NCBI RefSeq assembly: GCF_014198245.1
Contig: NZ_JACIHE010000003.1
Span: 434,001 to 498,000, forward strand
DNA length: 64,000 bases
Direction of reading: 5' to 3'
DNA from: Bradyrhizobium sp. cir1
Lineage (GTDB): Bacteria > Pseudomonadota > Alphaproteobacteria > Rhizobiales > Xanthobacteraceae
Below are positions 1 to 64,000 of this stretch, one piece after another (position 1 is the stretch's first letter; the number at the start of each line of letters is the position of its first letter). Position numbers and translations under genes: made by a program. The notes under the pieces were generated by a model that did no database searches, was not told the DNA's origin, and saw only the letters and a list, made by a program, of their open reading frames with translations.

Positions 1-2
1 GC

Positions 3-1466
3 GGCATCAAGCGCGGCGACCGCGTGATGATCGCGCTGCAGAACTCGCCGCAATATGTCATCGCCTATTACGCGGTGATGCGGGCGGATGCCGTGATCGT
101 GCCGGTCAATCCCATGAACAAGACCGTCGAGATCGCGTATCTCGCCGCAGACAGCGGCGCCAGGGTTGCGATCATCGGCAGCGAACTGAGTGATGTGTTT
201 GCTCCGCTGGTGGGCGAGGCGATCACGCATGCGATTGTCGCGCAGTACCGCGACGAGGTTCCGGCCGCGACGCCCTATACGCTTCCTTCATGCGTCACCG
301 AAGCGCCGTCGAAGGTGCCGTCGTCGCCGGGCTGGCATTTGTGGTCGTCGGCGATCGCACGAAGCTTGCGGCCCGGCGCTATGACTGCGGGTCCGGACGA
401 TCTCATGATCCTGCCCTATACCTCGGGCACGACGGGCAAGCCCAAGGCCTGCATGCATACCCATCGCAGCGCGCTGTTCACTGCGGTGTTGCAGGCGCGC
501 TGGTACGGGCTCGATGGCAGCGACGTGATGAGCGGCTTCATGCCGTTGTTCCATGTCGCGGGCATGCAGGGTTCGATGAATGCCGCCATCGTCACCGGCG
601 CCACGCTGCTGCTGATGGCGCGCTGGGACAAGGATCTGCTCCCGGACCTGTTCGAGACCTATGGCGTGACGTTCTGGAACGCGGCGCCGACCATGATCGT
701 GGACGTGCTCGCAAGCGCGCGCTTCCGCGACAGATGCTTTGCGAAGCTCAAGGTACTGACCGGCGGCGGCGCGGCGATGCCGACCGCGGTGGCCGAACGG
801 CTCAAAGGGCGATTCGGGCTCGATTTCGTCGAGGGCTACGGCATGACCGAGACGATGTCGCCGACCCATCTCAACCCGATGGCGGCGCCGAAGCCGCAGT
901 GCCTCGGCATCGCCGTGCAGGAGACCGACGCAAGGATCATCGATCCCGAGAGCCTGATCGAGCTCGACGACAATGTCGTCGGCGAGATCGTCGTGCACGG
1001 GCCGCAGGTGCTGCAGGGCTACTGGAACAGGCCGCAGGCGGATGCCGAAGCCTTCATCGAGCTCGACGGCAAGCGATTCCTGCGCACGGGCGATCTCGGT
1101 TATCGCGATGCCGACGGCTATTTCTTCGCGGTCGACCGCCTGAAGCGGATGATCAATGTCAGCGGCTTCAAGGTGTGGCCGGCCGAGGTCGAGGCGGCGA
1201 TGTACCAGAACCGGGCCATCCGGGAGTGCTGCATCATTTCGGCGCCGGACGGCTATCGCGGCGAGACGGTCAAGGCGCTGGTGGTGCTCGATGAAGCCGC
1301 ACGCGTGACGACATCGGAGGACGACATTGTCGGCTGGGCGCGCGGCGCGATGGCGAGCTACAAGGCGCCGCGCGCCGTCGTCTTCGTCGAGTCCCTGCCG
1401 CGGACCGCCAGCAACAAGATCAACTGGCGCCTGTTGCAGGACGCCGAATGGGGGCGGACGGCATGA
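3..1466 (+). CDS. Acyl-CoA synthetase (AMP-forming), 5' truncated
   Basis: Class I adenylate-forming enzyme that activates a carboxylic acid with ATP and joins it to CoA. The reading frame is open to the left edge, so the N-terminus lies outside the window. What is present has the AMP-binding signature YTSGTTGKPKACMH, the GYGMTET motif, the TGDLGYRDADGYFF hinge region, the VSGFKVWPAEVE stretch and a C-terminal NKINWR with the expected catalytic lysine. These cover almost the whole family length of about 500-550 residues. The substrate cannot be read from sequence; medium- or long-chain or aryl acids are all possible. It lies 103 bp before the carbamoylase gene on the same strand and may feed the same catabolic block. 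Function class is confident, role is inferred. Confidence 0.9.
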   Translation, partial: GIKRGDRVMIALQNSPQYVIAYYAVMRADAVIVPVNPMNKTVEIAYLAADSGARVAIIGSELSDVFAPLVGEAITHAIVAQYRDEVPAATPYTLPSCVTEAPSKVPSSPGWHLWSSAIARSLRPGAMTAGPDDLMILPYTSGTTGKPKACMHTHRSALFTAVLQARWYGLDGSDVMSGFMPLFHVAGMQGSMNAAIVTGATLLLMARWDKDLLPDLFETYGVTFWNAAPTMIVDVLASARFRDRCFAKLKVLTGGGAAMPTAVAERLKGRFGLDFVEGYGMTETMSPTHLNPMAAPKPQCLGIAVQETDARIIDPESLIELDDNVVGEIVVHGPQVLQGYWNRPQADAEAFIELDGKRFLRTGDLGYRDADGYFFAVDRLKRMINVSGFKVWPAEVEAAMYQNRAIRECCIISAPDGYRGETVKALVVLDEAARVTTSEDDIVGWARGAMASYKAPRAVVFVESLPRTASNKINWRLLQDAEWGRTA

Positions 1467-1569
1467 AAGCTGCTTGGCTGGAAAAGCGGTGCGAGGCTGC
1501 GTTAAGCTGCGCGCGCCGGAACATCCCTAAAGCCGCTGCTTCCTCCGAGAGATCACCAGGAATTCGCTG

Positions 1570-2502
1570 ATGCGCATCGTCAATGTCGCCGCCGCCCAGA
1601 TGGGCCCGATCCAGAAAGCCGACAGCCGCGAGGCCGTGGTCAAGCGCATGATCGCGCTGATGGACGAGGCCAAAAGCAAGGGCGCCGACCTGATCGTCTA
1701 TCCCGAGCTGGCGCTGACGACGTTCTTCCCGCGCTGGTATGTCGAGGACCGCTCGGAGTTCGACATCTGGTTCGAACGTGAAATGCCGAACGCGGCGACC
1801 AGGCCGCTGTTCGAGCGCGCGGCGCAGCACGGGATGGCGATGAATTTCGGCTATGCCGAGCTGACGCCGGACGGACACCATTTCAACACAGCGATCCTGA
1901 CCGACAAATCCGGCAAGATCGTCGGCAAATATCGCAAGGTCCATCTGCCGGGCCATGTGGAATACGACACCAAGCGCTCGCACCAGCATCTGGAGAAGCG
2001 CTATTTCGAGCCGGGCGATCTCGGCTTCCAAGTCTGGCGGGAGCTCGGCGGCATCATCGGCATGGCGATCTGCAACGATCGCCGCTGGCCCGAGACCTAT
2101 CGCGTCATGGGCCTGCAGGGCGTCGAGATGGTGCTGATCGGCTACAACACGCCGTCCGTGAATGCGGAGAAGAGCGAGGAGGGCGTCGAGAAGCGCCTGT
2201 TCCACAATCGCCTCTCGGTGCAGGCCGGCGCCTACCAGAATGCGACCTGGGTGGTTGCGGTCGCCAAGGCCGGCAATGAGGACGGCCACCCGCTGTTCGG
2301 CGGCAGCCTGATCGTCGATCCCAATGGCGAGATTGTCGCCGAGGCCAAGACGGATGACGACGAGGTTCTGGTTTATCCTTGCGACCTCGACGCCACCATT
2401 TTCGGCAAGACCACGATCTTCGATTTCGCCCGGCATCGCCGCATCGAGCATTACGGGCTGATCACCAGCCGGACCGGCGCGGTGCCGCCGCCGGAGAAGT
2501 GA
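1570..2502 (+). CDS. N-carbamoyl-D-amino-acid hydrolase (nitrilase superfamily)
   Basis: 310-residue carbon-nitrogen hydrolase. It hydrolyses N-carbamoyl amino acids to the free amino acid, CO2 and ammonia. The catalytic triad is visible as E46 (VYPELALTTFFPRW), K123 (GKYRKVHLPGH) and C168 (AICNDRRWPETYRVMG). The stretches FFPRW, LEKRYFEPGDLGF and CNDRRWPET closely match what I remember of the Agrobacterium D-carbamoylase, so D-specificity is likely rather than beta-ureidopropionase activity. The length agrees with that family (about 304). The ATG start gives a natural N-terminus (MRIVNVAAAQMGPI). Its stop overlaps the start of the flavin reductase (TGATG), so the two are translationally coupled. 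A racemase and a hydantoinase lie within 1.4 kb downstream, which supports a role in hydantoin use. Confidence 0.9.
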   Translation: MRIVNVAAAQMGPIQKADSREAVVKRMIALMDEAKSKGADLIVYPELALTTFFPRWYVEDRSEFDIWFEREMPNAATRPLFERAAQHGMAMNFGYAELTPDGHHFNTAILTDKSGKIVGKYRKVHLPGHVEYDTKRSHQHLEKRYFEPGDLGFQVWRELGGIIGMAICNDRRWPETYRVMGLQGVEMVLIGYNTPSVNAEKSEEGVEKRLFHNRLSVQAGAYQNATWVVAVAKAGNEDGHPLFGGSLIVDPNGEIVAEAKTDDDEVLVYPCDLDATIFGKTTIFDFARHRRIEHYGLITSRTGAVPPPEK

Positions 2503-3167
2503 TGCCGATGGCGGACAAAGGCATCTCACTGCGTGAACTGGATCCGCGCGATCGCTACAAGCTGCTTTGCGGCGTGGTGGTGCCGCGGCCGATCGCGCTG
2601 GTGACGACGCTGGATGAGAACGGCGCGGTCAATGCCGCACCGTTCAGCTTCTTCAACGTGTTCTCGGAGAGTCCCGCGCTGATCGTGCTCGGACTCCAGC
2701 ACAAGCCGGATCACTCGCCGAAGGACACCACCCGCAACATCCACCGCGATGGTGAGTTCGTGGTTCACATGGTGGATGAGGCGCTGTCGGTCGCGATGAA
2801 CGACTGCGCGGTCGATTTCCCCTCCGGCGACAGCGAGGTCGCCGCGACGGGGCTTGCGACGCTTCCCTCCGTCGACGTGAAGGTGCCGCGTCTCGCCGCG
2901 GCGCCGTTTGCGCTGGAATGCCGACGTCACGTCGTGCTGAACTTCTCGCCGGATCGCGAGCTCCTGGTCGGCGAGGTCTTGCGGGTTCACGCCCGCGAAG
3001 GCCTCGTCGACACCGCCAACATGTATGTCGATCTCGAGGCCTACCGGCCGATCGGCCGCATGTTCGGCAATCTCTACACCACGCAGCGGGACACGTTTGC
3101 GCTCGTCCGCGAGAGCCATGCGCAATGGCTCGCGCGCCAGGACACCAAAGAGCTGAAGGACGCCTAG
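2502..3167 (+). CDS. Flavin reductase family protein (DIM6/NTAB-like)
   Basis: 221 residues. Belongs to the FMN-binding flavin reductase-like group; the core VVVPRPIALVTTLDENGAVN followed by APFSFFNVFSESPALI is typical of FMN-binding split-barrel proteins. Such proteins either supply reduced flavin to a monooxygenase or act as stand-alone FMN reductases. The ATG at 2502 overlaps the carbamoylase stop; a second in-frame ATG at 2508 is possible. The frame stays open upstream into the carbamoylase gene, but that N-terminal extension would be unnatural. The 3' end overlaps the convergent racemase gene by 4 bp. A FAD monooxygenase-like protein is encoded 4 kb downstream and could be a partner, but this is only context. 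Confidence 0.85.
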   Translation: MPMADKGISLRELDPRDRYKLLCGVVVPRPIALVTTLDENGAVNAAPFSFFNVFSESPALIVLGLQHKPDHSPKDTTRNIHRDGEFVVHMVDEALSVAMNDCAVDFPSGDSEVAATGLATLPSVDVKVPRLAAAPFALECRRHVVLNFSPDRELLVGEVLRVHAREGLVDTANMYVDLEAYRPIGRMFGNLYTTQRDTFALVRESHAQWLARQDTKELKDA

Positions 3168-3826
3168 TGAGCCGAGAACTGCACCGTACCCAGCGCCATG
3201 GTGACGGCCGCCTGTGTCGGGTCGATCACGGGAATGCGCAGCGCGTCTTCGAGCGGACGGCGGTGGCGCGCCATGCCGGCGCAGCCCATCACGATGGCGC
3301 GCGCGCCGTCCTCGTCGCGCAGCGCGCGGCCGATCTCGATCATTTTGGCGAGCGTGCCTTCGCCCGAGGCGGTTTCGGCAACGCTCATGTTGAGCGGCCG
3401 CTCGCCGGCAAGGCGCTCGGTCAATCCCATCTGCCTGAGATAGCGCATGTGGCGCGGGATCGAGCGCTGCGCGATCGCAATCACGCCGAAGGTCTCCGCG
3501 CGGGCGAGCGCCGTCAGCACGCCGCACTCGGCGATGCCGAACACGGGGCGGTCGGTGCCTTCGCGGCAGACCTGAAGCCCGGGATCGCTGTAGCAGGCGA
3601 TGACGAAGGCGGCCGAGCTGTTGTCGCTTTCGACGAGCTTTCGCAGCGGCATCGCTACGCTATCGACGTCTGCCTGGCTTTCAATGCCGAACGGACCCTC
3701 GGCCAGCGTCTGGCAGACCACCTCCGGCCCGCCCTCGAAACCGAGCGGCTTCAACGCATCCTCCAACCCTTGCGTGACCTTGTGGTTGGAGTTCGGGTTG
3801 ATGACGAGAATGCGTGGCCGGGACAT
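3164..3826 (-). CDS. Hydantoin racemase (Asp/Glu racemase family)
   Basis: 220-residue member of the Asp/Glu/hydantoin racemase family. It interconverts D- and L-5-substituted hydantoins by a two-cysteine mechanism. The two catalytic cysteines are visible as C78 (IACYSDPGL) and C182 (MGCAGMA), and the N-terminus RILVINPNSN is the usual family opening. ATG start at 3826. It is the only minus-strand gene of the block, divergent from the hydantoinase (56 bp between starts) and tail-to-tail with the flavin reductase. With a D-hydantoinase and a D-carbamoylase beside it, racemisation would allow full conversion of racemic hydantoins. Other family members act on allantoin or maleate, so the substrate is not proven. 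Confidence 0.88.
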   Translation of the reverse strand: MSRPRILVINPNSNHKVTQGLEDALKPLGFEGGPEVVCQTLAEGPFGIESQADVDSVAMPLRKLVESDNSSAAFVIACYSDPGLQVCREGTDRPVFGIAECGVLTALARAETFGVIAIAQRSIPRHMRYLRQMGLTERLAGERPLNMSVAETASGEGTLAKMIEIGRALRDEDGARAIVMGCAGMARHRRPLEDALRIPVIDPTQAAVTMALGTVQFSAH

Positions 3827-3882
3827 GATGGTCTTCCTGCGAAATTACGAGTACGTGCCTTGAGCCTATCACGGAGTGCCTC
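3827..3882. promoter_or_regulatory. Divergent promoter gap between racemase and hydantoinase
   Basis: Only 56 bp separate the two divergent start codons, so both promoters and any operator must lie here or extend into the coding sequences. The stretch is less GC-rich than its surroundings (GCGAAATTACGAGTACG). I could not assign a clear -35/-10 pair, and it does not contain the CGAAG palindrome found near the marR gene. Confidence 0.4.
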
Positions 3883-5352
3883 ATGACTGAACCCGCTTAC
3901 GACCTGATCATCCGCGGCGGCCGCGTCGCCACCACCACCGACGTCTTCGAGGCCGACGTCGCCATCTCAGGCGAGACCATCGCAGCCATCGGCCGCGGGC
4001 TTCCCCCGGCCAAGCGCGAGATCGACGCACGCGGCAAGCTGGTGCTGCCCGGCGGCGTCGACAGCCACGCCCATATCGAGCAGCTGTCGGCGGCCGGCAT
4101 CATGAACGCAGATACGTTCGAGAGCGCCACCGTGTCAGCGGCCTTCGGCGGCACCACCACGGTGATCCCGTTCGCCGCCCAGCATGTCGGCATGAAGCTG
4201 CCGCAGGTGGTGGAGGACTATCACGCGCTGGCGAAGAAGGGCGCCGTGATCGACTACGCCTTTCACATGATCATCGCGGATGCGACCAAGGAAACGGTCG
4301 AGGAGCACATTCCAGCGCTGGTGAAGCAGGGCCACGCCTCGATCAAGATTTTCATGACCTACGACCGGCTCAAGGTCGACGACGAGCCGCTGCTCGACAT
4401 TCTGCTCGCCGCGCGCCAGTCCGGCGCGATGCTGTGCGCCCATGCCGAAAACCACGGCATCATCGCCTGGATGGTGAAGCGGCTACTCGCGCGCGGCTAT
4501 ACCATGCCGAAATATCACGCCGTCAGCCATGCCCGTGTGTCGGAGGCCGAAGCCTTCACGCGGCTGATCGGCATGGCGGCGCTGATCGACCAGCCCATCA
4601 TGATCTTCCATGTCTCGACTGCCGAAGGCGCCAAGGTGATCCGCGACTCCCGCGGGCAGGGGCTGAAGGTCTTCGCCGAGACCTGTCCGCAATACCTGTT
4701 CCTTACCGCGAACGATCTCGACAAGTCCGGCGCCGAAGGCGCCAAATGGATGTGCAGCCCGCCGCCGCGCACGCATGCCGACCAGGAGGCGCTGTGGCAG
4801 GCGCTGTCGCTCGGCGATCTCCAGACCATCTCGTCGGATCATGCGCCGTATCGCTATGACGAGACCGGCAAGCTGCGCGCCGGCCCCAATCCCAATTTCA
4901 AGCAGGTGGCCAACGGCCTGCCCGGACTGGAGCTGCGGCTGCCGCTGCTGTTCGACGCGATGGTGTCGAAGGGACGGCTTGGCCTGGAAAAATTCGTCGA
5001 GCTGACTGCGACGGCGCCGGCAAAAATCTACAATCTGCATCCGCGCAAGGGCTCGATCGCGGTCGGCGCCGACGCCGATATCGCGATCTGGGATCCCAAC
5101 CGCGAGACCGTGATCGCCGACGAGATGATGCACGATCTCACCGGCTACACGCCGTTCGCGGGCCGGAAGCTGAAGGGCTGGCCGGTGACCACGCTCTCGC
5201 GCGGGCGCGTGATCGTCGACGGCAACAAGTGCCTCGCGAGCGCCGGCAGCGGAAAATTCCTGGCGCGCAGCGGCGGCGAGGCCGCCAAGCCCACCGGCCG
5301 GCTCGTTGCCGACATGGATCCGGAACGGAATTTCGGAGCAAAACTGCTGTGA
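3883..5352 (+). CDS. hydA: D-hydantoinase / dihydropyrimidinase
   Basis: 489-residue cyclic amidohydrolase that opens hydantoin or dihydropyrimidine rings to N-carbamoyl amino acids. The binuclear metal site is complete: H62 and H64 (DSHAHIE), carboxylated K155 (SIKIFMTY), H187 (CAHAENH), H243 (FHVSTAEGA) and D319 (SSDHAPY). The typical end region with ADADIAIWDP and PFAGRKLKGWP is present. Length fits the family (about 460-490). Upstream it faces the racemase; downstream it is followed after 16 bp by an epimerase gene. Together with the carbamoylase and the racemase it completes a hydantoin to D-amino-acid route. Pyrimidine degradation is the alternative, but the D-type carbamoylase and the racemase argue for hydantoins. 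Confidence 0.92.
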   Translation: MTEPAYDLIIRGGRVATTTDVFEADVAISGETIAAIGRGLPPAKREIDARGKLVLPGGVDSHAHIEQLSAAGIMNADTFESATVSAAFGGTTTVIPFAAQHVGMKLPQVVEDYHALAKKGAVIDYAFHMIIADATKETVEEHIPALVKQGHASIKIFMTYDRLKVDDEPLLDILLAARQSGAMLCAHAENHGIIAWMVKRLLARGYTMPKYHAVSHARVSEAEAFTRLIGMAALIDQPIMIFHVSTAEGAKVIRDSRGQGLKVFAETCPQYLFLTANDLDKSGAEGAKWMCSPPPRTHADQEALWQALSLGDLQTISSDHAPYRYDETGKLRAGPNPNFKQVANGLPGLELRLPLLFDAMVSKGRLGLEKFVELTATAPAKIYNLHPRKGSIAVGADADIAIWDPNRETVIADEMMHDLTGYTPFAGRKLKGWPVTTLSRGRVIVDGNKCLASAGSGKFLARSGGEAAKPTGRLVADMDPERNFGAKLL

Positions 5353-5368
5353 TGGTGGATCGCGCGCG

Positions 5369-6343
5369 ATGAAGATCGTCGTCTTCGGCGGCACCGGCTT
5401 TGTCGGCCTCAATCTCGCAGAGGTGCTGCTCGCGCGCGGGCACGAGGTGACGCTGTATGATCGCAAGCAACTTCCAGCCGGAGCGGAGCGATCCCTTACC
5501 GAGTACCGGGAGCGCCTCTCGATTGTTCAGGGCGAGATCACGGACGTCGAGAGGATCGATGCCCTCGTAAAACAAGGCTTTGATGCGCTTGTCCTTGGCG
5601 CTGTTATAACTGCCGGGGACCAGCTCGAGCGGTCCACGACCTCGAGCATCCTCGAGATCAATGTGATGGCTCAGATACCGATCCTGAGCGCTGCGATCCG
5701 CCGTGGCGTTCGGCGCGTGATCAATCTGTCCTCGGCATCTGCCTATGGTGCCGCGGGGCAACGCTATCCGGTACTGGACGAGGAGACGCCGTGCGATCCC
5801 GTCTCGTTCTACGCGATCAGCAAATTCACGTCAGAGCGATCGGTGGCGCGGCTTGCCGAGTTGTGGGGAGGCGATTTTCTCAGCGTGCGTTTGAGCGCCG
5901 TGTTCGGTCCTTGGGAACGGATCGGGAAGGTGCGCGATACGCCGAGCCTCCAATTCCAGATTCTCGCCGCGTTCGCGCGCGGCGAACCGGCCCTTCTCCC
6001 TGCGTCAGGCATCAAGGATTGGACCTACGCGCCGGACGCCGCCGAGGCGGTGGCCGTGCTGATCGAAGCCGAGCGGCCGCGCCACCGGCTCTACAACATC
6101 TCCAGCGGCGTGGCCTGGTCGGCGCTGCAATGGGGTGAGGCATTTGCGGCCTTGCATCCCGGGCTCGAGTGTCGGCTTGCGAACCCGGGCGAGAAGACCG
6201 TCATCAAGCTTCATGGTGGGGACCGGGCGCCGATGTCGGTCAAGCGGATGGCCGACGAGTTCGGCTGGCGTGCCCGGTTCGGCTGCGCGGAGTCGGCTGC
6301 CGCGATGAGCGCCTGGTGGATGCAGCACAGGGAGGGGATCTGA
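5369..6343 (+). CDS. NAD-dependent epimerase/dehydratase family protein
   Basis: 324-residue extended SDR protein. The N-terminal GGTGFVG motif (residues 7-13) binds the dinucleotide; SSASAYG and YAISK supply the Ser/Tyr/Lys catalytic set. The family covers sugar-nucleotide epimerases and many other NAD(P)-dependent enzymes, so the substrate is unknown. I chose the ATG at 5369 because it places the beta strand MKIVVFGGTG at the N-terminus; the frame is open further upstream but would read into the hydantoinase. It sits in a tight same-strand run: 16 bp after the hydantoinase and 1 bp before the SDR dehydrogenase. A catabolic role, rather than polysaccharide synthesis, is suggested only by this position. 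Confidence 0.85.
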   Translation: MKIVVFGGTGFVGLNLAEVLLARGHEVTLYDRKQLPAGAERSLTEYRERLSIVQGEITDVERIDALVKQGFDALVLGAVITAGDQLERSTTSSILEINVMAQIPILSAAIRRGVRRVINLSSASAYGAAGQRYPVLDEETPCDPVSFYAISKFTSERSVARLAELWGGDFLSVRLSAVFGPWERIGKVRDTPSLQFQILAAFARGEPALLPASGIKDWTYAPDAAEAVAVLIEAERPRHRLYNISSGVAWSALQWGEAFAALHPGLECRLANPGEKTVIKLHGGDRAPMSVKRMADEFGWRARFGCAESAAAMSAWWMQHREGI

Positions 6344-6344
6344 C

Positions 6345-7094
6345 ATGCGGCTGCAGGGGCGCACGGCCATCATCACGGGAGCAGGCTCGGGGATCGGCCG
6401 CGCCAGTGCAGAACTGTTCGCGGCGGAGGGCGCGCGCCTCGCGCTGGTCGATCGCGATGCCGCGGGGCTTGAGGAAACGCTGAGCCTCGTGAGCGAGGCA
6501 ACGACGCATGTCGGTGACGTCGGCGATGCCGCATTCGCCGAGACCGTTGTCGGTGATGTCGTGGCGCGGCACGACCGGCTCGACATCCTGATGACCGCAG
6601 CCGGCTTCTCCTGCGGCGGCACGGTGCTGACGACGAGCCTGGAAGACTGGGATGCGGTGTTTCGCACCAATGTCGGCGGCACCTGGCTGTGGGCGCGGGC
6701 CGCCGTGCCGCAGATGCAGCGGCAGCAGAGCGGATCGATCATCACGCTGGCATCGCAGCTTGCGATGGCCGGCGGCAAGGGCAACAGCGCCTATATCGCG
6801 GCCAAGGGTGCGATCATCAGCCTGACACGGACCATGGCGGTGGATTTCGCCACGGACGGCATTCGCGCCAACGCGATCGCGCCGGGCGCGATCGACACGC
6901 CGATGCTTCGCCGCAGCTTTGCCCGTCACGCCAATCCGGATGAAGTGCGTGAGGCCTCGCGCAATCGCCACGCCATGAAACGGTTCGGCCAGGCGGAAGA
7001 AATCGCACAGACTGCGCTGCATCTTGCCAGCGATGCGTCCTCGTTCACGACTGGCACCGTGGCGGTGGTCGACGGAGGCTGGCTCGCGGCATGA
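6345..7094 (+). CDS. SDR family NAD(P)-dependent oxidoreductase
   Basis: 249-residue classical short-chain dehydrogenase. The cofactor motif TGAGSGIG is at residues 11-18, the active-site tyrosine and lysine are in SAYIAAK, and IAPGAIDTPM is the usual PG motif region. The length is exactly that of the classical subfamily. It starts 1 bp after the epimerase stop, and its own stop overlaps the start of the FAD oxidoreductase (ATGA), so the three are very likely one transcript. It would oxidise or reduce an alcohol/ketone intermediate; which one cannot be told. Confidence 0.9.
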   Translation: MRLQGRTAIITGAGSGIGRASAELFAAEGARLALVDRDAAGLEETLSLVSEATTHVGDVGDAAFAETVVGDVVARHDRLDILMTAAGFSCGGTVLTTSLEDWDAVFRTNVGGTWLWARAAVPQMQRQQSGSIITLASQLAMAGGKGNSAYIAAKGAIISLTRTMAVDFATDGIRANAIAPGAIDTPMLRRSFARHANPDEVREASRNRHAMKRFGQAEEIAQTALHLASDASSFTTGTVAVVDGGWLAA

Positions 7095-8527
7095 GCGACG
7101 CGCTGACACAGCTCGAAGCCGCGGTTCGCGCCGATCTCGCGATGATCGCGCATCCCGGCGCCGCATGGCTTGAGCCGAAGACGGGGCCGGACGGCAAGCC
7201 CGCGCTGGACGTGCTCATTATCGGCGCCGGCCAGTCCGGCATCGCCATCGGCTTCGGCCTGATGCGCTCCCGCGTCAGCAACATCCTGCTGCTCGACAAG
7301 GCCGAGGAGGGCAAGGAGGGCCCGTGGCTCACCTATGCCCGCATGCCGACGCTGCGCAGCCCGAAGGACTACACCGGCCCGGATCTCGATATCCCGAGCC
7401 TGACCTATCAGTCCTGGCATGAAGCCCACTTCGGCAAGGAGAGCTGGCAGGAGCTTGGCCTGATCGCGCGCGAGCACTGGGCGGAGTATCTGCTCTGGCT
7501 GCGGCGCACGATCGGCTTGCCGGTGCGCAACGCTTGCGAGCTCCTGGAGGTCACGCCGGCGTCCGACGGCCTGCTCGCCGCGCGCGTGAAACGGGCTGGA
7601 GAGGTCGAGGCCCTCTACGCCCGCAAGATCGTGCTGGCGACAGGGCAGGAGGGCATGGGCGACTGGATGATCCCGGAGCAGCTAGCGCATCTGCCGGCGA
7701 GCTCCGTTGCGACGGTCGCCGACGACATCGATTTCGAGAGCCTGCGCGGCAGGCGTGTGGCCGTGATCGGCGCTGGCGCTTCCGCCTTCGACAATGCGGC
7801 GACGGCTCTGGAGGCGGGTGCCACCGAGGTGCACCTGCTGTGCCGCCGCGCGCAGATCCAGGTGATCCAGCCCTATCGCTGGCTGACTTTCCGCGGGTTC
7901 CTCCGTCATCTCAGCGATCTCGACGATGCCTGGCGCTGGCGCTTCATGCGCAAGATCCTCGAAATGCGGGAAGGATTTCCGCAACCGACCTATGACCGCT
8001 GCGAGCGTCACGCCAATTTCACATTGCACGAGGGCGCGCCGCTCGAGGCTGCGCGCCAGACGGTCGCCGGCGTTGAACTCGAGACGCCGCGCGGTGCGAT
8101 CACGGCGGATTTCGTCATCTGCGGCACCGGCATCGACATGAATTTTGCCGGCCGCGGCGAGCTCGCCAAATTCGCCGGCAACATCGCGACCTGGGCCGAC
8201 CGCTACCAGCCGCCGGAGAGCGAACGCAACGAACGGCTCGGCCGCTTTCCGTATCTCGCCGATGATTACGCCTTCACCGAGCTTGTGCCGGGAAAGACGC
8301 CTTGGATATCCGACATCCATCTCTTCGCCATTGCCTCCACCATGAGCTTCGGTCCGTCGGGATCGTCGATCAACGCGATGACGACCGCCGTCCCAAAGCT
8401 GGTCCACGGCCTGACGCGCGGCCTGTTCCGCGCCGATATCGCGCGTCACTGGGCCTCGCTCAGCGCCTATGACGTGCCGCAGGCCGTGGTGACGCGGCCG
8501 GCGCGAAAAACGGAGCAATCGCTGTGA
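7091..8527 (+). CDS. FAD/NAD(P)-binding oxidoreductase (flavin monooxygenase-like)
   Basis: 478-residue protein with two Rossmann motifs: GAGQSG at residues 45-50 for FAD and VIGAGASAFDNA near residue 225 for NAD(P)H. This layout is found in flavin-containing and Baeyer-Villiger-type monooxygenases. The canonical BVMO/FMO fingerprint (FxGxxxHxxxW) is not obvious, so the assignment stays at superfamily level. About 40 residues precede the first Rossmann fold. The start overlaps the SDR stop by 4 bp. It is the last gene of the tight run that starts with the hydantoinase; a 118-bp gap then separates it from the first transporter. A ring or carbonyl oxygenation step would fit the catabolic setting but is inference. 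Confidence 0.85.
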   Translation: MSDALTQLEAAVRADLAMIAHPGAAWLEPKTGPDGKPALDVLIIGAGQSGIAIGFGLMRSRVSNILLLDKAEEGKEGPWLTYARMPTLRSPKDYTGPDLDIPSLTYQSWHEAHFGKESWQELGLIAREHWAEYLLWLRRTIGLPVRNACELLEVTPASDGLLAARVKRAGEVEALYARKIVLATGQEGMGDWMIPEQLAHLPASSVATVADDIDFESLRGRRVAVIGAGASAFDNAATALEAGATEVHLLCRRAQIQVIQPYRWLTFRGFLRHLSDLDDAWRWRFMRKILEMREGFPQPTYDRCERHANFTLHEGAPLEAARQTVAGVELETPRGAITADFVICGTGIDMNFAGRGELAKFAGNIATWADRYQPPESERNERLGRFPYLADDYAFTELVPGKTPWISDIHLFAIASTMSFGPSGSSINAMTTAVPKLVHGLTRGLFRADIARHWASLSAYDVPQAVVTRPARKTEQSL

Positions 8528-8645
8528 TCATCCATGCGCCGCCGCGACGATGCGTCCTCAAAACGCCTCATGAGACTGGCGCGCAACTTGCTTCTTTCTT
8601 AACCTGCCTTGCTGGCGTTCTCGTTCGAAATTCAGGGAAAAACCA

Positions 8646-10265
8646 ATGCGTTTTGTGTCTTTCAGGCCGGCGACCTCAGTCCTCGCTGTCACTGCGCTGT
8701 TGCTCATCGCCACCGCGCCGTCGCAAGCGCAAACCAGGGCGGAGACATTGCGCTATGTGACGGGCGCATCCGTCAACACGCTCGATCCCAACATCCCCGG
8801 CTCGACCCGCGAGTCCTTCGCGCTGAGCATGAGCACCTATGACCGCCTGGTCGCGTTCGGCCGCAAGCAGCTCAATGGCAAATGGGTGTTCGATCTCGAC
8901 ACCATCACCGGCGAGCTCGCTGAATCCTACGAGGTCAGCCCCGACGGCCTGAAGCTCACCTTCCGCCTGCGCAAGGACGCCAAATTCCAGGACGGCTCGC
9001 CGGTCACGGCCGAGGACGTCAAATGGTCGCTCGATCGTTGCGTCACCGCGCCGATCCTCGGCAAGGCGCAGTTGCTGACGGGATCGCTGACGTCGGCCGA
9101 CCAGTTCAAGGTGATTGATCCGCTCACCATCGAGGTGACGCTGCCCAAGCCCGACAAGCTGGCGCTGCCGAACCTTGCGACCGTCTATCCCATGATTATC
9201 AACTCGAAGGTCGCCAAGGAGCATGCGACCGCTGACGATCCGTGGGCAACCGCCTGGCTCAAGGAGCACACCGCCGGCAGCGGCGCCTATGTGGTCGAGA
9301 GCTTCAAGCCGGGCGAGCAGGTGATCGTCAAGCGCAACGAGGACTGGAACCGCGGCTCGGCCAACAAGCCGGCCTTCTTCAAGCGCGTGATCGTGCAATC
9401 GGTGCCGGAGCCTGCGACCCGCGCCAACCTCGTCGAGCGCGGCGATGCCGATCTCGTGCTCGATCTGCAGGCGAGCGACGTGCAGTCGCTGGAAGCCAAG
9501 GGCAAGCTGAAGGTGGTCTCGACGCCGCAATACAATGCGATCACCTACGTCTCGATGAACAACCAGATCCCGCCCTTCGACAACGTCAATGTCCGTCGCG
9601 CCATCGCTTATGCGCTCCCCTATGACGACATGTTCAAGGCCGCCCTGTTCGGGCGCGGCTCGCCGCTGTTCGGCGCGAGCTGGCCGGACGGTAAGCCGCT
9701 GAACGGCATCTATCCGTTCCAGCAGCCGGTGAAGCTCGATCTCGACAAGGCCAGGGAATATCTGAAGGCCGCAGGTCTCCCCGAGGGCTTCTCGACCACG
9801 TTCAGCTTCAATGTCGGCCAAGCCTCGACTGCGGAGCCGATGGCGGCCCTCGTGAAGGAATCGCTCGGCAAGATCGGGATCAAGGTCGACATCCAGAAGC
9901 TGCCGGATGCGCAGATGTCGACGCAGATCAACGAGAAGAAACTGCCCTTCTACACCGAAGGCATCGTCGCCTGGCTGCCCTCGACCGACTACTTCTACCG
10001 CAACTTCTACACCGGCAATCAGCGCTGGAACTACTCTTCGATCAACAACCCGGACCTGGCCGCGATCGCGCAGGAGGCCCGCTTCGAGCCGGATAAGGCC
10101 AAGTACGAGGAGGCCGGCCGCAAGCTCAACGCGATGCACTTTGATCTGATGCCGCAGATCATGCTGTGGCAGCCGAACCAGGACGCCGTCATGGCGCCGT
10201 CGATCGAAGGCTACACCTACGAGTTCCATCGCCAGGTCGACTATCGCGACGTCAGCCGCAAATGA
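8646..10265 (+). CDS. ABC transporter substrate-binding protein (peptide/Dpp type), system 1
   Basis: 539-residue periplasmic binding protein of the SBP_bac_5 (DppA/OppA) family. A Sec signal peptide is visible (basic start, hydrophobic VLAVTALLLIATA, cleavage likely after SQA near residue 28). The body has the usual opening TLDPNIPG, LAESYEVSPDGLKLTFRLRKDAKFQDG and VKWSLDR elements. This family binds peptides but also many other ligands, including amides, opines and heterocycles. The 118 bp before it are the first real gap after the catabolic run and could hold a promoter; an AGGGAAAAACC purine stretch precedes the ATG. Two permeases and a double ATPase follow at once, so this is a complete importer. 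Confidence 0.92.
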   Translation: MRFVSFRPATSVLAVTALLLIATAPSQAQTRAETLRYVTGASVNTLDPNIPGSTRESFALSMSTYDRLVAFGRKQLNGKWVFDLDTITGELAESYEVSPDGLKLTFRLRKDAKFQDGSPVTAEDVKWSLDRCVTAPILGKAQLLTGSLTSADQFKVIDPLTIEVTLPKPDKLALPNLATVYPMIINSKVAKEHATADDPWATAWLKEHTAGSGAYVVESFKPGEQVIVKRNEDWNRGSANKPAFFKRVIVQSVPEPATRANLVERGDADLVLDLQASDVQSLEAKGKLKVVSTPQYNAITYVSMNNQIPPFDNVNVRRAIAYALPYDDMFKAALFGRGSPLFGASWPDGKPLNGIYPFQQPVKLDLDKAREYLKAAGLPEGFSTTFSFNVGQASTAEPMAALVKESLGKIGIKVDIQKLPDAQMSTQINEKKLPFYTEGIVAWLPSTDYFYRNFYTGNQRWNYSSINNPDLAAIAQEARFEPDKAKYEEAGRKLNAMHFDLMPQIMLWQPNQDAVMAPSIEGYTYEFHRQVDYRDVSRK

Positions 10266-10291
10266 TATCGGGAAGCGAAGGAGTCTGAAAG

Positions 10292-11326
10292 GTGACGACC
10301 GGTCTTGGCGCAACGATGGTGCGGGCGGGCAGGCGGCTTCTGTCGTCGCTGCCGGCATTGTTCGGTGTGCTGGTCTTCACCTTCCTCTTGATGCGCGTTC
10401 TGCCCGGCGACCCCGCGGTGTTCTTCGCCTCGGGGCCCAATGCGGGCAAGGAGGAGATCGAGCTGATCCGCAAGCAAATGGGGCTCGACAAATCGGTGCC
10501 GGAGCAGCTGGTGTTCTATCTCTCCGACATCGGTCACGGCAATCTCGGCCGTTCCATGATGACGGGGCAGCCGGTGCTGAAGGATTTGCGCGAGCGGCTG
10601 CCGGCCTCGCTCGAGCTCACCTTCACCGCGCTCCTGATCGCGCTGATCGCGGCGGTGCCGCTCGGCGTCATCGCGGCGCTGCGGCCGGGGTCGATCGTCG
10701 ATCACGGCGTGCGGCTGTTCTGCGCGCTCGGGGTCTGCGTGCCGACCTTCGTCTCGGGCCTGCTCCTGATCTACGTCTTCTACTATCTGCTCGGGCTCGC
10801 GCCCGATCCTACCGGGCGGATCGATGTGTTCACCTCGCTGCCGCCGCAGCGCACCGGCTTCCTGTCGATCGACTTCCTGCTGGCCGGCGATTTCGAGGGC
10901 TGGTGGGCGGCCTGCAGGCAATTGATCCTTCCGGCGGTGAGCATGGCGCTGTTCGTGATCGCGCCGCTGGCGCGGATCACGCGCGCCTCGATGCTGGTGT
11001 CGCTCGGCAGCGATTTCGTGCGCACCGCGCGCTCGGTCGGGCTGTCCTGGCGCAAGGTGGTCGTCACCTATGCGCTGCGCAATGCGATCCTGCCCGTCAT
11101 CACCATCGCCGGCATCGTGTTCTCGACCATGCTGGGCGCCAACGTCCTCGTGGAGAAAGTGTTCTCCTGGCCGGGCGTTGCCTCCTACGCGCTCGATGCG
11201 CTGCTGTCGTCCGACTATGCGCCGGTGCAAGGCTTCGTGCTGCTGATGGCGAGCCTGTTCGTGCTGGTCAATCTCGTGGTCGATATCTGCTATGGCATCG
11301 CCGATCCCAGGGTGTCGATCGAATGA
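10292..11326 (+). CDS. ABC transporter permease (DppB type), system 1
   Basis: 344-residue inner membrane permease of the DppB/OppB family with an N-terminal transmembrane helix (VFTFLLMRVLPGDPA) and the cytoplasmic EAA-type loop near LVSLGSDFVRTARSVGLS. The start is a GTG at 10292, supported by AAGGAG about 9 bp upstream; an in-frame ATG at 10316 is less well placed. It overlaps the next permease by 4 bp (ATGA). It forms the heterodimeric channel with that protein. Confidence 0.9.
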   Translation: MTTGLGATMVRAGRRLLSSLPALFGVLVFTFLLMRVLPGDPAVFFASGPNAGKEEIELIRKQMGLDKSVPEQLVFYLSDIGHGNLGRSMMTGQPVLKDLRERLPASLELTFTALLIALIAAVPLGVIAALRPGSIVDHGVRLFCALGVCVPTFVSGLLLIYVFYYLLGLAPDPTGRIDVFTSLPPQRTGFLSIDFLLAGDFEGWWAACRQLILPAVSMALFVIAPLARITRASMLVSLGSDFVRTARSVGLSWRKVVVTYALRNAILPVITIAGIVFSTMLGANVLVEKVFSWPGVASYALDALLSSDYAPVQGFVLLMASLFVLVNLVVDICYGIADPRVSIE

Positions 11327-12171
11327 CCAGTGCAACCCTTCGCCATTCGGTCTGGATCCTGCGCGGCAATCCGCTCACGGCAGTCGCAGCGGCGGGCGCG
11401 ACGCTGTTCGTCCTCGTCGCGATCTTCGGCCCCTGGATCGTGCCCTATGATCCCGTGGTCTCCAATGTGTCGGAGGCGTTGCAGCCGCCGAGTGCGGCGC
11501 ATCTCGCCGGCACCGACCAGCTCGGGCGCGACGTGTTCAGCCGTCTCATCATCGCGGCACGGCTCGATCTTGCCATTGCCGTCTCCGCGGTCGGCATCTC
11601 CTTCGTGATCGGCGCCGTCGTCGGCTCCTTCTGCGGCTATGCCGGCGGCCGGCTCGATCGCGCGGTCGGCCGCTTCGTCGACGTGATGATGGCCTTTCCG
11701 CTGTTCGTGCTGGCGATGGCGATGGTCGCGGCGCTCGGCAACCGCATCGAGAACATCGTGATCGCGACCGCGATCATCAATCTCCCCTTCTACATCCGCT
11801 TCGCGCGCGCGGAGGTGAACGTCCGGCGCAATGTCGGCTGGGTCGAAGCCGCGCGCGCCTGCGGCGAGAGCCATTTCTCGGTGGTGCTGCGTTTCCTGCT
11901 GCCGAACATCCTGCCGGCGATGGCGGTGCAGATCTCGCTCAATCTCGGCTGGGCCATTCTCAATGCCGCGGGCCTGTCCTTCATCGGACTCGGCGTCAAG
12001 CCGCCGACGCCGGAGTGGGGCATCATGGTTGCGGAGGGCGCGCGCTTCATCTCCACGGGGCGGTGGTGGCTGGTGGCCTTTCCGGGCCTTGCACTGATGC
12101 TGGCCGTGCTGTGCTTCAATCTGCTCGGGGACGGGATGCGGGATATTCTCGATCCCCGCATGCGCACATGA
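11323..12171 (+). CDS. ABC transporter permease (DppC type), system 1
   Basis: 282-residue permease of the DppC/OppC family. It has the first membrane segment AAAGATLFVLVAIFGPWIV, the typical periplasmic GTDQLGRDVFSRLI stretch and the EAA loop WVEAARACGESHFSVVLRFLLPN. The start at 11323 overlaps the DppB-type stop and its own stop overlaps the ATPase start, so the four transporter genes are tightly coupled. The frame is open far upstream inside the previous gene, but the conserved N-terminus fixes the start here. Confidence 0.9.
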   Translation: MTSATLRHSVWILRGNPLTAVAAAGATLFVLVAIFGPWIVPYDPVVSNVSEALQPPSAAHLAGTDQLGRDVFSRLIIAARLDLAIAVSAVGISFVIGAVVGSFCGYAGGRLDRAVGRFVDVMMAFPLFVLAMAMVAALGNRIENIVIATAIINLPFYIRFARAEVNVRRNVGWVEAARACGESHFSVVLRFLLPNILPAMAVQISLNLGWAILNAAGLSFIGLGVKPPTPEWGIMVAEGARFISTGRWWLVAFPGLALMLAVLCFNLLGDGMRDILDPRMRT

Positions 12172-13838
12172 GCGAGGAACTGCTCAGGATCGACGACCTC
12201 CACGTCGCGTTCTCGACGCGGCGTGGCATGGTCGAGGCCGTGCGCGGCGTTTCGCTCAATGTCGGGGCCGGCGAGATGCTCGGCCTCGTCGGCGAGAGCG
12301 GCTCGGGCAAGTCGGTGACCGGCTTTGCCACGACGCGGCTGCTCGATGCCGCCGGCCGCGTCACCGGCGGCAAGATCCTGTTTCGCGGGCAGGACGTGAC
12401 GAAGCTCAGGGGCGATGACCTCCGCCATCTCCAGGGCGCCGCGATGTCGATGATCTTCCAGAATCCGCGGGCTGCGCTCAACCCGATCCGGGCGATCGGC
12501 CTGCAGATCGCGGACGCGATCCTCACCCACAAGCGGATCTCGAAAGACGCCGCGCGGGCCGAGGCGTTGGAATTGCTGCGCGCCGTCCAGATCCGCGATC
12601 CCGAAGCGCGGATGAATGCCTATCCGCACGAGCTCTCCGGCGGCATGTGCCAGCGCGTCATGATCGCGATCGCGATCTCCTGCAATCCCTCGCTCCTGAT
12701 TGCGGACGAGCCGACCACCGGTCTGGACGTCACCACGCAGAAGGTGGTGATGGATCTGCTCGCGGACATCGCCGCCGCACGCGGCATGGCGACGATCCTC
12801 ATCACGCACGACCTCGGCCTCGCGGCACGCTATTGCCGCCGTATCGCGGTGATGGAGCGCGGCCGCATCGTCGAGGAGGCGAGCCCCAGGACACTCTTCA
12901 GCGCGCCGCAGCACGCCTATACGCGGCGCCTGGTTGCGGCGTCGCCGACCGCGACGTCCCGGATCGAGGATCTCGTCACCGAGGAGGAGCGGGAGCGTTA
13001 CGCCACTGTCGTCAGCAAGCCCAGGCAGGAGCCTGCGCACGGGACGCCGCCGCTGCTGGAGGTGCGCAAGCTCGCAAAACGCTTCGACCAGGGCTCTGCG
13101 GCCGTCGCCGACTTCTCCATGACGATGGCCGGCGGCGAGAGCGTCGGTCTCGTCGGCGAATCCGGCTCCGGCAAGAGTACGACCTCGCGCATGATCTGCC
13201 GCCTGATCGATCCCAGCGAAGGCGACATTGTGTTCGACGGGCAGTCGATCGGCCACGTGGCGGCGCGCGACTTCCACCGCTCGCGCTTTCGCAAAGACAT
13301 CCAGATGGTGTTCCAGGACCCGAACGAGAGCCTCAACCCGCGCTTCACGGCGTTCGACTGTATCGCCCATCCCCTGATGCGGCTCGACGGCATGCGGGCG
13401 GGCGATGCGTTGCGCCAGCGCGTCGAGGAATGCGCCGAGCGGGTCGGGCTGCCGCTCGACCTCTTGCCGCGCTTCCCGCATCAGCTCTCCGGCGGTCAGA
13501 AGGCCCGCGTCGGCATTGCCCGCGCCATCGCCTGCCGGCCGCGGCTCCTCGTGTTGGACGAGCCAACCGCTGCGCTCGACGTCTCGGTGCAGGCGGTTGT
13601 GCTGCAGCTGCTTGATCGCCTTCGGCGCGAGAATGACATCGCGCTGCTGTTCGTCAGCCACGATCTCAACGTGGTGCGCATGCTGTGCGACCGCACCATC
13701 GTGCTGCGCAATGGCGGCATCGTGGAGCAGGGGGAGAGCCGGACGCTGTTCGACAATCCGAAGACCGACTACACCCGCAAGCTGGTCGAGGCGATCCCGC
13801 ATATCGAGACCGGCGAGTTGCTCGCGGCTGCTCTCTGA
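12168..13838 (+). CDS. ABC transporter double ATP-binding protein, system 1
   Basis: 556-residue protein with two complete nucleotide-binding domains in one chain. Walker A occurs at residues 42-49 (GESGSGKS) and again at 330-337; signature motifs are HELSGGMCQRV in the first half and HQLSGGQKARV in the second; both Walker B regions (ADEPTTGLDV, LDEPTAALDV) are intact. This is the GsiA/YejF style of ATPase, in contrast to the separate DppD and DppF proteins of the second system downstream. The ATG at 12168 overlaps the permease stop. It powers import through the two permeases before it. Confidence 0.92.
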   Translation: MSEELLRIDDLHVAFSTRRGMVEAVRGVSLNVGAGEMLGLVGESGSGKSVTGFATTRLLDAAGRVTGGKILFRGQDVTKLRGDDLRHLQGAAMSMIFQNPRAALNPIRAIGLQIADAILTHKRISKDAARAEALELLRAVQIRDPEARMNAYPHELSGGMCQRVMIAIAISCNPSLLIADEPTTGLDVTTQKVVMDLLADIAAARGMATILITHDLGLAARYCRRIAVMERGRIVEEASPRTLFSAPQHAYTRRLVAASPTATSRIEDLVTEEERERYATVVSKPRQEPAHGTPPLLEVRKLAKRFDQGSAAVADFSMTMAGGESVGLVGESGSGKSTTSRMICRLIDPSEGDIVFDGQSIGHVAARDFHRSRFRKDIQMVFQDPNESLNPRFTAFDCIAHPLMRLDGMRAGDALRQRVEECAERVGLPLDLLPRFPHQLSGGQKARVGIARAIACRPRLLVLDEPTAALDVSVQAVVLQLLDRLRRENDIALLFVSHDLNVVRMLCDRTIVLRNGGIVEQGESRTLFDNPKTDYTRKLVEAIPHIETGELLAAAL

Positions 13839-13904
13839 GGCCGTGCAAGTCAACGTGGGTCAGCCAAAAAGTCGATGAGATCCCGCTGGCGAAGGGCCAT
13901 TTAC

Positions 13905-13914
13905 TGGCATACCA
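13905..13914. promoter_or_regulatory. Possible GntR-type operator before importer system 2
   Basis: TGGCATACCA is a near-perfect palindrome that resembles the TGGTATACCA core bound by FadR-group GntR regulators. It lies about 80 bp upstream of the second binding-protein start, in a 155-bp gap, where an operator would be expected. No GntR gene is in the window, and a 10-bp match can arise by chance, so this is only a candidate. Confidence 0.25.
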
Positions 13915-13993
13915 TTTGCTTGCCAATGAGCTTCGGTTTCACCTGCCTTTGGCCAACGATTGGCCGACATCACGGCATTACTGGGAGGACTTC

Positions 13994-15598
13994 ATGGATC
14001 GCAGGACCGTATTGAAGGGACTGGCTGGCGCGGGCAGCCTGGCATTGACGGGCGGCCTCTCGGCACCGGCGATCGCCCAGGGCGCCGCTGCGCGCACCCT
14101 GCGCTTCGTGCCGCAAGCCAATCTCGCCAATTTCGACCCGATCTGGGGCACCCAATATGTTGTGCGCAATGCGGCCGCGATGGTCTGGGACACGCTCTAC
14201 GGCATCGATTCCTCATTCCAGCCGCAGCGGCAGATGGTCGAGTCCGAGGAAGTGACGGATGACGGCACGACCTGGACCTTCAAGCTGCGCCCGGGACTCA
14301 AATTCCACGACGGCGAGCCGGTGCTGAGCAAGGACGTCGTCGCAAGCCTCACCCGCTGGGCGGCGCGCGATCCGATGGGCCTGATGATCAAGGCGCTCCA
14401 GCAGGAGCTCACGGCCGTCGACGACCGCACCTTCAAATGGGTGCTGAAGCAGCCTTTCCCGAAAATGCTCTACGCGCTGGGCAAGAACAATTCGCCATGC
14501 GCCTTCATCATGCCCGAGCGCATCGCGCAGACCGATCCGTTCAAGCAGATTTCCGAATACGTCGGCTCCGGTCCGCTGAAGTTCGCCAAGAGCGAGTGGG
14601 TCCCCGGCGCCAAGGCGGTGTTCGAGAAATTCGCGGACTATTCGCCGCGACTGGAGAAGTCGTCCTGGCTCGCAGGCGGCAAGCAGGTGATGGTCGATCG
14701 CGTCGAGTGGGTGATCATGCCGGATCCGGCAACCGCGGCGGCCGCGTTGCAGAACGGTGAGATCGACTGGTGGGAGAATCCGATCGCGGATCTCGTTCCG
14801 GTTCTGAAGAAGAACAAGAACATCAGCGTCGATATCGGCGATCCCCTCGGCAATATCGGCTCGTTCCGCATGAACTTCCTCTATCCGCCGTTCAACGACG
14901 TCAAGGCGCGGCGCGCGGTGCTGATGGCGCTCAGCCAGGAAGACTACATGCGCGCGATCGTCGGCGACGACAATTCGCTGTGGAAGCCGCTGCCCGGCTA
15001 CTTCACGCCGGATACGCCGCTCTACACCGAAGTGGGCGGCGAGATTCTGAAGGGCAAGCGCGATCTGGACGCCGCCAAGAAGCTGCTCGCCGAGAGCGGC
15101 TATTCCGGCCAGCCGGTGACGTGTCTCGTCGCGCAGGACCAGCCGATCACCAAGGCGATGGGCGACGTGACCGCCGACCTCCTCAAGAAGCTCGGCATGA
15201 ATGTCGACTTCGTTGCGACCGATTGGGGCACGGTCGGCTCCCGCCGCGCGCAGAAGACACCGCCCGGACAGGGCGGCTGGAATATGTTCCACACCTGGCA
15301 CGCAGGCGCGGATTGCGTCAATCCGGCTCCCTACACCGCCATTCGCGCCAATGGCGACAAGGCCTGGTTCGGCTGGCCGACCAGCGCAGGCACCGAAAAG
15401 GAGGTCGCGTCGTGGTTCGAGGGCAAGAACCTCGACGAGGAGAAGGCCGCCATCGGTCGTCTCAACAAGGCGGCGATCGATGACGTCGTCTACGCGCCGA
15501 CCGGCTTCTTCCTGAGCTACACCGCTTGGCGTAAGAACGTCTCGGGCGTGACCAAGGGACCGTTGCCCTTGTTCTGGGGCGTGTCGAAGTCCGCTTGA
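13994..15598 (+). CDS. ABC transporter substrate-binding protein (peptide/Dpp type), system 2
   Basis: 534-residue SBP_bac_5 family binding protein. The N-terminus MDRRTVLKGLAGAGSLALTG carries a twin-arginine pattern followed by a weakly hydrophobic stretch and AIAQG, so export by Tat is more likely than Sec, unlike the binding protein of system 1. The body shows FVPQANLANFDPIWG and TWTFKLRPGLKFHDGEPV, typical of the family. The ATG at 13994 is preceded by a good GGGAGGA ribosome site; the open frame upstream is not used. Two permeases and two ATPases follow. Ligand unknown; it need not be a peptide. Confidence 0.92.
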   Translation: MDRRTVLKGLAGAGSLALTGGLSAPAIAQGAAARTLRFVPQANLANFDPIWGTQYVVRNAAAMVWDTLYGIDSSFQPQRQMVESEEVTDDGTTWTFKLRPGLKFHDGEPVLSKDVVASLTRWAARDPMGLMIKALQQELTAVDDRTFKWVLKQPFPKMLYALGKNNSPCAFIMPERIAQTDPFKQISEYVGSGPLKFAKSEWVPGAKAVFEKFADYSPRLEKSSWLAGGKQVMVDRVEWVIMPDPATAAAALQNGEIDWWENPIADLVPVLKKNKNISVDIGDPLGNIGSFRMNFLYPPFNDVKARRAVLMALSQEDYMRAIVGDDNSLWKPLPGYFTPDTPLYTEVGGEILKGKRDLDAAKKLLAESGYSGQPVTCLVAQDQPITKAMGDVTADLLKKLGMNVDFVATDWGTVGSRRAQKTPPGQGGWNMFHTWHAGADCVNPAPYTAIRANGDKAWFGWPTSAGTEKEVASWFEGKNLDEEKAAIGRLNKAAIDDVVYAPTGFFLSYTAWRKNVSGVTKGPLPLFWGVSKSA

Positions 15599-15615
15599 TC
15601 GTGCGTTGAGGCCAG

Positions 15616-16557
15616 ATGCTCTCCTACATCCTCCGTCGCATCGTCGCGACCTTGCCGGTCATGGCAATCGTCGCGCTGTTCGTGTTCAGCCTGCTTTACA
15701 TCGCGCCGGGTGATCCGGCCGTGGTGATCGCGGGCGATCAGGCAAGCCCGGAGGATGTGGAGCGTATCCGCCAGAGCCTCGGCCTTGACCGGCCCTTCCT
15801 GGTCCAGTTCGGAAGCTGGGTCTGGCGCATCCTGCATGGCGATCTCGGCACCTCGATCTTCACCAACCTGCCGGTCTCGGCGATGATCGGGCAGCGTCTT
15901 GGACCGACGCTGTCACTGATGATCGTCACGCTGCTGCTCACGATCGTGGTGGCGGTGCCGCTCGGCGTGGTGGCGGCGTGGAAGGCCGGCAGCCTGATCG
16001 ACCGCGTCATCATGGGCTTTGCCGTGTTCGGCTTCTCGCTGCCCGTCTTCGTTGTCGGCTACATGCTCGCCTACATCTTCGCGCTGGAGCTCGAATGGCT
16101 GCCGGTGCAGGGCTACACGCCGCTGACCCAGGGTTTCTTGCCGTGGCTGGAAAACCTGATCCTGCCGTCGATCGCGCTCGGCTGCGTCTACATCGCGCTG
16201 GTGGCGCGCATCACGCGCGCCGCCATGCTCGAAGTCCTGCAGCAGGACTATATCCGCACCGCCAAGGCCAAGGGCCTGGGGCAGGGCGGCATCCTGTTCA
16301 TTCACGCGCTGAAGAACGCTGCGGTGCCGATCGTGACCGTGATCGGGATCGGCATCGCGCTGCTGATCGGCGGCGCGGTCGTCACCGAAAGCGTGTTCGC
16401 GATCCCCGGCCTCGGCCGGCTCACGATCGATGCGATCCTGCGCCGCGACTATCCCGTCATCCAGGGCATCGTGCTGCTGTTCAGCTTCGTCTACGTCCTC
16501 GTCAATCTGATGATCGACGTCACCTATACGCTCGTTGACCCGAGGATCCGCTATTGA
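15616..16557 (+). CDS. ABC transporter permease (DppB type), system 2
   Basis: 313-residue DppB-like permease. It starts with the membrane segment VMAIVALFVFSLLYIAPGDPA that opens this family and has the EAA-type loop LEVLQQDYIRTAKAKGLGQ. It lies 17 bp after the binding protein and overlaps the following permease by 4 bp. With that gene it forms the channel of the second importer. Confidence 0.92.
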   Translation: MLSYILRRIVATLPVMAIVALFVFSLLYIAPGDPAVVIAGDQASPEDVERIRQSLGLDRPFLVQFGSWVWRILHGDLGTSIFTNLPVSAMIGQRLGPTLSLMIVTLLLTIVVAVPLGVVAAWKAGSLIDRVIMGFAVFGFSLPVFVVGYMLAYIFALELEWLPVQGYTPLTQGFLPWLENLILPSIALGCVYIALVARITRAAMLEVLQQDYIRTAKAKGLGQGGILFIHALKNAAVPIVTVIGIGIALLIGGAVVTESVFAIPGLGRLTIDAILRRDYPVIQGIVLLFSFVYVLVNLMIDVTYTLVDPRIRY

Positions 16558-17477
16558 CCGACACGACCGTCAACCCGCAATCGCTTCCCGCCGGCCTCGT
16601 CCTTGCGCCGCAACTGCCGGAGATCCTCCGGCCGGTCAAGATCCGGCGCGGCTTCATCGGCCTGTTGCGCGGCCATCCGACGGTCGCGATCGGCGGTGCG
16701 CTACTGCTGACGCTGGTGCTGATCGCGATCTTCGCGCCCTATCTCGGCACGGTCGATCCGACCGCGCTGGCGCCCGCAAAACGCACGCGCGCGCCCTCGG
16801 CCGATTTCTGGTTCGGCACCGACGTGCTCGGCCGCGACATCTATTCGCGCGTGCTCTTTGGTGCCCGGGTCTCGCTCACGGTCGGCCTGTCGGTCGCGAT
16901 CTTCGCATCCGCGGCGGGTCTTGCGATCGGTATGATCTCGGGTTTCATCCGCTGGGCCGACGGCATCTTGATGCGCTTCATGGACGGCTTGATGTCGATC
17001 CCGCCGATTCTGCTCGCGATCGCGCTGATGGCTCTTACGCGCGGCAGCGTGGGGAATGTCATTCTTGCCATCACCATCGCGGAGATCCCGCGCGTCTCGC
17101 GCCTCGTCCGCAGCGTCGTGCTGTCGCTGCGCGAGCAGCCCTATGTGGACGCGGCGGTCGCCTGCGGCACGCGTACGCCGATGATCATCCTGCGCCACAT
17201 CCTGCCCAACACGGTTGCGCCGATGCTGGTGCAGGCGACCTATATCTGCGCCAGCGCCATGATCACGGAGGCGATCCTGTCCTTCATCGGCGCCGGAACG
17301 CCGCCCACCATTCCGTCCTGGGGCAACATCATGGCCGAAGGCCGCGCGCTGTGGCAGGTCAAGCCCTACATCGTGTTCTTCCCGGCGGCGTTCTTGTCCG
17401 TCACCGTGCTGGCGGTGAACCTGCTCGGCGACGGCCTTCGTGATGCGCTCGATCCGCGCATGGCCAAGAGCCTGTGA
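16554..17477 (+). CDS. ABC transporter permease (DppC type), system 2
   Basis: 307-residue DppC-like permease with the first membrane segment [17 protein letters not shown], the [19 protein letters not shown] stretch and the loop [22 protein letters not shown]. The likely start is a TTG at 16554 that overlaps the DppB-type stop; about 40 cytoplasmic residues precede the first helix. The next gene follows after 19 bp. Confidence 0.9.
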
Positions 17478-17496
17478 TAGTGCGGGGCTGATCACG

Positions 17497-18482
<986 letters not shown>

Positions 18483-18486
<4 letters not shown>

Positions 18487-19466
18487 GTGTTCCGTTGCTC
18501 CAGGTCAACGACCTCAAGAAGCATTTCCCGATCAATAAGGGCCTCTTCGGGCGACAAACCGAATTCGTCTATGCGGTGGACGGCGTGTCGTTCGAGATCG
18601 CGCGCGGCGAGACCTTGTCGCTGGTCGGCGAGTCCGGCTGCGGCAAGTCGACGGTCGGGCGCGCCATCCTGCGGCTGTTCGAGATCACCTCGGGCCAGGT
18701 CATTCTCGACGGCCAGCGTATCGACGACGCGCATCCGAGCACGATGCGCCAGATGCGCCGGCGCGTGCAGGTCGTGTTCCAGGATCCGTTCTCCAGCCTC
18801 AACCCGCGCATGCGCGTGCGCGACATTCTCGCCGAGCCGATCCGCAATTTCGGCCTCGCCAAGTCCAAGGAGGATCTCGAGGTCCGCGTCACGTCGCTGA
18901 TGGATACGGTGCGCCTGCCGCGCGAGGCGCTGAACCGCCGGCCGCACGAATTCTCAGGCGGCCAGCGCCAGCGCATCGGCATTGCGCGCGCGCTCGCGGC
19001 TGAGCCCGAGTTGATCGTGTGCGACGAGGCGGTCTCGGCGCTCGACGTCTCGGTCAAGGCGCAGGTCGTCAATCTGCTCCAGGACCTTCAGCAGAAGTTC
19101 GGCCTGGCGCTGCTGTTCATCAGCCACGACCTCGCCATCGTCGAGCACATGACCCATCGCGTCGCGGTGATGTATCTCGGCAAGATCGTCGAGGTGGCGC
19201 CGCGCCGCGAGATCTTTGCCGCGCCGAGGCATCCCTACACCAAGGCGTTGCTCTCCGCGGTGCCGCTACCCGAGCCCGGTGCCCAACGCAATCCGATCAT
19301 CCTCGGCGGCGACGTGCCGAGCCCGATCAACCCGCCGAAGGGATGCCGCTTCCACACCCGCTGCCCGTTCGTGTTCGACCGCTGCCGGACCGAGGAGCCG
19401 ACGCTCCGCGCGGCCGGAGACGAGCAGTGGGTGGCCTGCCACCTGGATGCATTGCCGGCGGGTTGA
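18483..19466 (+). CDS. ABC transporter ATP-binding protein (DppF type), system 2
   Basis: 327-residue ATPase that pairs with the DppD-type protein. It has [17 protein letters not shown] (Walker A), [17 protein letters not shown] (signature), [12 protein letters not shown] (Walker B) and the family's C-terminal cysteine region [14 protein letters not shown]. The ATG at 18483 overlaps the DppD stop. It is the last gene of the second importer and meets the acetamidase gene tail to tail 40 bp further on. Confidence 0.92.
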
Positions 19467-19490
19467 GTCGCGTTGAATTTTGAACTCCGG

Positions 19491-19506
19491 TCCGGCTTCC
19501 GCCGGA
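19491..19506. terminator. Short hairpin between convergent genes
   Basis: TCCGGC-TTCC-GCCGGA forms a perfect 6-bp stem with a 4-base loop exactly between the DppF-type gene and the convergent acetamidase gene. No clear T-run follows on either strand, so it would be a weak intrinsic terminator at best. Confidence 0.35.
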
Positions 19507-20445
19507 TCACGGCATGCGGGATTTCGCCAGCACGCAGTGAATGCCCTTGTTGCCGTCGACCAGCTGCGTGACGCGGAGGTCGGCGGCGATCGAGCAGAGC
19601 GTATAGGCATCCTGCGCGCTGAGGCCGCTTTTCTCGCGGATCAGCGCGATCATGTCGCGCAGCGCCGCCTTGGCGGCATCGTCGAGATCTTCGTCGAATC
19701 CCATGGTGATCCAGTCGGACGCCGTCTCGGCGCGCGGCGAGGTGAGACGACGATCGCGGCGGACGTGGAATTCGAAGGTGCCGGTGAGCGCGGCCTCGAT
19801 CGCGGTCAGGCAGACCTCGCCGTCGCCCTGCAGCGCGTGGCCGTCGCCGGCGGAGAACAGCGCGCCCGGCACGAACACCGGAAAATACAGCGTGCTGCCG
19901 GCCCCCAACTCCTTGTTGTCCATGTTGCCGCCGAACGCGCGCGGCTCCTTCGAGGACAGCCGGCCCCATGATGGCGGCGGCGCGACACCGAAATTGCCGA
20001 AGAAGGGAGAGAGCGGCAGCTCCTGGCCCCAGGGAAGCTTTGCGACGTTGCGCGCGCGGTCGAGCGGAATGTGGATGCGGCGGAATTCCGGAAAGTCCTC
20101 CGGCAGGGTACCGAGCGTCGGCACCTGCAGATTCCACCCCCAGTCGCAGCGCAGCTCGATATTCAAGACGCGCACTTCGAGCACGTCGCCCGGCTCGGCC
20201 CCCTCGATGTGGATCGGCCCCGTGAGAAGGTGCGGGCCCGGACCGCGGAAGGCGCTTGCCAGCACCTCCGCATGTCCGGGAACGGTGTCAAAGCCGAGCG
20301 AGGGATCGGGCAGATCGTCCGGCTCGCCCGACAGCGTCTCGATCCTCACCCGGTCTCCGGATGCGATCCGGAGCACCGGCTTCAATCGTCCGTCCCAGAG
20401 TCCCCACTGGACGTTTCCAGGAGTGGATCGCAGGACATGGTCCAT
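19507..20445 (-). CDS. Acetamidase/formamidase family protein
   Basis: 312-residue member of the FmdA/AmdA family, which hydrolyses short amides such as formamide or acetamide to the acid and ammonia. Family features seen are LTGPIHIEGAEPGDVLEV, the acidic GDGHALQGDGEVC segment that carries metal ligands, and FHVRRDRRL. The ATG at 20445 begins the conserved MDHVL; the open frame continues 17 codons upstream into the permease gene and is unlikely to be used. Only 4 bp separate it from the NCS1 permease stop, so both are one operon, and the permease probably brings in the amide substrate or a precursor. Confidence 0.88.
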   Translation of the reverse strand: MDHVLRSTPGNVQWGLWDGRLKPVLRIASGDRVRIETLSGEPDDLPDPSLGFDTVPGHAEVLASAFRGPGPHLLTGPIHIEGAEPGDVLEVRVLNIELRCDWGWNLQVPTLGTLPEDFPEFRRIHIPLDRARNVAKLPWGQELPLSPFFGNFGVAPPPSWGRLSSKEPRAFGGNMDNKELGAGSTLYFPVFVPGALFSAGDGHALQGDGEVCLTAIEAALTGTFEFHVRRDRRLTSPRAETASDWITMGFDEDLDDAAKAALRDMIALIREKSGLSAQDAYTLCSIAADLRVTQLVDGNKGIHCVLAKSRMP

Positions 20446-20449
20446 ACCG

Positions 20450-21868
20450 CTACCTGCCCGCGCTGCTCGCAACGATCGAGGAGGGCGAGGTGACAAGCTT
20501 GCCGAGCCCGAGATAGACGAGGCCCGCTACGCCAATTCCGAACAGCCAGCTCAGATCGGCTCCGCCCAGGAAGTTGATCGAGACCGGTCCCTGCAGCGCG
20601 CCGACGAGGCCGTCCTCCACCAGCCAGCCCGCGACGAGGCCGGCGAAGAACGCGATCATGCCGGCCCAGTTGATGTCGCCATAGGCGCTGGTCTCCGGCG
20701 AGCGGTAGAGCTCGGCGACGTCGATCTCGCCCTTGCGCTTGATGAAGTAGTCGGCGAGCACCACGCCGGCCCACGGGCTCATCCACAAGAGCAGGCTGAT
20801 CATCCAGTTGTCGAACGCTTTCGCGAACGACGGCGCGAAGATGAAGTAGAGGGTGACCAGATAGCCGGCGACGCCGACGATGACGGTGAGCCAGAAGCGC
20901 GAGAATTTCAGCCCCGCGCTCAGCGCTGCCAATGTCGCCGAATAGACGTTGAGGATGTTGGTAGCGATCGGGCCGTGCAGCACCATCAGCAGCACGAGGA
21001 TGCTGACGGGCCCGCCGAACACCGCGCTGACCATCTTGGCGGGATCGGTGTCCAGCGTCGTCGAGGCGATGGTCGCACCTAAGATGCCGAGCCAGACCGT
21101 CGGCACGAACATGCCGATATAGCTGTACCAGAACACGGACTTCGAAGGCGTGCTGCGCGGCACGAAGCGCGAATAGTCGGAGGCCCAGGTCACCCAGGAA
21201 ATGCCCCAGCCGACGCCGATCGCGGTCATCAGCAAGGTCAGCATCGCCATATGCGCACCGGGCGGCAGCGAGGTCGTCAGGCCCCAGTTGACGACGCCGG
21301 GGCGCGTCCAGGCCAAGACGCTCATCAGCACCATGATGGCGATGGTCGGCGGCACCGTGTACTTCTCGAAGGTGCGGATCGCGTAGAAGCCGTAGATGCC
21401 GATCAGCACCTGCGCCGCCATCACCAGCGTGATGACGACGATCTCGATCAGCCAGGTATCGGGCACGCCGAACTGGCCGAGGATGCCCATCGAGACCTTC
21501 ACCGGGAAATAGGTGTTCACGCCGATCCAGCCCAGCGTCATCAGGAACATCAGGATGCTGGGCAGGTAGGCGCCGCGAACGCCGAAGGCGGACCGGCTCA
21601 GCACCATCTGGTTCACGCCGGTCTTGTGTCCCATCACCGTGAAGGTCGCGAAGATCGCGCAGCCCACGATGTTGCCGAGCACGATGACCGCGATCGTCTC
21701 CATCAGGCCGAGCTTGAGGATGATTCCGAGCGCGCCGAGCGCCCAGTTGACCGGCGCGATGTTGGCGCCGGCCCAAATCCACATCTGCTGCGGCCCGGTC
21801 GAGTCCCGGTCCGCATCGGGAATTGGTTCGATGCTGTGAATATCAGCGCGAAGTTCGGAATCCGTCAT
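20450..21868 (-). CDS. NCS1-family nucleobase/hydantoin:cation symporter
   Basis: 472-residue transporter of the NCS1 family (uracil, cytosine, allantoin and benzyl-hydantoin permeases). About 12 hydrophobic segments can be seen; the first contains MWIWAGANIAPVNWALGALG, a region that helps form the cation and substrate sites in this family. I chose the ATG at 21868 because GGGGGA lies just upstream; a TTG four codons earlier is possible. The gene starts 13 bp from a palindrome shared with the marR-amidohydrolase gap. Because the window also encodes two cyclic-amide hydrolases, hydantoins or related ring amides are attractive substrates, but nucleobases cannot be excluded. Confidence 0.9.
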   Translation of the reverse strand: MTDSELRADIHSIEPIPDADRDSTGPQQMWIWAGANIAPVNWALGALGIILKLGLMETIAVIVLGNIVGCAIFATFTVMGHKTGVNQMVLSRSAFGVRGAYLPSILMFLMTLGWIGVNTYFPVKVSMGILGQFGVPDTWLIEIVVITLVMAAQVLIGIYGFYAIRTFEKYTVPPTIAIMVLMSVLAWTRPGVVNWGLTTSLPPGAHMAMLTLLMTAIGVGWGISWVTWASDYSRFVPRSTPSKSVFWYSYIGMFVPTVWLGILGATIASTTLDTDPAKMVSAVFGGPVSILVLLMVLHGPIATNILNVYSATLAALSAGLKFSRFWLTVIVGVAGYLVTLYFIFAPSFAKAFDNWMISLLLWMSPWAGVVLADYFIKRKGEIDVAELYRSPETSAYGDINWAGMIAFFAGLVAGWLVEDGLVGALQGPVSINFLGGADLSWLFGIGVAGLVYLGLGKLVTSPSSIVASSAGR

Positions 21869-21880
21869 GACATCCCCCAA

Positions 21881-21898
21881 TACGAAGCACGCTTCGCA
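21881..21898. promoter_or_regulatory. Palindromic operator before the NCS1 permease
   Basis: TACGAAGCACGCTTCGCA, inverted half-sites TACGAAGC and GCTTCGCA. It ends 13 bp upstream of the NCS1 start, next to the ribosome site, where binding would block transcription. The same palindrome occurs twice at 22726-22767. A lone half-site TGCGAAGC is at 21927-21934. Confidence 0.6.
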
Positions 21899-22134
21899 TC
21901 ATCGCAGCATAAATCGTGCCATTGGTTGCGAAGCGGCCGGGCAGGGCGCGCGCCGATACCGGATGCAGCGTGGCTAGCGCCGGATGCACCTGCGATTTCA
22001 AGTGCGGGCCATGCTCAAGCGCCGGCTCGCTGCGGCACGTCCGACTTGCCGGCGAGCGGCGGAGATCGTTGCACGAGCGAGCAGCGGTACGATGATAAAT
22101 TGAGCAGCCCAACTCAAAAGCGCAGCAATCGCGC

Positions 22135-22644
22135 CTAGTTGAATAGGGCAGCGGAACTGTCGCGACTTGGGTTGCCGGCCACGATGCGCTGCATCATCTC
22201 GATGAAGAGCGCCTGTTCCCGCTCGCTCAAATCGCCGAGCGTCGCACGATGCGCCCGCCGCGCCGCGCCCTCGATCTTGACCAGCAGCGCGGCGCCGGCC
22301 GGCGTCAATCGGCACAACCGCGCGCGCCGATCGTCCTTGTTCACGGCACGCTCGACCAGGTTCCGGGCGGCGAGCCGCTTCAGCGCGCCGGTCGTCGTGG
22401 TCCGATCCAGCGCAATATCGGCCGCCAAAGTGGTCTGATCGGCGGTTTCGCGCACCGCCAGCGCCGAGAGCAGGCTGTATTGCAGCGGTGTGACCTCGAA
22501 TTCACCGCAAGCGTCCTGAAACAGCGCGACGTGAATCTGGTGCAGCCGCCGGATCAGATAGCCGGGTCGTTGCGACAATGGCCAGGGGCGGTGCTTGCCC
22601 CCGCTGCGACTTTTCCTGGCTTGCCGCAATGCACTCTCTCCCAA
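22135..22644 (-). CDS. MarR family transcriptional regulator
   Basis: Up to 169 residues. A winged helix-turn-helix of the MarR type is clear: TPLQYSLLSALAVRETADQTTLAADIALDRTTTTGALKRLAARNLVER, with the wing VNKDDRRARLCRLTPAG. There is no ATG at the N-terminus; the drawn start is a TTG at 22644, and a TTG at 22629, preceded by GGGAGAGAG, is an equally good candidate. The basic leader (RQARKSRSGGKHRPW) is unusual. It lies between the NCS1 permease and the divergent amidohydrolase. Palindromes of the size MarR dimers bind occur before both neighbours, so it probably represses them until a ligand, perhaps a pathway substrate, is bound. Confidence 0.9.
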   Translation of the reverse strand: MGESALRQARKSRSGGKHRPWPLSQRPGYLIRRLHQIHVALFQDACGEFEVTPLQYSLLSALAVRETADQTTLAADIALDRTTTTGALKRLAARNLVERAVNKDDRRARLCRLTPAGAALLVKIEGAARRAHRATLGDLSEREQALFIEMMQRIVAGNPSRDSSAALFN

Positions 22645-22725
22645 CCCAGAACTACGTCGCGCTTAGCTCGATTCGAACAAGCCCGCCACCACCCGATCAT
22701 GGCATGATGCTTGCTTTTGTCAAAA

Positions 22726-22743
22726 TACGAAGCATACTTCGTA
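22726..22743. promoter_or_regulatory. Palindromic operator, distal copy (marR-amidohydrolase gap)
   Basis: TACGAAGCATACTTCGTA; the outer seven bases on each side are perfectly inverted. It lies about 70 bp upstream of the amidohydrolase start and about 80-100 bp from the marR start, so it can serve both divergent promoters. Confidence 0.65.
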
Positions 22744-22749
22744 TCCAAA

Positions 22750-22767
22750 TGCGAAGCATGCTTCGTA
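22750..22767. promoter_or_regulatory. Palindromic operator, proximal copy (marR-amidohydrolase gap)
   Basis: TGCGAAGCATGCTTCGTA; perfect inverted repeat except for one base pair near the ends. Its centre is 24 bp from that of the distal copy, about two helical turns, so two dimers could bind on nearly the same face. Confidence 0.65.
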
Positions 22768-22814
22768 ATTCGAGAGCGGGGCAACCGCCTGCGCAAGAGC
22801 TTAAGGAGAGCGCC

Positions 22815-24092
22815 ATGTCCGTCACAGCCAGCTTCGACCTTCTGCTGCGAGGCGGTCGCGTGATTTGCCCGGCCTCCGGTGTCGATGGCATCAAAGACGT
22901 TGCCATCCGGGGCGGCAAGATCGCGGCGGTCGCGGCGGACATCCTGCCGACCAGCGCGAAGGAGGTGGTCGATGTCAGCGGCAAGCTGGTGCTGCCCGGG
23001 CTGATCGACACCCACGCGCATGTCTATCAATATGTCTCCGGCCGCTTCGGCATGAACCCCGACATGGTCGGCGTGCAGTCGGGCGTGACGACGCTGGTCG
23101 ACCAGGGCGGGCCGTCCTGCATGACGCTGCCGGGCTTTCGCCATTTCATCGCGGAGCAAGCGGCCTCGCGCGTCTATGCGTTTATCTCCGCCTATCTCGT
23201 CGGCGGATTGGAGGGACACTACTATCCGCAGCTCTACAGCCCCGACGGCGTCGACATCGATGCGACGGTCAAGGCGGCGACGGCCAATCTCGACATCGTG
23301 CGCGGCATCAAGGCCCATGCCGAGATCGGCGGCTTCGCGCGTTGGGGCATTCGCGTCATCGAGATGGCGGCGGAGATCGGCAAGCGCGCCGACCTGCCCG
23401 TCTATGTGCATTTCGGCCAGCTCTGGGGGCTGCCCGAGAGCGGCGCCAATGGCGAGGATGCCGACACCATCCTCACCCGCGTGATCCCGCTCTTGCGCGA
23501 GGGCGACATTCTCGCACATCCCTTCACGCGCCATCCCGGCGGCTTCGTCAACCGCGAGGGCGAGGTGCACCCGGTGATCCAGGCCGCGCTCGATCGCGGC
23601 CTCAAGGTCGATGTCGGCCACGGCAGCCACTTCTCCTACCGGCTCGCCAAGAAGGCGATCGCCGCCGGCATCATTCCGACCACGCTGGGCGCCGACATTC
23701 ACGGCTACAACACCCATGTGCCCGCGCCGGCCGGAACGCCCGACCAGCATGAGGACGACGAGAACCATCCGTTCGCGGGCCAGGCCAAGTTCAGCCTGGT
23801 GCAGGCCATGAGCTCGATGATGGCGCTCGGCCTGTCGCTGGAGCAGGTGGTGCCGATGGTCACCTCCAATCCCGCAAAAATGCTCGGACGCAGCAGCGAG
23901 ATCGGCGCGCTCAAGGTCGGCATGGACGCCGACGTCTCCGTGCTCGCGGAGCAGAACGGCCGCTTCGTCCTGAAGGACAATGAGAAGAACGAGGTGATCG
24001 CCGAGCGTCTGCTGCAGCCGGCCTTCTGCCTGCGCGCAGGCACGCGCTTCGACGCGGTCGCGCCGATCCTGCCGCAAGCCGTCGCGGCGTAA
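22815..24092 (+). CDS. Amidohydrolase/deacetylase-family metallohydrolase
   Basis: 425-residue metal-dependent hydrolase of the amidohydrolase superfamily. Typical elements are LLRGGRVICPASG at the N-terminus, the metal-binding H67 and H69 (DTHAHVYQY), a GIKAHAE segment that may supply the bridging lysine, and later histidines in AHPFTRHPGG and DVGHGSHFSY with an aspartate in TLGADIHGYNTH. It is closer to the dihydroorotase/deacetylase-like EF_0837 group than to the hydantoinase at 3883. The ATG at 22815 has a strong AAGGAGAG site. It is preceded by two operator palindromes and followed 9 bp later by a molybdenum hydroxylase, which suggests ring hydroxylation followed by ring opening. Substrate unknown. 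Confidence 0.85.
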   Translation: MSVTASFDLLLRGGRVICPASGVDGIKDVAIRGGKIAAVAADILPTSAKEVVDVSGKLVLPGLIDTHAHVYQYVSGRFGMNPDMVGVQSGVTTLVDQGGPSCMTLPGFRHFIAEQAASRVYAFISAYLVGGLEGHYYPQLYSPDGVDIDATVKAATANLDIVRGIKAHAEIGGFARWGIRVIEMAAEIGKRADLPVYVHFGQLWGLPESGANGEDADTILTRVIPLLREGDILAHPFTRHPGGFVNREGEVHPVIQAALDRGLKVDVGHGSHFSYRLAKKAIAAGIIPTTLGADIHGYNTHVPAPAGTPDQHEDDENHPFAGQAKFSLVQAMSSMMALGLSLEQVVPMVTSNPAKMLGRSSEIGALKVGMDADVSVLAEQNGRFVLKDNEKNEVIAERLLQPAFCLRAGTRFDAVAPILPQAVAA

Positions 24093-24101
24093 GGCCCGGC
24101 G

Positions 24102-26495
24102 GTGAAGGAGGGCGCGGAGTTGCGCAACGAGCGAGAGTTTCCTTCGGGCAAGTCCGGGCAGGGCGTGGGCGCACGGCTGCCGCGCAAGGAGGACGACCGC
24201 CTGATGCGCGGCCGTGGCCTCTATGTCGGCGACGTCAGGCTCGCTGGCCTTCAGGACGTTGCCTTCGTCCGCAGCCCGCTGGCGCATGCACGCATTCGCG
24301 GCATCCACGTGCCCGAGCGCTATCGCGATCGCGTCTTCACGGCGGCCGATCTCGTCGGCATCAAGCCGATCCGCGCGGTGTCGGGACTTCCCGGTTTCAA
24401 GATTTCGGAGCAGCCGGTGCTGGCGACCGGCAAGGTGCGTCAGGTCGGCGAGCTCGTCGCGATGTGCCTCGCGCCGACGCGGGCCGAGGCGGAGGACATC
24501 GCGGCCTCCGTGACGCTCGATCTGGAGGAGTTGCCCGCGATCACCGACATGCTGAAGGCCCGCGAGCCCGGCTCGGCGCTGGTGCACGAGCATTGGGGCG
24601 ACAACGTCTTCCTGGAGACCAACTACGAGGTCGACATCTCCGCCGCGCTCGATGCGCCGATCAAGGTAACGCGCGAGATCTCGACCGCGCGGCAATGCAT
24701 GTCGCCGCTGGAAGGCCGCGGCGTGGTCGCGACCTTCGATTCCCGGCTGGACCAGCTCACGCTGCATTCGGCGGCTCAGATGCCGCACATCACGCGCAGC
24801 GGCCTTGCTGAATGCCTCGGCATGGAGGAGAGCCAGATCCGCGTCATCTCGCCCGACGTCGGCGGTGGTTTCGGCCACAAGGGCATTCTGCTGCCGGAAG
24901 AGGTCTGCCTGTCCTGGCTGACGATGCGCTGCGGCCATCCCGTGCGCTGGCTCGAAGATCGCCGCGAGCATCTCGTCGCCAGCTCCAACTGCCGCGAGCA
25001 CCATTACAGGATCACGGTCTATGCTGACCGCGACGGCAGCTTGCGAGGCATCGATTGCGAGGCGACCGTGGATTCCGGCGCCTACTCGTCCTATCCGTTC
25101 TCGGCCTGCTTGGAGGCCGCGCAGGTCGCCAGCATCCTGCCGGGTCCTTACAAGATGCCGGCCTACCGTTGCCGCACCTTCTCGGTCGCCACCAACAAAT
25201 GCCCGATCCTGCCGTATCGCGGCGTTGCGCGCACCGGCGTCTGCTTCGCACTGGAGCTGATGCTCGACCTCGTGGCGGCCGAGGCCGGCCTCGAGCCCGG
25301 CGAAGTGCGGCTGCGCAATCTGGTGCGCCCCGAGCAGATGCCGTTCGACAACATCACGAAGAAGCATTTCGACAGCGGCGATTATCCGGAAGCGATGCGG
25401 CGCGCGCTCGCCGCGATCGACATCGACGCCATCCGCACCAGGCAAAAGCAGGGCACGCCCGACGGCCGCCGCATCGGCGTCGGCGTCTCCATCTATTGCG
25501 AGCAGGCCGCGCACGGCACTTCCGTTTATTCCGGCTGGGGCATTCCGATGGTGCCGGGTCACGAGCAGGCCTCGGCGCGGCTGACGCCGGACGGCGGCCT
25601 CGAACTGCGCGTCGGCGTGCATTCGCACGGGCAGGGCATGGAGACCACGCTCGCCCAGGTCGCGCATGAGATCCTCGGCGTCGACGTCGCAAACATCCGC
25701 ATCATCCTCGGCGACACCGCGATGACGCCTTATTCGACCGGTACCTGGGGCTCGCGCTCGATGGTGATGGCGGGCGGCGCGGTCGCAACCGCCAGCCGCG
25801 AGCTCGGCGAACGTGCCCGGCGCATCGGCGCGAAATTGTTACAGCACGATCCGGCCTCCGTGGTGTTGCAGAATGGCGAGGTGCGCGGCGTCAACGGCAG
25901 CGTCAGCCTGAAGGCGATCGCCCACACCTGGTATCGCCGCCCGCAGGACTTGCCGGCCGATGTCGATCCCGGCGGGCTGGAGGTGACGCAAGGCTACAAG
26001 CCCGTGCGCGACAGCGGGACGTTCAGCTACGCTGCCCATGCGGCCGTCGTCGCCGTCGATCCTGATCTCGGCGAGGTGGAAATTCTTGATTACGTGATCG
26101 TCGAGGATGGCGGCGTGCTGGTCAATCCGCTCGTCGTCGACGGCCAGATCTATGGCGGCCTCGCCCAAGGTATCGGCACCGCGCTCTACGAGGAAATGCC
26201 GTTCGATGCCTCCGGCCAGCCGCTGGCAACGACGCTCGCCGACTATCTGCTGCCCGGGCCGACCGAAGTTCCCGCCGCGCGCCTCGACCACATGGAGACG
26301 CCGTCGCCCTATACGCAGTTCGGCGTGAAGGGCATCGGCGAGGGCGGAGCGATCGCGCCGCCGGCCGCCATCGCCAACGCCGTCAACGACGCGCTGCGCC
26401 CGCTCGGCGTCGAGCTGATGCAGTCGCCGATCACGCCGCATCGGATTGTCGCAGCGGTGCTGGCCGCGCGCGCGACCGAGAGGAGCGCGGCATGA
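24102..26495 (+). CDS. Molybdenum hydroxylase, molybdopterin-binding large subunit
   Basis: 797-residue large subunit of the xanthine dehydrogenase/CO dehydrogenase family, which hydroxylates N-heterocycles, aldehydes or CO using water as oxygen source. Seen are the N-terminal RLPRKEDDRLMRGRGLYVGD, the SPDVGGGFGHKG molybdopterin segment, and the GIGEGGAIAPP motif with the catalytic Glu at residue 747. The loop that reads AYxCSFR in true CO dehydrogenase is PYRGVARTGVC here, so CO oxidation is unlikely. The start is a GTG at 24102, but AAGGAGG just after it points to a TTG at 24120 as a real alternative. It overlaps the FAD subunit gene by 4 bp. Confidence 0.92.
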   Translation: MKEGAELRNEREFPSGKSGQGVGARLPRKEDDRLMRGRGLYVGDVRLAGLQDVAFVRSPLAHARIRGIHVPERYRDRVFTAADLVGIKPIRAVSGLPGFKISEQPVLATGKVRQVGELVAMCLAPTRAEAEDIAASVTLDLEELPAITDMLKAREPGSALVHEHWGDNVFLETNYEVDISAALDAPIKVTREISTARQCMSPLEGRGVVATFDSRLDQLTLHSAAQMPHITRSGLAECLGMEESQIRVISPDVGGGFGHKGILLPEEVCLSWLTMRCGHPVRWLEDRREHLVASSNCREHHYRITVYADRDGSLRGIDCEATVDSGAYSSYPFSACLEAAQVASILPGPYKMPAYRCRTFSVATNKCPILPYRGVARTGVCFALELMLDLVAAEAGLEPGEVRLRNLVRPEQMPFDNITKKHFDSGDYPEAMRRALAAIDIDAIRTRQKQGTPDGRRIGVGVSIYCEQAAHGTSVYSGWGIPMVPGHEQASARLTPDGGLELRVGVHSHGQGMETTLAQVAHEILGVDVANIRIILGDTAMTPYSTGTWGSRSMVMAGGAVATASRELGERARRIGAKLLQHDPASVVLQNGEVRGVNGSVSLKAIAHTWYRRPQDLPADVDPGGLEVTQGYKPVRDSGTFSYAAHAAVVAVDPDLGEVEILDYVIVEDGGVLVNPLVVDGQIYGGLAQGIGTALYEEMPFDASGQPLATTLADYLLPGPTEVPAARLDHMETPSPYTQFGVKGIGEGGAIAPPAAIANAVNDALRPLGVELMQSPITPHRIVAAVLAARATERSAA

Positions 26496-27328
26496 AACCG
26501 GCGCCCTTTGCTTATGAGCGTCCGCGCGATCTCAATGCCGCGCTGTCGATGCTGGCAGCAGGCAACGGGTCGGCAAAGATCATCGCCGGCGGCCAGTCGC
26601 TCGGTCCCATGCTCAATCTGCGGCTGGTACAGCCGGAGCTGATTATTGACATCTCCGGCCTTGTCGAGCTCAAGCGCGCCGAGATTTCCGGCGGCGAGCT
26701 CGTGCTGGGCGCCCTGGTTACGCATGCCGACATCGAGGACGGTCGCACCGCCGACGTGACGCGCGGCGCCATGCGCGGCGTCGCGACCAATATCGCCTAT
26801 CGCGCAGTGCGCAACCGCGGCACGATCGGCGGCTCGCTCAGCCATGCCGATCCCGCCGCGGACTGGATCTCGGCGCTCGCGGCTCTCGGCGCGCGCGTGA
26901 CGCTGCGCAGCCTTGCCGGTGCGCGATCGATGGCCGTCGAAGCGTTTGTGGTCGGTGCGCTGGAATCCGCGCTGCATGCCAGCGAGATCGTCGAAGCGGT
27001 CCATGTGCCGATGCGCGCGGCGTCGGCGCATTGGGGCTACGCCAAGAGCTGCCGCAAGACCGGCGAGTTCGCCCATGCCATCGGCGCGGTGCTGATCGAT
27101 CCCGCCGCCGCCTCGGCGCGCGTCGTGATCGGTGCCATCGATACGACGCCGATCGTCATCACTGATGCCGCGGAGCTTTTCGGCGGCCGGATCGCCGCCG
27201 ACTACAAGCAGCGTTTTGATGTCCGTGTCGCCGACGCGCTCCTTGCAAAAGCTGGTATCGACGACGCCGCGCAGCGCCACATCCATATCAGCGTGCTGAA
27301 GCGCGCCGTCCTGGAGGCTGGGGCATGA
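26492..27328 (+). CDS. Molybdenum hydroxylase, FAD-binding medium subunit
   Basis: 278-residue CoxM/XdhB-like subunit that passes electrons from the iron-sulfur clusters to the acceptor through FAD. The two FAD-binding motifs AGGQSLGPMLNLRL and GTIGGSLSHADPAAD are both clear, as is the start FAYERPRDLNAALSML. Length matches the family (about 280-290). Overlaps both neighbours by 4 bp, so the three subunits are made together. Confidence 0.93.
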   Translation: MKPAPFAYERPRDLNAALSMLAAGNGSAKIIAGGQSLGPMLNLRLVQPELIIDISGLVELKRAEISGGELVLGALVTHADIEDGRTADVTRGAMRGVATNIAYRAVRNRGTIGGSLSHADPAADWISALAALGARVTLRSLAGARSMAVEAFVVGALESALHASEIVEAVHVPMRAASAHWGYAKSCRKTGEFAHAIGAVLIDPAAASARVVIGAIDTTPIVITDAAELFGGRIAADYKQRFDVRVADALLAKAGIDDAAQRHIHISVLKRAVLEAGA

Positions 27329-28521
27329 CCACGATCGCGCTTCAGGTCAATCGCCGCGCGGTGGAGCTGTCGGCTGAGCCGCGCACCAGCCTTGCCGATT
27401 TCGTCCGCGACAAGCTCGACCTCACCGGCACGCATCTTGGCTGCGAGCATGGCGTCTGCGGCGCTTGCACGGTGCTGCTCGACGGCGTGCCGGCGCGGTC
27501 CTGCATCACCTACGCGGCAGCCTGCGAGGGCGCCGATGTCACCACGATCGAAGGCCTCGACGAGGACGAGATCTCGACCGAGCTGCGCGCCGCCTTCACC
27601 CGCGAGCACGCGCTGCAATGCGGCTATTGCACGCCGGGCATGCTGGTCTCGGCGCGTGACCTGGTGCTGCGTCTGCCCGACGCCGACGAGCGACGCATCC
27701 GCGTCGGCCTCAGCGGCAATCTGTGCCGCTGCACAGGCTATGTCGGCATCGTGCGCGCGGTGCAGTCCGTCATCGAGGCGAGGCGTGCGCGTAACGTCGC
27801 GCCGCTAGCCGATGGCGGCCGCACCAGCCTCGGCCCCGTCGGGTCTGGGCGCGCCACAGCTAGCCGCAGCGAGCGGCCTGTGCAGCAAGCGTTGGCTCCG
27901 GCATCAGAGAGTGCCACGCCGGGCAGCATTCCCGACTTCACGCCGGCAACCGTGCTCGACCAGCGCTTCACGCTGGCGCATCCGCCGGCCAAGGTGTTCG
28001 CGATGTTCGACGACATCGCGGGCATCGCGGCCTGTCTTCCCGGCGTATCGCTGAAATCGCCGCCAAGGCCGGAGCGCGTGGAAGGTTTGATCCGCGTCAG
28101 GCTCGGGCCGATCGCCGCGGCCTTCGAGGGGGCCGCGCGCGTCGAGCGCGATCCCGCGACGCTCTCGGGGCGCATCGTCGGCATCGGCACCGACCAGCGC
28201 AGCCATTCGGCGACGCAAGGCGAGATCCGCTACCGCCTGCTGCCGCTTGAAAACGGCGCGGCGACCGCGGTCGAACTGTCGATCGGTTACACGCTGACGG
28301 GAATGCTCGCTCAGGTCGGCCGGCCCGGCCTGGTGCGGGATCTTGCAAAACGTCTCGTTGCGGAGTTCGCCGCCAATCTCGACCGCCACATGTCCGGCGC
28401 GTCGTCGGGGCAGGCAGCCCCGGCGGAGCTCAGCTTCTGGTCGATCGTATCGGACGTCTTGCGAGCCCTGCTCGCGCGAATATTTGGCCGCGCCTTCACC
28501 GGAAGAGGTGGCGCGCAATGA
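27325..28521 (+). CDS. [2Fe-2S] small subunit fused to a CoxG-like SRPBCC domain
   Basis: 398-residue protein, far longer than the usual 150-170 residues of the small subunit. Residues 1-155 are a complete CoxS/XdhC-type iron-sulfur protein: the plant-type cluster uses C40, C45, C48 and C60, the second cluster C99, C102, C134 and C136. After a low-complexity linker (about 160-205), residues 206-360 form a CoxG/SRPBCC domain (FTLAHPPAKVFAMFDDIAGIAACLPGVSL). CoxG is normally a separate protein that in CO dehydrogenase systems links the enzyme to the membrane. The last 40 residues include a hydrophobic stretch (FWSIVSDVLRALLARIFG) that may touch the membrane. The fusion is in one uninterrupted frame. 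Confidence 0.92.
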   Translation: MTTIALQVNRRAVELSAEPRTSLADFVRDKLDLTGTHLGCEHGVCGACTVLLDGVPARSCITYAAACEGADVTTIEGLDEDEISTELRAAFTREHALQCGYCTPGMLVSARDLVLRLPDADERRIRVGLSGNLCRCTGYVGIVRAVQSVIEARRARNVAPLADGGRTSLGPVGSGRATASRSERPVQQALAPASESATPGSIPDFTPATVLDQRFTLAHPPAKVFAMFDDIAGIAACLPGVSLKSPPRPERVEGLIRVRLGPIAAAFEGAARVERDPATLSGRIVGIGTDQRSHSATQGEIRYRLLPLENGAATAVELSIGYTLTGMLAQVGRPGLVRDLAKRLVAEFAANLDRHMSGASSGQAAPAELSFWSIVSDVLRALLARIFGRAFTGRGGAQ

Positions 28522-28596
28522 TCGGCGCGCCGGCGCCGCGTAGTGACGAAGCCTGGACTGCCTAGACATCAACAGCGTGGGATTTGGAGAGATAAC

Positions 28597-29751
28597 ATGA
28601 CACGAACAATCCGACTGGTTCCGGCAATCGCGCTGGCAACGGCCTTGGTCGGCGGTGCTGTGCAGGCGCAGACCATCAAGATCGGCGTCAACGAGCCGCT
28701 CACCGGCGCCTTCGCGGCGTCAGGCACTTACGTCGTCAACGGGGCCAAGATCGCCGCCGACGAGATCAACGCCAAGGGCGGCATCCTCGGCAAGAAGATC
28801 GAGCTTGTCATCGAGGACAACAAGAGCAACCCGACGGAAGCCGCCGCCGTTGCCGAAAAGCTCATCACCAGCGACAAGGTGCCGGTGCTGATGGGCGCCT
28901 GGGGCTCGAGCCTGACGCTTGCGGTGATGCCGAAGCTGATGGAATATGAGACGCCGATGGTGGTGGAGACCTCGTCATCCGGCAAGATCACGACGACGGG
29001 CAATCCCTTCATCTTCCGTATCTCGCCGCCCTCGGCAGTCGAGGCCGCGGCCTTCAAGGGCATCGTCGACAAGCTCGCGCTGAAGAAAGTCGACTTCCTC
29101 GTCATCAACAACGACTGGGGCCGCGGCACCGCCGAGGACTTCAGCAAGATGATGAAGGACAAGGGCATCACCATCGGTCTCGTCGAGACCATGGACCAGG
29201 GCGCGCAGGACATGAGCGCGCAGCTCTCCAAGATCAAGAGCTCGGATTCCGAGACGGTCATCGTCACGACTGCGGTCGACCAGCTCACGCTGATCTTCAA
29301 GCAGGCGGCTGCCCTCGGCCTGAAGAAGCGCATCATCACCACCGGCGGCTCGCAGAACCCGGACCAGATCATCGCCCAGGCGGGCGCCGCCGCCAACGGC
29401 ACCATGCATCTGACGACGTTCCTGCCGTGGTTCCCGGACAAGACGCCGAACCCGGAAGCCACCAACTATTTCATCACGGAATGGAAGAAGCGCGGCTTCG
29501 AGTTCGCCGGCTGCACCGAGAGTTTTCGCGGTTATGACGGCATCCGCACCGCTGCTGCGGCGATCGAGAAGGCCGGCAAGGCCGAGCCTGCCGCGATCAA
29601 GGCGGCGCTGTGGAACATCAACATCAAGGGGCTGAACGGCGACATCGTGTTCCGCAAGTCCGGCCCCGAGGGCAAGGAGAGCGGGCAGAGCCAGCCGAAC
29701 GTCTATCTCATCGAGATCAACGACGGCAAGGTCGAGATGAAGACGCTTTAA
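28597..29751 (+). CDS. ABC transporter substrate-binding protein (Liv type)
   Basis: 384-residue periplasmic binding protein of the leucine/isoleucine/valine-binding family. The signal peptide (LVPAIALATALVGGAVQA, cut before QTIKIG) is followed by the typical GVNEPLTGAFAASGTYVVNGAKIAADEIN opening in consecutive segments. Family members bind branched amino acids, amides, urea or aromatic acids. The ATG at 28597 has GGAGAG six bases upstream. It sits 75 bp after the molybdenum hydroxylase genes and about 280 bp before the permease genes, from which it is separated by an inverted repeat, a common way of making the binding protein in excess. Confidence 0.92.
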   Translation: MTRTIRLVPAIALATALVGGAVQAQTIKIGVNEPLTGAFAASGTYVVNGAKIAADEINAKGGILGKKIELVIEDNKSNPTEAAAVAEKLITSDKVPVLMGAWGSSLTLAVMPKLMEYETPMVVETSSSGKITTTGNPFIFRISPPSAVEAAAFKGIVDKLALKKVDFLVINNDWGRGTAEDFSKMMKDKGITIGLVETMDQGAQDMSAQLSKIKSSDSETVIVTTAVDQLTLIFKQAAALGLKKRIITTGGSQNPDQIIAQAGAAANGTMHLTTFLPWFPDKTPNPEATNYFITEWKKRGFEFAGCTESFRGYDGIRTAAAAIEKAGKAEPAAIKAALWNINIKGLNGDIVFRKSGPEGKESGQSQPNVYLIEINDGKVEMKTL

Positions 29752-29847
29752 ATCACTGGGGACGAGGGCGGTACATCACCGCTCTCGCCTCTCTACCTAG
29801 GGCGATCGCATATGGCCAAAAACGTGGCGGGCAACTTGCCTGCGGCC

Positions 29848-29959
29848 CATCCTTCGAGACGCCCGCCTATGGCGGGCCCTCAGGATGAGGTCGCGTTTTG
29901 CGCCGAGATATTAGACCCTCATGGTGAGGAGCCCGCCAAAGCGGGCGTCTCGAACCATG
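29848..29959. repeat. Inverted pair of palindromic intergenic repeats
   Basis: Two arms of about 43 bp, 29848-29890 and 29916-29959, are imperfect inverted copies sharing TTCGAGACGCCCGC and GCGGGC-CCTCA-ATGAGG. Each arm contains its own GCCCGC/GCGGGC hairpin. Elements with this CTTCGAGACGCCCGC...CTCAGGATGAGG consensus are, as I recall, widespread between genes in Bradyrhizobium. The pair lies between the binding protein and the permeases and could stop or process the transcript there. The rest of the gap 29752-30035 shows no gene. Confidence 0.7.
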
Positions 29960-30035
29960 CAGGCCGAGATCATCCGGCGGTCCCCACTGTCACAAGCGAC
30001 AGCCGTAACTTACTGCGAGTCAGCCGGGAACAGCC

Positions 30036-30908
30036 TTGAGCGAATTCCTCCAGCATCTGATCAACATGCTCGTTCTCGGCGGCACCTATGCGCTGCTGGG
30101 TATCGGGCTGACCTTGATCTTCGGCATCATGAACGTCGTGAACTTCACGCATGGCGTGCTCTACACGTTCGGCGCCTACATCATGTTCATCGTGGTGCAG
30201 CAGCTCGGGCTCAACTTCTTTCTCGCTTTGCCCGTGGCCGTGCTGGCTGGATGGCTGTTAGGCGCGGCCATCGAATTGACATTGCTGCGTCCACTGCGCG
30301 GCTCCGACATCGACACCACCATGCTGGTGATGATCGGCGCCTGGATCGCGATGCAGTCGGGCACGCTGTGGATCTGGGGCGGCGTCGCCAAATCGGTGGC
30401 GACGCCGTTTCCGGAGGCGCCGCTGGTGCTCGGGCCGGTGTCCGTCTCCTGGCTGCGTCTGTTCGTGCTCGCCGCCGCGGCACTGTTGATCCTGGTGACG
30501 TATCTTTTGATCAACAAGACCAGCCTCGGCCGCGCGATGCGGGCGACGTTCCAGGACCACGACACGGCGTCGCTGATGGGCGTCAATGTCGACATGATCT
30601 ACACCTCGACCTTCGCGATCGGCTCCAGCCTGGCCGCCGCCGCCGGCGCGCTGCTCGGGCCGGTCTACGTGATCTTTCCGCAGATGGGGGATCTCGCCGC
30701 GGTGAAGGCCTTCGCCATCGTCATCCTCGGCGGTCTCGGCAATATCACCGGCGCGGTGATCGGCGGCTTCATCCTGGCGCTCGCCGAGGAGCTCGGCGCG
30801 GGCTACGTTTCGTCCGGCTACCGTGATGCGATGGGCTTTCTGATCATCATCGCCGTCTTGATCTTTCGGCCGACCGGCCTGTTCGCGCGCGCGGAGCGCG
30901 TCGGATGA
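30036..30908 (+). CDS. livH: Branched-chain amino acid-type ABC permease (LivH)
   Basis: 290-residue inner membrane permease. The opening LGGTYALLGIGLTLIFGIMNVVNFTHG is the LivH hallmark, and the loop with ALAEELGAGYVSSGYRDAMGF closes the family pattern. About eight membrane segments are visible. The start is a TTG at 30036, since no ATG fits the conserved N-terminus. Overlaps livM by 4 bp. Confidence 0.92.
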   Translation: MSEFLQHLINMLVLGGTYALLGIGLTLIFGIMNVVNFTHGVLYTFGAYIMFIVVQQLGLNFFLALPVAVLAGWLLGAAIELTLLRPLRGSDIDTTMLVMIGAWIAMQSGTLWIWGGVAKSVATPFPEAPLVLGPVSVSWLRLFVLAAAALLILVTYLLINKTSLGRAMRATFQDHDTASLMGVNVDMIYTSTFAIGSSLAAAAGALLGPVYVIFPQMGDLAAVKAFAIVILGGLGNITGAVIGGFILALAEELGAGYVSSGYRDAMGFLIIIAVLIFRPTGLFARAERVG

Positions 30909-31951
30909 GGGCGATCATCACCATCCTCGTCATCGCAGCGCTGGCCTCGGTGCCGCTCTGGCTGCGCGATCCCTATCTCCTGAACGCGCTGATTACGACC
31001 GGGATCTTCGTCATCGGTGCGATGAGCCTCAATCTGCTGCTCGGATTCACCGGCCAGCTCAGCCTCGGCCATATCGCCTTCTTCGGTATCGGCGCCTATG
31101 TCAGCGCGCTGACATCGCTCGGCTTCGACATCGGCCTGCCCGGAGGCTTGCGGCTGGTTCACACGCCCTGGCCGCCGATAATAGGCTTCGTGCTGGCGAT
31201 CCTGATTGCGGGATTGTGCGGCTATTTCGTCGGGCTGCTCTCGTTCCGCGTTCGCGGCGCCTATTTCGTCATCGTGACGATTTCCTTTGCCGAGGTGGTG
31301 CGGCTGGTCGCGCTGAACTGGGTCGAGCTGACGCAGGGTCCGTTGGCGCTGACCAACATTCCCTCCATCGCGCTGCCCTTGCCCGGCTTCGGCGAGCTGA
31401 CGCTGCGCACCAAGATGCAGAACTACTATCTCGTTCTGGTCGTCGCGCTCACCGCCTACTTCCTGATCGCGCGCCTCGTTCATTCCCATTTCGGCCGCTC
31501 CATGCGCGGATTGATGGAAAATGAGACGCTGGCCGTTTCCGTCGGCATCGACGTGACCAGGACGCTGACGGTCGCGGCCGTGATCTCGGCCGCGATTGCG
31601 GGCGCGGCCGGCAGCCTCTATGCGCACTACATCCGGATCATCGACCCTGAGGTGTTCGCCTTCATCAACACCGTGACCATGGTCATCATGGTGATCTCGG
31701 GCGGCAAGGGCTCGCTCGCGGGGCCCGTCGTCGGCGGCCTGATCTTCGGGCTGCTGCCGGTCGCGCTTCGTCCGGTGATGGCGCCGGAAGCGCAATGGAT
31801 CGCCTATGGCGGCGTTCTGATCGCGATCTTGTTCGTGCTGCCGCGCGGCATCGTGCCCTCGCTTGCGCAGCGGTTGACCCGGCGACGGAGCGCGACGACG
31901 GCGCTGGCACCGGTCGCGCTGACGGAAACCGGCGCCAAGGAGCCGGCGTGA
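30905..31951 (+). CDS. livM: Branched-chain amino acid-type ABC permease (LivM)
   Basis: 348-residue permease with the LivM signature region MSLNLLLGFTGQLSLGHIAFFGIGAYV in adjoining segments and FRVRGAYFVIVTISFAEVVRL. It pairs with LivH. The ATG at 30905 overlaps livH and its stop shares one base with the livG start, so expression is coupled. Confidence 0.92.
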   Translation: MRAIITILVIAALASVPLWLRDPYLLNALITTGIFVIGAMSLNLLLGFTGQLSLGHIAFFGIGAYVSALTSLGFDIGLPGGLRLVHTPWPPIIGFVLAILIAGLCGYFVGLLSFRVRGAYFVIVTISFAEVVRLVALNWVELTQGPLALTNIPSIALPLPGFGELTLRTKMQNYYLVLVVALTAYFLIARLVHSHFGRSMRGLMENETLAVSVGIDVTRTLTVAAVISAAIAGAAGSLYAHYIRIIDPEVFAFINTVTMVIMVISGGKGSLAGPVVGGLIFGLLPVALRPVMAPEAQWIAYGGVLIAILFVLPRGIVPSLAQRLTRRRSATTALAPVALTETGAKEPA

Positions 31952-32733
31952 TGACGGCGCGCAGCATTGCCATGACGATCGATCAGGTCGCCGTCCGCTT
32001 CGGTGGGCTGGTTGCGATCTCCGACATGAGCTTTACGGTCGGCGACGGCGAGATCGTCAGCCTGATCGGGCCGAACGGTGCCGGCAAGACCACCGCCTTC
32101 AACGTCATGACCGGCTTCCTGACGCCGAGCGCGGGCCATGTCACTTATCAGGGCACCACGCTGACCGGATTGAAGCCGCATGAGATCGCCGATCTCGGCC
32201 TGATCCGCACCTTCCAGCGCACCAGCGTGTTCCCGAACGACACCGTCTACGACAATCTCCTGATCGGCCTGCATCGTCAGGGTCGGGTCCGGCTGCTCGA
32301 CGCCATCCTCGGTCTCCCGGGTGCCCGCGCCTCGGAGCGCAGGCTGCGGCAGCGGGCGGGCGAGCTGCTCGAATGGGTCGGCCTCGAACGCCGCGCGCAT
32401 GATGCCGCCGGATCGCTCTCCTATGGCGAGCAGCGCCTGGTCGGCGTCGCGCTGGCGCTGGCGGCCGAGCCTTCGATGCTGCTGCTCGACGAGCCCGTCT
32501 CCGGCATGAACGCCTCGGAAACGCACCGCTTCGTCGAGCTGATCCGCAGCATCCGCGACCGCGGCATCACGATTTTGCTGGTCGAGCACGACATGCCGAT
32601 GGTGATGACCGTCTCGGACCGCATCGTGGTGCTCAACTATGGCCGCATCATCGCGGAGGGAACGCCGGACGTGATCCGCAACCATCCGGCCGTCATCGAA
32701 GCCTATCTCGGACATGGAGCGGGACGTGCTTGA
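31951..32733 (+). CDS. livG: ABC transporter ATP-binding protein (LivG)
   Basis: 260-residue ATPase with Walker A GPNGAGKTT, the LivG-typical GLIRTFQRTSVFPNDTVYDNL, signature LSYGEQRLVGVALAL and Walker B MLLLDEPVSGM. The ATG at 31951 is one base into the livM stop; the upstream open frame is not needed. Its 3' end overlaps livF by 20 bp. Confidence 0.93.
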   Translation: MTARSIAMTIDQVAVRFGGLVAISDMSFTVGDGEIVSLIGPNGAGKTTAFNVMTGFLTPSAGHVTYQGTTLTGLKPHEIADLGLIRTFQRTSVFPNDTVYDNLLIGLHRQGRVRLLDAILGLPGARASERRLRQRAGELLEWVGLERRAHDAAGSLSYGEQRLVGVALALAAEPSMLLLDEPVSGMNASETHRFVELIRSIRDRGITILLVEHDMPMVMTVSDRIVVLNYGRIIAEGTPDVIRNHPAVIEAYLGHGAGRA

Positions 32734-33430
32734 GATCCGCGACATGGTCTGCGGCTATGGCGGCGTCACCGCGCTGCGCGGCATCTCGCTCGACGTGAGG
32801 GCCGGGCAGCTGGTCGCCCTGATCGGCGCCAACGGCGCCGGCAAGAGCACGACGCTGCGCGCGATTTCCGGCCTGGTGCCGCCGCGCTCCGGCCAGATGA
32901 AGTTCGAGGGCGTCGACATCACCGGCGCGAGGCCGCCGCGCGTGCTGGCGAGCGGGATCGCGCATTGTCCGGAAGGGCGGCGCGTGTTCCCGCACATGAG
33001 CGTCGAGGAGAATCTCGACATGGGGGCTTACCTCCGTCGTGGTTCGGGTGAGATCGCGGCGGACCGCGACCGCATCTACGCCGAATTTCCCCGGCTCGCC
33101 GAGCGGCGCCGGCAGGCCGCGGGCACGCTGTCCGGTGGCGAGCAGCAGATGCTCGCGATCGGCCGCGCGCTGATGTCGCGGCCGCGGCTGATCATGTTCG
33201 ACGAGCCCTCGCTCGGGCTCGCGCCCAACATCGTCGAGCGGACCTTTGCGATCATCCGTGGCATCCGCGATGCTGGCACCACGGTGCTGCTGGTCGAGCA
33301 GAACGCCTTCGCCGCGCTCGAGATGTGCGATCATGCCTATCTGCTCGAGAACGGCCGCATCGTGCTGTCAGGCGCCGGCACCGAGCTGATCGAGAACGAG
33401 CATGTGCGCAAGGCCTATCTCGGTGGATGA
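32714..33430 (+). CDS. livF: ABC transporter ATP-binding protein (LivF)
   Basis: 238-residue ATPase with Walker A GANGAGKSTTLR, the LivF-typical GIAHCPEGRRVFPHMSVEENL, signature LSGGEQQMLAIGRAL and the FDEPSLGLAPNIVE Walker B region. The ATG at 32714 lies inside the end of livG. It completes the Liv-type importer (binding protein, H, M, G, F). Its 3' end overlaps the small Rieske gene. Confidence 0.93.
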   Translation: MERDVLEIRDMVCGYGGVTALRGISLDVRAGQLVALIGANGAGKSTTLRAISGLVPPRSGQMKFEGVDITGARPPRVLASGIAHCPEGRRVFPHMSVEENLDMGAYLRRGSGEIAADRDRIYAEFPRLAERRRQAAGTLSGGEQQMLAIGRALMSRPRLIMFDEPSLGLAPNIVERTFAIIRGIRDAGTTVLLVEQNAFAALEMCDHAYLLENGRIVLSGAGTELIENEHVRKAYLGG

Positions 33431-33755
33431 CGCGGCCGGGTGGATCCCGGTCTGCGATCTCGACCGGCTGAAGCTCGAGGCGATCGTCCGCGTCGCCGGG
33501 CGCGACCTGCTCGTGATCTGGAACGAGGGCAACATTGTTGCCTGCGAACGTGCGTGCCCGCACGAACAGGCGGATCTAGCCTTGGGGCAGGTGACGGCGG
33601 GGCGGCTCCATTGTCCGCGCCATGCGGCGTCATTCAACTTGCGCGACGGGACAATGACTGCCGGATGGCCAAGCCCGCCGTTGCGGCTCTATCCGGTGCG
33701 GATCACGGGCGAGCAAATCTGGATTGAGATGCAGGAGCGGCAGCCGGGGCGATGA
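33402..33755 (+). CDS. Small Rieske [2Fe-2S] protein
   Basis: 117 residues from the ATG at 33402, or 110 from a GTG at 33423; either start lies within the end of livF. The Rieske cluster motif is complete: C52-P-H54 and C71-P-R-H74 in ACPHEQADLALG...LHCPRHAASF. Such short soluble Rieske proteins are ferredoxin partners of ring-hydroxylating oxygenases or related to the nitrite reductase small subunit. No Rieske oxygenase alpha subunit is in the window, so its partner is unknown; the molybdenum hydroxylase upstream or an oxygenase elsewhere are both possible. Being the last gene of the Liv operon ties it to use of the imported compound. Confidence 0.85.
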   Translation: MCARPISVDDAAGWIPVCDLDRLKLEAIVRVAGRDLLVIWNEGNIVACERACPHEQADLALGQVTAGRLHCPRHAASFNLRDGTMTAGWPSPPLRLYPVRITGEQIWIEMQERQPGR

Positions 33756-33833
33756 TGACATCATGCCCCTGTTTTGCCCGACGAGTCAAAGCGGTCACGA
33801 CGGTGTCGATTGGCCTTCAAAAAATTCGCCTTT

Positions 33834-33872
33834 GAAAACAACGGGGTCTCTACTGTGCATGGGGTTGTTTTC
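33834..33872. terminator. Hairpin between convergent Rieske and hydrolase genes
   Basis: GAAAACAAC (33834-33842) and GTTGTTTTC (33864-33872) form a perfect 9-bp stem with a 21-base loop in the 125-bp gap between two converging genes. The arms are A- and T-rich on both strands, which suits a bidirectional terminator, but the loop is long. Confidence 0.4.
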
Positions 33873-33880
33873 GAACTTGT

Positions 33881-34741
33881 TCAATCCAGCAGCCGCCGCG
33901 CGGCCTTCACCAGGACGCCGTCGGGCCGACGTAGCGCCTCGAGAATGGTGAAATGATCGGCGCCTTCGATCGCAATGAGCTGGCCCGGCGCTCCCGCCGC
34001 CGCGCGCTTCTCATGGAAGTCGATTGAATCGCACACCAGCGCCGGCAGTTCGCTGCCGCCATAGGCGATGTCGAGGCGCTTGTTGGTCACCGGCAGGCGA
34101 AGCGGCGAGAGCGTTGCGATCTCCTCGTCCGTCAGCTTGAGCGCGGTGTTCAGTCCGGTATCGCGGATCGGCGCGAGATCGTATACGCCCGAGAGTGCGA
34201 GCCCGGCATGGACGCGCGGATGGTTCAGCGCCATCGCGACGAGATGGGCACCAGCGGACCAGCCCGACAGGATGACCGGCCCGGCAACGCCATAGGCTGC
34301 GCCGTGCGCGGCGAGCCAGTCGAGCGCACGCGGGATATCGGCGACGATGTCGGTGAGGGACACTTCGGGCGCCAGCGAATAGCCGGGAATGGCAACCGAC
34401 CAGCCGTGGGCAGCAACGCCCTCGACCAGCATGGCGAACAGCTCGCGCGAATTGCGCTGCCAATAGCCGCCATGCACGAACACGAGGCAGGGCGCATCGG
34501 GCTTTGCGGCGGGGTAAAGATCGATCTTGTTGTTCGCCCGCTCGCCGTAAGGCAAGTCGAGATGGGATCTCAGCGTGCCGCGCAGCCGGGCGGACGCCTC
34601 GTTGCGCTCGGCGATCAGGGCCGGACTGTTCTTGACCGCCGCGTTGTTGTCATAGGCGGCGCTGCGCTCCGCCTGGGATAGTTCGGCCCATTTGCTGCGG
34701 GGATCGAAAGGGCGGCGCGTCGAGCTTGTGGTGTTGACCAT
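33881..34741 (-). CDS. Arylformamidase-like alpha/beta hydrolase
   Basis: 286-residue alpha/beta hydrolase. The oxyanion-hole motif HGGYW and the nucleophile elbow GWSAGAHL, with a late GADHFTI supplying the likely catalytic histidine, resemble N-formylkynurenine formamidases of the AFMID type. Residues RSAAYDNNAAVKNSPALIAERNEAS form the lid-like N-terminal region often seen in this group. The ATG at 34741 follows a CGGAGA ribosome site. It stands alone on the minus strand, convergent with the Liv-Rieske operon. Hydrolysis of an N-formyl or other amide/ester product of the neighbouring catabolic genes is a fair guess; simple carboxylesterase activity is the alternative. Confidence 0.82.
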   Translation of the reverse strand: MVNTTSSTRRPFDPRSKWAELSQAERSAAYDNNAAVKNSPALIAERNEASARLRGTLRSHLDLPYGERANNKIDLYPAAKPDAPCLVFVHGGYWQRNSRELFAMLVEGVAAHGWSVAIPGYSLAPEVSLTDIVADIPRALDWLAAHGAAYGVAGPVILSGWSAGAHLVAMALNHPRVHAGLALSGVYDLAPIRDTGLNTALKLTDEEIATLSPLRLPVTNKRLDIAYGGSELPALVCDSIDFHEKRAAAGAPGQLIAIEGADHFTILEALRRPDGVLVKAARRLLD

Positions 34742-34864
34742 GGAATCTCCGAGCGGCCCGTCGTGGCTGTGACCGGCGTCGCTCTTTCCTGTCTGCCACG
34801 AATCCCGCTCGATTAGAACGTCGCTCGCGCTCAGGCGAGGGATGCGCCGTTCGCGGGACCCTGC

Positions 34865-36400
34865 TTAAAAGGCGGTCGACGGGCTTGTTCGCGACGGCAG
34901 GACAGTCGACGGAAATTGACGCGTGAAGGCACGCGTCTTGGGCTGAACCCGCGATCCGTCGATCACCTCGAGCCGGCCGCAGCGGTTCAGCGTGTGCAGC
35001 TTCCGGCCGGGCCATAGCGGTCCGGGCTTGAGGGAGTGGCGGACGACCTGCCTGAACGTCGTCGGCGACAGCTCGACGATTTCCGCCAGGGCGAGGGCCG
35101 CGCCGTATCCGTCGGTGCAGTTTTGGACCGGCCGCCACAGCTTGTCGCCGAGGGTGACGAAGTTCCCCGCCGGTCGCGCGCTCGCGCGATCGATCAGGAC
35201 CGGGTTGCTGGCATGGGGCAGCCAGGGGCCGAGCAGATGTTCGGCGTAATAGATCGCAAGCGAATCCGAATAGCCGCCGGTGCCGTCGCGCCAGGCGCCG
35301 AACAGGTAGTAGAGACCGTTGTGCCGCGTGATCGTCGCATCGGCGAGTTCGAGGCCGGACAGCAGCGTTGTGTGCCGCTCCCATTTGTCCGGAAACCGGA
35401 CGCATCTGTAAAGGGCGACATCGCCGTTGAGCGAACTCTCCGGGATCATCCACAACTCGCCATCGTCCTCGATCAGGAAGGGATAGGAGAGGTGCCAGGG
35501 CTCTTCCAGCACCGGCACGACGTCGCCGACTGGCCCGGTGTCGCCGAACTCGATCGCCGAGATGATTCCCTTGCCGACGCGGTGATCGAGATCCTCGAAG
35601 AAGACGAATGTCCGCCCGCGCCAGGTGACCGGAAAGGGGTCGGCATAGAAATGGTTTCCGGGATCGCCGAGCACGGTCCAGCCCGGCCCGGACAGATCGC
35701 CGGTCTGCCAGACGCCGGCACCGTCATTGAAGCGCCACCCGATGTGCCAGTGCGGGGCGTAGCAGCAGAGGCGATAGATCTCCTTGGCGATCGACACCGC
35801 GAGCCCGCGCGCGACGTAGCTGGCAGGTCCGCGCTGGCTTGTCGTCGTGGCGGGATGCGCAAGCTGCGGCACGATGCGCGGTCGCCCCGACACGATTGCC
35901 GCCACCATGGTCAGGGTTCGCGCCATAACGGTTTCGAGCGCGCCGCTGAGACCGGCCGCAATCTCGCCGGACGGGTGGCCGCGATCGAGGACCGCTCCGT
36001 CGACCTCGTTGACGATCTCGATGACAGGCAGGTCGCCGGCGAGAATGGCGGCGAGCGCGGCGTTCTCGCCTGTGGCTCCGTTGAACCGTGGGCGGAGATA
36101 CAGCCGGGCAGGGCAGTTCGGGTCCCGCGCAGCGCTGGTGAAATCGACGATCACGTCCGCTGCACCGGCGCGCGCCCGCGTCCGTTCCGGAATGACCTTG
36201 AGCTTGTCGGCGCCGCTGTGCTTGCCCCTGTGCAGTACCATGCGTTCGAGCTCGAACAGCATGTCGAGACCCGCCGGCCGCGGCGCCGCCGTTGCCGTCC
36301 ATGCGATTTGAACCGGCACATCGCGTCCGTCGATCGACAGCGTCTCGCGGTCCATCCACCGCCGCGCATGTTCAATTTCACAGCGAAACTCGATGATCAT
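34865..36400 (-). CDS. GINT1-like glycan-associated protein (function unknown)
   Basis: 511 residues. The C-terminal half (about 215-480) matches the five-bladed fold segment seen in plant glucosamine inositolphosphorylceramide transferase and in many bacterial polysaccharide clusters: HFYADPFP, FFEDLDHRVGKG, WHLSYPFLIEDDGELWMIPES (about 302-322), LYYLFGAW and the tail ARPAGNFVTLGDKLWRPVQN. The N-terminal 200 residues, with FELERMVLHRGKH, resemble the substrate-sensing start of related formyltransferase-fused proteins but no transferase motif is intact. No signal peptide. It lies 28 bp downstream of the glycosyltransferase on the same strand, so it should act on the same surface glycan. Its enzymatic activity cannot be stated. 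Confidence 0.75.
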   Translation of the reverse strand: MIIEFRCEIEHARRWMDRETLSIDGRDVPVQIAWTATAAPRPAGLDMLFELERMVLHRGKHSGADKLKVIPERTRARAGAADVIVDFTSAARDPNCPARLYLRPRFNGATGENAALAAILAGDLPVIEIVNEVDGAVLDRGHPSGEIAAGLSGALETVMARTLTMVAAIVSGRPRIVPQLAHPATTTSQRGPASYVARGLAVSIAKEIYRLCCYAPHWHIGWRFNDGAGVWQTGDLSGPGWTVLGDPGNHFYADPFPVTWRGRTFVFFEDLDHRVGKGIISAIEFGDTGPVGDVVPVLEEPWHLSYPFLIEDDGELWMIPESSLNGDVALYRCVRFPDKWERHTTLLSGLELADATITRHNGLYYLFGAWRDGTGGYSDSLAIYYAEHLLGPWLPHASNPVLIDRASARPAGNFVTLGDKLWRPVQNCTDGYGAALALAEIVELSPTTFRQVVRHSLKPGPLWPGRKLHTLNRCGRLEVIDGSRVQPKTRAFTRQFPSTVLPSRTSPSTAF

Positions 36401-36428
36401 GTCGAGCCCATTATTCGAACCTGTCAGG

Positions 36429-37526
36429 TCAAATGACTTGGCCGAGAATGCGAACGTATTCCTCCACCATGGCGTCTACCGAATAGCGCGACCTCAGGCC
36501 TTTGGCGTTTTGTCGCAGCTCATCGCGCAAGGGTTGGTCGGTCAGGAGTTTCGAGACCGCCGCCGACAGCTTCGCATGATCGGAGGCATCGACGAACAGT
36601 GCGGTCGGTTTTCCCTCGAAGGACAACACCTCGCGCAGCACGGGAAGATCGGTGACGACGGAGGGAACGCCGGCGTTCGCGGCCTCGACCGCTGCGAGAC
36701 CGAAAGTCTCGGCCTGCGTCGGAAACACGAAGATGTCGAGACAGGCGAGAAAGTCCGCCATCCGGCGCGGCGTGATTTCGCCGAGCAGGTGCAGCCTGTC
36801 CGATACTTTCAACTCATCTGCCAGCTGCCTCAGCCGGGCCTCGTCGGCGCCCTGGCCGGCCAGTGCAAGGTGCCAGGACGGCTGGTCCGGCAACAGACGG
36901 ATCGCCGCATCGAGCCGCTTGTGCGGATGCAGCCTCGCGGCGCAGCCGAGCAGGGTGCAGTCTTGCGGCAGATTGAATTTGGCTCGCGCGGCTTCCTTCG
37001 ACAGGGTGAGCGCCTTGTCGTCGAAACCGTGCGGGACATGCACCATGCGCGAGCGATAGGCCGCGGGATAGCGCGAATATTCGCGCTGCATGTCCTGCGA
37101 GTTGAGGGTGATGCGGTCGAAGAAGCCGAGGCTGCCCATGACGATGTCGGCGGCGCGCACCGGCCAGCTCATCGACAGTGCGGACGAGACCTGATTGGCG
37201 ATAACAGGTGCGCGGCAGACGAGGCGCGATGTGCCTGCGCCGATGACGTTGCCGAAATGCTGGAAGGTCAGAACCGCATCGGGCCTGGCGGTCCTGATAT
37301 GACGACCGAGCGTCCAGAGCATCCGCAGCAGCGCCAGCGGATTGCCGGGCCGGCGCGATGCGCAATAGAGCGTATCCGGCGGCTCGTCGAAGGACTCCGA
37401 CTTGCGGAAGAAGAACAGGTGGGTGACGCGATAGCCGCGCGCGGAGAGGCCGGCGCCGAGCAACCTGGAGATCTCCTGCGCACCGGCATTTTCGGCCTGG
37501 GTCTGGACGAGGAGCACGTGCGGCAT
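36429..37526 (-). CDS. Glycosyltransferase family 4 protein
   Basis: 365 residues from the ATG at 37526, which starts the N-terminal strand MPHVLLVQTQAENAGAQE. A GTG at 37619 would add 31 low-complexity residues. GT-B fold enzyme: the C-terminal donor-binding motif FVFPTQAETFGLAAVEAANAG contains the E-x7-E pattern, and HVPHGFDDKAL and GCAARLHPHKRLD are typical GT4 elements. It transfers a sugar from a nucleotide donor to a growing lipid-linked glycan; donor and linkage are unknown. First gene of a two-gene minus-strand unit, divergent from the co-polymerase gene. Confidence 0.9.
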   Translation of the reverse strand: MPHVLLVQTQAENAGAQEISRLLGAGLSARGYRVTHLFFFRKSESFDEPPDTLYCASRRPGNPLALLRMLWTLGRHIRTARPDAVLTFQHFGNVIGAGTSRLVCRAPVIANQVSSALSMSWPVRAADIVMGSLGFFDRITLNSQDMQREYSRYPAAYRSRMVHVPHGFDDKALTLSKEAARAKFNLPQDCTLLGCAARLHPHKRLDAAIRLLPDQPSWHLALAGQGADEARLRQLADELKVSDRLHLLGEITPRRMADFLACLDIFVFPTQAETFGLAAVEAANAGVPSVVTDLPVLREVLSFEGKPTALFVDASDHAKLSAAVSKLLTDQPLRDELRQNAKGLRSRYSVDAMVEEYVRILGQVI

Positions 37527-37841
37527 GGTTGCGCCGCTGTCTGGTTTTGCGAGTGCTGCTGCGGTGGACGGCAGCTTCGGTGCATCGCCCAGTTCTGCGC
37601 CTGGTTGGTAATGGAGCACGAATCTCGACCCGCTAATGAAACGTTCACCTTCTTAACCCCGTACCTATCATGCGGGCATCGCGCGGACACCGACTAGCAA
37701 CAAACGGAGTTAATGCGCGCGACGCCGGAACGGCGCCGATCACACGGGAATTCCGCTGGTTCGGGCACGGTGTGGCGCGAGCGCGTTAACCAATTGGTGA
37801 CGGTCGCGCGAGGGGCGGGGTAACGGCCGATTAACCATAGA

Positions 37842-37853
37842 TATTTACGGTGG
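37842..37853. promoter_or_regulatory. 12-bp element TATTTACGGTGG, copy 1
   Basis: AT-rich 12-mer upstream of the co-polymerase gene that recurs exactly at 48231-48242 directly before the giant adhesin gene; both are preceded by TTAAC within 12 bases. Function unknown; a shared promoter or binding site is possible. Confidence 0.35.
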
Positions 37854-37900
37854 AGCAGGCCACTGAACAGTGTTCGCCAGTTGGAATCCGAGTAAAGTCC

Positions 37901-39997
37901 ATGACGTTCGGTCGCCGCGCAGACCCGACAAGTTCCGGATCGACCGGTGTCGCCGCGTCGTGGCAGACCCGGACAGCGTCGACCGACAAGCCTCGCGGAA
38001 CGGCCGCGCGTCTTGGCGGCATGCTCACCGCCGCGGGTGCGTTCTCCTTCCTTCGCGACAATGCGCGCCGTATCCTGACGCTGGCGCTCGCGATCTTCGC
38101 CCTCGGCGTCGTCGTTCTTCTGGTGATTCCGGTTCGATTTGCCGCAACCGCCCTGGTCGTCGTGGATCCCCGCGAGCAGCGCGTGACTACGGACCAAGAC
38201 GTTCTGCCGGGCATAGGGCAGGACAGCGCCGCGCTGCAGAGCCTGGTTGAAGTTGCGAAGTCCGACGGCTTCCTCAAGCCGCTAATCGAGCAGCTCAAGG
38301 TTCGCGACGACGAGGACATCTCCGGGGGGCACACCGACCCTGCGCGTCTGCTCGAGCGATTCCGCAATCGTCTCGATATTTCCCGGCGCGGGCTCACCTA
38401 TGTCATCGCCATCCGATTCACCTCGAACCGGTCAGAGCGCGCGGCCTATTATGCCAACGCGATTGCCGAGGCGTTCGTCGCCAGCCAGACCCGCATCCGT
38501 ACCGAGGCGACTGATGAAGCCGCCGACTGGCTGAGTGGCCGGCTCAAGACGTTGAACGACCGCTTGAAGGCATCGGAGGACGCCGTCGCCGCGTTCAAGC
38601 TCGAGCACCGGATTGTCAACGCCGGCAAGGATTCCACGACCCAGCAATTGCGCGTGACCGAGCTGTCGCAGCAGGTCGCCGCCGCGCGCGCCCGGACCGA
38701 AGAAGCAAGAGCCCGCTACGAGCAGGCGCAGCGCGACGTGAAGGCGAATGTCGAGGCTCCCGCCAAGCAGGATCTCCTGAGCGCGCTGCGCGCCCAGCGA
38801 TCGGCCCTCAACGATCAGATTGCGCAGAAGCGCGCGGTGCTCGGCGATCGCCATCCCGACCTCGTGATGTCGTACAGCCAGCTGAACGACCTCAACCGGC
38901 AGATCGAGGTCGAGCGCTCCAAGGGCATCGACACCGCAAAGTCGGAATACGAGTCCCAGCGCGACCAGCAGAAGGCGCTCGAAAGCCAGATGAAGGCGGC
39001 TGAATCGCAGCTCCTGGTCGACGGTCAGGCGCTGGTGAAGCTCCAGGAGCTGCAGCGCGACGCCGAGGCCAACAGGAACATCTACGAACAATTCCTCTCG
39101 CGCTCGAAGACGACGAACGAGCAGCGTCTTCTGCAGAGCTCCCAGACCAAGGTGGCTTCGCCTGCCATTCCGCCGCTGCGTTCGACCCTACCGCCGCTGC
39201 CTTTGCTGCTCGCCGCTCTCGCGATCGGCTCGCTGCTGACTTCGACGGCGGTCGTTGCCGCGACCGGGCGCGGATCGGACAAGGCCGCTGAAGAGGATCC
39301 TGCTCCAGATCCGGCGCCGCGTCAGCCCGCGGCATGGCCGCGCCCGCCAGTGTGGGCCCGCATTCCCGACCTGTTGCCTGGCGATACGCCGAGGAACATC
39401 TGGCAAGGCCCGGTGTCCGCGACGGCCGAGCTCGATCTCGGTCCGCATCTGCGTCCGGTGCTCGACAGGCTGGAGAAGCTGCCGGGCGCCCGGGGCAAGG
39501 TTGCGCTCGTGATGTCGGTCGGCAAGCGCGCCGGCGGCAACACTGTGGCGCGATCGCTGAACCGGTGGGCGATCAACAGGGGAAAGCTGAGCGTCCTGAT
39601 CCGGGTCGAGCCTGATCTCGGTGGTGCCGGGGCCGGTCTTGCCAAGGGACAGGCGGACGGTGTGAGCATCGCGAACTTCCGCAGCGTCAGTGCACTTCTC
39701 GGCGCGAGCAGGCAGCCCGAGGCGTTGCCCGCGGATGATATTCGTTCCGAGTTCGATCTGGTCGTCGTCCATGCAACCTCGCTGGCCCTGCAGCCCGAGG
39801 CGGCGGCGCTGGCCGCGCATGCCGATCTCGTCATTCTGGTTGCGCGCGAAGACGCGGTCGATTCAGCCGCCATGCGCCGGGCAATTGCCGCGCTCTCCCG
39901 CTTCGGTGGCGTGCCGACCGGGATCGTCGTCAATCATGTGCCGGCCGATTCGACCTCGGCTGAACGTCGGGGCGAAGTGCTGGGTCTGGTCGGTTGA
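37901..39997 (+). CDS. Polysaccharide co-polymerase (GumC/Wzc type) with degenerate kinase domain
   Basis: 698 residues from the ATG at 37901; a GTG at 37850 could add 17. A Wzz domain with membrane helices flanks a long periplasmic coiled coil (roughly residues 150-410, rich in A, E, Q and R), the second helix being PLPLLLAALAIGSLL. The C-terminal region has the fold order of a bacterial tyrosine kinase, but Walker A reads GKRAGGNT (541-548) instead of GxxGxGKT/S, Walker A' reads IRVEPDLGG, and Walker B has histidine (VVVHATS) where aspartate is expected. No tyrosine cluster ends the protein. It should control chain length and export of the surface polysaccharide without kinase activity. Confidence 0.85.
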   Translation: MTFGRRADPTSSGSTGVAASWQTRTASTDKPRGTAARLGGMLTAAGAFSFLRDNARRILTLALAIFALGVVVLLVIPVRFAATALVVVDPREQRVTTDQDVLPGIGQDSAALQSLVEVAKSDGFLKPLIEQLKVRDDEDISGGHTDPARLLERFRNRLDISRRGLTYVIAIRFTSNRSERAAYYANAIAEAFVASQTRIRTEATDEAADWLSGRLKTLNDRLKASEDAVAAFKLEHRIVNAGKDSTTQQLRVTELSQQVAAARARTEEARARYEQAQRDVKANVEAPAKQDLLSALRAQRSALNDQIAQKRAVLGDRHPDLVMSYSQLNDLNRQIEVERSKGIDTAKSEYESQRDQQKALESQMKAAESQLLVDGQALVKLQELQRDAEANRNIYEQFLSRSKTTNEQRLLQSSQTKVASPAIPPLRSTLPPLPLLLAALAIGSLLTSTAVVAATGRGSDKAAEEDPAPDPAPRQPAAWPRPPVWARIPDLLPGDTPRNIWQGPVSATAELDLGPHLRPVLDRLEKLPGARGKVALVMSVGKRAGGNTVARSLNRWAINRGKLSVLIRVEPDLGGAGAGLAKGQADGVSIANFRSVSALLGASRQPEALPADDIRSEFDLVVVHATSLALQPEAAALAAHADLVILVAREDAVDSAAMRRAIAALSRFGGVPTGIVVNHVPADSTSAERRGEVLGLVG

Positions 39998-40004
39998 TCG
40001 GCGC

Positions 40005-41351
40005 CTACTCGCCGGGCTCGGCACCGCGGACCGCATAGGTGCCGCGTTTCCACGCCGAGAAGCGCAAAAGTGCGAGAATGGAAGGATCCACGCCGGTTCG
40101 CCACCGGCAGAGGATGTTGAGCGCGATGGTCGCGAGCGCCAGCGATACGGTCGCCGAGATCGCGGCGCCAAGCACGCCGAGCCAGGGAATCAGGACGAGG
40201 AATCCGACCAGCCGCAGCGCGACGTTCGCGGCGACGACGGGGACATAGATGCGCTCGTGGCCGGTCAGCTGCAGGATCGCCGCAGATGGACCGCCCGCCG
40301 CCTGGAAAGCCGTTCCGATCGCGAGCACGATCAGGACCCAGTGCTGCGCGGCGAAATGCGGCCCGAACAGATTGAGAAGATGGGGACCACCGACCCAGAT
40401 CAGGAGCAGTCCGCTGACCACGCAAAGCGCGGTCACCTCCGCCATGAGCCGCAGCGTTCGCTCGAACTCCCGGTGGTTCTTGCTGAAGTACAGCGAAGGG
40501 AGGCGGCGCGCGCCGAAACTGTAAAGTGCGGCCGACACCATGGCGAAGATGTTGGCGAGGCGCGAGGCGGCGAAATAGATTCCGGCGGTTGCCGGATCGA
40601 GCATCCAGTAGACCAGGATGACGTCGAAATACTGGTTTGCCGCCTCAAGGATGGACGCGATCCAGAAATGAAGTGCGCTCAATCTCCAGCGCGACGGCTC
40701 GGACTGGGCCGTCGTGCCGCGGAAATCCGGCAGTGCTTGTGCAACCGCAACGATCTGCGTCACCAGACCAATCGACATCGCGATCGTCATCACGGCGATC
40801 AGTTCCGCAGGATCGAGCTGTCGATGGCTGAACAAGACGGCGAGCAGAAACAGGACGACGCCGACCCGCCAGAAGAATTCCCGGTTTCCTTCCCCCATGA
40901 GAATGCTGACCAGCGAACGTGCGACCTGGCTGCCGAGCATCACTCCCGCGCTCACGGCGGTGTAGGCAGACACAGCGAAGATCAGCAGCCACCCATCGCC
41001 TCTCATACTCGCCACGATCGCGGTTGCGCCGATCGCAATCAGCATCGCGACGGACGAGACCTTCAGGCTCGATATCAACACGCCCTTGGTCAGATCGGGC
41101 CGATCCTGCACCCGGTACTCGTTCAGAAAGCGCACCAGAAGCGATTCCTGCCCGACCAGTCCCACCACCGCCGCGATCTGGGCAACCGAGAGCCAGGTCG
41201 CAAAGATGCCGAACCCATCCGGCGACATCGCTCGCGCCGCCAGCGAGAACAACGCAAACGCGAGCGCGCCGCTGCCAACCTTGAGGAGGATGGTCCCGAC
41301 GACACCGCGCGTTACGTCACGCCGCAGAAACTGAACAATGGATGCGATCAT
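40005..41351 (-). CDS. Wzx-type polysaccharide flippase
   Basis: 448-residue polytopic membrane protein with about 12-14 hydrophobic segments and few charged residues between them. The opening VGTILLKVGSGALAFALFSLAARAMSPDGFGIFATWLS, read in segments, is the usual start of the polysaccharide synthase/MATE-like exporters that move lipid-linked repeat units across the inner membrane. ATG at 41351. It is convergent with the co-polymerase (7 bp between stops). With the ligase/polymerase and co-polymerase it gives the core of a Wzx/Wzy-dependent pathway. Confidence 0.85.
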   Translation of the reverse strand: MIASIVQFLRRDVTRGVVGTILLKVGSGALAFALFSLAARAMSPDGFGIFATWLSVAQIAAVVGLVGQESLLVRFLNEYRVQDRPDLTKGVLISSLKVSSVAMLIAIGATAIVASMRGDGWLLIFAVSAYTAVSAGVMLGSQVARSLVSILMGEGNREFFWRVGVVLFLLAVLFSHRQLDPAELIAVMTIAMSIGLVTQIVAVAQALPDFRGTTAQSEPSRWRLSALHFWIASILEAANQYFDVILVYWMLDPATAGIYFAASRLANIFAMVSAALYSFGARRLPSLYFSKNHREFERTLRLMAEVTALCVVSGLLLIWVGGPHLLNLFGPHFAAQHWVLIVLAIGTAFQAAGGPSAAILQLTGHERIYVPVVAANVALRLVGFLVLIPWLGVLGAAISATVSLALATIALNILCRWRTGVDPSILALLRFSAWKRGTYAVRGAEPGE

Positions 41352-41791
41352 GGAAGATACGGGGCGTCCCCCGAAAATGTCCGTTGCGAGAGTGATGGCA
41401 ACCTAGCACGCCGGGAAATCATGAGTGTTAATGCACCGTCTGCGGAATCATCGCATCCGCCGGCGGTGCCGGCGTGGGCCGCTGCTTCACCCTGAAACAT
41501 CTGCGTCCCTCTTGTCCCAGATAGAGCAGAGACCGGCGCAATCGAAAAGCGACGTGATGCCGCGTCACCGCTCGACGGGCTGCTGATCTGACGGAAAACG
41601 GTCATGTGTTGAACCGTGACAGGACTGAAGGCCGGGTTTTGTGGATCATCCCGAGCAAGGGGCGTGCCGGGACGGGTCATCCCGTGATCCGTTAACCTCG
41701 ATCTCTGGAAATGATCGCGTTCGGCCCTGCGATGCGACATCAGGCGGGAAAATTGCACGTGGAACCACCGTTAACTGTGGGAGCCTGGACC
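41352..41791. other. 440-bp gap between flippase and FAD oxidoreductase
   Basis: Divergent intergenic region. I see no convincing gene: the open frames here lack a ribosome site and have no recognisable domain. It must hold the promoters of the flippase (minus) and the FAD oxidoreductase (plus). No clear operator or repeat was found. Confidence 0.5.
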
Positions 41792-43015
41792 ATGACGGCG
41801 GATAGCACCGTGACCGAAGCGATCGCGGCAGCGGAGACTTCGACGATCGCTGCGGACATCGCGATCGTCGGCGGCGGCCTTGCGGGATCGCTCGCGGCCG
41901 GCGTCCTTGCACGGGCAGGGCATCGCGTCGCTCTGATCGACAAGCGCGCGGTCCCCCCGGACGAGTTTCGGGTGGAGAAGATCGGCGGCCATCAGCTGGA
42001 GCTGTTCCGCAGGCTCGGCTTCATCGATGCTCTCGCGAGCGCCGGTTGCCTCTATGATCGCGTGCTCAATGTCAGGGAAGGCAAGGTGGTCGATGTCACC
42101 GTCGGCCGGGCTTACGGGCTTCCCTATGCCGATCTCGTTGCCATGGCGCGAAGCCAGTTACCTGATCCCTCAAGTCTGATCGTCGACGAGGTCGCCGCGA
42201 TCAACTATAGCGACGATGTCCAGCATCTCGAGCTCGCCTCGGGGAGGCGCATCGATGCGCGCCTTGTCGTTCTGGCCACGGGCATGGCGGGAGCGCTCGG
42301 TTACAAGCTCGGCATCAGGCGGCGCGTGCTGGCGGAGCGCCATTCGGTCTCGTTCGGTTTCACCATCGCCCGCCGCGATGGCGCGCCGTTCGATTTCGAG
42401 GCGCTGACCTGCTACGGCGAGCGTACGGCGGACGGCGTCGATTATCTCAGCCTGTTTCCGGTGCGCGCAGGCATGCGGGCAAATCTCTTCATGTTCCGGG
42501 ATCCGACAGATCCTGTCATGCGTGACCTGCGTCGAGATACCGAAGCGACATTGTTGCGGTTGCTGCCGGGATTGCAGAGCTTCCTCGGCGATTTCCGCGT
42601 GACGGAGCGGGTCCAGAACTGGGTGATGGATCTGTCCGTTGTCGAAGGACATCTCCAGCCCGGAATCGTGCTCATCGGCGATGCGTTCCAGACCAACTGC
42701 CCGGCGGCCGGCACGGGCGTCGCCCGCCTGCTGGTCGACGTCGAGCGTCTTTGCACCGAATATGCGCCGCGCTGGCTCGCAACTGCGGGCATGGGTACGG
42801 AGAAGATATCGCAGTTCTATTCCGATCCCGACAAGATCGCGGCGGACCAGCAGTCGCTGAAGATGGCGCGCTTCCGACAGGCGCTGACGTCCCGCAACGA
42901 CATCAGCTGGGACGTACGGCGGCGGCTGCACTTCTTGCGGCGCAGTATCACCCATCGGGTCGATCAGATGCAGCCAGGCTGGCTCGCGCAAGTTCGAAGC
43001 GCGTTGCGCGCCTGA
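41792..43015 (+). CDS. FAD-dependent oxidoreductase in polysaccharide cluster
   Basis: 407 residues from the ATG at 41792. The FAD motif IVGGGLAGSLAAGVLARAG begins at residue 25, with the second FAD motif GDAFQTNCPAAGTG at 296-309; this places it among the group A monooxygenase/halogenase and geranylgeranyl reductase-like flavoproteins. No NAD(P)H Rossmann motif is separate, as expected for that group. Standing alone between a flippase and an acyltransferase gene, it might modify a lipid carrier or a glycan substituent, but nothing in the sequence fixes the substrate. The frame is open upstream; the chosen ATG follows GGGAGCC and gives the usual short N-terminal leader. Confidence 0.82.
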   Translation: MTADSTVTEAIAAAETSTIAADIAIVGGGLAGSLAAGVLARAGHRVALIDKRAVPPDEFRVEKIGGHQLELFRRLGFIDALASAGCLYDRVLNVREGKVVDVTVGRAYGLPYADLVAMARSQLPDPSSLIVDEVAAINYSDDVQHLELASGRRIDARLVVLATGMAGALGYKLGIRRRVLAERHSVSFGFTIARRDGAPFDFEALTCYGERTADGVDYLSLFPVRAGMRANLFMFRDPTDPVMRDLRRDTEATLLRLLPGLQSFLGDFRVTERVQNWVMDLSVVEGHLQPGIVLIGDAFQTNCPAAGTGVARLLVDVERLCTEYAPRWLATAGMGTEKISQFYSDPDKIAADQQSLKMARFRQALTSRNDISWDVRRRLHFLRRSITHRVDQMQPGWLAQVRSALRA

Positions 43016-43037
43016 GTGCTGCGCGCCGTCGCGCCAG

Positions 43038-44174
43038 TTAGCGCGTGGGGGTCGTGCTGCGGGTCGGCAGGAGCCTGAACTCCGACATTCGCTTGGCGGC
43101 CAGCTTGAGCCAGGGCGCCTGCTTTAGTGCAAACAGCGATATGGCGCCCACCGTGCTGCCGGCCTGGGTGACGGTCCACATTGGCGAAGGCTGTGCGCCG
43201 AACAGTTTCTTGTATGGCTCGTCGCCAATCGTGAAGTCGAGCATCTGATCCCCGCGCTCGATGCAATCCCTCGCCACCTGCTCGAACATCAGCGCGCCCA
43301 GTGACTGGCTCTTGTAGCCGGCGATGTCGAAGGCACTCATGATGACGAGAAAGCTGTCACGGTGGTGCAATCCAAGCACGGCGGCGATCACCTCGCCATC
43401 CATCTTCATGGCATAGAGCCGCACAAAGGAGCCGAGGCCGCGGACCGCAACGTCGGAATAGAAGTCATAATATTCGGGTCGCTGGAGCAGGTCTCCGTCG
43501 CCCTGCGACTGGAAGCGTGGACCGCGGAATTTCCTCATCACGTCCAGCGCTTCGAGGATGGAGGCGCTGTCATCGCAGCATGAGAAGCTGAGTACGCCTT
43601 TCTTCTGGAGCTGACGATATTTCTTTGCGAGCTCCTTCTGGTAGGAGCGATCCAGGGCGCTGGCGCGCCATTGCTCGAATGGAGCGACGAGAACCGTCGC
43701 ATAGGCATTGGTGTCCATCGTGACCCGGCGGGGTGCGTCCAGGAGGCTCTCGATTGGAAGCCGCCCGTCCGGCAGCTTGGTCATCCGGAGCAGGTCGAAG
43801 GGGCGGACGAGATGCCGGATCTCCGCGCATGCGTCCGCATCTCTGAGCAGTTCGGCAAACACCTGCGGGCTGCAAACGGGCGCCAGATAGTCGGAAACGC
43901 GCAGGTCGGCGAATTCGACGGTTCGTATCGGACCGCGCCGGACCCGCAGCAAAGGCAGCACCATCGCAAGGGCGCGGCTCGCATGGCGACGAGCCACGAC
44001 GACCAGCGGGGTTGCGTCGGCATGAGATGCGAGCCTGCTGTAGAGGCTGTGCAGCCAGAGCGGATGCTGGAAGGCGGTCGCGGCCGAACCGTCGAACAGA
44101 TCTGCATATTCCGGAGAGAGAAAGTCGAATGCCGGCTCGACGGCGATATCGAACGTATTGCTAGACGTCGTCAT
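43038..44174 (-). CDS. CelD/BcsL-like acyltransferase (GNAT fold)
   Basis: 378-residue protein of the group annotated as acetyltransferases involved in cellulose biosynthesis (CelD, FemAB/GNAT-like). Features are the N-terminal AFQHPLWLHSLYSRLASHADATPLVV, the central LDRSYQKELAKKYRQLQKKGVLSF and the C-terminal acyl-CoA binding half with GEVIAAVLGLHHRDSFLVIMSAFD and FEQVARDCIERGDQMLDFTIGDEPYK. These proteins are common in exopolysaccharide loci and probably acylate a glycan or lipid. The ATG is at 44174. Convergent with the FAD oxidoreductase (22 bp) and divergent from the ligase gene across a 229-bp gap. Confidence 0.82.
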   Translation of the reverse strand: MTTSSNTFDIAVEPAFDFLSPEYADLFDGSAATAFQHPLWLHSLYSRLASHADATPLVVVARRHASRALAMVLPLLRVRRGPIRTVEFADLRVSDYLAPVCSPQVFAELLRDADACAEIRHLVRPFDLLRMTKLPDGRLPIESLLDAPRRVTMDTNAYATVLVAPFEQWRASALDRSYQKELAKKYRQLQKKGVLSFSCCDDSASILEALDVMRKFRGPRFQSQGDGDLLQRPEYYDFYSDVAVRGLGSFVRLYAMKMDGEVIAAVLGLHHRDSFLVIMSAFDIAGYKSQSLGALMFEQVARDCIERGDQMLDFTIGDEPYKKLFGAQPSPMWTVTQAGSTVGAISLFALKQAPWLKLAAKRMSEFRLLPTRSTTPTR

Positions 44175-44403
44175 GCGTAACCAGGGAAATCATGTCGCTC
44201 GGGAATGGGTCGATCGAGCCGGAACCGAGGTTTTATAGCAGGGGAGTGGCGATCGAGATACCGACGCGGTACGATTTGCATTAATCCGTCGAGCCTGGTT
44301 CGTATCGTTACCGAATTCTTAACGTTTCGCGATCGCAAGGGCTCGGACGTGGACGTCAACCTGCGCTAGCAAATAATTAACCGCGTCTGGGGAAGGTCGG
44401 CTC

Positions 44404-45693
44404 ATGGCCAGCCTACAGACCGATGCGGACTCCGGGGTACCCGAGAGCGCGATCTGGAAGACGCGCAGCGTTGGCATCGAGAAGATTGCCACGGCCGCAA
44501 TCCGCTGTTCGATCACCATCAATGTCGTTGCGTCGATGGGCACCCTCAACACCGGGCTGCTGCCGGCGGAGTTGACTTATCTGCAGCAGGCCGTCGCGAT
44601 CCTGATGTGGGTCGTCTTGATATATGCAAGCGCATTCGTGCGGCCGCGCCTGCGTCTGCAGATCAACCCCGATTTGATCGCGCTGGTCGCATTCTACGGT
44701 TTCGCCGTCATCTCCGTATTCTGGTCCAGCCTGAACGTCGCAGCGCTGATGAAGAGTGCGGCGCTCGCGATGACGACCTTCGGCGCCTTCTGCCTCGTCA
44801 CGCGCATCGACATCGACGAGATTGTAGGAGCCACGTCCCTTGGACTCTTCGTCCTGGTCGCCGCATCGGCCTTCTTCGCGGTCGCTGTTCCCGACATCGG
44901 GATCGACCACAGCTGGATGCACAGCGGTCAATGGCAGGGCGTCTATGAATCGAAGCAGACGCTTGGCTTCGTCGGCGCCTATCTGATGTTCTTTGCCTGC
45001 TACCTGAAGATGAGAGGGCAGGGCTGGTCGGCGTTCCTCGCGACATTCCTTCTGGCGTCGACATGCGTCCTTGCCTCGGAATCGCGAGGCGCCGGTGCTG
45101 TCGCCCTGGCTGCCTGCGCATTGCTGGTAACCTCGATGTGGTCGGTCACCTGCATGAGGCTCTATGCGGTCCTGCCGTTCGTCATGTGCATATTGGCCGG
45201 TTTCCTGTTTCTCTACTTCTACACGACGGGATATGACGCCATCCATATCGGCGATGCGAGCATCGACTTTACCGAGCGGACCCTCATCTGGCACTACGCG
45301 ATAAGCCATTTTGACGACGCCCCGCTGCTCGGCTTCGGGATCAACGGGTTCTGGACGATTCCGTCGATCTACGATTATTTCGAACAGAACCACACCTGGG
45401 TGCTGGACAATTATCACAGCGGCTACATCGCGATCCTGATCGAGACGGGATTTTTGGGGTATGTGCTGTTCGCGGGAAGCGTTCTTCTGTTCTCGAACAG
45501 GATGCTCCATCTCATTTCCGCCCGATCGATCGATCGGTCGCACTGCGCCCTCATCATCGGATTTGTCGTCCTGAGCTTCCAGACCAATTTCACGGAGACG
45601 ACGTTCCTTCGCTCGACGATGTTCACGTCGGTGCTGCTGGTCGGGTTTTTCTTTGCGACGTGCAGACCTGTACGACGACAGACAGATTTCTAG
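44404..45693 (+). CDS. O-antigen ligase / Wzy-like polymerase
   Basis: 429-residue membrane protein with about ten hydrophobic segments and one large periplasmic loop (roughly residues 270-340) holding DASIDFTERTLIWHYAISHF and PLLGFGINGFW, a pattern typical of the Wzy_C/WaaL superfamily. Members either polymerise repeat units or ligate polysaccharide to a lipid. In this cluster a polymerase role is more economical because no other Wzy is visible, yet the two cannot be told apart from sequence. ATG at 44404 with GGGGAAGG upstream. The GH5 gene follows after 18 bp on the same strand. Confidence 0.85.
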   Translation: MASLQTDADSGVPESAIWKTRSVGIEKIATAAIRCSITINVVASMGTLNTGLLPAELTYLQQAVAILMWVVLIYASAFVRPRLRLQINPDLIALVAFYGFAVISVFWSSLNVAALMKSAALAMTTFGAFCLVTRIDIDEIVGATSLGLFVLVAASAFFAVAVPDIGIDHSWMHSGQWQGVYESKQTLGFVGAYLMFFACYLKMRGQGWSAFLATFLLASTCVLASESRGAGAVALAACALLVTSMWSVTCMRLYAVLPFVMCILAGFLFLYFYTTGYDAIHIGDASIDFTERTLIWHYAISHFDDAPLLGFGINGFWTIPSIYDYFEQNHTWVLDNYHSGYIAILIETGFLGYVLFAGSVLLFSNRMLHLISARSIDRSHCALIIGFVVLSFQTNFTETTFLRSTMFTSVLLVGFFFATCRPVRRQTDF

Positions 45694-45711
45694 TCTCTGG
45701 GATGGAAGCAG

Positions 45712-46737
45712 ATGACCGTCATCCGTGTTCGCTGGCCGAAGAGTCTCGATCTTGCGGCAGCGGCTTTTTTCCTTGCGGCGCTCTGCTCGCCATCCCTCGC
45801 CGCCGCGCAGGTTGCTTCCAATGGCGTGCCGAAACTGGGACGCGGCATCAACATTCTCGGCTATGACGGGATCTGGGAAGGCGGTCAGAATGTGCCGTTC
45901 CGCCTGGACAATCTGACGGCCATCAAGAAGGCCGGGTTTGCGCATGTCAGGATTAATTTCTTCGGATTCAAGTTCATGGGGCCGGGGAATGTCCTGGACG
46001 AGATCGTGCTGAGGCGGCTTGACGCCGTCATCGAGGAGGTCCTCGCGCGCAATCTCATTCCCGTTCTCGACGAGCACGATACCCATGTCTGCCAGAGCGA
46101 CGTGGCCGGATGTGCGGAAAAGCTGAAGGCGTTCTGGCGGCAGATCGCCGAGCGCTATACCGGCAAGTATCCGAAACTCATCTTCGAGGTCTTGAACGAG
46201 CCGGGCGGACAGATGACCTCCGCCGAGTGGAATTCGCTGCTCAACGAATGCCTCGGCATCATCCGCCGCACCAATCCAGTGCGGCCGGTCATTGCAGCCG
46301 TTCTCAACGTCGATGAGAATCCCGTCGACGAACTGGTTCTGCCGGCCGACGACCGGAACCTCATCGTCACGTTTCACTATTACGCGCCCTTGCGGTTCAC
46401 GCATCAGGGTGCGCCGTGGTCGCCGACGTTTTCGCGGATCGGTCCGCTGGATTGGGGCTCGCAGGACGATGAAGCGCGGGCCGCGGCCGACTTCAAGAAG
46501 ATGAGCCTCTGGGCAGAGAAAGAGAAGCGCCCGGTTTACCTCGGCGAGTTCGGCGTGTACGAGCGCGCGCCATCCGATAGTCGCGCGCGATACCTGTCGT
46601 ATGTCGCCAAAAGCGCCGACAGGCTGGGCTGGTCATGGGCCTATTGGCAGTTCGACCATGATTTCGCGGCTTTCGACAGCGCGCGCCAGGCCTGGAAGCC
46701 GGACATTCTGCGAGCGCTGATCCCGCCCTCGCGTTAA
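45712..46737 (+). CDS. Secreted glycoside hydrolase family 5 protein
   Basis: 341 residues with a signal peptide (DLAAAAFFLAALCSPSLAAA, cut near residue 33). The GH5 catalytic acids are visible: E163 in FEVLNEP and E279 in YLGEFG; RINFFGFKF, DEHDTHVCQ and FHYYAPLRFTHQG supply other conserved strands. It should cleave a beta-1,4-linked glucan or related chain in the periplasm or outside. Placed 18 bp after the ligase/polymerase gene, it probably trims or releases the cell's own exopolysaccharide, or helps penetrate plant cell walls. Two cysteines (C127, C134) may form a disulfide. Confidence 0.9.
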   Translation: MTVIRVRWPKSLDLAAAAFFLAALCSPSLAAAQVASNGVPKLGRGINILGYDGIWEGGQNVPFRLDNLTAIKKAGFAHVRINFFGFKFMGPGNVLDEIVLRRLDAVIEEVLARNLIPVLDEHDTHVCQSDVAGCAEKLKAFWRQIAERYTGKYPKLIFEVLNEPGGQMTSAEWNSLLNECLGIIRRTNPVRPVIAAVLNVDENPVDELVLPADDRNLIVTFHYYAPLRFTHQGAPWSPTFSRIGPLDWGSQDDEARAAADFKKMSLWAEKEKRPVYLGEFGVYERAPSDSRARYLSYVAKSADRLGWSWAYWQFDHDFAAFDSARQAWKPDILRALIPPSR

Positions 46738-47062
46738 AGAGACATGCTGGTGCGCGGCGAATAGCGGCGAGGATCGACGGCGGCTCGCGCCGGGACACTG
46801 TTTGGATCCCGGGTGAGACTCCCGGGCGGGACGGTCAAACCTCGAAAGTCCCAAGTCGGAAGATCGCCGCGTTCGAGTAGGGCGAGCGGTGGATGACACA
46901 GCACTGATCGCGCGCCAATCGTAAGCTGCGCGTGGAGGGGCGCCGATGGTCCCGGGGTCGGCGCCTCATTTCTGCGCCTCTGATCCGGCCAATTCTCATG
47001 TAGCAATAGGCGACAGACGCTTGCGGGCCCGCCGGATCGCGCCGAGACCGCGCGGCGAAGGG
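46738..47062. other. 325-bp gap with a GC hairpin
   Basis: No gene is supported here. The one clear structure is GGCGCCGA (46939-46946) paired with TCGGCGCC (46958-46965), an 8-bp perfect stem with an 11-base loop and only ATTTCT after it, so a weak terminator candidate between the converging GH5 and ParB-like genes. A second small repeat, two CCCGGG boxes, lies near 46808-46825. Confidence 0.4.
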
Positions 47063-47584
47063 TCAATAACGACCACCGTCGCTTTTCTGTTGAGCGATCC
47101 ATTGTGACAGGGTTTTCGGCCTGGACGCCAATGCTGCTGCCGTCCGGCTGGTTCGCGTCGACGATGCGATCGGTTTGGCCCCAGTGCTTCGTTCCGGTTG
47201 CCGATTCAAGCCTGGCTTTGCCGGCGCAGCCGCGCTTGCTGCGGCGGCCTCCCGCTCAAGTCGCAGTTGCTTCAATCGCGCCATCTTGTTGCGCTCGGCT
47301 TCCAGTTCGGTGCTGTCGGACAGCAGCTTTCTGTGCGGAAGACTCTCTGCTGCGACCTCGACGGCAATGACGGACATTTCACCAAGGGCCTTGCAGGCCT
47401 CAAGCCGATGCAGTCCGTCGACCAGAACGAACTGAGCATCTTCGGCGCGAACGGAAATAGGAACCTGCTGTCCGATCTCCAGGATGCTTTCCGCGATCTT
47501 TTGAACGAGTGCAGGATCGAGCGTCCTTCTGCTCTTGGTCGGAACGCGAATTTTGTCGATCGACAAGCTTTCCGCTTTGGGCAT
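47063..47584 (-). CDS. ParB-like nuclease domain protein
   Basis: 173 residues. The N-terminal part (about 1-85) is a ParB/sulfiredoxin-type domain: IDKIRVPTKSRRTLDPALVQKIAESI, PISVRAED and the phosphate-binding VDGLHRLEACKALG (residues 55-68). The C-terminal half is charged and then alanine- and serine-rich, with a possible short coiled coil (STELEAERNKMARLKQLRLERE), and has no helix-turn-helix, so it is not a chromosome-partition ParB. The ATG at 47584 follows GGAG. It stands alone. Such stand-alone ParB-domain proteins can bind or hydrolyse CTP or act as nucleases or regulators; its role here, between the glycan cluster and the adhesin, is unknown. Confidence 0.8.
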   Translation of the reverse strand: MPKAESLSIDKIRVPTKSRRTLDPALVQKIAESILEIGQQVPISVRAEDAQFVLVDGLHRLEACKALGEMSVIAVEVAAESLPHRKLLSDSTELEAERNKMARLKQLRLEREAAAASAAAPAKPGLNRQPERSTGAKPIASSTRTSRTAAALASRPKTLSQWIAQQKSDGGRY

Positions 47585-48246
47585 AGCTTCTGCTCCGGCA
47601 CACTTGATCCCGTCGCCGCGCGGCGAAGCGAGGGAGTGCAGCTATCCTAGGAGCGAGCGGGCGCGTGAAGCAACCAGTTTCCATTCGCCTTGTGCACGGC
47701 GCACGGGAACTGGGGAATAGCGCATCGAGGCAGGCGTGCCGACGGTGGGTGAAAGTTCTTGTCGGACGTGCCGTACGCTTCAGCGCCCCGCGCTCGTGGC
47801 AGTCTGATCGGTCAGCCGTGAAAAACCGTCTGGTCCGGTTCAATCCCCTTCCGTTTCGATGGCCGGACCCGCTCGAGCTGTTATCACGCTTCGCAGCGAT
47901 GCCGACCAACCATTCCTGACATTTTTCCCGATGCGGGACGGACGGTAGAGCGGCTATCGATTAAAGGGGGGGATCCGTTTGGACTGAGGTCCGGGCTGTT
48001 TCCCCCGACCCTCCGCGAGCCCGAGGTCGCGTTCGGATAAACGAAAAAGCTCACTGCGAAAATTAAGATTCAGAAGCATTTTCAATCGCCTGGCGCGGAT
48101 TTGCGTCGGGCTTCTTCGCCATCCGCGGTCCGAATTAATTACGGTGCCGAAAACTCGCCCAGGACGTTCGTCCCTACTTTTCGCGGGAACTTCGAAATGG
48201 TACTTAAAATCGATTTAATTAATTTTTAACTATTTACGGTGGCGTC
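47585..48246. other. 662-bp gap upstream of the giant adhesin gene
   Basis: No convincing gene. The first 330 bp are GC-rich and featureless to my eye. From about 48040 the DNA becomes AT-rich, and 48190-48236 contains TTAAAATCGATTTAATTAAT followed by TTTTTAACTATTTACGG, a composition drop that marks the promoter region of the giant gene and invites nucleoid-protein (H-NS/MucR-like) or other control. A long leader RNA is possible. Confidence 0.5.
48231..48242. promoter_or_regulatory. 12-bp element TATTTACGGTGG, copy 2
   Basis: Identical to 37842-37853. Here it ends 4 bp before the TTG start of the giant gene, so GGTGG may also serve as the ribosome site. Confidence 0.35.
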
Positions 48247-51200
48247 TTGAACCACACCGACAGGTTTTTGCCGAACGGCTTGGGGCACCAATCCCTTCAA
48301 TTCGAGAGCGACGCGTTGGCGGAAACGCCGCGCGCTGTGGTTGCGGTCCCGGACGCACACCTTCTCTTCTCCGGCGACTTCGTGCGCATCGGCGCCGACC
48401 TGATCCTCTCGGATCCGCTCCATCGCGTCGTCGTGCCAAACTATTTCCGCGATCACGCGCGCCCGTTGCTCGTTTCCCCGGAAGGCGCACACCTTGATCC
48501 CGGCGTCATCGATGCTCTGACCGGACACACCCAATATGCGCAGGCCGGCGCGCCCGCGGCTGGCGGCAAGGTGGTGGGCCATGTCGTCAAGATGACCGGC
48601 AGCGCGAGCATCGTCCGCAATGGCGTGACGATCGTCACCAACGTCGGTGATGCGGTCTACCAGAACGACTTGGTGCAGACAGGTAGCGACTCGACCCTTG
48701 GTCTCGTGCTCGACGACGGCACGACATTCAACCTTTCCGCCAGTTCGCGGTTCATGCTGAACGAACTGACCTATGATGCCAGCAGCACATCCAACAGCTC
48801 GCTGATGACCTTGGTTCAGGGCGCCGCCAGCTTTGTGGCGGGACAAGTTGCGAAGACTGGCGACATGCGGGTGGCAACACCCAGCGCCACGATCGGGATT
48901 CGCGGCACGGCTGTGATCCTCGACGTTTCGGCGACCGACGGCAGGATTTCGGTTTCCGTCATCGATCAGCGCGACGGTCTGGTGCACGCCGTTCAGGTTT
49001 TCAATACGGCCGGCGTCCTGATCGGCACTGTCACGAGCAACGGATCGACGCTGACGCTGACGCCGACGGCGAGTTTCGACGTGATTGCTCAGCAGAGCAA
49101 CAAGACGACAGATCAGGTCGCGCAGGAATTCGGTGCATTCCAGCAGGTGCTGAGCACATATGATGCCGGCAAACAGCTGTTTCCAAATCTTCCCCAGCAC
49201 ACGGAGAACAGGGACCAGAACAACAACAACCCGAATCCGAACAGCACGACGAAATTCGCCGGAAGCCCGCCGCTGCAGCCGCCCGGCACGGAATATCATT
49301 CTCTGCCCGGGACAAGCGCCACTCCGCCCTCGAGCGCAGTGCCCCCGGTCGTTGTCGTCACGGTCAACCCGGCTTCCGACGCCGGCACAAGCCCGCCTGC
49401 GAGCAGCACCGTTGCGGAGGGGCCGATCGTTGTCCCGGTCAAACTGTCGGCCGTTCCATTCGTCGTCACTCCGCCGAACGTAGCGGCGATCACCTCCGGG
49501 CCGGGAGATCACATCGGCCCGGTCATGAGCGCCAATGGCGACGTCGTCTACGATCCCGACGGCACGATCTATTTTTTCAGCCACGAGGCGGGCGCGACCA
49601 CCACCATCGCGTCTCCGGCGAACGGCTGGAGTTACGGTTCACCGACGATCAGCTCTGATGGTCGTTATATCGTCTATCAGGGCTCTGATGGTGGTGGGAG
49701 CTTCGTCTTCGTCTATGGCACCGATCCTTCCGATCCGGCGCACTATCATGTTCAAACCGCGCTGGCGCCGGGAAGCGCCCCCGCCGTCAGCGGTGACGGC
49801 AGCACGATCGTCGTGCAACAGGATGGCGGCAACGTTGCAATCTACAGTCTTGACGGCACGCTCAAAGGAACGGTGACGCCAGGAGCGGTGGGGAGCTCGG
49901 GGGCGCTTTGGAAGCCCGCCATCAGCGCCGACGGCCACCTGATTGCCTTCTGGAACTCGGATGTGGCTGCTCCAGGAGGCGGGGGCAGGCTCCTTGCCTT
50001 CGATTTATCGACGGGTGAACTGGCCGAGATTGCCCGCACCTCCGTCGGGGCCGGTGCGGTTGCGCCGACCATCAGCGCAGATGGCCGCATGATCGCCTAT
50101 CAGGGGACTGACGGCACCGGCCATTCCGAGATCTATCTCTATGATTTGAATGCCGGGGCCGTCGTGTTTCACACGTCCAACGCCTCGGGCAGCAGCTATA
50201 GTCCGGTGCTGAGCCCGGACGGCCACTTCATCGTCTTCACGAGCGAGGCAAGGCTGACCTCGGCCGATCAGAACGGGTTCGCCGATATCTATATCGTCGA
50301 CGTCACGGATCCGGCGGCCCCCGCCTATCGGCTGGTTTCGGACGGGGTGGGTACAGCGTCCAATGGCGGCGCCGCGATCAGCGCCGGCGGCCAGTACGTC
50401 GCCTTCGGCAGCAGCAGCAACATCTTCTTTGCCGATCCGACCTCGGGACTTAGCGCGATCATTCTGGAGACGGTGAAGTCGCCCGACGTCCTGACTGCCA
50501 AAGGATCGATTGCTGTCACGGGTGACTACACGGGCGTCACGGTCGGCGTATCGGATCAATTTGGCGATGCGACCCCATATTTCAGCGCCAGCTTTGACGC
50601 AAACGGGCATATCAACTGGAACTTCGCTGAGGCGAAGAGCGACTTTGCGGCGCTGTCTTTCGGCGAGACAGCCACGCAAGAATTCATCATCAGGCTCTCC
50701 GCTGACAATGGCTTTATAACCATCCCCGTCTTCGTAACGGTGCACGACGGCATTCAGCCTGCCATCCAGACGACCGATGCGGCACCGGTGGCGGCGCCGG
50801 TAACGCTCGCACAAGGGCAGCAGGACAGCCCCTACGTCATCACGCCGACGGCCTTGCTCAAGGGCGTCGCCGACATCGACGGTCCCTCCCTGTTCATCTC
50901 GTCACTGACGATCCAGAGTGGAGGCGGGGGTCTGGTCCAGAATAGCGATCAGACGTGGACGTACACGCCGTATCCGGGATTCAGCGGCCACGTTGTCTTC
51001 GGCTACACGGTCTCTGATACGATCAAGTCTGCGGCTTCGACCGCAAGTCTCAACATCACGCTGCCGCTGGCCATTACGGCGATCAGTCCTGATAGTGGAG
51101 CGTCCGGCGATTTCATCACAAACAGCACCCAGTTGTCGGTCTCCGGCAGCAACGGAGCGCTCTCGCCCGGCGAGAAGATCCAGGTCAGCAGCGACAACGG

Positions 51201-54200
51201 TCTCACGTGGAGTGACGTTGTTCAGGCGACAGGGACGACGTGGAGCCTGACCGATCCGAGCATCCACAATGCGAGCTTTTCGTACCAGGTGCGTGTTGTC
51301 GATTCCGTCGGCAACACCGTCGGCTCCGCCGCGCAGGCCGTCACAATCGACACAGCTCCGCCTGCGGTCACGATCGACAATTCGGATGTGCTGACCAACC
51401 AGGCCATCCAAAGAATCTCCGGAACGGTCGATTTGGCGGATGCCGGAACCACCGTGATCGTGTTCGACAATGCGCAGGCCATAGCCGGTGCCGTCGTCCA
51501 GGCAGACGGCAGCTGGAGCGTGATCGTACAGCTTTCCGAGGGCGGCAATAGTTTCGTCGCCCAGGACATCGACGTGGCCGGCAATTTGGGTCTGAGCAAT
51601 ACGGTCGTCCTGACGCTGGATTCGACGCCGCCGGCGGCGGCTGCATCCGTCGGGGCATTGAGCGCCGACAGCGGTAACTCGGCGACCGACTTCAATACCA
51701 ACGTGACCTCGCAGACGGTCAGCGGCACCTATAGCGGTGCTTTGGGGCAGGGGGAGACGATCCAGGTCAGCGCCAACAATGGCACCACGTGGGTGACGGC
51801 GGCCGCATCGGGCGGCGTCTGGTCAGCATCTGGTGTGTCGCTATCGCTTGGCACCAACTTCCTTTCCGTTCGCACGATCGACCTCGCCGGTAACATCACG
51901 TCGGGGACGGGACGCAGCTACACTCTGGATACTGTGGCACCCACGGCGGTTGCGACGATGACGCTGCTGAGTTCCGACAGCGGCAGCTCCTCGACCGATT
52001 TCGTCACCAACGTGCCGTCGCAAACCGTAAGCGGCACCTATACGGGTGTCCTGGCTTTCGGCGAAACGTTTCAAGTCAGCGCGGATGGCGGTGTGACCTG
52101 GGTCAGCGCTACGGCCAATGCGGCCAACAGCACCTGGTCAGCATCCGGCATGACACTGTCGCCAACGGGGAACATGCTGTCGGTCCGCACGGTCGACCTG
52201 GCGGGCAATATCGCGGCCGGGGCCGGCCACAGCTACAGCTTCGATACCATCGTGCCGTCAGCGGTTGCGACGGTGACGGCACTGGGGGCGGACAGCGGCA
52301 GCTCCTCGAGTGATTTCGTCACCAATATCGCGTCGCAGACGGTCAGCGGCACCTATTCCGGTAGCCTGGGTCCCGGCGAGTCCATCCAGGTTAGCACCGA
52401 CGGCGGCGCGACCTGGGTAACTGCGGTCGCCAATGCATCGAATGGCACCTGGTCAGCATCCGGAGTATCGCTGTCGGCCGCTGGGAGCACGCTGTCGGTT
52501 CGGACCATCGATCTGGCTGGCAACAGCCTCGCCGGCAGCGGGCATGCTTACACGCTGGACACCGGCGCTCCGTCCGCGGTTGCGACGGTGACGGCACTGG
52601 GTTCGGACAGCGGCAGCTCGTCGAGCGATTTCGTCACCAATGTGGCGTCGCAGACCGTGACAGGAACGTACACGGACGCGCTGGATCCCGGTGAGTCGAT
52701 TCAGCTGAGCATCGACGGCACGAACTGGGTGACGGCAAACGCCGCAGGGGGCGTGTGGTCCGCATCGGGGGTGATCCTCTCCGGGGCAGGCAGTTTGTTG
52801 TCGGTCCGCACCATCGATTTGGCCGGCAATATCGCTACGGGCATTGGCCACAGCTACGTGCTGAACCAGACCGCCCCGTCCGGCGGCACGCCGGATCTGA
52901 TTGCGAGCTCGGATTCCGGCACCTCCAGCAGCGACAACAACACCAACCTATTGGCGCCGACGCTGTCGGTCGCGCTTGGTGCCGGTGTTGCTGTGGGCGA
53001 CACGGTCGAGCTGCTGCTGAACGCGTCGTCATTCTCCCATCCTCTGGTGCGAACCGTCACCTCCGGCGATATCGCGGCCCAAAGCGTCAGTTTCACGGTG
53101 AGCCCCGGTGATCTTGGATCTGACGGGCTCAAGCTGATCTCCGGCCGGTTTACCGATCTGGCGGGCAACAGCTCGACCACCAACGCCTTGACGATCACGC
53201 TCGACACGAGTGCGCCCGTGCTGGCGATCACCAGTCCGGGCGGCAACACCAATCAATCCGTGCAGACGATTGCCGGCACGGCGGATCCCGCTGACGCGGG
53301 CGCGATTGTGACCGTGCTGGACGATGGCGCCGTCGTTGGCGTTGCAACCATCCAGGCCAACGGCACCTGGAGCACCGACGTCACGCTGCACAGCGACACC
53401 AACAGTTTGACCGCGCAAGCGACCGACGCCGCCGGCAACCAGGGCGTCAGCAACACGGTGGTCATCACCTTGAACACCAATGCCCCGACCGGCGGCACAC
53501 CGGACCTGGTGGCAGGCTCCGATTCCGGAAGTTCCAGCAGTGACAACACGACGAACGTGACCGCGCCGACTTTCACGGTCGTGCTCGGTGCCAACGTCGT
53601 GGCGGGAGATACGATCCAGCTATTGCTCAATGGTTCGCCGTTCGCCCATCCCGTCACGCACACGATCAGCGCAGCCGACATCGGCGCGCAGAGCGTGAGC
53701 TTGACCGTAACCGACGGTGATCTCGGCCCTGACGGCGCCAAGTCAATCTCGGCCAGACTAAACGACAGTTTCGGCAACAGTTCAACGACCGCAGCACTGA
53801 TCATCACGCTCGATACCGCCGCGCCGACGGTGAGCAGCGAGGCAATCACCAGCGCGACGGGCGCGCAGAACAGCACGCTCAATGCCGGCGACGTGGTCAG
53901 CGTCACCGTGACGTTCAACGAGAGCGTCACGGTGACCGGGACGCCACAGCTGGCATTGAACATCGGCGGCACGCCGGTGCAGGCCAACTACGGTTCCGGC
54001 ACCGGCACCACCCAGCTCGTGTTCACCTATACGATCCAGGCCGGGCAGAACGATGCCACCGGCATCAGCCTCAATGCCAACGCGCTGAGCCTGAACGGCG
54101 GCACGATCACGGATGCCGCCGGCAACGCGGCGGTGCTGACCGCGGCAGCGGTGGCCGACAATGCCAGCTACAAGGTTGATACCGCCGCGCCGGTGGTGAG

Positions 54201-57200
54201 CAGCGAAGCGATCACCAGCGCGACGGGGGCTCAGAACAGCACGCTCAATGCCGGTGACGTCGTCAGCGTGACCGTGACGTTCAGCGAGGCCGTCACGGTG
54301 ACCGGGACGCCACAGCTGGCATTGAACATCGGCGGCACGCCGGTGCAGGCCAACTACGCTTCCGGCACCGGCACCACCCAGCTCATGTTCACCTATACGA
54401 TCCAGGCCGGGCAGAACGATGCCACCGGCATCAGCATCAATGCCAACGCGCTGAGCCTGAACGGCGGCACGATCACGGATCCCGCCGGCAATTCGGCGGT
54501 GCTGACTGCGGCCGCGGTGGCGGACAATGCCAGCTACAAGGTTGATACCGCCGCGCCGGCGGTGAGCAGCGAAGCGATCACCAGCGCGACGGGGGCTCAG
54601 AACAGCACGCTCAATGCCGGTGACGTCGTCAGCGTGACCGTGACGTTCAGCGAGAGCGTCTCTGTGACGGGGACGCCGCAACTGGCCTTGAACATCGGCG
54701 GAACATCGATACAGGCGAGCTACGCCTCGGGCAGCGGCAGCAGCCAGCTCGTGTTCACCTACGCGATCCAGGCCGGCCAGAACGATGCCAGCGGCATCAG
54801 CATCGACGCCAATGCGCTGAGCCTGAACGGCGGCACGATCACGGATGCAGCCGGCAATGCCGCGGTGCTGACCGCGGCCGCAGTGACCGACAACGCGAGC
54901 TACAAGGTCGATACGGCCGCGCCGGCGGTGAGCAGCGAAGCGATCACCAGCGCGACGGGGGCGCAGAACAATACGCTCAATGCCGGCGACGTGGTCAGCG
55001 TCACCGTGACGTTCAACGAGAGCGTCACGGTGACGGGAGCACCGCAACTGGCACTGAACATCGGCGGCACACCGGTGCAGGCCAATTATGCCTCCGGCAG
55101 CGGCACCACCCAGCTGGTGTTCACCTACGCGATCCAGGCCGGCCAGAACGATGCCAGCGGCATCAGCATCGACGCCAACGCGCTGAGCCTGAACGGCGGC
55201 ACGATCACGGATGCGGCCGGCAATACGGCGGTGCTGACGGCGGCCGCGGTGGCCGACAATGCCAGCTACAAGGTCGATACGGCCGCGCCGACGGTGAGCA
55301 GCGAGGCGATCACCAGTGCGACGGGCGCGCAGAACAATACGCTCAATGCCGGTGACGTCGTCAGCGTGACCGTGACGTTCAGCGAGAGCGTCACGGTGAC
55401 CGGGACGCCACAGCTGGCATTGAACATCGGCGGCACGCCGGTGCAGGCCAACTACGCTTCCGGCACCGGCACCACCCAGCTGGTGTTCACCTATACGATC
55501 CAGGCCGGGCAGAATGATGCCACCGGCATCAGCATCAATGCCAACGCGCTGAGCCTGAACGGCGGCACGATCACGGATCCCGCCGGCAATTCGGCGGTGC
55601 TGACTGCGGCCGCGGTGGCGGACAATGCCAGCTACAAGGTCGATACCGCCGCGCCGGCGGTGAGCAGCGAAGCGATCACCGGCGCGACGGGCGCGCAGAA
55701 CAATACGCTCAATGCCGTCGACGTCGTCAGCGTCACCGTGACGTTCGGCGAGAGCGTCTCTGTGACGGGGACGCCGCAACTGGCCTTGAACATCGGTGGG
55801 ACACCGGTGCAGGCCAGCTACGCCTCGGGCAGCGGCACCACGCAGCTCGTGTTCACCTACGCGATCCAGGCCGGGCAGAACGATACCAACGGCATCAGCA
55901 TCGACGCCAATGCGCTGAGCCTGAACGGCGGCACGATCACGGATGCCGCCGGCAACGCGGCCGTGCTGACCTCGGCGGCGGTGGCCGACAATGCCAGCTA
56001 CAAGGTTGATACCGCCGCGCCGGCGGTGAGCAGCGAAGCGATCACCAGCGCGACGGGGGCTCAGAACAGCACGCTCAATGCCGGTGACGTCGTCAGCGTC
56101 ACGGTGTCGTTCAACGAGAGCGTCACGGTGACGGGGACACCGCAGCTGGCACTGAACATCGGCGGCACACCGGTGCAGGCCGGCTACACCTCGGGCAGCG
56201 GCACCACGCAGCTCGTGTTCACCTACACGATCCAGGCCGGCCAAAATGACGCCAACGGCATCAGCCTCGACGCCAACGCGCTGAGCCTGAACGGCGGCAC
56301 GATCACGGATGCAGCCGGCAATGCCGCGGTGCTGACCGCGGCTGCGGTGGCCGACAATGCGAGCTTCATTGTCGACACGAGTCTGCCAACTGAATCCGTC
56401 GCGATTTCGTCCGTCGCCGGAAGCTCGTCTTCGACCAGCACCTCGATCATCGTGACGGGCACGAATGGCACGCTTGCGTTTGGCGACAAGGTCCAGATCA
56501 GCACGGACAATTTGACGTGGACGGATGTCGCCCGGAACGGCTTGACCCGATGGACCTTCACTGACAGTTCGATCCGAAGCTCGAATTTCACCTACTTCAC
56601 GCGCGTGGTCGATTCGGCGGGCAATGTCGAGACGACGGCGAGCCTGCCGATACTGGTGGCCAGCGGTGGCGCCAGCGTCTCGATGAACCCGGCAGGCGGT
56701 GTCGTCGAGTTCACGGGATCCGGCGGCACTTTGCAGATTGGTGCGGCCGTCACTGCAGCGATCAATGCCATTTCGATCGCAAGCGGGCCGGTCGCGATCG
56801 GCGGAAGCGGCAACATCACGACCAGCGCGGGCGATGCGATCGACCTCTATGCGACCGGCGCAAATGCGGGCAATCCCGCGAACCTGACCGTCAATCCCAC
56901 CGGCCAGATCACCGGAGCCGGAAGCGCTATCTCCGTGGTCCAGAATGCCGCCGGATCGATCACGGTCACGACGTCGGGGACGGTGATCGGCCAGGCGGGC
57001 AGGGGTATCCTTGCTCAGCAGAACGCGACAGGCACGGGCAGCATCCTGATCAACGGATCAGGCAACGTGACGGGAACGGGCGCCGCATTCAGCGGGATCG
57101 TCGCCGTCAACCTCAATTCCGCGAGCAACAGCGACATCACCGTCAACCAAAGCGGAAATGTCACGGGTGGTCACGACGGCATCCGCGTTCAGACCAATGG

Positions 57201-60200
57201 CAACGGCAATATCAGTGTAACCACGGCGCCCAATCCGCTCGAGGCAACAGCGCAGATCACAGGTTCGACGCTCTACGGTATCGAGGCGCAATCCAAGGGT
57301 GCCGGCAATATCCAGATCAATGCGGGCGCCGGCACGGTCATCACGTCAGCTAGTGTTGGCATCAACGCGTACAATGAAGCGATCTCTCTGCCCAAGGTCG
57401 GCGGGGTGATCGCAAGTTCGATTTCGGTCAATGCGAGCGGCGCGATCAACTCAGGTACGGCCCTGACCGGACAGGGCGGCCGTCCAGCCGGCATCCTCGC
57501 CGGCTATAAGGGCGGCACGACCAATACCGTCAATGCCAACGTGTTCGGCAACGTTGTCATCAACAACTCCGCCACCATCAATGCGGCGGGTGGTGACGGC
57601 ATCCGCGGCTACAATTTCGGGCCCGGCAATGTTTTCATCAGCAATTCCGGGACCATTATTGCCGGAGATGTCTACGGCATCGCCGGTTCAAGCAGCAGCA
57701 CCGGCAACGTTTCGGTCACGACGATTGCGGGCTCCAGCATCACCTCGGGATCGCACGGTATCCTGGCGATCAATCAGGCCAGTTCTATTTTGCAGAGCGC
57801 GGGCTCGACCGTCACCGTCACGGCCGCCGGCACGATCAACTCGGGTGTGCATCTGTCGGCCGGAGGTGCCCAGCCGGCGGGCATTTCCGCTGGATACTAT
57901 GGTAGCAACGGGACTTCAAACCCGAACATCAACGGCTCGGTCCTTGTCGATAATGCAGCCAATATTTCGGCGAGAGCCGGATATGGCATCATCGGCTTCA
58001 ATGTCGGCTACGGCAACATCACGATCATAAACAGGGCCGACAAGTCTGTGAGCGGTGCGCAATTCGGCATCGCCGCTGGTTCGTCCGTCAACGGCACCGC
58101 GTCGCCTTCCAATGTTTCGATCAGTGTCGAAGCCAATTCGACGCCGACGGCTGCCGCGGTGACTGCGAGTTCGCTCATGGGCCTTGCCGCAATCAACGCC
58201 AACAACACGAGCGGCGGCAATATCACGATCACGACCGGCGCCAATGACCAGTTCATCTCCGGCGGCTATGGCATCAACGCCAATTCGGCGGCCGCCAGCG
58301 TCGCATCCGGAAATCAGATATCGGTCACCACGTCGACGGGCACAATCAACTCGGGCTTCAATTTCTTCTCGGGCGGCGGCACGCCTGCCGGCATCTCGGC
58401 TGGCTACTCCGTCCTCTCGCCGGCCAACATTCACGGTAACGTCGTTCTGGACAATGCGGCGACTGTCACCGCGGCTTCGGGATCCGGCATCAATCTCTAC
58501 AACAACGGCAATGGCAGTATCAGCGCAACGCTGCGGCCGACGTCGTCGATCACAGCTGCGCAGGGAGCCGGCGTCACGGCATTCTCGGCCGCGGGTGGCA
58601 ACATTACGATCGACAACCAGGGCGCCATCAGCGCGGCGGCCATCGGCGTCTCGGCCGGCAACGGATCCAGTGCTTCGGTCAACGGGCTGATCTCGATTTC
58701 CAATTCTGGAACGATCAATGCGCCCGGTGTGCCGTTCATGCCCGTCGTGACGATCGGCAACGGCAACAGCACTCAGACTGCAACGGTGTCCAACGCCGCG
58801 GGCAAGTCCATCGCCTCGACGCTCTTTGCCCGCACAACCAACAACGTCGCCATCTCGTTCTTCGCCGGCAATGGGTCGGTCACCAACAACGGCTCGATCA
58901 CCGGCAATATCAGCTTCAGCGGGACTGGCAGCGGCAGCTTCAGCAACGCGCTTGGGGCAACCTGGAAGACCAACGGCTGGAACTCCTTTGGCAGCGGCAC
59001 GAATGTGATCAGCAATGCCGGCACCATTAGCATGTCCGGCCTTGCCGCCCTCTTCGGCCCAAGCGCAATTTCGCTGTGGAACACTGGCTCCATCCAGATT
59101 GCGTCGAACAGCTCGGCGCAGATTTTTGCCAATGTGAGTAACGCTCCCGGCAATCCAGTCGGCTCGACCGGCACAATATCCTTGGGCGACCGCTCGGCGC
59201 TCGAACTCGGTCTCTCCGTCGACACCACACAGGTGATCAGTTTGACCGGCCGTGGGCTGCTGATGCTGGACAATCCCGCTGCAGTCACCGCACCGGTTAA
59301 CTTCAATCCCGATCCAGGCAAGAGCAACATCGGCTCCGTCATCACGCTGCAGGGCGCCAATTTCACTGGCCCGACGATGACGGTCAGTTCCGCGCAGAGC
59401 TTTTTCAATGCGACGGGCGCCGGGCTTACAGGAAACATATTTGACGTGCTGTCCGCGAACCGTTTGGTTCTGGTGCCCAATGTAGGCGCAGGTACGACAA
59501 TCGTCACGGGCGTCACCGCGCCGACCACTATCACTCCGGTGGCGCCGGTCAACGGCTACAGCGTCTATGTTCTTGACGGCGATCTTATCAGCGGCAACAC
59601 GGGCTCCGGCTACAACATCAACACGGCCGATACCGCGGCCGCCAACACCTATGCGCTCGTGGTCAACGCGAACTCGTCCGTCTCGGTGACCGGACCGACC
59701 ACCAATTCCGCCTTGCGCGTTGGAACGTCCGGCGCCAGCGGCGCGATCATCAACGCAGCAACTGTTTCCGGAGGCGATCTCGGCATCAACGTCAATCTCA
59801 CCAACCTTCCGAGCAGCGGTAGCGGAAATGCCGACGTCGTCGATTACGGCAACGTCACCGGCGGACAGTCGGCCATTCAGGCCCTTACGTGGGACGGCAA
59901 TGGCAATGTCGTCGTCGGGCCCGGCGCAACGCTAACTGGTACACTCGCGTTTGGAATTGTCGCCATTGCCAATGGCGGTGGCGGCGTCAGCATTGCGACG
60001 TCGAATGCTGCGCCGTCGAATGTTACAACCATCAGCGCCGGCACTTCGGGCATCATTGCGATCGCGCGGCAACAAACATTCACTTCTGCCGGCGTCCAGG
60101 TCTACAACTCCGCAAATATCACCAGCGGCAACAATGGTGCGGCCAATGCCTTGGGAGCCGGGGTGTCCGGTATTCGCGCGGGCATTCTCAACAATAACAC

Positions 60201-63200
60201 GTCGCCTACGCAAAACACGCCGAACCTGCAGATCACGGGCAATGTCATTATTGAGTCTCGCGGCAGCATCACTGCGAAGTACGGTGATGGCCTTCACGCC
60301 TTCAACTTCGGGTCTGGGGATGCCTCGGTCACGCTAGGGACGGACCAGACGATCACGGCCACCGCTGCCGGCGTCACCAATGATGGAGTCAATCCTGCCA
60401 CCAGTGACGCCCAGTATGGCATCTTCGCCTACACCTATGGCAAAGGCAGCACGCTGGTAAATACAGGCTTTAACAGCACGATCACCTCGGGCAGCACGGG
60501 CATCAACGCCGGTAACCAGGCCATCGCCATTGCTCAAGGCAGCGGCAGCACAGTCTCGGTATACAGCCAGGGGTCCATTTCATCAGGCACCAATCTCCAC
60601 AACTCAGGCGGTCCGCCGTCTGCCATGCAGGCGGGCTACAATCCGGGACTGCAGGGCGTATTCAACTCCGCCGTCTATGGCGATGTCATTGTCAACGCTG
60701 CAGCGGCTGGCACGTCGACCATCTTCGCGGCCGCAGGCGCAGGCATCAGCGCCTACAACTATGCCGTGGGCGATATCACCGTCACGGTCGGCTCGGGTGT
60801 CTCGATACAGACCCAGGCGCCCGCAACGTCCTCTTTGGGCGGCAATGCTCCCTATGGCATCGCAGCAACCAATCGTGGTCCGGGCGATATCCTTGTTGTG
60901 ACGTCGAACGGGTCCTCCATCAATGCCGGCAGCACCGGCATCAACGCCGTCAATGACGCAAACCCGACGGCGGGCTCGGATCTGGCCAATTTGTTTGCGG
61001 CGAGCGTCGCCGCTGGTAAACCTGCCGTGGTCGCGGTGACGGCAGCCGGCACGATCACCGCCGGCGCATTGTCCACCAACAGTGGCGGCACGCCGTCCGG
61101 TATCGCCGCCGGGTTCTTTGGCGGAGGAGGGCATGCGAACCAGTATGTCAGCGGCAACGTCTTCATCAACAACGCGGCGGTCGTCTCCGCCGCCGGTGTC
61201 GGCCTGCAGGGCTATAATTTCGGCTACGGCAATATCACCATTGACGTTGCTTCCGGTGCCAACATCACGGCGGGCTCAAATGGCATCTATGCTCACGCCG
61301 ATGGCGGATTCACCGATCCGGTAACGGCGAGCGCGCTGGCCCGTGACGTTGCCGTCACCGTCTATGCCAACACGACCATTACCGCCGGCTCCGCAACGTT
61401 CAACAAGGCTTACGGTATCCTCGCCCTGAGCACCAACGCCGGCAGCATTTCGGTGGTCACATCGACGGGAGATACAATCGACTCCCACCAGGGCAGCGCC
61501 GGCATCAACGCGGTCAACGAGGCCACCAGCATTGCGCCGTCGTTCAACAGTTCGGTGATCGTGACGAACGCGGCCTCCATACACTCCGGCACCGGCACCA
61601 CCGGATTCAACAACCAGCCGGCCGGTATTCTCGCAGGCTATATCGGCCAGGCGACAGACCCGAGCCTGAACAATCCGCCGAATCCCGCGAACTATGGCGT
61701 CAATGGCGAGGTTGTCGTCAACAATTTCGGCAATATCACCGCCGATGCGGGCGATGGCATCAGGGCGTACAACTTCGGTGTCGGCGACGTCAGCGTCAAC
61801 AATTTCTCGGGGATCATCACGGCGCTCGGCGGTGCAAATCCGCCGAACGGATCGGGAGTTGGCATCCTCGCCCAGAACTTCGGTCCCGGCAGCGTCTATG
61901 TCACGACGTCGGCGAGCACGAGCATCACGTCCGGGAGCACGGGCATTGCTGCCCTGAACAAGGCGACCACGGCAGATCCGCTCAATCCCACCGTGGTCGT
62001 GCCGGCGACGGCGGAGATCTTCGTGAATGCGTCCGGTACGATCCATTCCGGAACGACGCCGACGGGCACCGTCGCCGCCGACCCCGCCGCAGGCATTCTG
62101 GCCGGCTACAATCCCAACAATCAGAACACGGCGAACAATGCGGTCCACGGAAATGTATTTGTCTACGACCACGCCACGATCGTCGCGCCGACCGGAACCG
62201 ACGGCATCCGCGCGGTGAATTACGGAGACGGCGACATAGCTGTTACGGTCGAGTCGGATTCCCGTGTTTTCGCGGGACGGTACGGCGTTGCGGCGTTCGG
62301 CTTCGATGGTGGCGATGTGAGCGTGACGATCGACGGTTCGGTGATTGGTGGCACGGCGGGGCTCGACGTCACCACGACCGGCACGGGCTTGGTCACCATA
62401 GACAATGCCGGCGTCGTTGAGGGTATCGTCCTCGCCTACAACGCGACGTTCACGAACGAGGCGGGGGCGGACTGGCAATTCAGCGGTGCCAGCACGTTCA
62501 CCGGCACCAGTACGCTCTCGAATTTCGGCACGATCGAAAGCGCCGGCACGTCGTCGATTCTGGGCCTGGCAGGCTTCACCAATACCGGAACAATCGCGGT
62601 GGAATCCGGCGGCCTGACCATCGGGACCGCGGTGACCGGCGGCGGCGCGGCGGTCATCTATAGTGCTTCGCTGGTGTTCAACGCGGCGTCGGACGCCAAC
62701 GTTACATTCGACACCGGCACGAGCACGCCCGGGACGCTGGTGCTTGCCGATGCCGCTGATTTCACCGGCACGGTCACCGGCTTTGCATTTGGAGACACGA
62801 TCGATCTCGTCGGGATCGCTCCTGCGAACGTCAGCGTGTCCGGTTCGGGTGGTCTGCATGTCGATTTCGGCACCGGTTCGTTCGCTCTCGGCGGCAGCTA
62901 CGATCCGGCCGGATTCCTCATCGCTTCCGACGGGCAGGGCGGCACGAAGATCAGCTGGAATCATCAGGGGCCTGTCATCGATACCAGCCAGCTGGCCGTC
63001 AGTTTCAACGGCGGCACGTACACCGTGAACGGGATTCAGGTGACCGACAGCGATCCGGGCGTTCCGACCGCGCCTGTCGTGACTTACACGCCCGGCAGTA
63101 CGCCACCCGCGTATGAAAAGGTGGCGCTGACGATGTCGGACATTGCCGGCGCCACTCAGAGCGTGAATTTCATCTTCCAGAACGGCACCGGGTCGACCGT

Positions 63201-63507
63201 GCAGGGCACCTCCGGCAACGACGTCCTCTTCGCTGCGAGCGGTCAGGACGTGCTTACCGGGGGCGTGGGACGGGACCAGTTCGTGTTCGCATCCCCTCCG
63301 GCTTCGACGCCCGTCCAGCATACGATCACCGACTTCACGGTGGGAATCGACAGGCTCGACGTTCGCCAGTTCACGAACGTGTCCTGGGCTTCGGCGGCGG
63401 ACAGTCCCAACGACACGCTGGTGACGCTGGATGCCAACGACTCCATTCTGCTCAAGAATATTGTGGCGTCGAACCTCAAGGCCGCCGACTTCATCTTCCA
63501 TGTGTAG
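48247..63507 (+). CDS. Giant FecR-domain, RTX-type secreted adhesin (5086 aa)
   Basis: One uninterrupted frame of 15.3 kb. Start TTG at 48247; a stop at 48220 excludes longer forms and the first ATG is codon 116. Order of parts, in residues: 25-100 conserved leader (LLFSGDFVRIGADLIL); PAAG at 103-106; FecR domain 107-280; Asn/Pro linker to 350; TolB-like propeller blades about 411-735 (ISSDGRYIVYQG, SPDGHFIVFTS); VCBS-like segment 745-840; cadherin-like 850-945; Ig-like repeats 945-1858; seven 122-residue repeats 1859-2712; beta-helix of Gly/Asn/Ser/Thr-rich turns about 2805-4885; RTX-like GNDVLFAASGQDVLTGG near 4990; C-terminal ITDFTVGIDRLDVRQF and FIFHV. No Sec signal; C-terminal layout fits type I secretion. 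Cysteine is essentially absent. Role: surface adhesion or biofilm, by family. Confidence 0.9.
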   Translation: MNHTDRFLPNGLGHQSLQFESDALAETPRAVVAVPDAHLLFSGDFVRIGADLILSDPLHRVVVPNYFRDHARPLLVSPEGAHLDPGVIDALTGHTQYAQAGAPAAGGKVVGHVVKMTGSASIVRNGVTIVTNVGDAVYQNDLVQTGSDSTLGLVLDDGTTFNLSASSRFMLNELTYDASSTSNSSLMTLVQGAASFVAGQVAKTGDMRVATPSATIGIRGTAVILDVSATDGRISVSVIDQRDGLVHAVQVFNTAGVLIGTVTSNGSTLTLTPTASFDVIAQQSNKTTDQVAQEFGAFQQVLSTYDAGKQLFPNLPQHTENRDQNNNNPNPNSTTKFAGSPPLQPPGTEYHSLPGTSATPPSSAVPPVVVVTVNPASDAGTSPPASSTVAEGPIVVPVKLSAVPFVVTPPNVAAITSGPGDHIGPVMSANGDVVYDPDGTIYFFSHEAGATTTIASPANGWSYGSPTISSDGRYIVYQGSDGGGSFVFVYGTDPSDPAHYHVQTALAPGSAPAVSGDGSTIVVQQDGGNVAIYSLDGTLKGTVTPGAVGSSGALWKPAISADGHLIAFWNSDVAAPGGGGRLLAFDLSTGELAEIARTSVGAGAVAPTISADGRMIAYQGTDGTGHSEIYLYDLNAGAVVFHTSNASGSSYSPVLSPDGHFIVFTSEARLTSADQNGFADIYIVDVTDPAAPAYRLVSDGVGTASNGGAAISAGGQYVAFGSSSNIFFADPTSGLSAIILETVKSPDVLTAKGSIAVTGDYTGVTVGVSDQFGDATPYFSASFDANGHINWNFAEAKSDFAALSFGETATQEFIIRLSADNGFITIPVFVTVHDGIQPAIQTTDAAPVAAPVTLAQGQQDSPYVITPTALLKGVADIDGPSLFISSLTIQSGGGGLVQNSDQTWTYTPYPGFSGHVVFGYTVSDTIKSAASTASLNITLPLAITAISPDSGASGDFITNSTQLSVSGSNGALSPGEKIQVSSDNGLTWSDVVQATGTTWSLTDPSIHNASFSYQVRVVDSVGNTVGSAAQAVTIDTAPPAVTIDNSDVLTNQAIQRISGTVDLADAGTTVIVFDNAQAIAGAVVQADGSWSVIVQLSEGGNSFVAQDIDVAGNLGLSNTVVLTLDSTPPAAAASVGALSADSGNSATDFNTNVTSQTVSGTYSGALGQGETIQVSANNGTTWVTAAASGGVWSASGVSLSLGTNFLSVRTIDLAGNITSGTGRSYTLDTVAPTAVATMTLLSSDSGSSSTDFVTNVPSQTVSGTYTGVLAFGETFQVSADGGVTWVSATANAANSTWSASGMTLSPTGNMLSVRTVDLAGNIAAGAGHSYSFDTIVPSAVATVTALGADSGSSSSDFVTNIASQTVSGTYSGSLGPGESIQVSTDGGATWVTAVANASNGTWSASGVSLSAAGSTLSVRTIDLAGNSLAGSGHAYTLDTGAPSAVATVTALGSDSGSSSSDFVTNVASQTVTGTYTDALDPGESIQLSIDGTNWVTANAAGGVWSASGVILSGAGSLLSVRTIDLAGNIATGIGHSYVLNQTAPSGGTPDLIASSDSGTSSSDNNTNLLAPTLSVALGAGVAVGDTVELLLNASSFSHPLVRTVTSGDIAAQSVSFTVSPGDLGSDGLKLISGRFTDLAGNSSTTNALTITLDTSAPVLAITSPGGNTNQSVQTIAGTADPADAGAIVTVLDDGAVVGVATIQANGTWSTDVTLHSDTNSLTAQATDAAGNQGVSNTVVITLNTNAPTGGTPDLVAGSDSGSSSSDNTTNVTAPTFTVVLGANVVAGDTIQLLLNGSPFAHPVTHTISAADIGAQSVSLTVTDGDLGPDGAKSISARLNDSFGNSSTTAALIITLDTAAPTVSSEAITSATGAQNSTLNAGDVVSVTVTFNESVTVTGTPQLALNIGGTPVQANYGSGTGTTQLVFTYTIQAGQNDATGISLNANALSLNGGTITDAAGNAAVLTAAAVADNASYKVDTAAPVVSSEAITSATGAQNSTLNAGDVVSVTVTFSEAVTVTGTPQLALNIGGTPVQANYASGTGTTQLMFTYTIQAGQNDATGISINANALSLNGGTITDPAGNSAVLTAAAVADNASYKVDTAAPAVSSEAITSATGAQNSTLNAGDVVSVTVTFSESVSVTGTPQLALNIGGTSIQASYASGSGSSQLVFTYAIQAGQNDASGISIDANALSLNGGTITDAAGNAAVLTAAAVTDNASYKVDTAAPAVSSEAITSATGAQNNTLNAGDVVSVTVTFNESVTVTGAPQLALNIGGTPVQANYASGSGTTQLVFTYAIQAGQNDASGISIDANALSLNGGTITDAAGNTAVLTAAAVADNASYKVDTAAPTVSSEAITSATGAQNNTLNAGDVVSVTVTFSESVTVTGTPQLALNIGGTPVQANYASGTGTTQLVFTYTIQAGQNDATGISINANALSLNGGTITDPAGNSAVLTAAAVADNASYKVDTAAPAVSSEAITGATGAQNNTLNAVDVVSVTVTFGESVSVTGTPQLALNIGGTPVQASYASGSGTTQLVFTYAIQAGQNDTNGISIDANALSLNGGTITDAAGNAAVLTSAAVADNASYKVDTAAPAVSSEAITSATGAQNSTLNAGDVVSVTVSFNESVTVTGTPQLALNIGGTPVQAGYTSGSGTTQLVFTYTIQAGQNDANGISLDANALSLNGGTITDAAGNAAVLTAAAVADNASFIVDTSLPTESVAISSVAGSSSSTSTSIIVTGTNGTLAFGDKVQISTDNLTWTDVARNGLTRWTFTDSSIRSSNFTYFTRVVDSAGNVETTASLPILVASGGASVSMNPAGGVVEFTGSGGTLQIGAAVTAAINAISIASGPVAIGGSGNITTSAGDAIDLYATGANAGNPANLTVNPTGQITGAGSAISVVQNAAGSITVTTSGTVIGQAGRGILAQQNATGTGSILINGSGNVTGTGAAFSGIVAVNLNSASNSDITVNQSGNVTGGHDGIRVQTNGNGNISVTTAPNPLEATAQITGSTLYGIEAQSKGAGNIQINAGAGTVITSASVGINAYNEAISLPKVGGVIASSISVNASGAINSGTALTGQGGRPAGILAGYKGGTTNTVNANVFGNVVINNSATINAAGGDGIRGYNFGPGNVFISNSGTIIAGDVYGIAGSSSSTGNVSVTTIAGSSITSGSHGILAINQASSILQSAGSTVTVTAAGTINSGVHLSAGGAQPAGISAGYYGSNGTSNPNINGSVLVDNAANISARAGYGIIGFNVGYGNITIINRADKSVSGAQFGIAAGSSVNGTASPSNVSISVEANSTPTAAAVTASSLMGLAAINANNTSGGNITITTGANDQFISGGYGINANSAAASVASGNQISVTTSTGTINSGFNFFSGGGTPAGISAGYSVLSPANIHGNVVLDNAATVTAASGSGINLYNNGNGSISATLRPTSSITAAQGAGVTAFSAAGGNITIDNQGAISAAAIGVSAGNGSSASVNGLISISNSGTINAPGVPFMPVVTIGNGNSTQTATVSNAAGKSIASTLFARTTNNVAISFFAGNGSVTNNGSITGNISFSGTGSGSFSNALGATWKTNGWNSFGSGTNVISNAGTISMSGLAALFGPSAISLWNTGSIQIASNSSAQIFANVSNAPGNPVGSTGTISLGDRSALELGLSVDTTQVISLTGRGLLMLDNPAAVTAPVNFNPDPGKSNIGSVITLQGANFTGPTMTVSSAQSFFNATGAGLTGNIFDVLSANRLVLVPNVGAGTTIVTGVTAPTTITPVAPVNGYSVYVLDGDLISGNTGSGYNINTADTAAANTYALVVNANSSVSVTGPTTNSALRVGTSGASGAIINAATVSGGDLGINVNLTNLPSSGSGNADVVDYGNVTGGQSAIQALTWDGNGNVVVGPGATLTGTLAFGIVAIANGGGGVSIATSNAAPSNVTTISAGTSGIIAIARQQTFTSAGVQVYNSANITSGNNGAANALGAGVSGIRAGILNNNTSPTQNTPNLQITGNVIIESRGSITAKYGDGLHAFNFGSGDASVTLGTDQTITATAAGVTNDGVNPATSDAQYGIFAYTYGKGSTLVNTGFNSTITSGSTGINAGNQAIAIAQGSGSTVSVYSQGSISSGTNLHNSGGPPSAMQAGYNPGLQGVFNSAVYGDVIVNAAAAGTSTIFAAAGAGISAYNYAVGDITVTVGSGVSIQTQAPATSSLGGNAPYGIAATNRGPGDILVVTSNGSSINAGSTGINAVNDANPTAGSDLANLFAASVAAGKPAVVAVTAAGTITAGALSTNSGGTPSGIAAGFFGGGGHANQYVSGNVFINNAAVVSAAGVGLQGYNFGYGNITIDVASGANITAGSNGIYAHADGGFTDPVTASALARDVAVTVYANTTITAGSATFNKAYGILALSTNAGSISVVTSTGDTIDSHQGSAGINAVNEATSIAPSFNSSVIVTNAASIHSGTGTTGFNNQPAGILAGYIGQATDPSLNNPPNPANYGVNGEVVVNNFGNITADAGDGIRAYNFGVGDVSVNNFSGIITALGGANPPNGSGVGILAQNFGPGSVYVTTSASTSITSGSTGIAALNKATTADPLNPTVVVPATAEIFVNASGTIHSGTTPTGTVAADPAAGILAGYNPNNQNTANNAVHGNVFVYDHATIVAPTGTDGIRAVNYGDGDIAVTVESDSRVFAGRYGVAAFGFDGGDVSVTIDGSVIGGTAGLDVTTTGTGLVTIDNAGVVEGIVLAYNATFTNEAGADWQFSGASTFTGTSTLSNFGTIESAGTSSILGLAGFTNTGTIAVESGGLTIGTAVTGGGAAVIYSASLVFNAASDANVTFDTGTSTPGTLVLADAADFTGTVTGFAFGDTIDLVGIAPANVSVSGSGGLHVDFGTGSFALGGSYDPAGFLIASDGQGGTKISWNHQGPVIDTSQLAVSFNGGTYTVNGIQVTDSDPGVPTAPVVTYTPGSTPPAYEKVALTMSDIAGATQSVNFIFQNGTGSTVQGTSGNDVLFAASGQDVLTGGVGRDQFVFASPPASTPVQHTITDFTVGIDRLDVRQFTNVSWASAADSPNDTLVTLDANDSILLKNIVASNLKAADFIFHV
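51628..52869 (+). repeat. Four Ig-like repeats of about 103-105 codons inside the adhesin
   Basis: Four successive units share SDSGSSSSDFVTN, SQTVSGTY, a GEtIQVS-GTTWV core and LSVRTIDLAGN. Anchor codons of the SQTVSGTY element are at 51703, 52012, 52327 and 52642, a spacing of 309, 315 and 315 bp. Similarity is clear at DNA level but lower than in the 366-bp array downstream. Confidence 0.85.
53821..56382 (+). repeat. Seven tandem 366-bp repeats (122 codons each) inside the adhesin
   Basis: Units begin at 53821, 54187, 54553, 54919, 55285, 55651 and 56017, with exactly the same 366-bp length and no indel. Each encodes VSSEAITSATGAQN, TLNAGDVVSVTVTF, TPQLALNIGGT, QLVFTYTIQAGQND, NALSLNGGTITDAAGN and AAVADNASYKVDTAAP. 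Long stretches are identical between units, for example between the second and fifth, which shows recent duplication or gene conversion. The domain is an Ig-like/SwmB-type building block common in large adhesins. Confidence 0.95.
57481..62112 (+). repeat. Degenerate super-repeats of the beta-helix region
   Basis: A recurring block has INSG, then P-A/S-G-I-x-AGY, then GNV-x-V-x-N-x-A and GDGIRAYNFG-like turns, then GNISVTT and a TSG-x-GI-x-A-x-N turn. The PAGI-AGY element is seen near 57481, 57871, 58381, 60160 (weak), 60614 (weak), 61090, 61615 and 62083; most spacings are 390-525 bp. The stretch 58750-59650 lacks it and looks like a different autotransporter-type segment. Confidence 0.7.
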
Positions 63508-63534
63508 TTGGCGCTAACAGGCGGACTGAACTGA

Positions 63535-63810
63535 ATGCGTGAAGTAGAGGCCTTGTTGAATTCGCTCATTGATGTCGATCGCGGCACGCTGATCTCGGTG
63601 TTGTCCATGGAGGTGCAGACGGCCACAAAGCTCGCCATGAGTGGGCATCAGCGCACTGCCTGGCAGCGCGCGAAGAGGCGAAGCGCCATCGAGCACGCTG
63701 CTCGTCTGGCGCATATCCTGGCCTATTTCAAATATGGAGAGACGCCGTCCGGCATGTCGGAGGATGATCGCCGGCTTTGCAGCAGCCTCGTGGAGAAGCG
63801 TAGCCTGTAG
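63535..63810 (+). CDS. Small hypothetical protein after the adhesin
   Basis: 91 residues, ATG at 63535, 27 bp after the giant gene's stop and on the same strand, so probably co-transcribed. Basic, helical-looking protein without signal peptide or membrane segment (TAWQRAKRRSAIEHAARLAH, SGMSEDDRRLCSSLVEKRSL). The ribosome site is weak. I do not recognise a family. Position suggests a helper or regulator linked to the adhesin, but chance adjacency is possible. Confidence 0.6.
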   Translation: MREVEALLNSLIDVDRGTLISVLSMEVQTATKLAMSGHQRTAWQRAKRRSAIEHAARLAHILAYFKYGETPSGMSEDDRRLCSSLVEKRSL

Positions 63811-63861
63811 CTTGACCGGGTGATCCTGTCCTAGAGACGTTTGATGAAGAGTTGATCGCCA

Positions 63862-64000
63862 TGAATGAAAACGACGCGCTCTTGCTGGATCTTGCGATCG
63901 GCAGCCGCTTCCGGGTGAAGTCCCTCGGCAAGCATAGCAAGCGTTTGGACGGCAGGACCGGACGGGTTATCGGCTTTGCCCACACCAAGAACGCGTTGCG
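63862..64000 (+). CDS. Small protein of unknown function, cut by the window end
   Basis: Starts at the ATG at 63862 and runs 46 codons to the edge without a stop: MNENDALLLDLAIGSRFRVK, then KHSKRLDGRTGRVIGFAHTK. The GSRFRVK...GRTGRVIGF pattern looks like a small KOW/SH3-like beta barrel as found in short rhizobial proteins, but this is a weak impression. It lies 51 bp after the 91-residue gene on the same strand. Confidence 0.6.

Follow-up and report, generated by a model that had tools for sequence, protein, structure and literature searches.

Nicotinate catabolism uses a molybdenum dehydrogenase and an enamidase, and it has molybdenum hydroxylation and a ring-acting amidohydrolase in common with the operon described here. 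Among solved hydroxylases, quinoline 2-oxidoreductase (PDB 1t3q) is the best match of the large subunit encoded in this operon (626 bits with the family profile), and the loops of both contain YRGV. The Mo-Cu carbon monoxide (CO) dehydrogenases with CoxG (PDB 8uem, 8uds, 1n5w) share the overall family and the CoxG domain. The amidohydrolase resembles solved COG3964-type amidohydrolases (PDB 8wzy, 2ogj, 8je0, 2ics) in sequence and predicted fold, and the HpxZ/AtzH and amidase genes of the atzG-atzE-atzH clusters (PMC6219798) are also present in the Azospirillum and Caballeronia versions of the locus. In the open-access literature we found no description of the operon, the amidohydrolase family or the hydroxylase. 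The use of parabanic acid as a source of nitrogen (PMC5491218) was not tied to these genes in the excerpt consulted, and the relevant excerpts of PMC5017803, PMC10673610, PMC12904279 and PMC6692525 named other or unmappable genes.

Locus layout and the putative palindromic operator

The window, that is, the whole stretch of DNA analysed, comprises 64,000 nucleotides from Bradyrhizobium sp. cir1. As placed by the first-pass annotation, the amidohydrolase gene (AH) is followed after a gap of 9 nt by the genes of a molybdenum hydroxylase. The hydroxylase has three subunits (MoL-MoM-MoS), with 4-nt overlaps between MoL and MoM and between MoM and MoS. The Liv importer (28597-33430) and Rieske ferredoxin (33402-33755) that it had put downstream of the hydroxylase were likewise found there. 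The formamidase gene that it had put after the hydroxylase was misplaced: an FmdA/AmdA-family gene lies upstream on the minus strand, behind the NCS1 permease, and the gene actually downstream of the Liv/Rieske genes encodes an alpha/beta hydrolase (ABhyd), whose solved kin are a lipase and an esterase first and kynurenine formamidase next. The features are as follows (window coordinates):

19507..20496, minus strand: FmdA/AmdA-family amidase, following NCS1 in the direction of transcription (Pfam FmdA_AmdA, 120 bits)
20450..21880, minus strand: NCS1-family permease of the cytosine/purine/hydantoin type (Pfam Transp_cyt_pur, 180 bits)
21881..21898, no strand: putative operator copy 3, 2 mismatches, 12 nt ahead of the probable NCS1 start codon
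22135..22644, minus strand: MarR-family regulator, transcribed away from the AH operon (Pfam MarR, 41 bits)
22726..22743, no strand: putative operator copy 1, palindrome TACGAAGCATACTTCGTA, upstream of AH
22750..22767, no strand: putative operator copy 2, TGCGAAGCATGCTTCGTA, upstream of AH, 24 bp from copy 1
22815..24092, plus strand: AH, COG3964-type metal-dependent amidohydrolase (NF006689, 441 bits)
24102..26495, plus strand: MoL, molybdopterin large subunit (loop PYRGVARTGVC and GEGG)
26492..27328, plus strand: MoM, FAD subunit (Pfam FAD_binding_5, 156 bits)
27325..28521, plus strand: MoS, two [2Fe-2S] clusters and fused CoxG (Pfam Fer2_2, 92 bits; COXG, 36 bits)
28597..29751, plus strand: Liv-type solute-binding protein, SBP (Pfam Peripla_BP_6, 223 bits)
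30036..33430, plus strand: LivH, LivM, LivG and LivF (from translations)
33402..33755, plus strand: Rieske-type ferredoxin (Pfam Rieske, 55 bits)
33881..34741, minus strand: ABhyd, alpha/beta hydrolase beyond the Rieske gene (by homology)

The NCS1 gene probably starts at an ATG 12 nt inside the open reading frame 20450-21880, and the FmdA/AmdA gene probably starts near 20385. The permease scored 161 bits against NCBIfam TIGR00800 and 107 bits against CytX, both under the cut-off; in the PDB it matched the hydantoin permease Mhp1 (3e-9) and the cytosine permease (3e-7). The FmdA/AmdA-family gene belongs to its Pfam family and stayed below the formamidase equivalog cut-off (70 versus 500 bits).

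An 18-bp palindrome lies between the divergent MarR gene and the AH operon, where a local operator would be expected. It occurs at three places in the 8.65-Mb genome, two before AH and one before the divergent NCS1 gene, and nowhere else in that genome at up to 3 mismatches. A reversed control pattern gave 4 matches at 3 mismatches in the same genome, a count on par with that of the true pattern; the case for the palindrome rests on the location of the true sites. The comparison was extended to named AH loci (the best 80 of 131, many of them near relatives). At up to 2 mismatches, the palindrome was located upstream of AH in 74 of these 80 loci and was missing from 6. Forty of the named loci carry NCS1 on the minus strand, and in 35 of them the palindrome preceded it; a divergent MarR gene was found in 78/80, the other two loci (L088 and L115) beginning too close to AH. 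A scan of 1.62 Mb of named loci, performed on one strand and without a shuffle control, returned 124 sites, every one before AH or NCS1. Across 98 Bradyrhizobium genomes, 56 palindrome places were found in 40 genomes, all of them 1.3-2.3 kb upstream of MoL, and all 40 genomes fall among the 42 with a MoL at ≥82% identity. Because the palindrome is placed only before AH and NCS1, it is very probable that the AH operon belongs to one MarR regulon with the permease. Judging from the position of the palindrome, MarR would be the protein that binds it.

Affiliation of the hydroxylase and the amidohydrolase

The three subunits (MoCo binding, FAD and double [2Fe-2S]) are those of the CO dehydrogenase/quinoline-oxidoreductase branch. 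The first-pass claim that PYRGVARTGVC (MoL residues 371-381; DNA 25212-25244) replaces the CO dehydrogenase loop while GEGG is kept was borne out by aligned chains: quinoline 2-oxidoreductase has AYRGVGF at the loop position, three CO dehydrogenases have a loop containing CSFR, and the catalytic glutamate motif GEGG (residues 746-749; DNA 26337-26348) is present near the C terminus. G727, E728 and G730 (numbering from MoL residue 20) are invariant in 24 AH-linked MoLs. MoS has the eight cysteines needed for a pair of [2Fe-2S] clusters (C40, 45, 48, 60 and C99, 102, 134, 136), followed by a CoxG domain (about residues 208-356) and a C-terminal helix (371-392). The predicted MoS structure (mean pLDDT 79, pTM 0.47) matched CoxG of 8uds with a TM score of 0.91 by target length.

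Quinoline 2-oxidoreductase was the top solved match of MoL by sequence as well as by profile. Solved CO dehydrogenases came second (472-570 bits), followed by glyceraldehyde oxidoreductase (407 bits); other aldehyde oxidoreductases and oxidases reached 114-247 bits, xanthine dehydrogenases 135-163 bits and nicotinate dehydrogenase subunits 147-155 bits. Compared with known hydroxylase clades in this way, MoL is nearest to quinoline 2-oxidoreductase and not, against the solved enzymes, to the aldehyde oxidase/xanthine dehydrogenase families, in agreement with the non-CO hydroxylase first proposed. Since the profile scores favour quinoline 2-oxidoreductase, we rejected CO dehydrogenase and aldehyde oxidase identities for MoL. 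An operon for a form II (CoxL) carbon monoxide dehydrogenase is hardly credible: the CO dehydrogenase model gives MoL 554 bits, solved CO dehydrogenases are its second-best matches and a CoxG domain is present, but CO dehydrogenase models stay under their cut-offs (950 bits for the one named), the CSFR loop is missing, and the partner genes encode an amidohydrolase, a permease and a Liv importer. Purine catabolism by a xanthine dehydrogenase would follow the automatic names, MoL being annotated as a xanthine dehydrogenase family protein (and AH as a generic amidohydrolase) in the public records examined; it is very unlikely, as solved xanthine dehydrogenases score far below the 626 bits of quinoline 2-oxidoreductase and XdhA models stay far under their cut-off.

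In a MoL tree, which leaves out the solved enzymes (their relation being given by the profile scores), one branch with an SH-aLRT support of 99 takes in all 39 AH-linked rows and 7 others, so that AH is not in the vicinity for 7 of its 46 rows. Members of this clade are not alone in having the loop PYRGVARTGVC, which L135, L138 and L158 outside it share; inside it, some members have F for Y, and L125 has A for T.

AH scored 441 bits against NF006689, above the curated cut-off of 371, and is a member of the COG3964/NF006689 family; it reached 59 bits against the D-hydantoinase cut-off of 393. The candidate metal ligands H67, H69, K166, H199, H235 and D294, whose role we assume from alignment with 2ogj, are invariant among 27 homologues. 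The predicted AH structure, of moderate quality (mean pLDDT 75, low stretches included), matched its own family first and then allantoinase, dihydroorotase and hydantoinase. NF006689 is named amidohydrolase/deacetylase, and the nearest solved kin of AH are, we presume, deacetylases; therefore, AH need not open a ring. This leads to a different reading of the locus, in which AH as a deacetylase and ABhyd as an esterase free an alcohol, amine or aldehyde, and the hydroxylase oxidizes the aldehyde to the acid, with no ring being opened. Besides the AH family name, it draws on the nearest solved kin of ABhyd, a lipase and an esterase (9n8r, 2e-51; 2pbl, 1e-27), on the glyceraldehyde dehydrogenase model (544 bits on MoL, under the cut-off of 790) and on the score of the solved glyceraldehyde oxidoreductase. 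We consider this reading improbable: quinoline 2-oxidoreductase is the top solved match by both measures and has a similar loop, and NCS1 as well as the HpxZ, AllG, PxpA/B/C-like and cytosine deaminase proteins found in relatives suit nitrogen compounds, not aldehydes.

The proposed link between AH and the hydroxylase is tight in gene order, and both lie behind the same operator copies. Two patterns had been named beforehand as speaking against the proposal, clustering of MoL with aldehyde oxidases and lack of an expression link with AH. Neither appeared at the level of sequence, where MoL is not nearest to aldehyde oxidases and is linked to AH by order and operator. The first-pass proposal is thus supported in part, namely for the enzyme class and the linkage; a cyclic amide as the target of AH and an N-heterocycle as the starting compound stay hypothetical.

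Conservation and exchange of parts among relatives

In a class-wide sample of 385 genomes, with two candidates scored per genome (E 1e-230), AH was present in 19; MoL was on the same contig in 16 of these, within 0.9 kb in 15, and 3 had no MoL beside AH. At an AH identity line of 54%, drawn after the result was seen, MoL was on the same contig in 16/16 genomes above and 0/3 below. MoL at ≥62% occurred without AH in three genomes of the class (G157, G297, G326), and five genomes had AH-MoL without adjoining MoM and MoS. Among the named loci (best 80 of 131), 79 have MoL, the exception being L109. The pairing in 16/19 class genomes and 79/80 named loci shows that AH and MoL occur together more than by chance. 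Homologues of SBP, LivH and LivM were found in 76 of these 80 loci and the Rieske ferredoxin in 58, 57 of which fall among the 62 loci L039-L100. FmdA was present in only 19/80 and is thus not a universal part. Of the 18 named loci L101-L118, 16 have an ABhyd homologue inserted between AH and MoL. Methylobacterium radiotolerans JCM 2831 is one strain with the operon (AH, MRAD2831_RS60745; ABhyd, RS60750; MoL, RS60755). The gene set spans Bradyrhizobium, Rhodopseudomonas and Methylobacterium through Azospirillum and Paraburkholderia.

Relatives swap in other parts, among them HpxZ, amidase and AllG. L161 encodes an HpxZ above the cut-off and an amidase that best fits PRK08310 (above the cut-off; AtzE only below it), and AllG was detected by Pfam in L126 and L160. 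AllG is part of oxamate carbamoyltransferase according to its Pfam name and an excerpt of PMC11326118. The Azospirillum and Caballeronia loci have an SRPBCC gene directly after MoS, in addition to HpxZ/AtzH and an amidase. In L119, PxpA-, PxpB- and PxpC-like proteins adjoin a 73% MoL without AH; PxpA was seen in L145 and L147, PxpB and PxpC were not. L109, where MoL was not found, has a cytosine deaminase and NCS1 beside AH-ABhyd. In four genomes nitroreductase- and RidA-family genes adjoin MarR, with DUF1989 genes in two and the palindrome ahead of the nitroreductase/RidA set in two. UAAP1/2 is carboxyguanidine deiminase. In 17 of the 48 loci L039-L086, hydantoinase genes are found no more than 10 kb from AH; in the window they lie at 3883-5352, and two of the three hydantoinases above the cut-off in the genome itself sit within 58 kb of AH. 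No palindrome was found at the hydantoinase genes of this genome, and their link to AH is suggestive only. Taken together, the swapped parts would fit a cyclic ureide or amidine better than nicotinate or quinoline. Because importers differ among relatives, the substrate may differ as well.

Proposed pathway and comparison with known systems

We propose, with a probability of roughly 0.6, that the locus is a catabolic regulon under MarR control that breaks down a nitrogen-containing ring by uptake, hydroxylation next to the ring nitrogen, ring opening and amide cleavage. The gene order, its conservation and the shared palindrome are observed, whereas the steps are inferred from family, gene order and part swapping. 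The ring compound would enter the cell through either NCS1 or the Liv ABC importer. MoL-MoM-MoS would then hydroxylate a ring carbon adjoining nitrogen to yield a lactam or cyclic ureide, with electrons travelling over both [2Fe-2S] clusters to FAD; the fused CoxG part of MoS may pass electrons on to membrane quinone, CoxG having a role in quinone transfer. Hydrolysis of the new cyclic amide by AH would open the ring, and the exposed acyl or carbamoyl amide could be cut by ABhyd or, elsewhere, by the amidase with HpxZ. FmdA, where present, may handle a released small amide. In favour of this scheme are the AH-MoL linkage, the shared palindrome, the nearness of MoL to quinoline 2-oxidoreductase, the common branch of the AH-linked MoLs, the swapped parts and the predicted AH fold. 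Weighing against it are the deacetylase-like kin of AH, the exceptions to the linkage, the AH-MoL pairs lacking adjoining MoM and MoS, the two loci with PxpA alone, the scarcity of FmdA, the differing importers, the 407 bits of glyceraldehyde oxidoreductase, the moderate AH model, the six loci lacking the palindrome and the matches of the control pattern. The favoured candidate substrate is a hydantoin- or pyrimidine-like ring.

A narrow form of the ring-regulon reading, contained within it, specifies a cyclic ureide: hydantoin would be oxidized to parabanate and this opened to oxalurate, or uracil/thymine oxidized to barbiturate and this opened to a ureidomalonate, and the ureido acid would then be cut. 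The hpx genes act on oxalurate. The NCS1 permease behind the shared palindrome, HpxZ with the PRK08310 amidase, AllG, the neighbouring hydantoinase genes, the cytosine deaminase of L109 and the nitroreductase/RidA, DUF1989 and palindrome arrangements beside MarR fit this form. It is nevertheless doubtful, since the window operon contains no HpxZ, AllG or PRK08310-type amidase gene, the hydantoinase genes have no palindrome, and the AllG partners AllF and AllH were not noticed on reading through the loci inspected. Moreover, no two of these links were drawn from one relative, and therefore one common substrate is not required. Equally tentative is a widespread oxidative route for a cyclic ureide/amidine resembling pyrimidines or hydantoins. 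In it, a single conserved amidohydrolase would open the oxo-ring made by molybdenum hydroxylation or, without the hydroxylase, by a cytosine-deaminase-like enzyme, and PxpA/B/C-like, amidase-HpxZ-AllG or DUF1989 proteins would be swapped in for ring opening or later steps. If true, this route would assign a gene to a ureide or pyrimidine dehydrogenase activity, and electrons would have a path via the CoxG part of the small subunit. Many of the host bacteria are plant associated, and therefore the gene set may act on a nitrogen compound that is common in plants or soil. The locus-specific palindrome could serve as ligand sensor and reporter, so that the search for the substrate need not start from an assumed chemistry.

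In nicotinate catabolism, in contrast, the dehydrogenase scores low with the MoL profile (147-155 bits), and we noticed no gene for a ring reductase among those of the operon. The atzG-atzE-atzH clusters differ by their HpxZ/AtzH and amidase genes, which are absent from the window operon, and section 14 of PMC6219798 mentions no such hydroxylase. Compared with the Mo-Cu CO dehydrogenases, the CSFR loop is lacking here, and CoxG forms part of the small subunit or, in Azospirillum and Caballeronia, is represented by an SRPBCC gene right after it. In the structure comparison of the MoS model, no 1t3q chain was seen to match the CoxG domain. Relative to 1t3q, to which the likeness is given here as a profile score, the hydroxylase is tied to AH and to Liv/NCS1 importers. 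AH, unlike the solved COG3964-type amidohydrolases, is linked to a molybdenum hydroxylase, and in alignment with 8wzy it has extra stretches near residues 203-216 and 300-326. New here is the locus-specific 18-bp palindrome common to the AH operon and the NCS1 permease.

Gene layout and linkage of the amidohydrolase to the molybdenum hydroxylase

The amidohydrolase (AH, COG3964 type) and the large (MoL), FAD (MoM) and small (MoS) subunits of the hydroxylase form a four-gene array in one direction among the window's open reading frames. The 9-nt gap between AH and MoL reported by the first-pass annotation was confirmed; its placement of a formamidase gene after the operon was wrong, as the FmdA/AmdA-family amidase gene (FmdA) lies on the minus strand beyond the divergent regulator gene.

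Features of the window
3883-5352, D-hydantoinase at the window's left end (650 bits, cut-off 393)
19507-20496, minus, FmdA, beyond MarR
20450-21880, minus, NCS1 permease, beyond MarR
22135-22644, minus, MarR gene, divergent from the AH operon
22815-24092, plus, AH, operon gene 1
24102-26495, plus, MoL, operon gene 2
26492-27328, plus, MoM, 4-nt overlap with MoL
27325-28521, plus, MoS, 4-nt overlap with MoM
up to 33755, Liv importer and Rieske ferredoxin, downstream of the AH operon
33881-34741, minus, alpha/beta hydrolase (ABhyd)

By eye, palindromic repeat-like DNA lies at about 29840-29960, between the genes for the Liv-type solute-binding protein (SBP) and livH; the spacing of these two genes differs among the named loci compared below, which may reflect a mobile repeat. 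The window's right end is taken up by a 5086-codon open reading frame that starts with TTG (48247-63507, plus strand).

Among the named loci, which are the best 80 of 131 AH relatives and some of which end early at contig ends, MoL was present in 79 (the exception being L109), divergent MarR in 78, MoM and MoS in 77, and SBP, LivH and LivM in 76, followed by Rieske (58), ABhyd (44), NCS1 (41) and FmdA (19). Within the set L101-L118, ABhyd separated AH from MoL at 16 of 18 loci; L108 lacked ABhyd there, and L109 had AH-ABhyd without MoL. Of 385 genomes drawn across the class, 19 encoded AH at an E value of 1e-60 or better. MoL shared the contig with AH in 16 of these, no more than 0.9 kb away in 15 and at about 8 kb in G177. 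AH identity was at least 54% in those 16 genomes and 48-50% in the remaining three. Conversely, MoL at 62% identity or more was found in 19 genomes of the draw, 16 of which had AH (G157, G297 and G326 had none). In five genomes (G184, G466, G307, G397 and G474), AH and MoL adjoined without MoM or MoS alongside, and the best homologues of these subunits were on other contigs or far off.

Enzyme class of MoL and AH

The first-pass annotation had claimed that MoL carries PYRGVARTGVC in place of the CO dehydrogenase loop and keeps GEGG. Both motifs were found (residues 371-381 and 746-749); on alignment to solved chains, three CO dehydrogenases had CSFR and quinoline 2-oxidoreductase had AYRGVGFT. 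A profile built from 24 AH-linked large subunits was scored against solved enzymes and gave 626 bits for quinoline 2-oxidoreductase, 472-570 for CO dehydrogenases, 465 for 6-hydroxypseudooxynicotine dehydrogenase, 407 for glyceraldehyde oxidoreductase, 311 for 4-hydroxybenzoyl-CoA reductase, 214-247 for Desulfovibrio aldehyde oxidoreductases and 114-168 for xanthine dehydrogenases and other aldehyde oxidases. MoL fits no curated NCBIfam equivalog, since all 13 matching models scored below cut-off.

A quick tree was built from 71 MoL rows, four of which were own-genome paralogues serving as outgroup, and it drew a long-branch warning from the program. All 39 AH-linked rows fell within one 46-row branch (SH-aLRT, 99); the other seven rows, three beside Pxp genes and four others, were nested in it. 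The AH-linked label, meaning AH within about 8 kb (L123 and L161 are that distant), required five changes on the tree. The AH-linked sequences read had the loop P[YF]RGVARTGVC, which is not exclusive to this clade: L135, L138 and L158, outside it, have PYRGVARTGVC too. The neighbouring branch (support, 82) held two other rows and 13 labelled as beside ring-hydroxylating dioxygenase genes, a label naming gene clusters from sequence and not by family search. At these 13 loci (L133, L134, L136-L139, L146, L148 and L150-L154), the adjoining genes look like Rieske ring-hydroxylating dioxygenase genes, and the loop reads PYRGVARPGVC in 12.

With NF006689, AH scored 441 bits, above the cut-off of 371; the D-hydantoinase model gave only 59. 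H67, H69, K166, H199, H235 and D294 were invariant in 27 sequences and align with the metal ligands of the superfamily, which suggests that they have this role. The AH structure model (mean pLDDT, 75) first matched 8wzy, 8je0, 2ics and 2ogj and then allantoinase, dihydroorotase and hydantoinase. The sequence would fit a cyclic or an acyclic amide substrate and does not decide between them. The genome has a second NF006689-family gene (L168 9027-10169, C38; 456 bits); in the surrounding 20 kb that were read, no MoL homologue was labelled.

The palindrome and its probable regulon

Two copies of TACGAAGYATRCTTCGTA lie between MarR and AH (22726-22743 and 22750-22767), and a third with two mismatches (21881-21898) ends 12 nt 5′ of the likely NCS1 ATG. 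The window thus had three places (six strand matches) versus 0.03 matches expected, and no further copy was found in the 8.65-Mb genome at up to three mismatches. Because a reversed control pattern matched four times in this genome at the same stringency, it is where the three sites lie, and not how many there are, that makes the case for the palindrome.

When the named loci were scanned on one strand (80 loci, 1.62 Mb, up to two mismatches), all 124 sites were upstream of AH or of a minus-strand NCS1. The palindrome preceded AH in 74 of the 80 loci (62/62 for L039-L100; 12/18 for L101-L118) and minus-strand NCS1 in 35 of 40. Among 98 Bradyrhizobium genomes, up to one mismatch gave 56 places in 40 genomes, each 1.33-2.26 kb upstream of MoL; all 40 belong to the 42 genomes whose MoL identity is at least 82%, and the remaining 56 genomes had no site. 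The reversed control matched in three of the 98. G032 and G048, missed at one mismatch, have a site at two. Since palindromes sit 5′ of AH and NCS1 across genomes, NCS1 and the AH operon very probably form one regulon, which very probably includes FmdA where it lies downstream of NCS1, as in the window. From their position, the sites are predicted to be bound by MarR.

An Asp/Glu/hydantoin racemase gene and a carbon-nitrogen hydrolase gene lie near the D-hydantoinase gene (neighbourhood, 1570-5352); two peptide/nickel-type ABC importers follow, up to 19466. Of the 48 loci L039-L086, 17 have hydantoinase-like genes no more than 10 kb from AH: 11 have one type (46-47% identity to the window gene) and six have another (85-87%). 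Three hydantoinases encoded in the genome itself exceed the cut-off, and two of these lie no further than 58 kb from AH. As the whole-genome scan found no palindrome by these genes, they are neighbours rather than demonstrated members of the regulon, and the link is no more than suggestive. A second hydantoinase cluster of this genome (L166, C3 394-400 kb) resembles the one that adjoins NCS1 or FmdA at loci of other Bradyrhizobium.

Exchanged parts and comparison with known systems

The AH operon includes NCS1 and ABhyd in L157 (G025) and NCS1 in L170 (G032). On the far side of MarR, G025, G032, G048 and G065 carry a nitroreductase-family gene, a polar amino-acid-type ABC importer and a RidA-family gene. 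The palindrome was found between MarR and this set in G025 and G065 and not in G032 or G048. DUF1989 genes were read in G025 and G048 (the G032 and G065 loci end before that point), and UAAP1 and UAAP2 of G025 scored above cut-offs. In L119 (MoL, 73%), AH was not found even at an E value of 1e-4; PxpA exceeded a subfamily cut-off and PxpB its cut-off, and a PxpC-like protein passed the urea_amlyse_rel domain cut-off and fell below the PxpC equivalog cut-off. In L145 and L147 (MoL, 72%), a PxpA-cluster gene is accompanied by an FmdA homologue (57-58%), and neither PxpB nor PxpC was seen. DUF1116/AllG genes occurred in L160, L161, L164 and L165. The annotation of L161 and L164 also lists HpxZ and an amidase. 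For L161, the HpxZ score was 215 bits, above its cut-off of 135; the amidase reached 536 bits on PRK08310, above the cut-off of 391, and stayed under the cut-off of AtzE. In L109 (Hansschlegelia), AH-ABhyd is accompanied by NCS1 (74%) and by a cytosine deaminase that scored 801 bits against a cut-off of 438; none of eight candidates from its genome, of unstated completeness, matched MoL at 1e-150. We infer that the intermediate common to these versions is an oxo-nitrogen ring, formed by hydroxylation or deamination and opened by a hydrolase; the substrates may differ among relatives.

In L145, L147 and L159, a related molybdenum hydroxylase without AH lies among F420-related genes. L145 has an F420-0 ligase by Pfam, and L147 a similar gene order. 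L159 (Sinorhizobium meliloti pSymA) has, by annotation, cofC, cofD, an F420-dependent LLM oxidoreductase, an ArgE/DapE deacylase and a diaminopropionate ammonia-lyase.

In MoS, eight cysteines spaced for two [2Fe-2S] clusters are followed, after a linker, by a CoxG domain and then by a helix at the C terminus (model mean pLDDT, 79; pTM, 0.47). As modelled, the CoxG part resembles Mycobacterium smegmatis CoxG (8uds; 21% identity, TM 0.91 when scaled to target length), an entry titled as CoxG without its lipid-anchoring C-terminus. In CO dehydrogenase, CoxG delivers quinone to the enzyme. Whereas CoxG is fused in the window's MoS, the Azospirillum and Caballeronia versions have a separate SRPBCC gene directly 3′ of the FeS gene. 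No description of the operon, the AH family or the hydroxylase was found in the open-access literature; within that scope, the way the parts are combined, the palindrome and, in this setting, the CoxG fusion appear undescribed. Taken individually, the parts are of known kinds.
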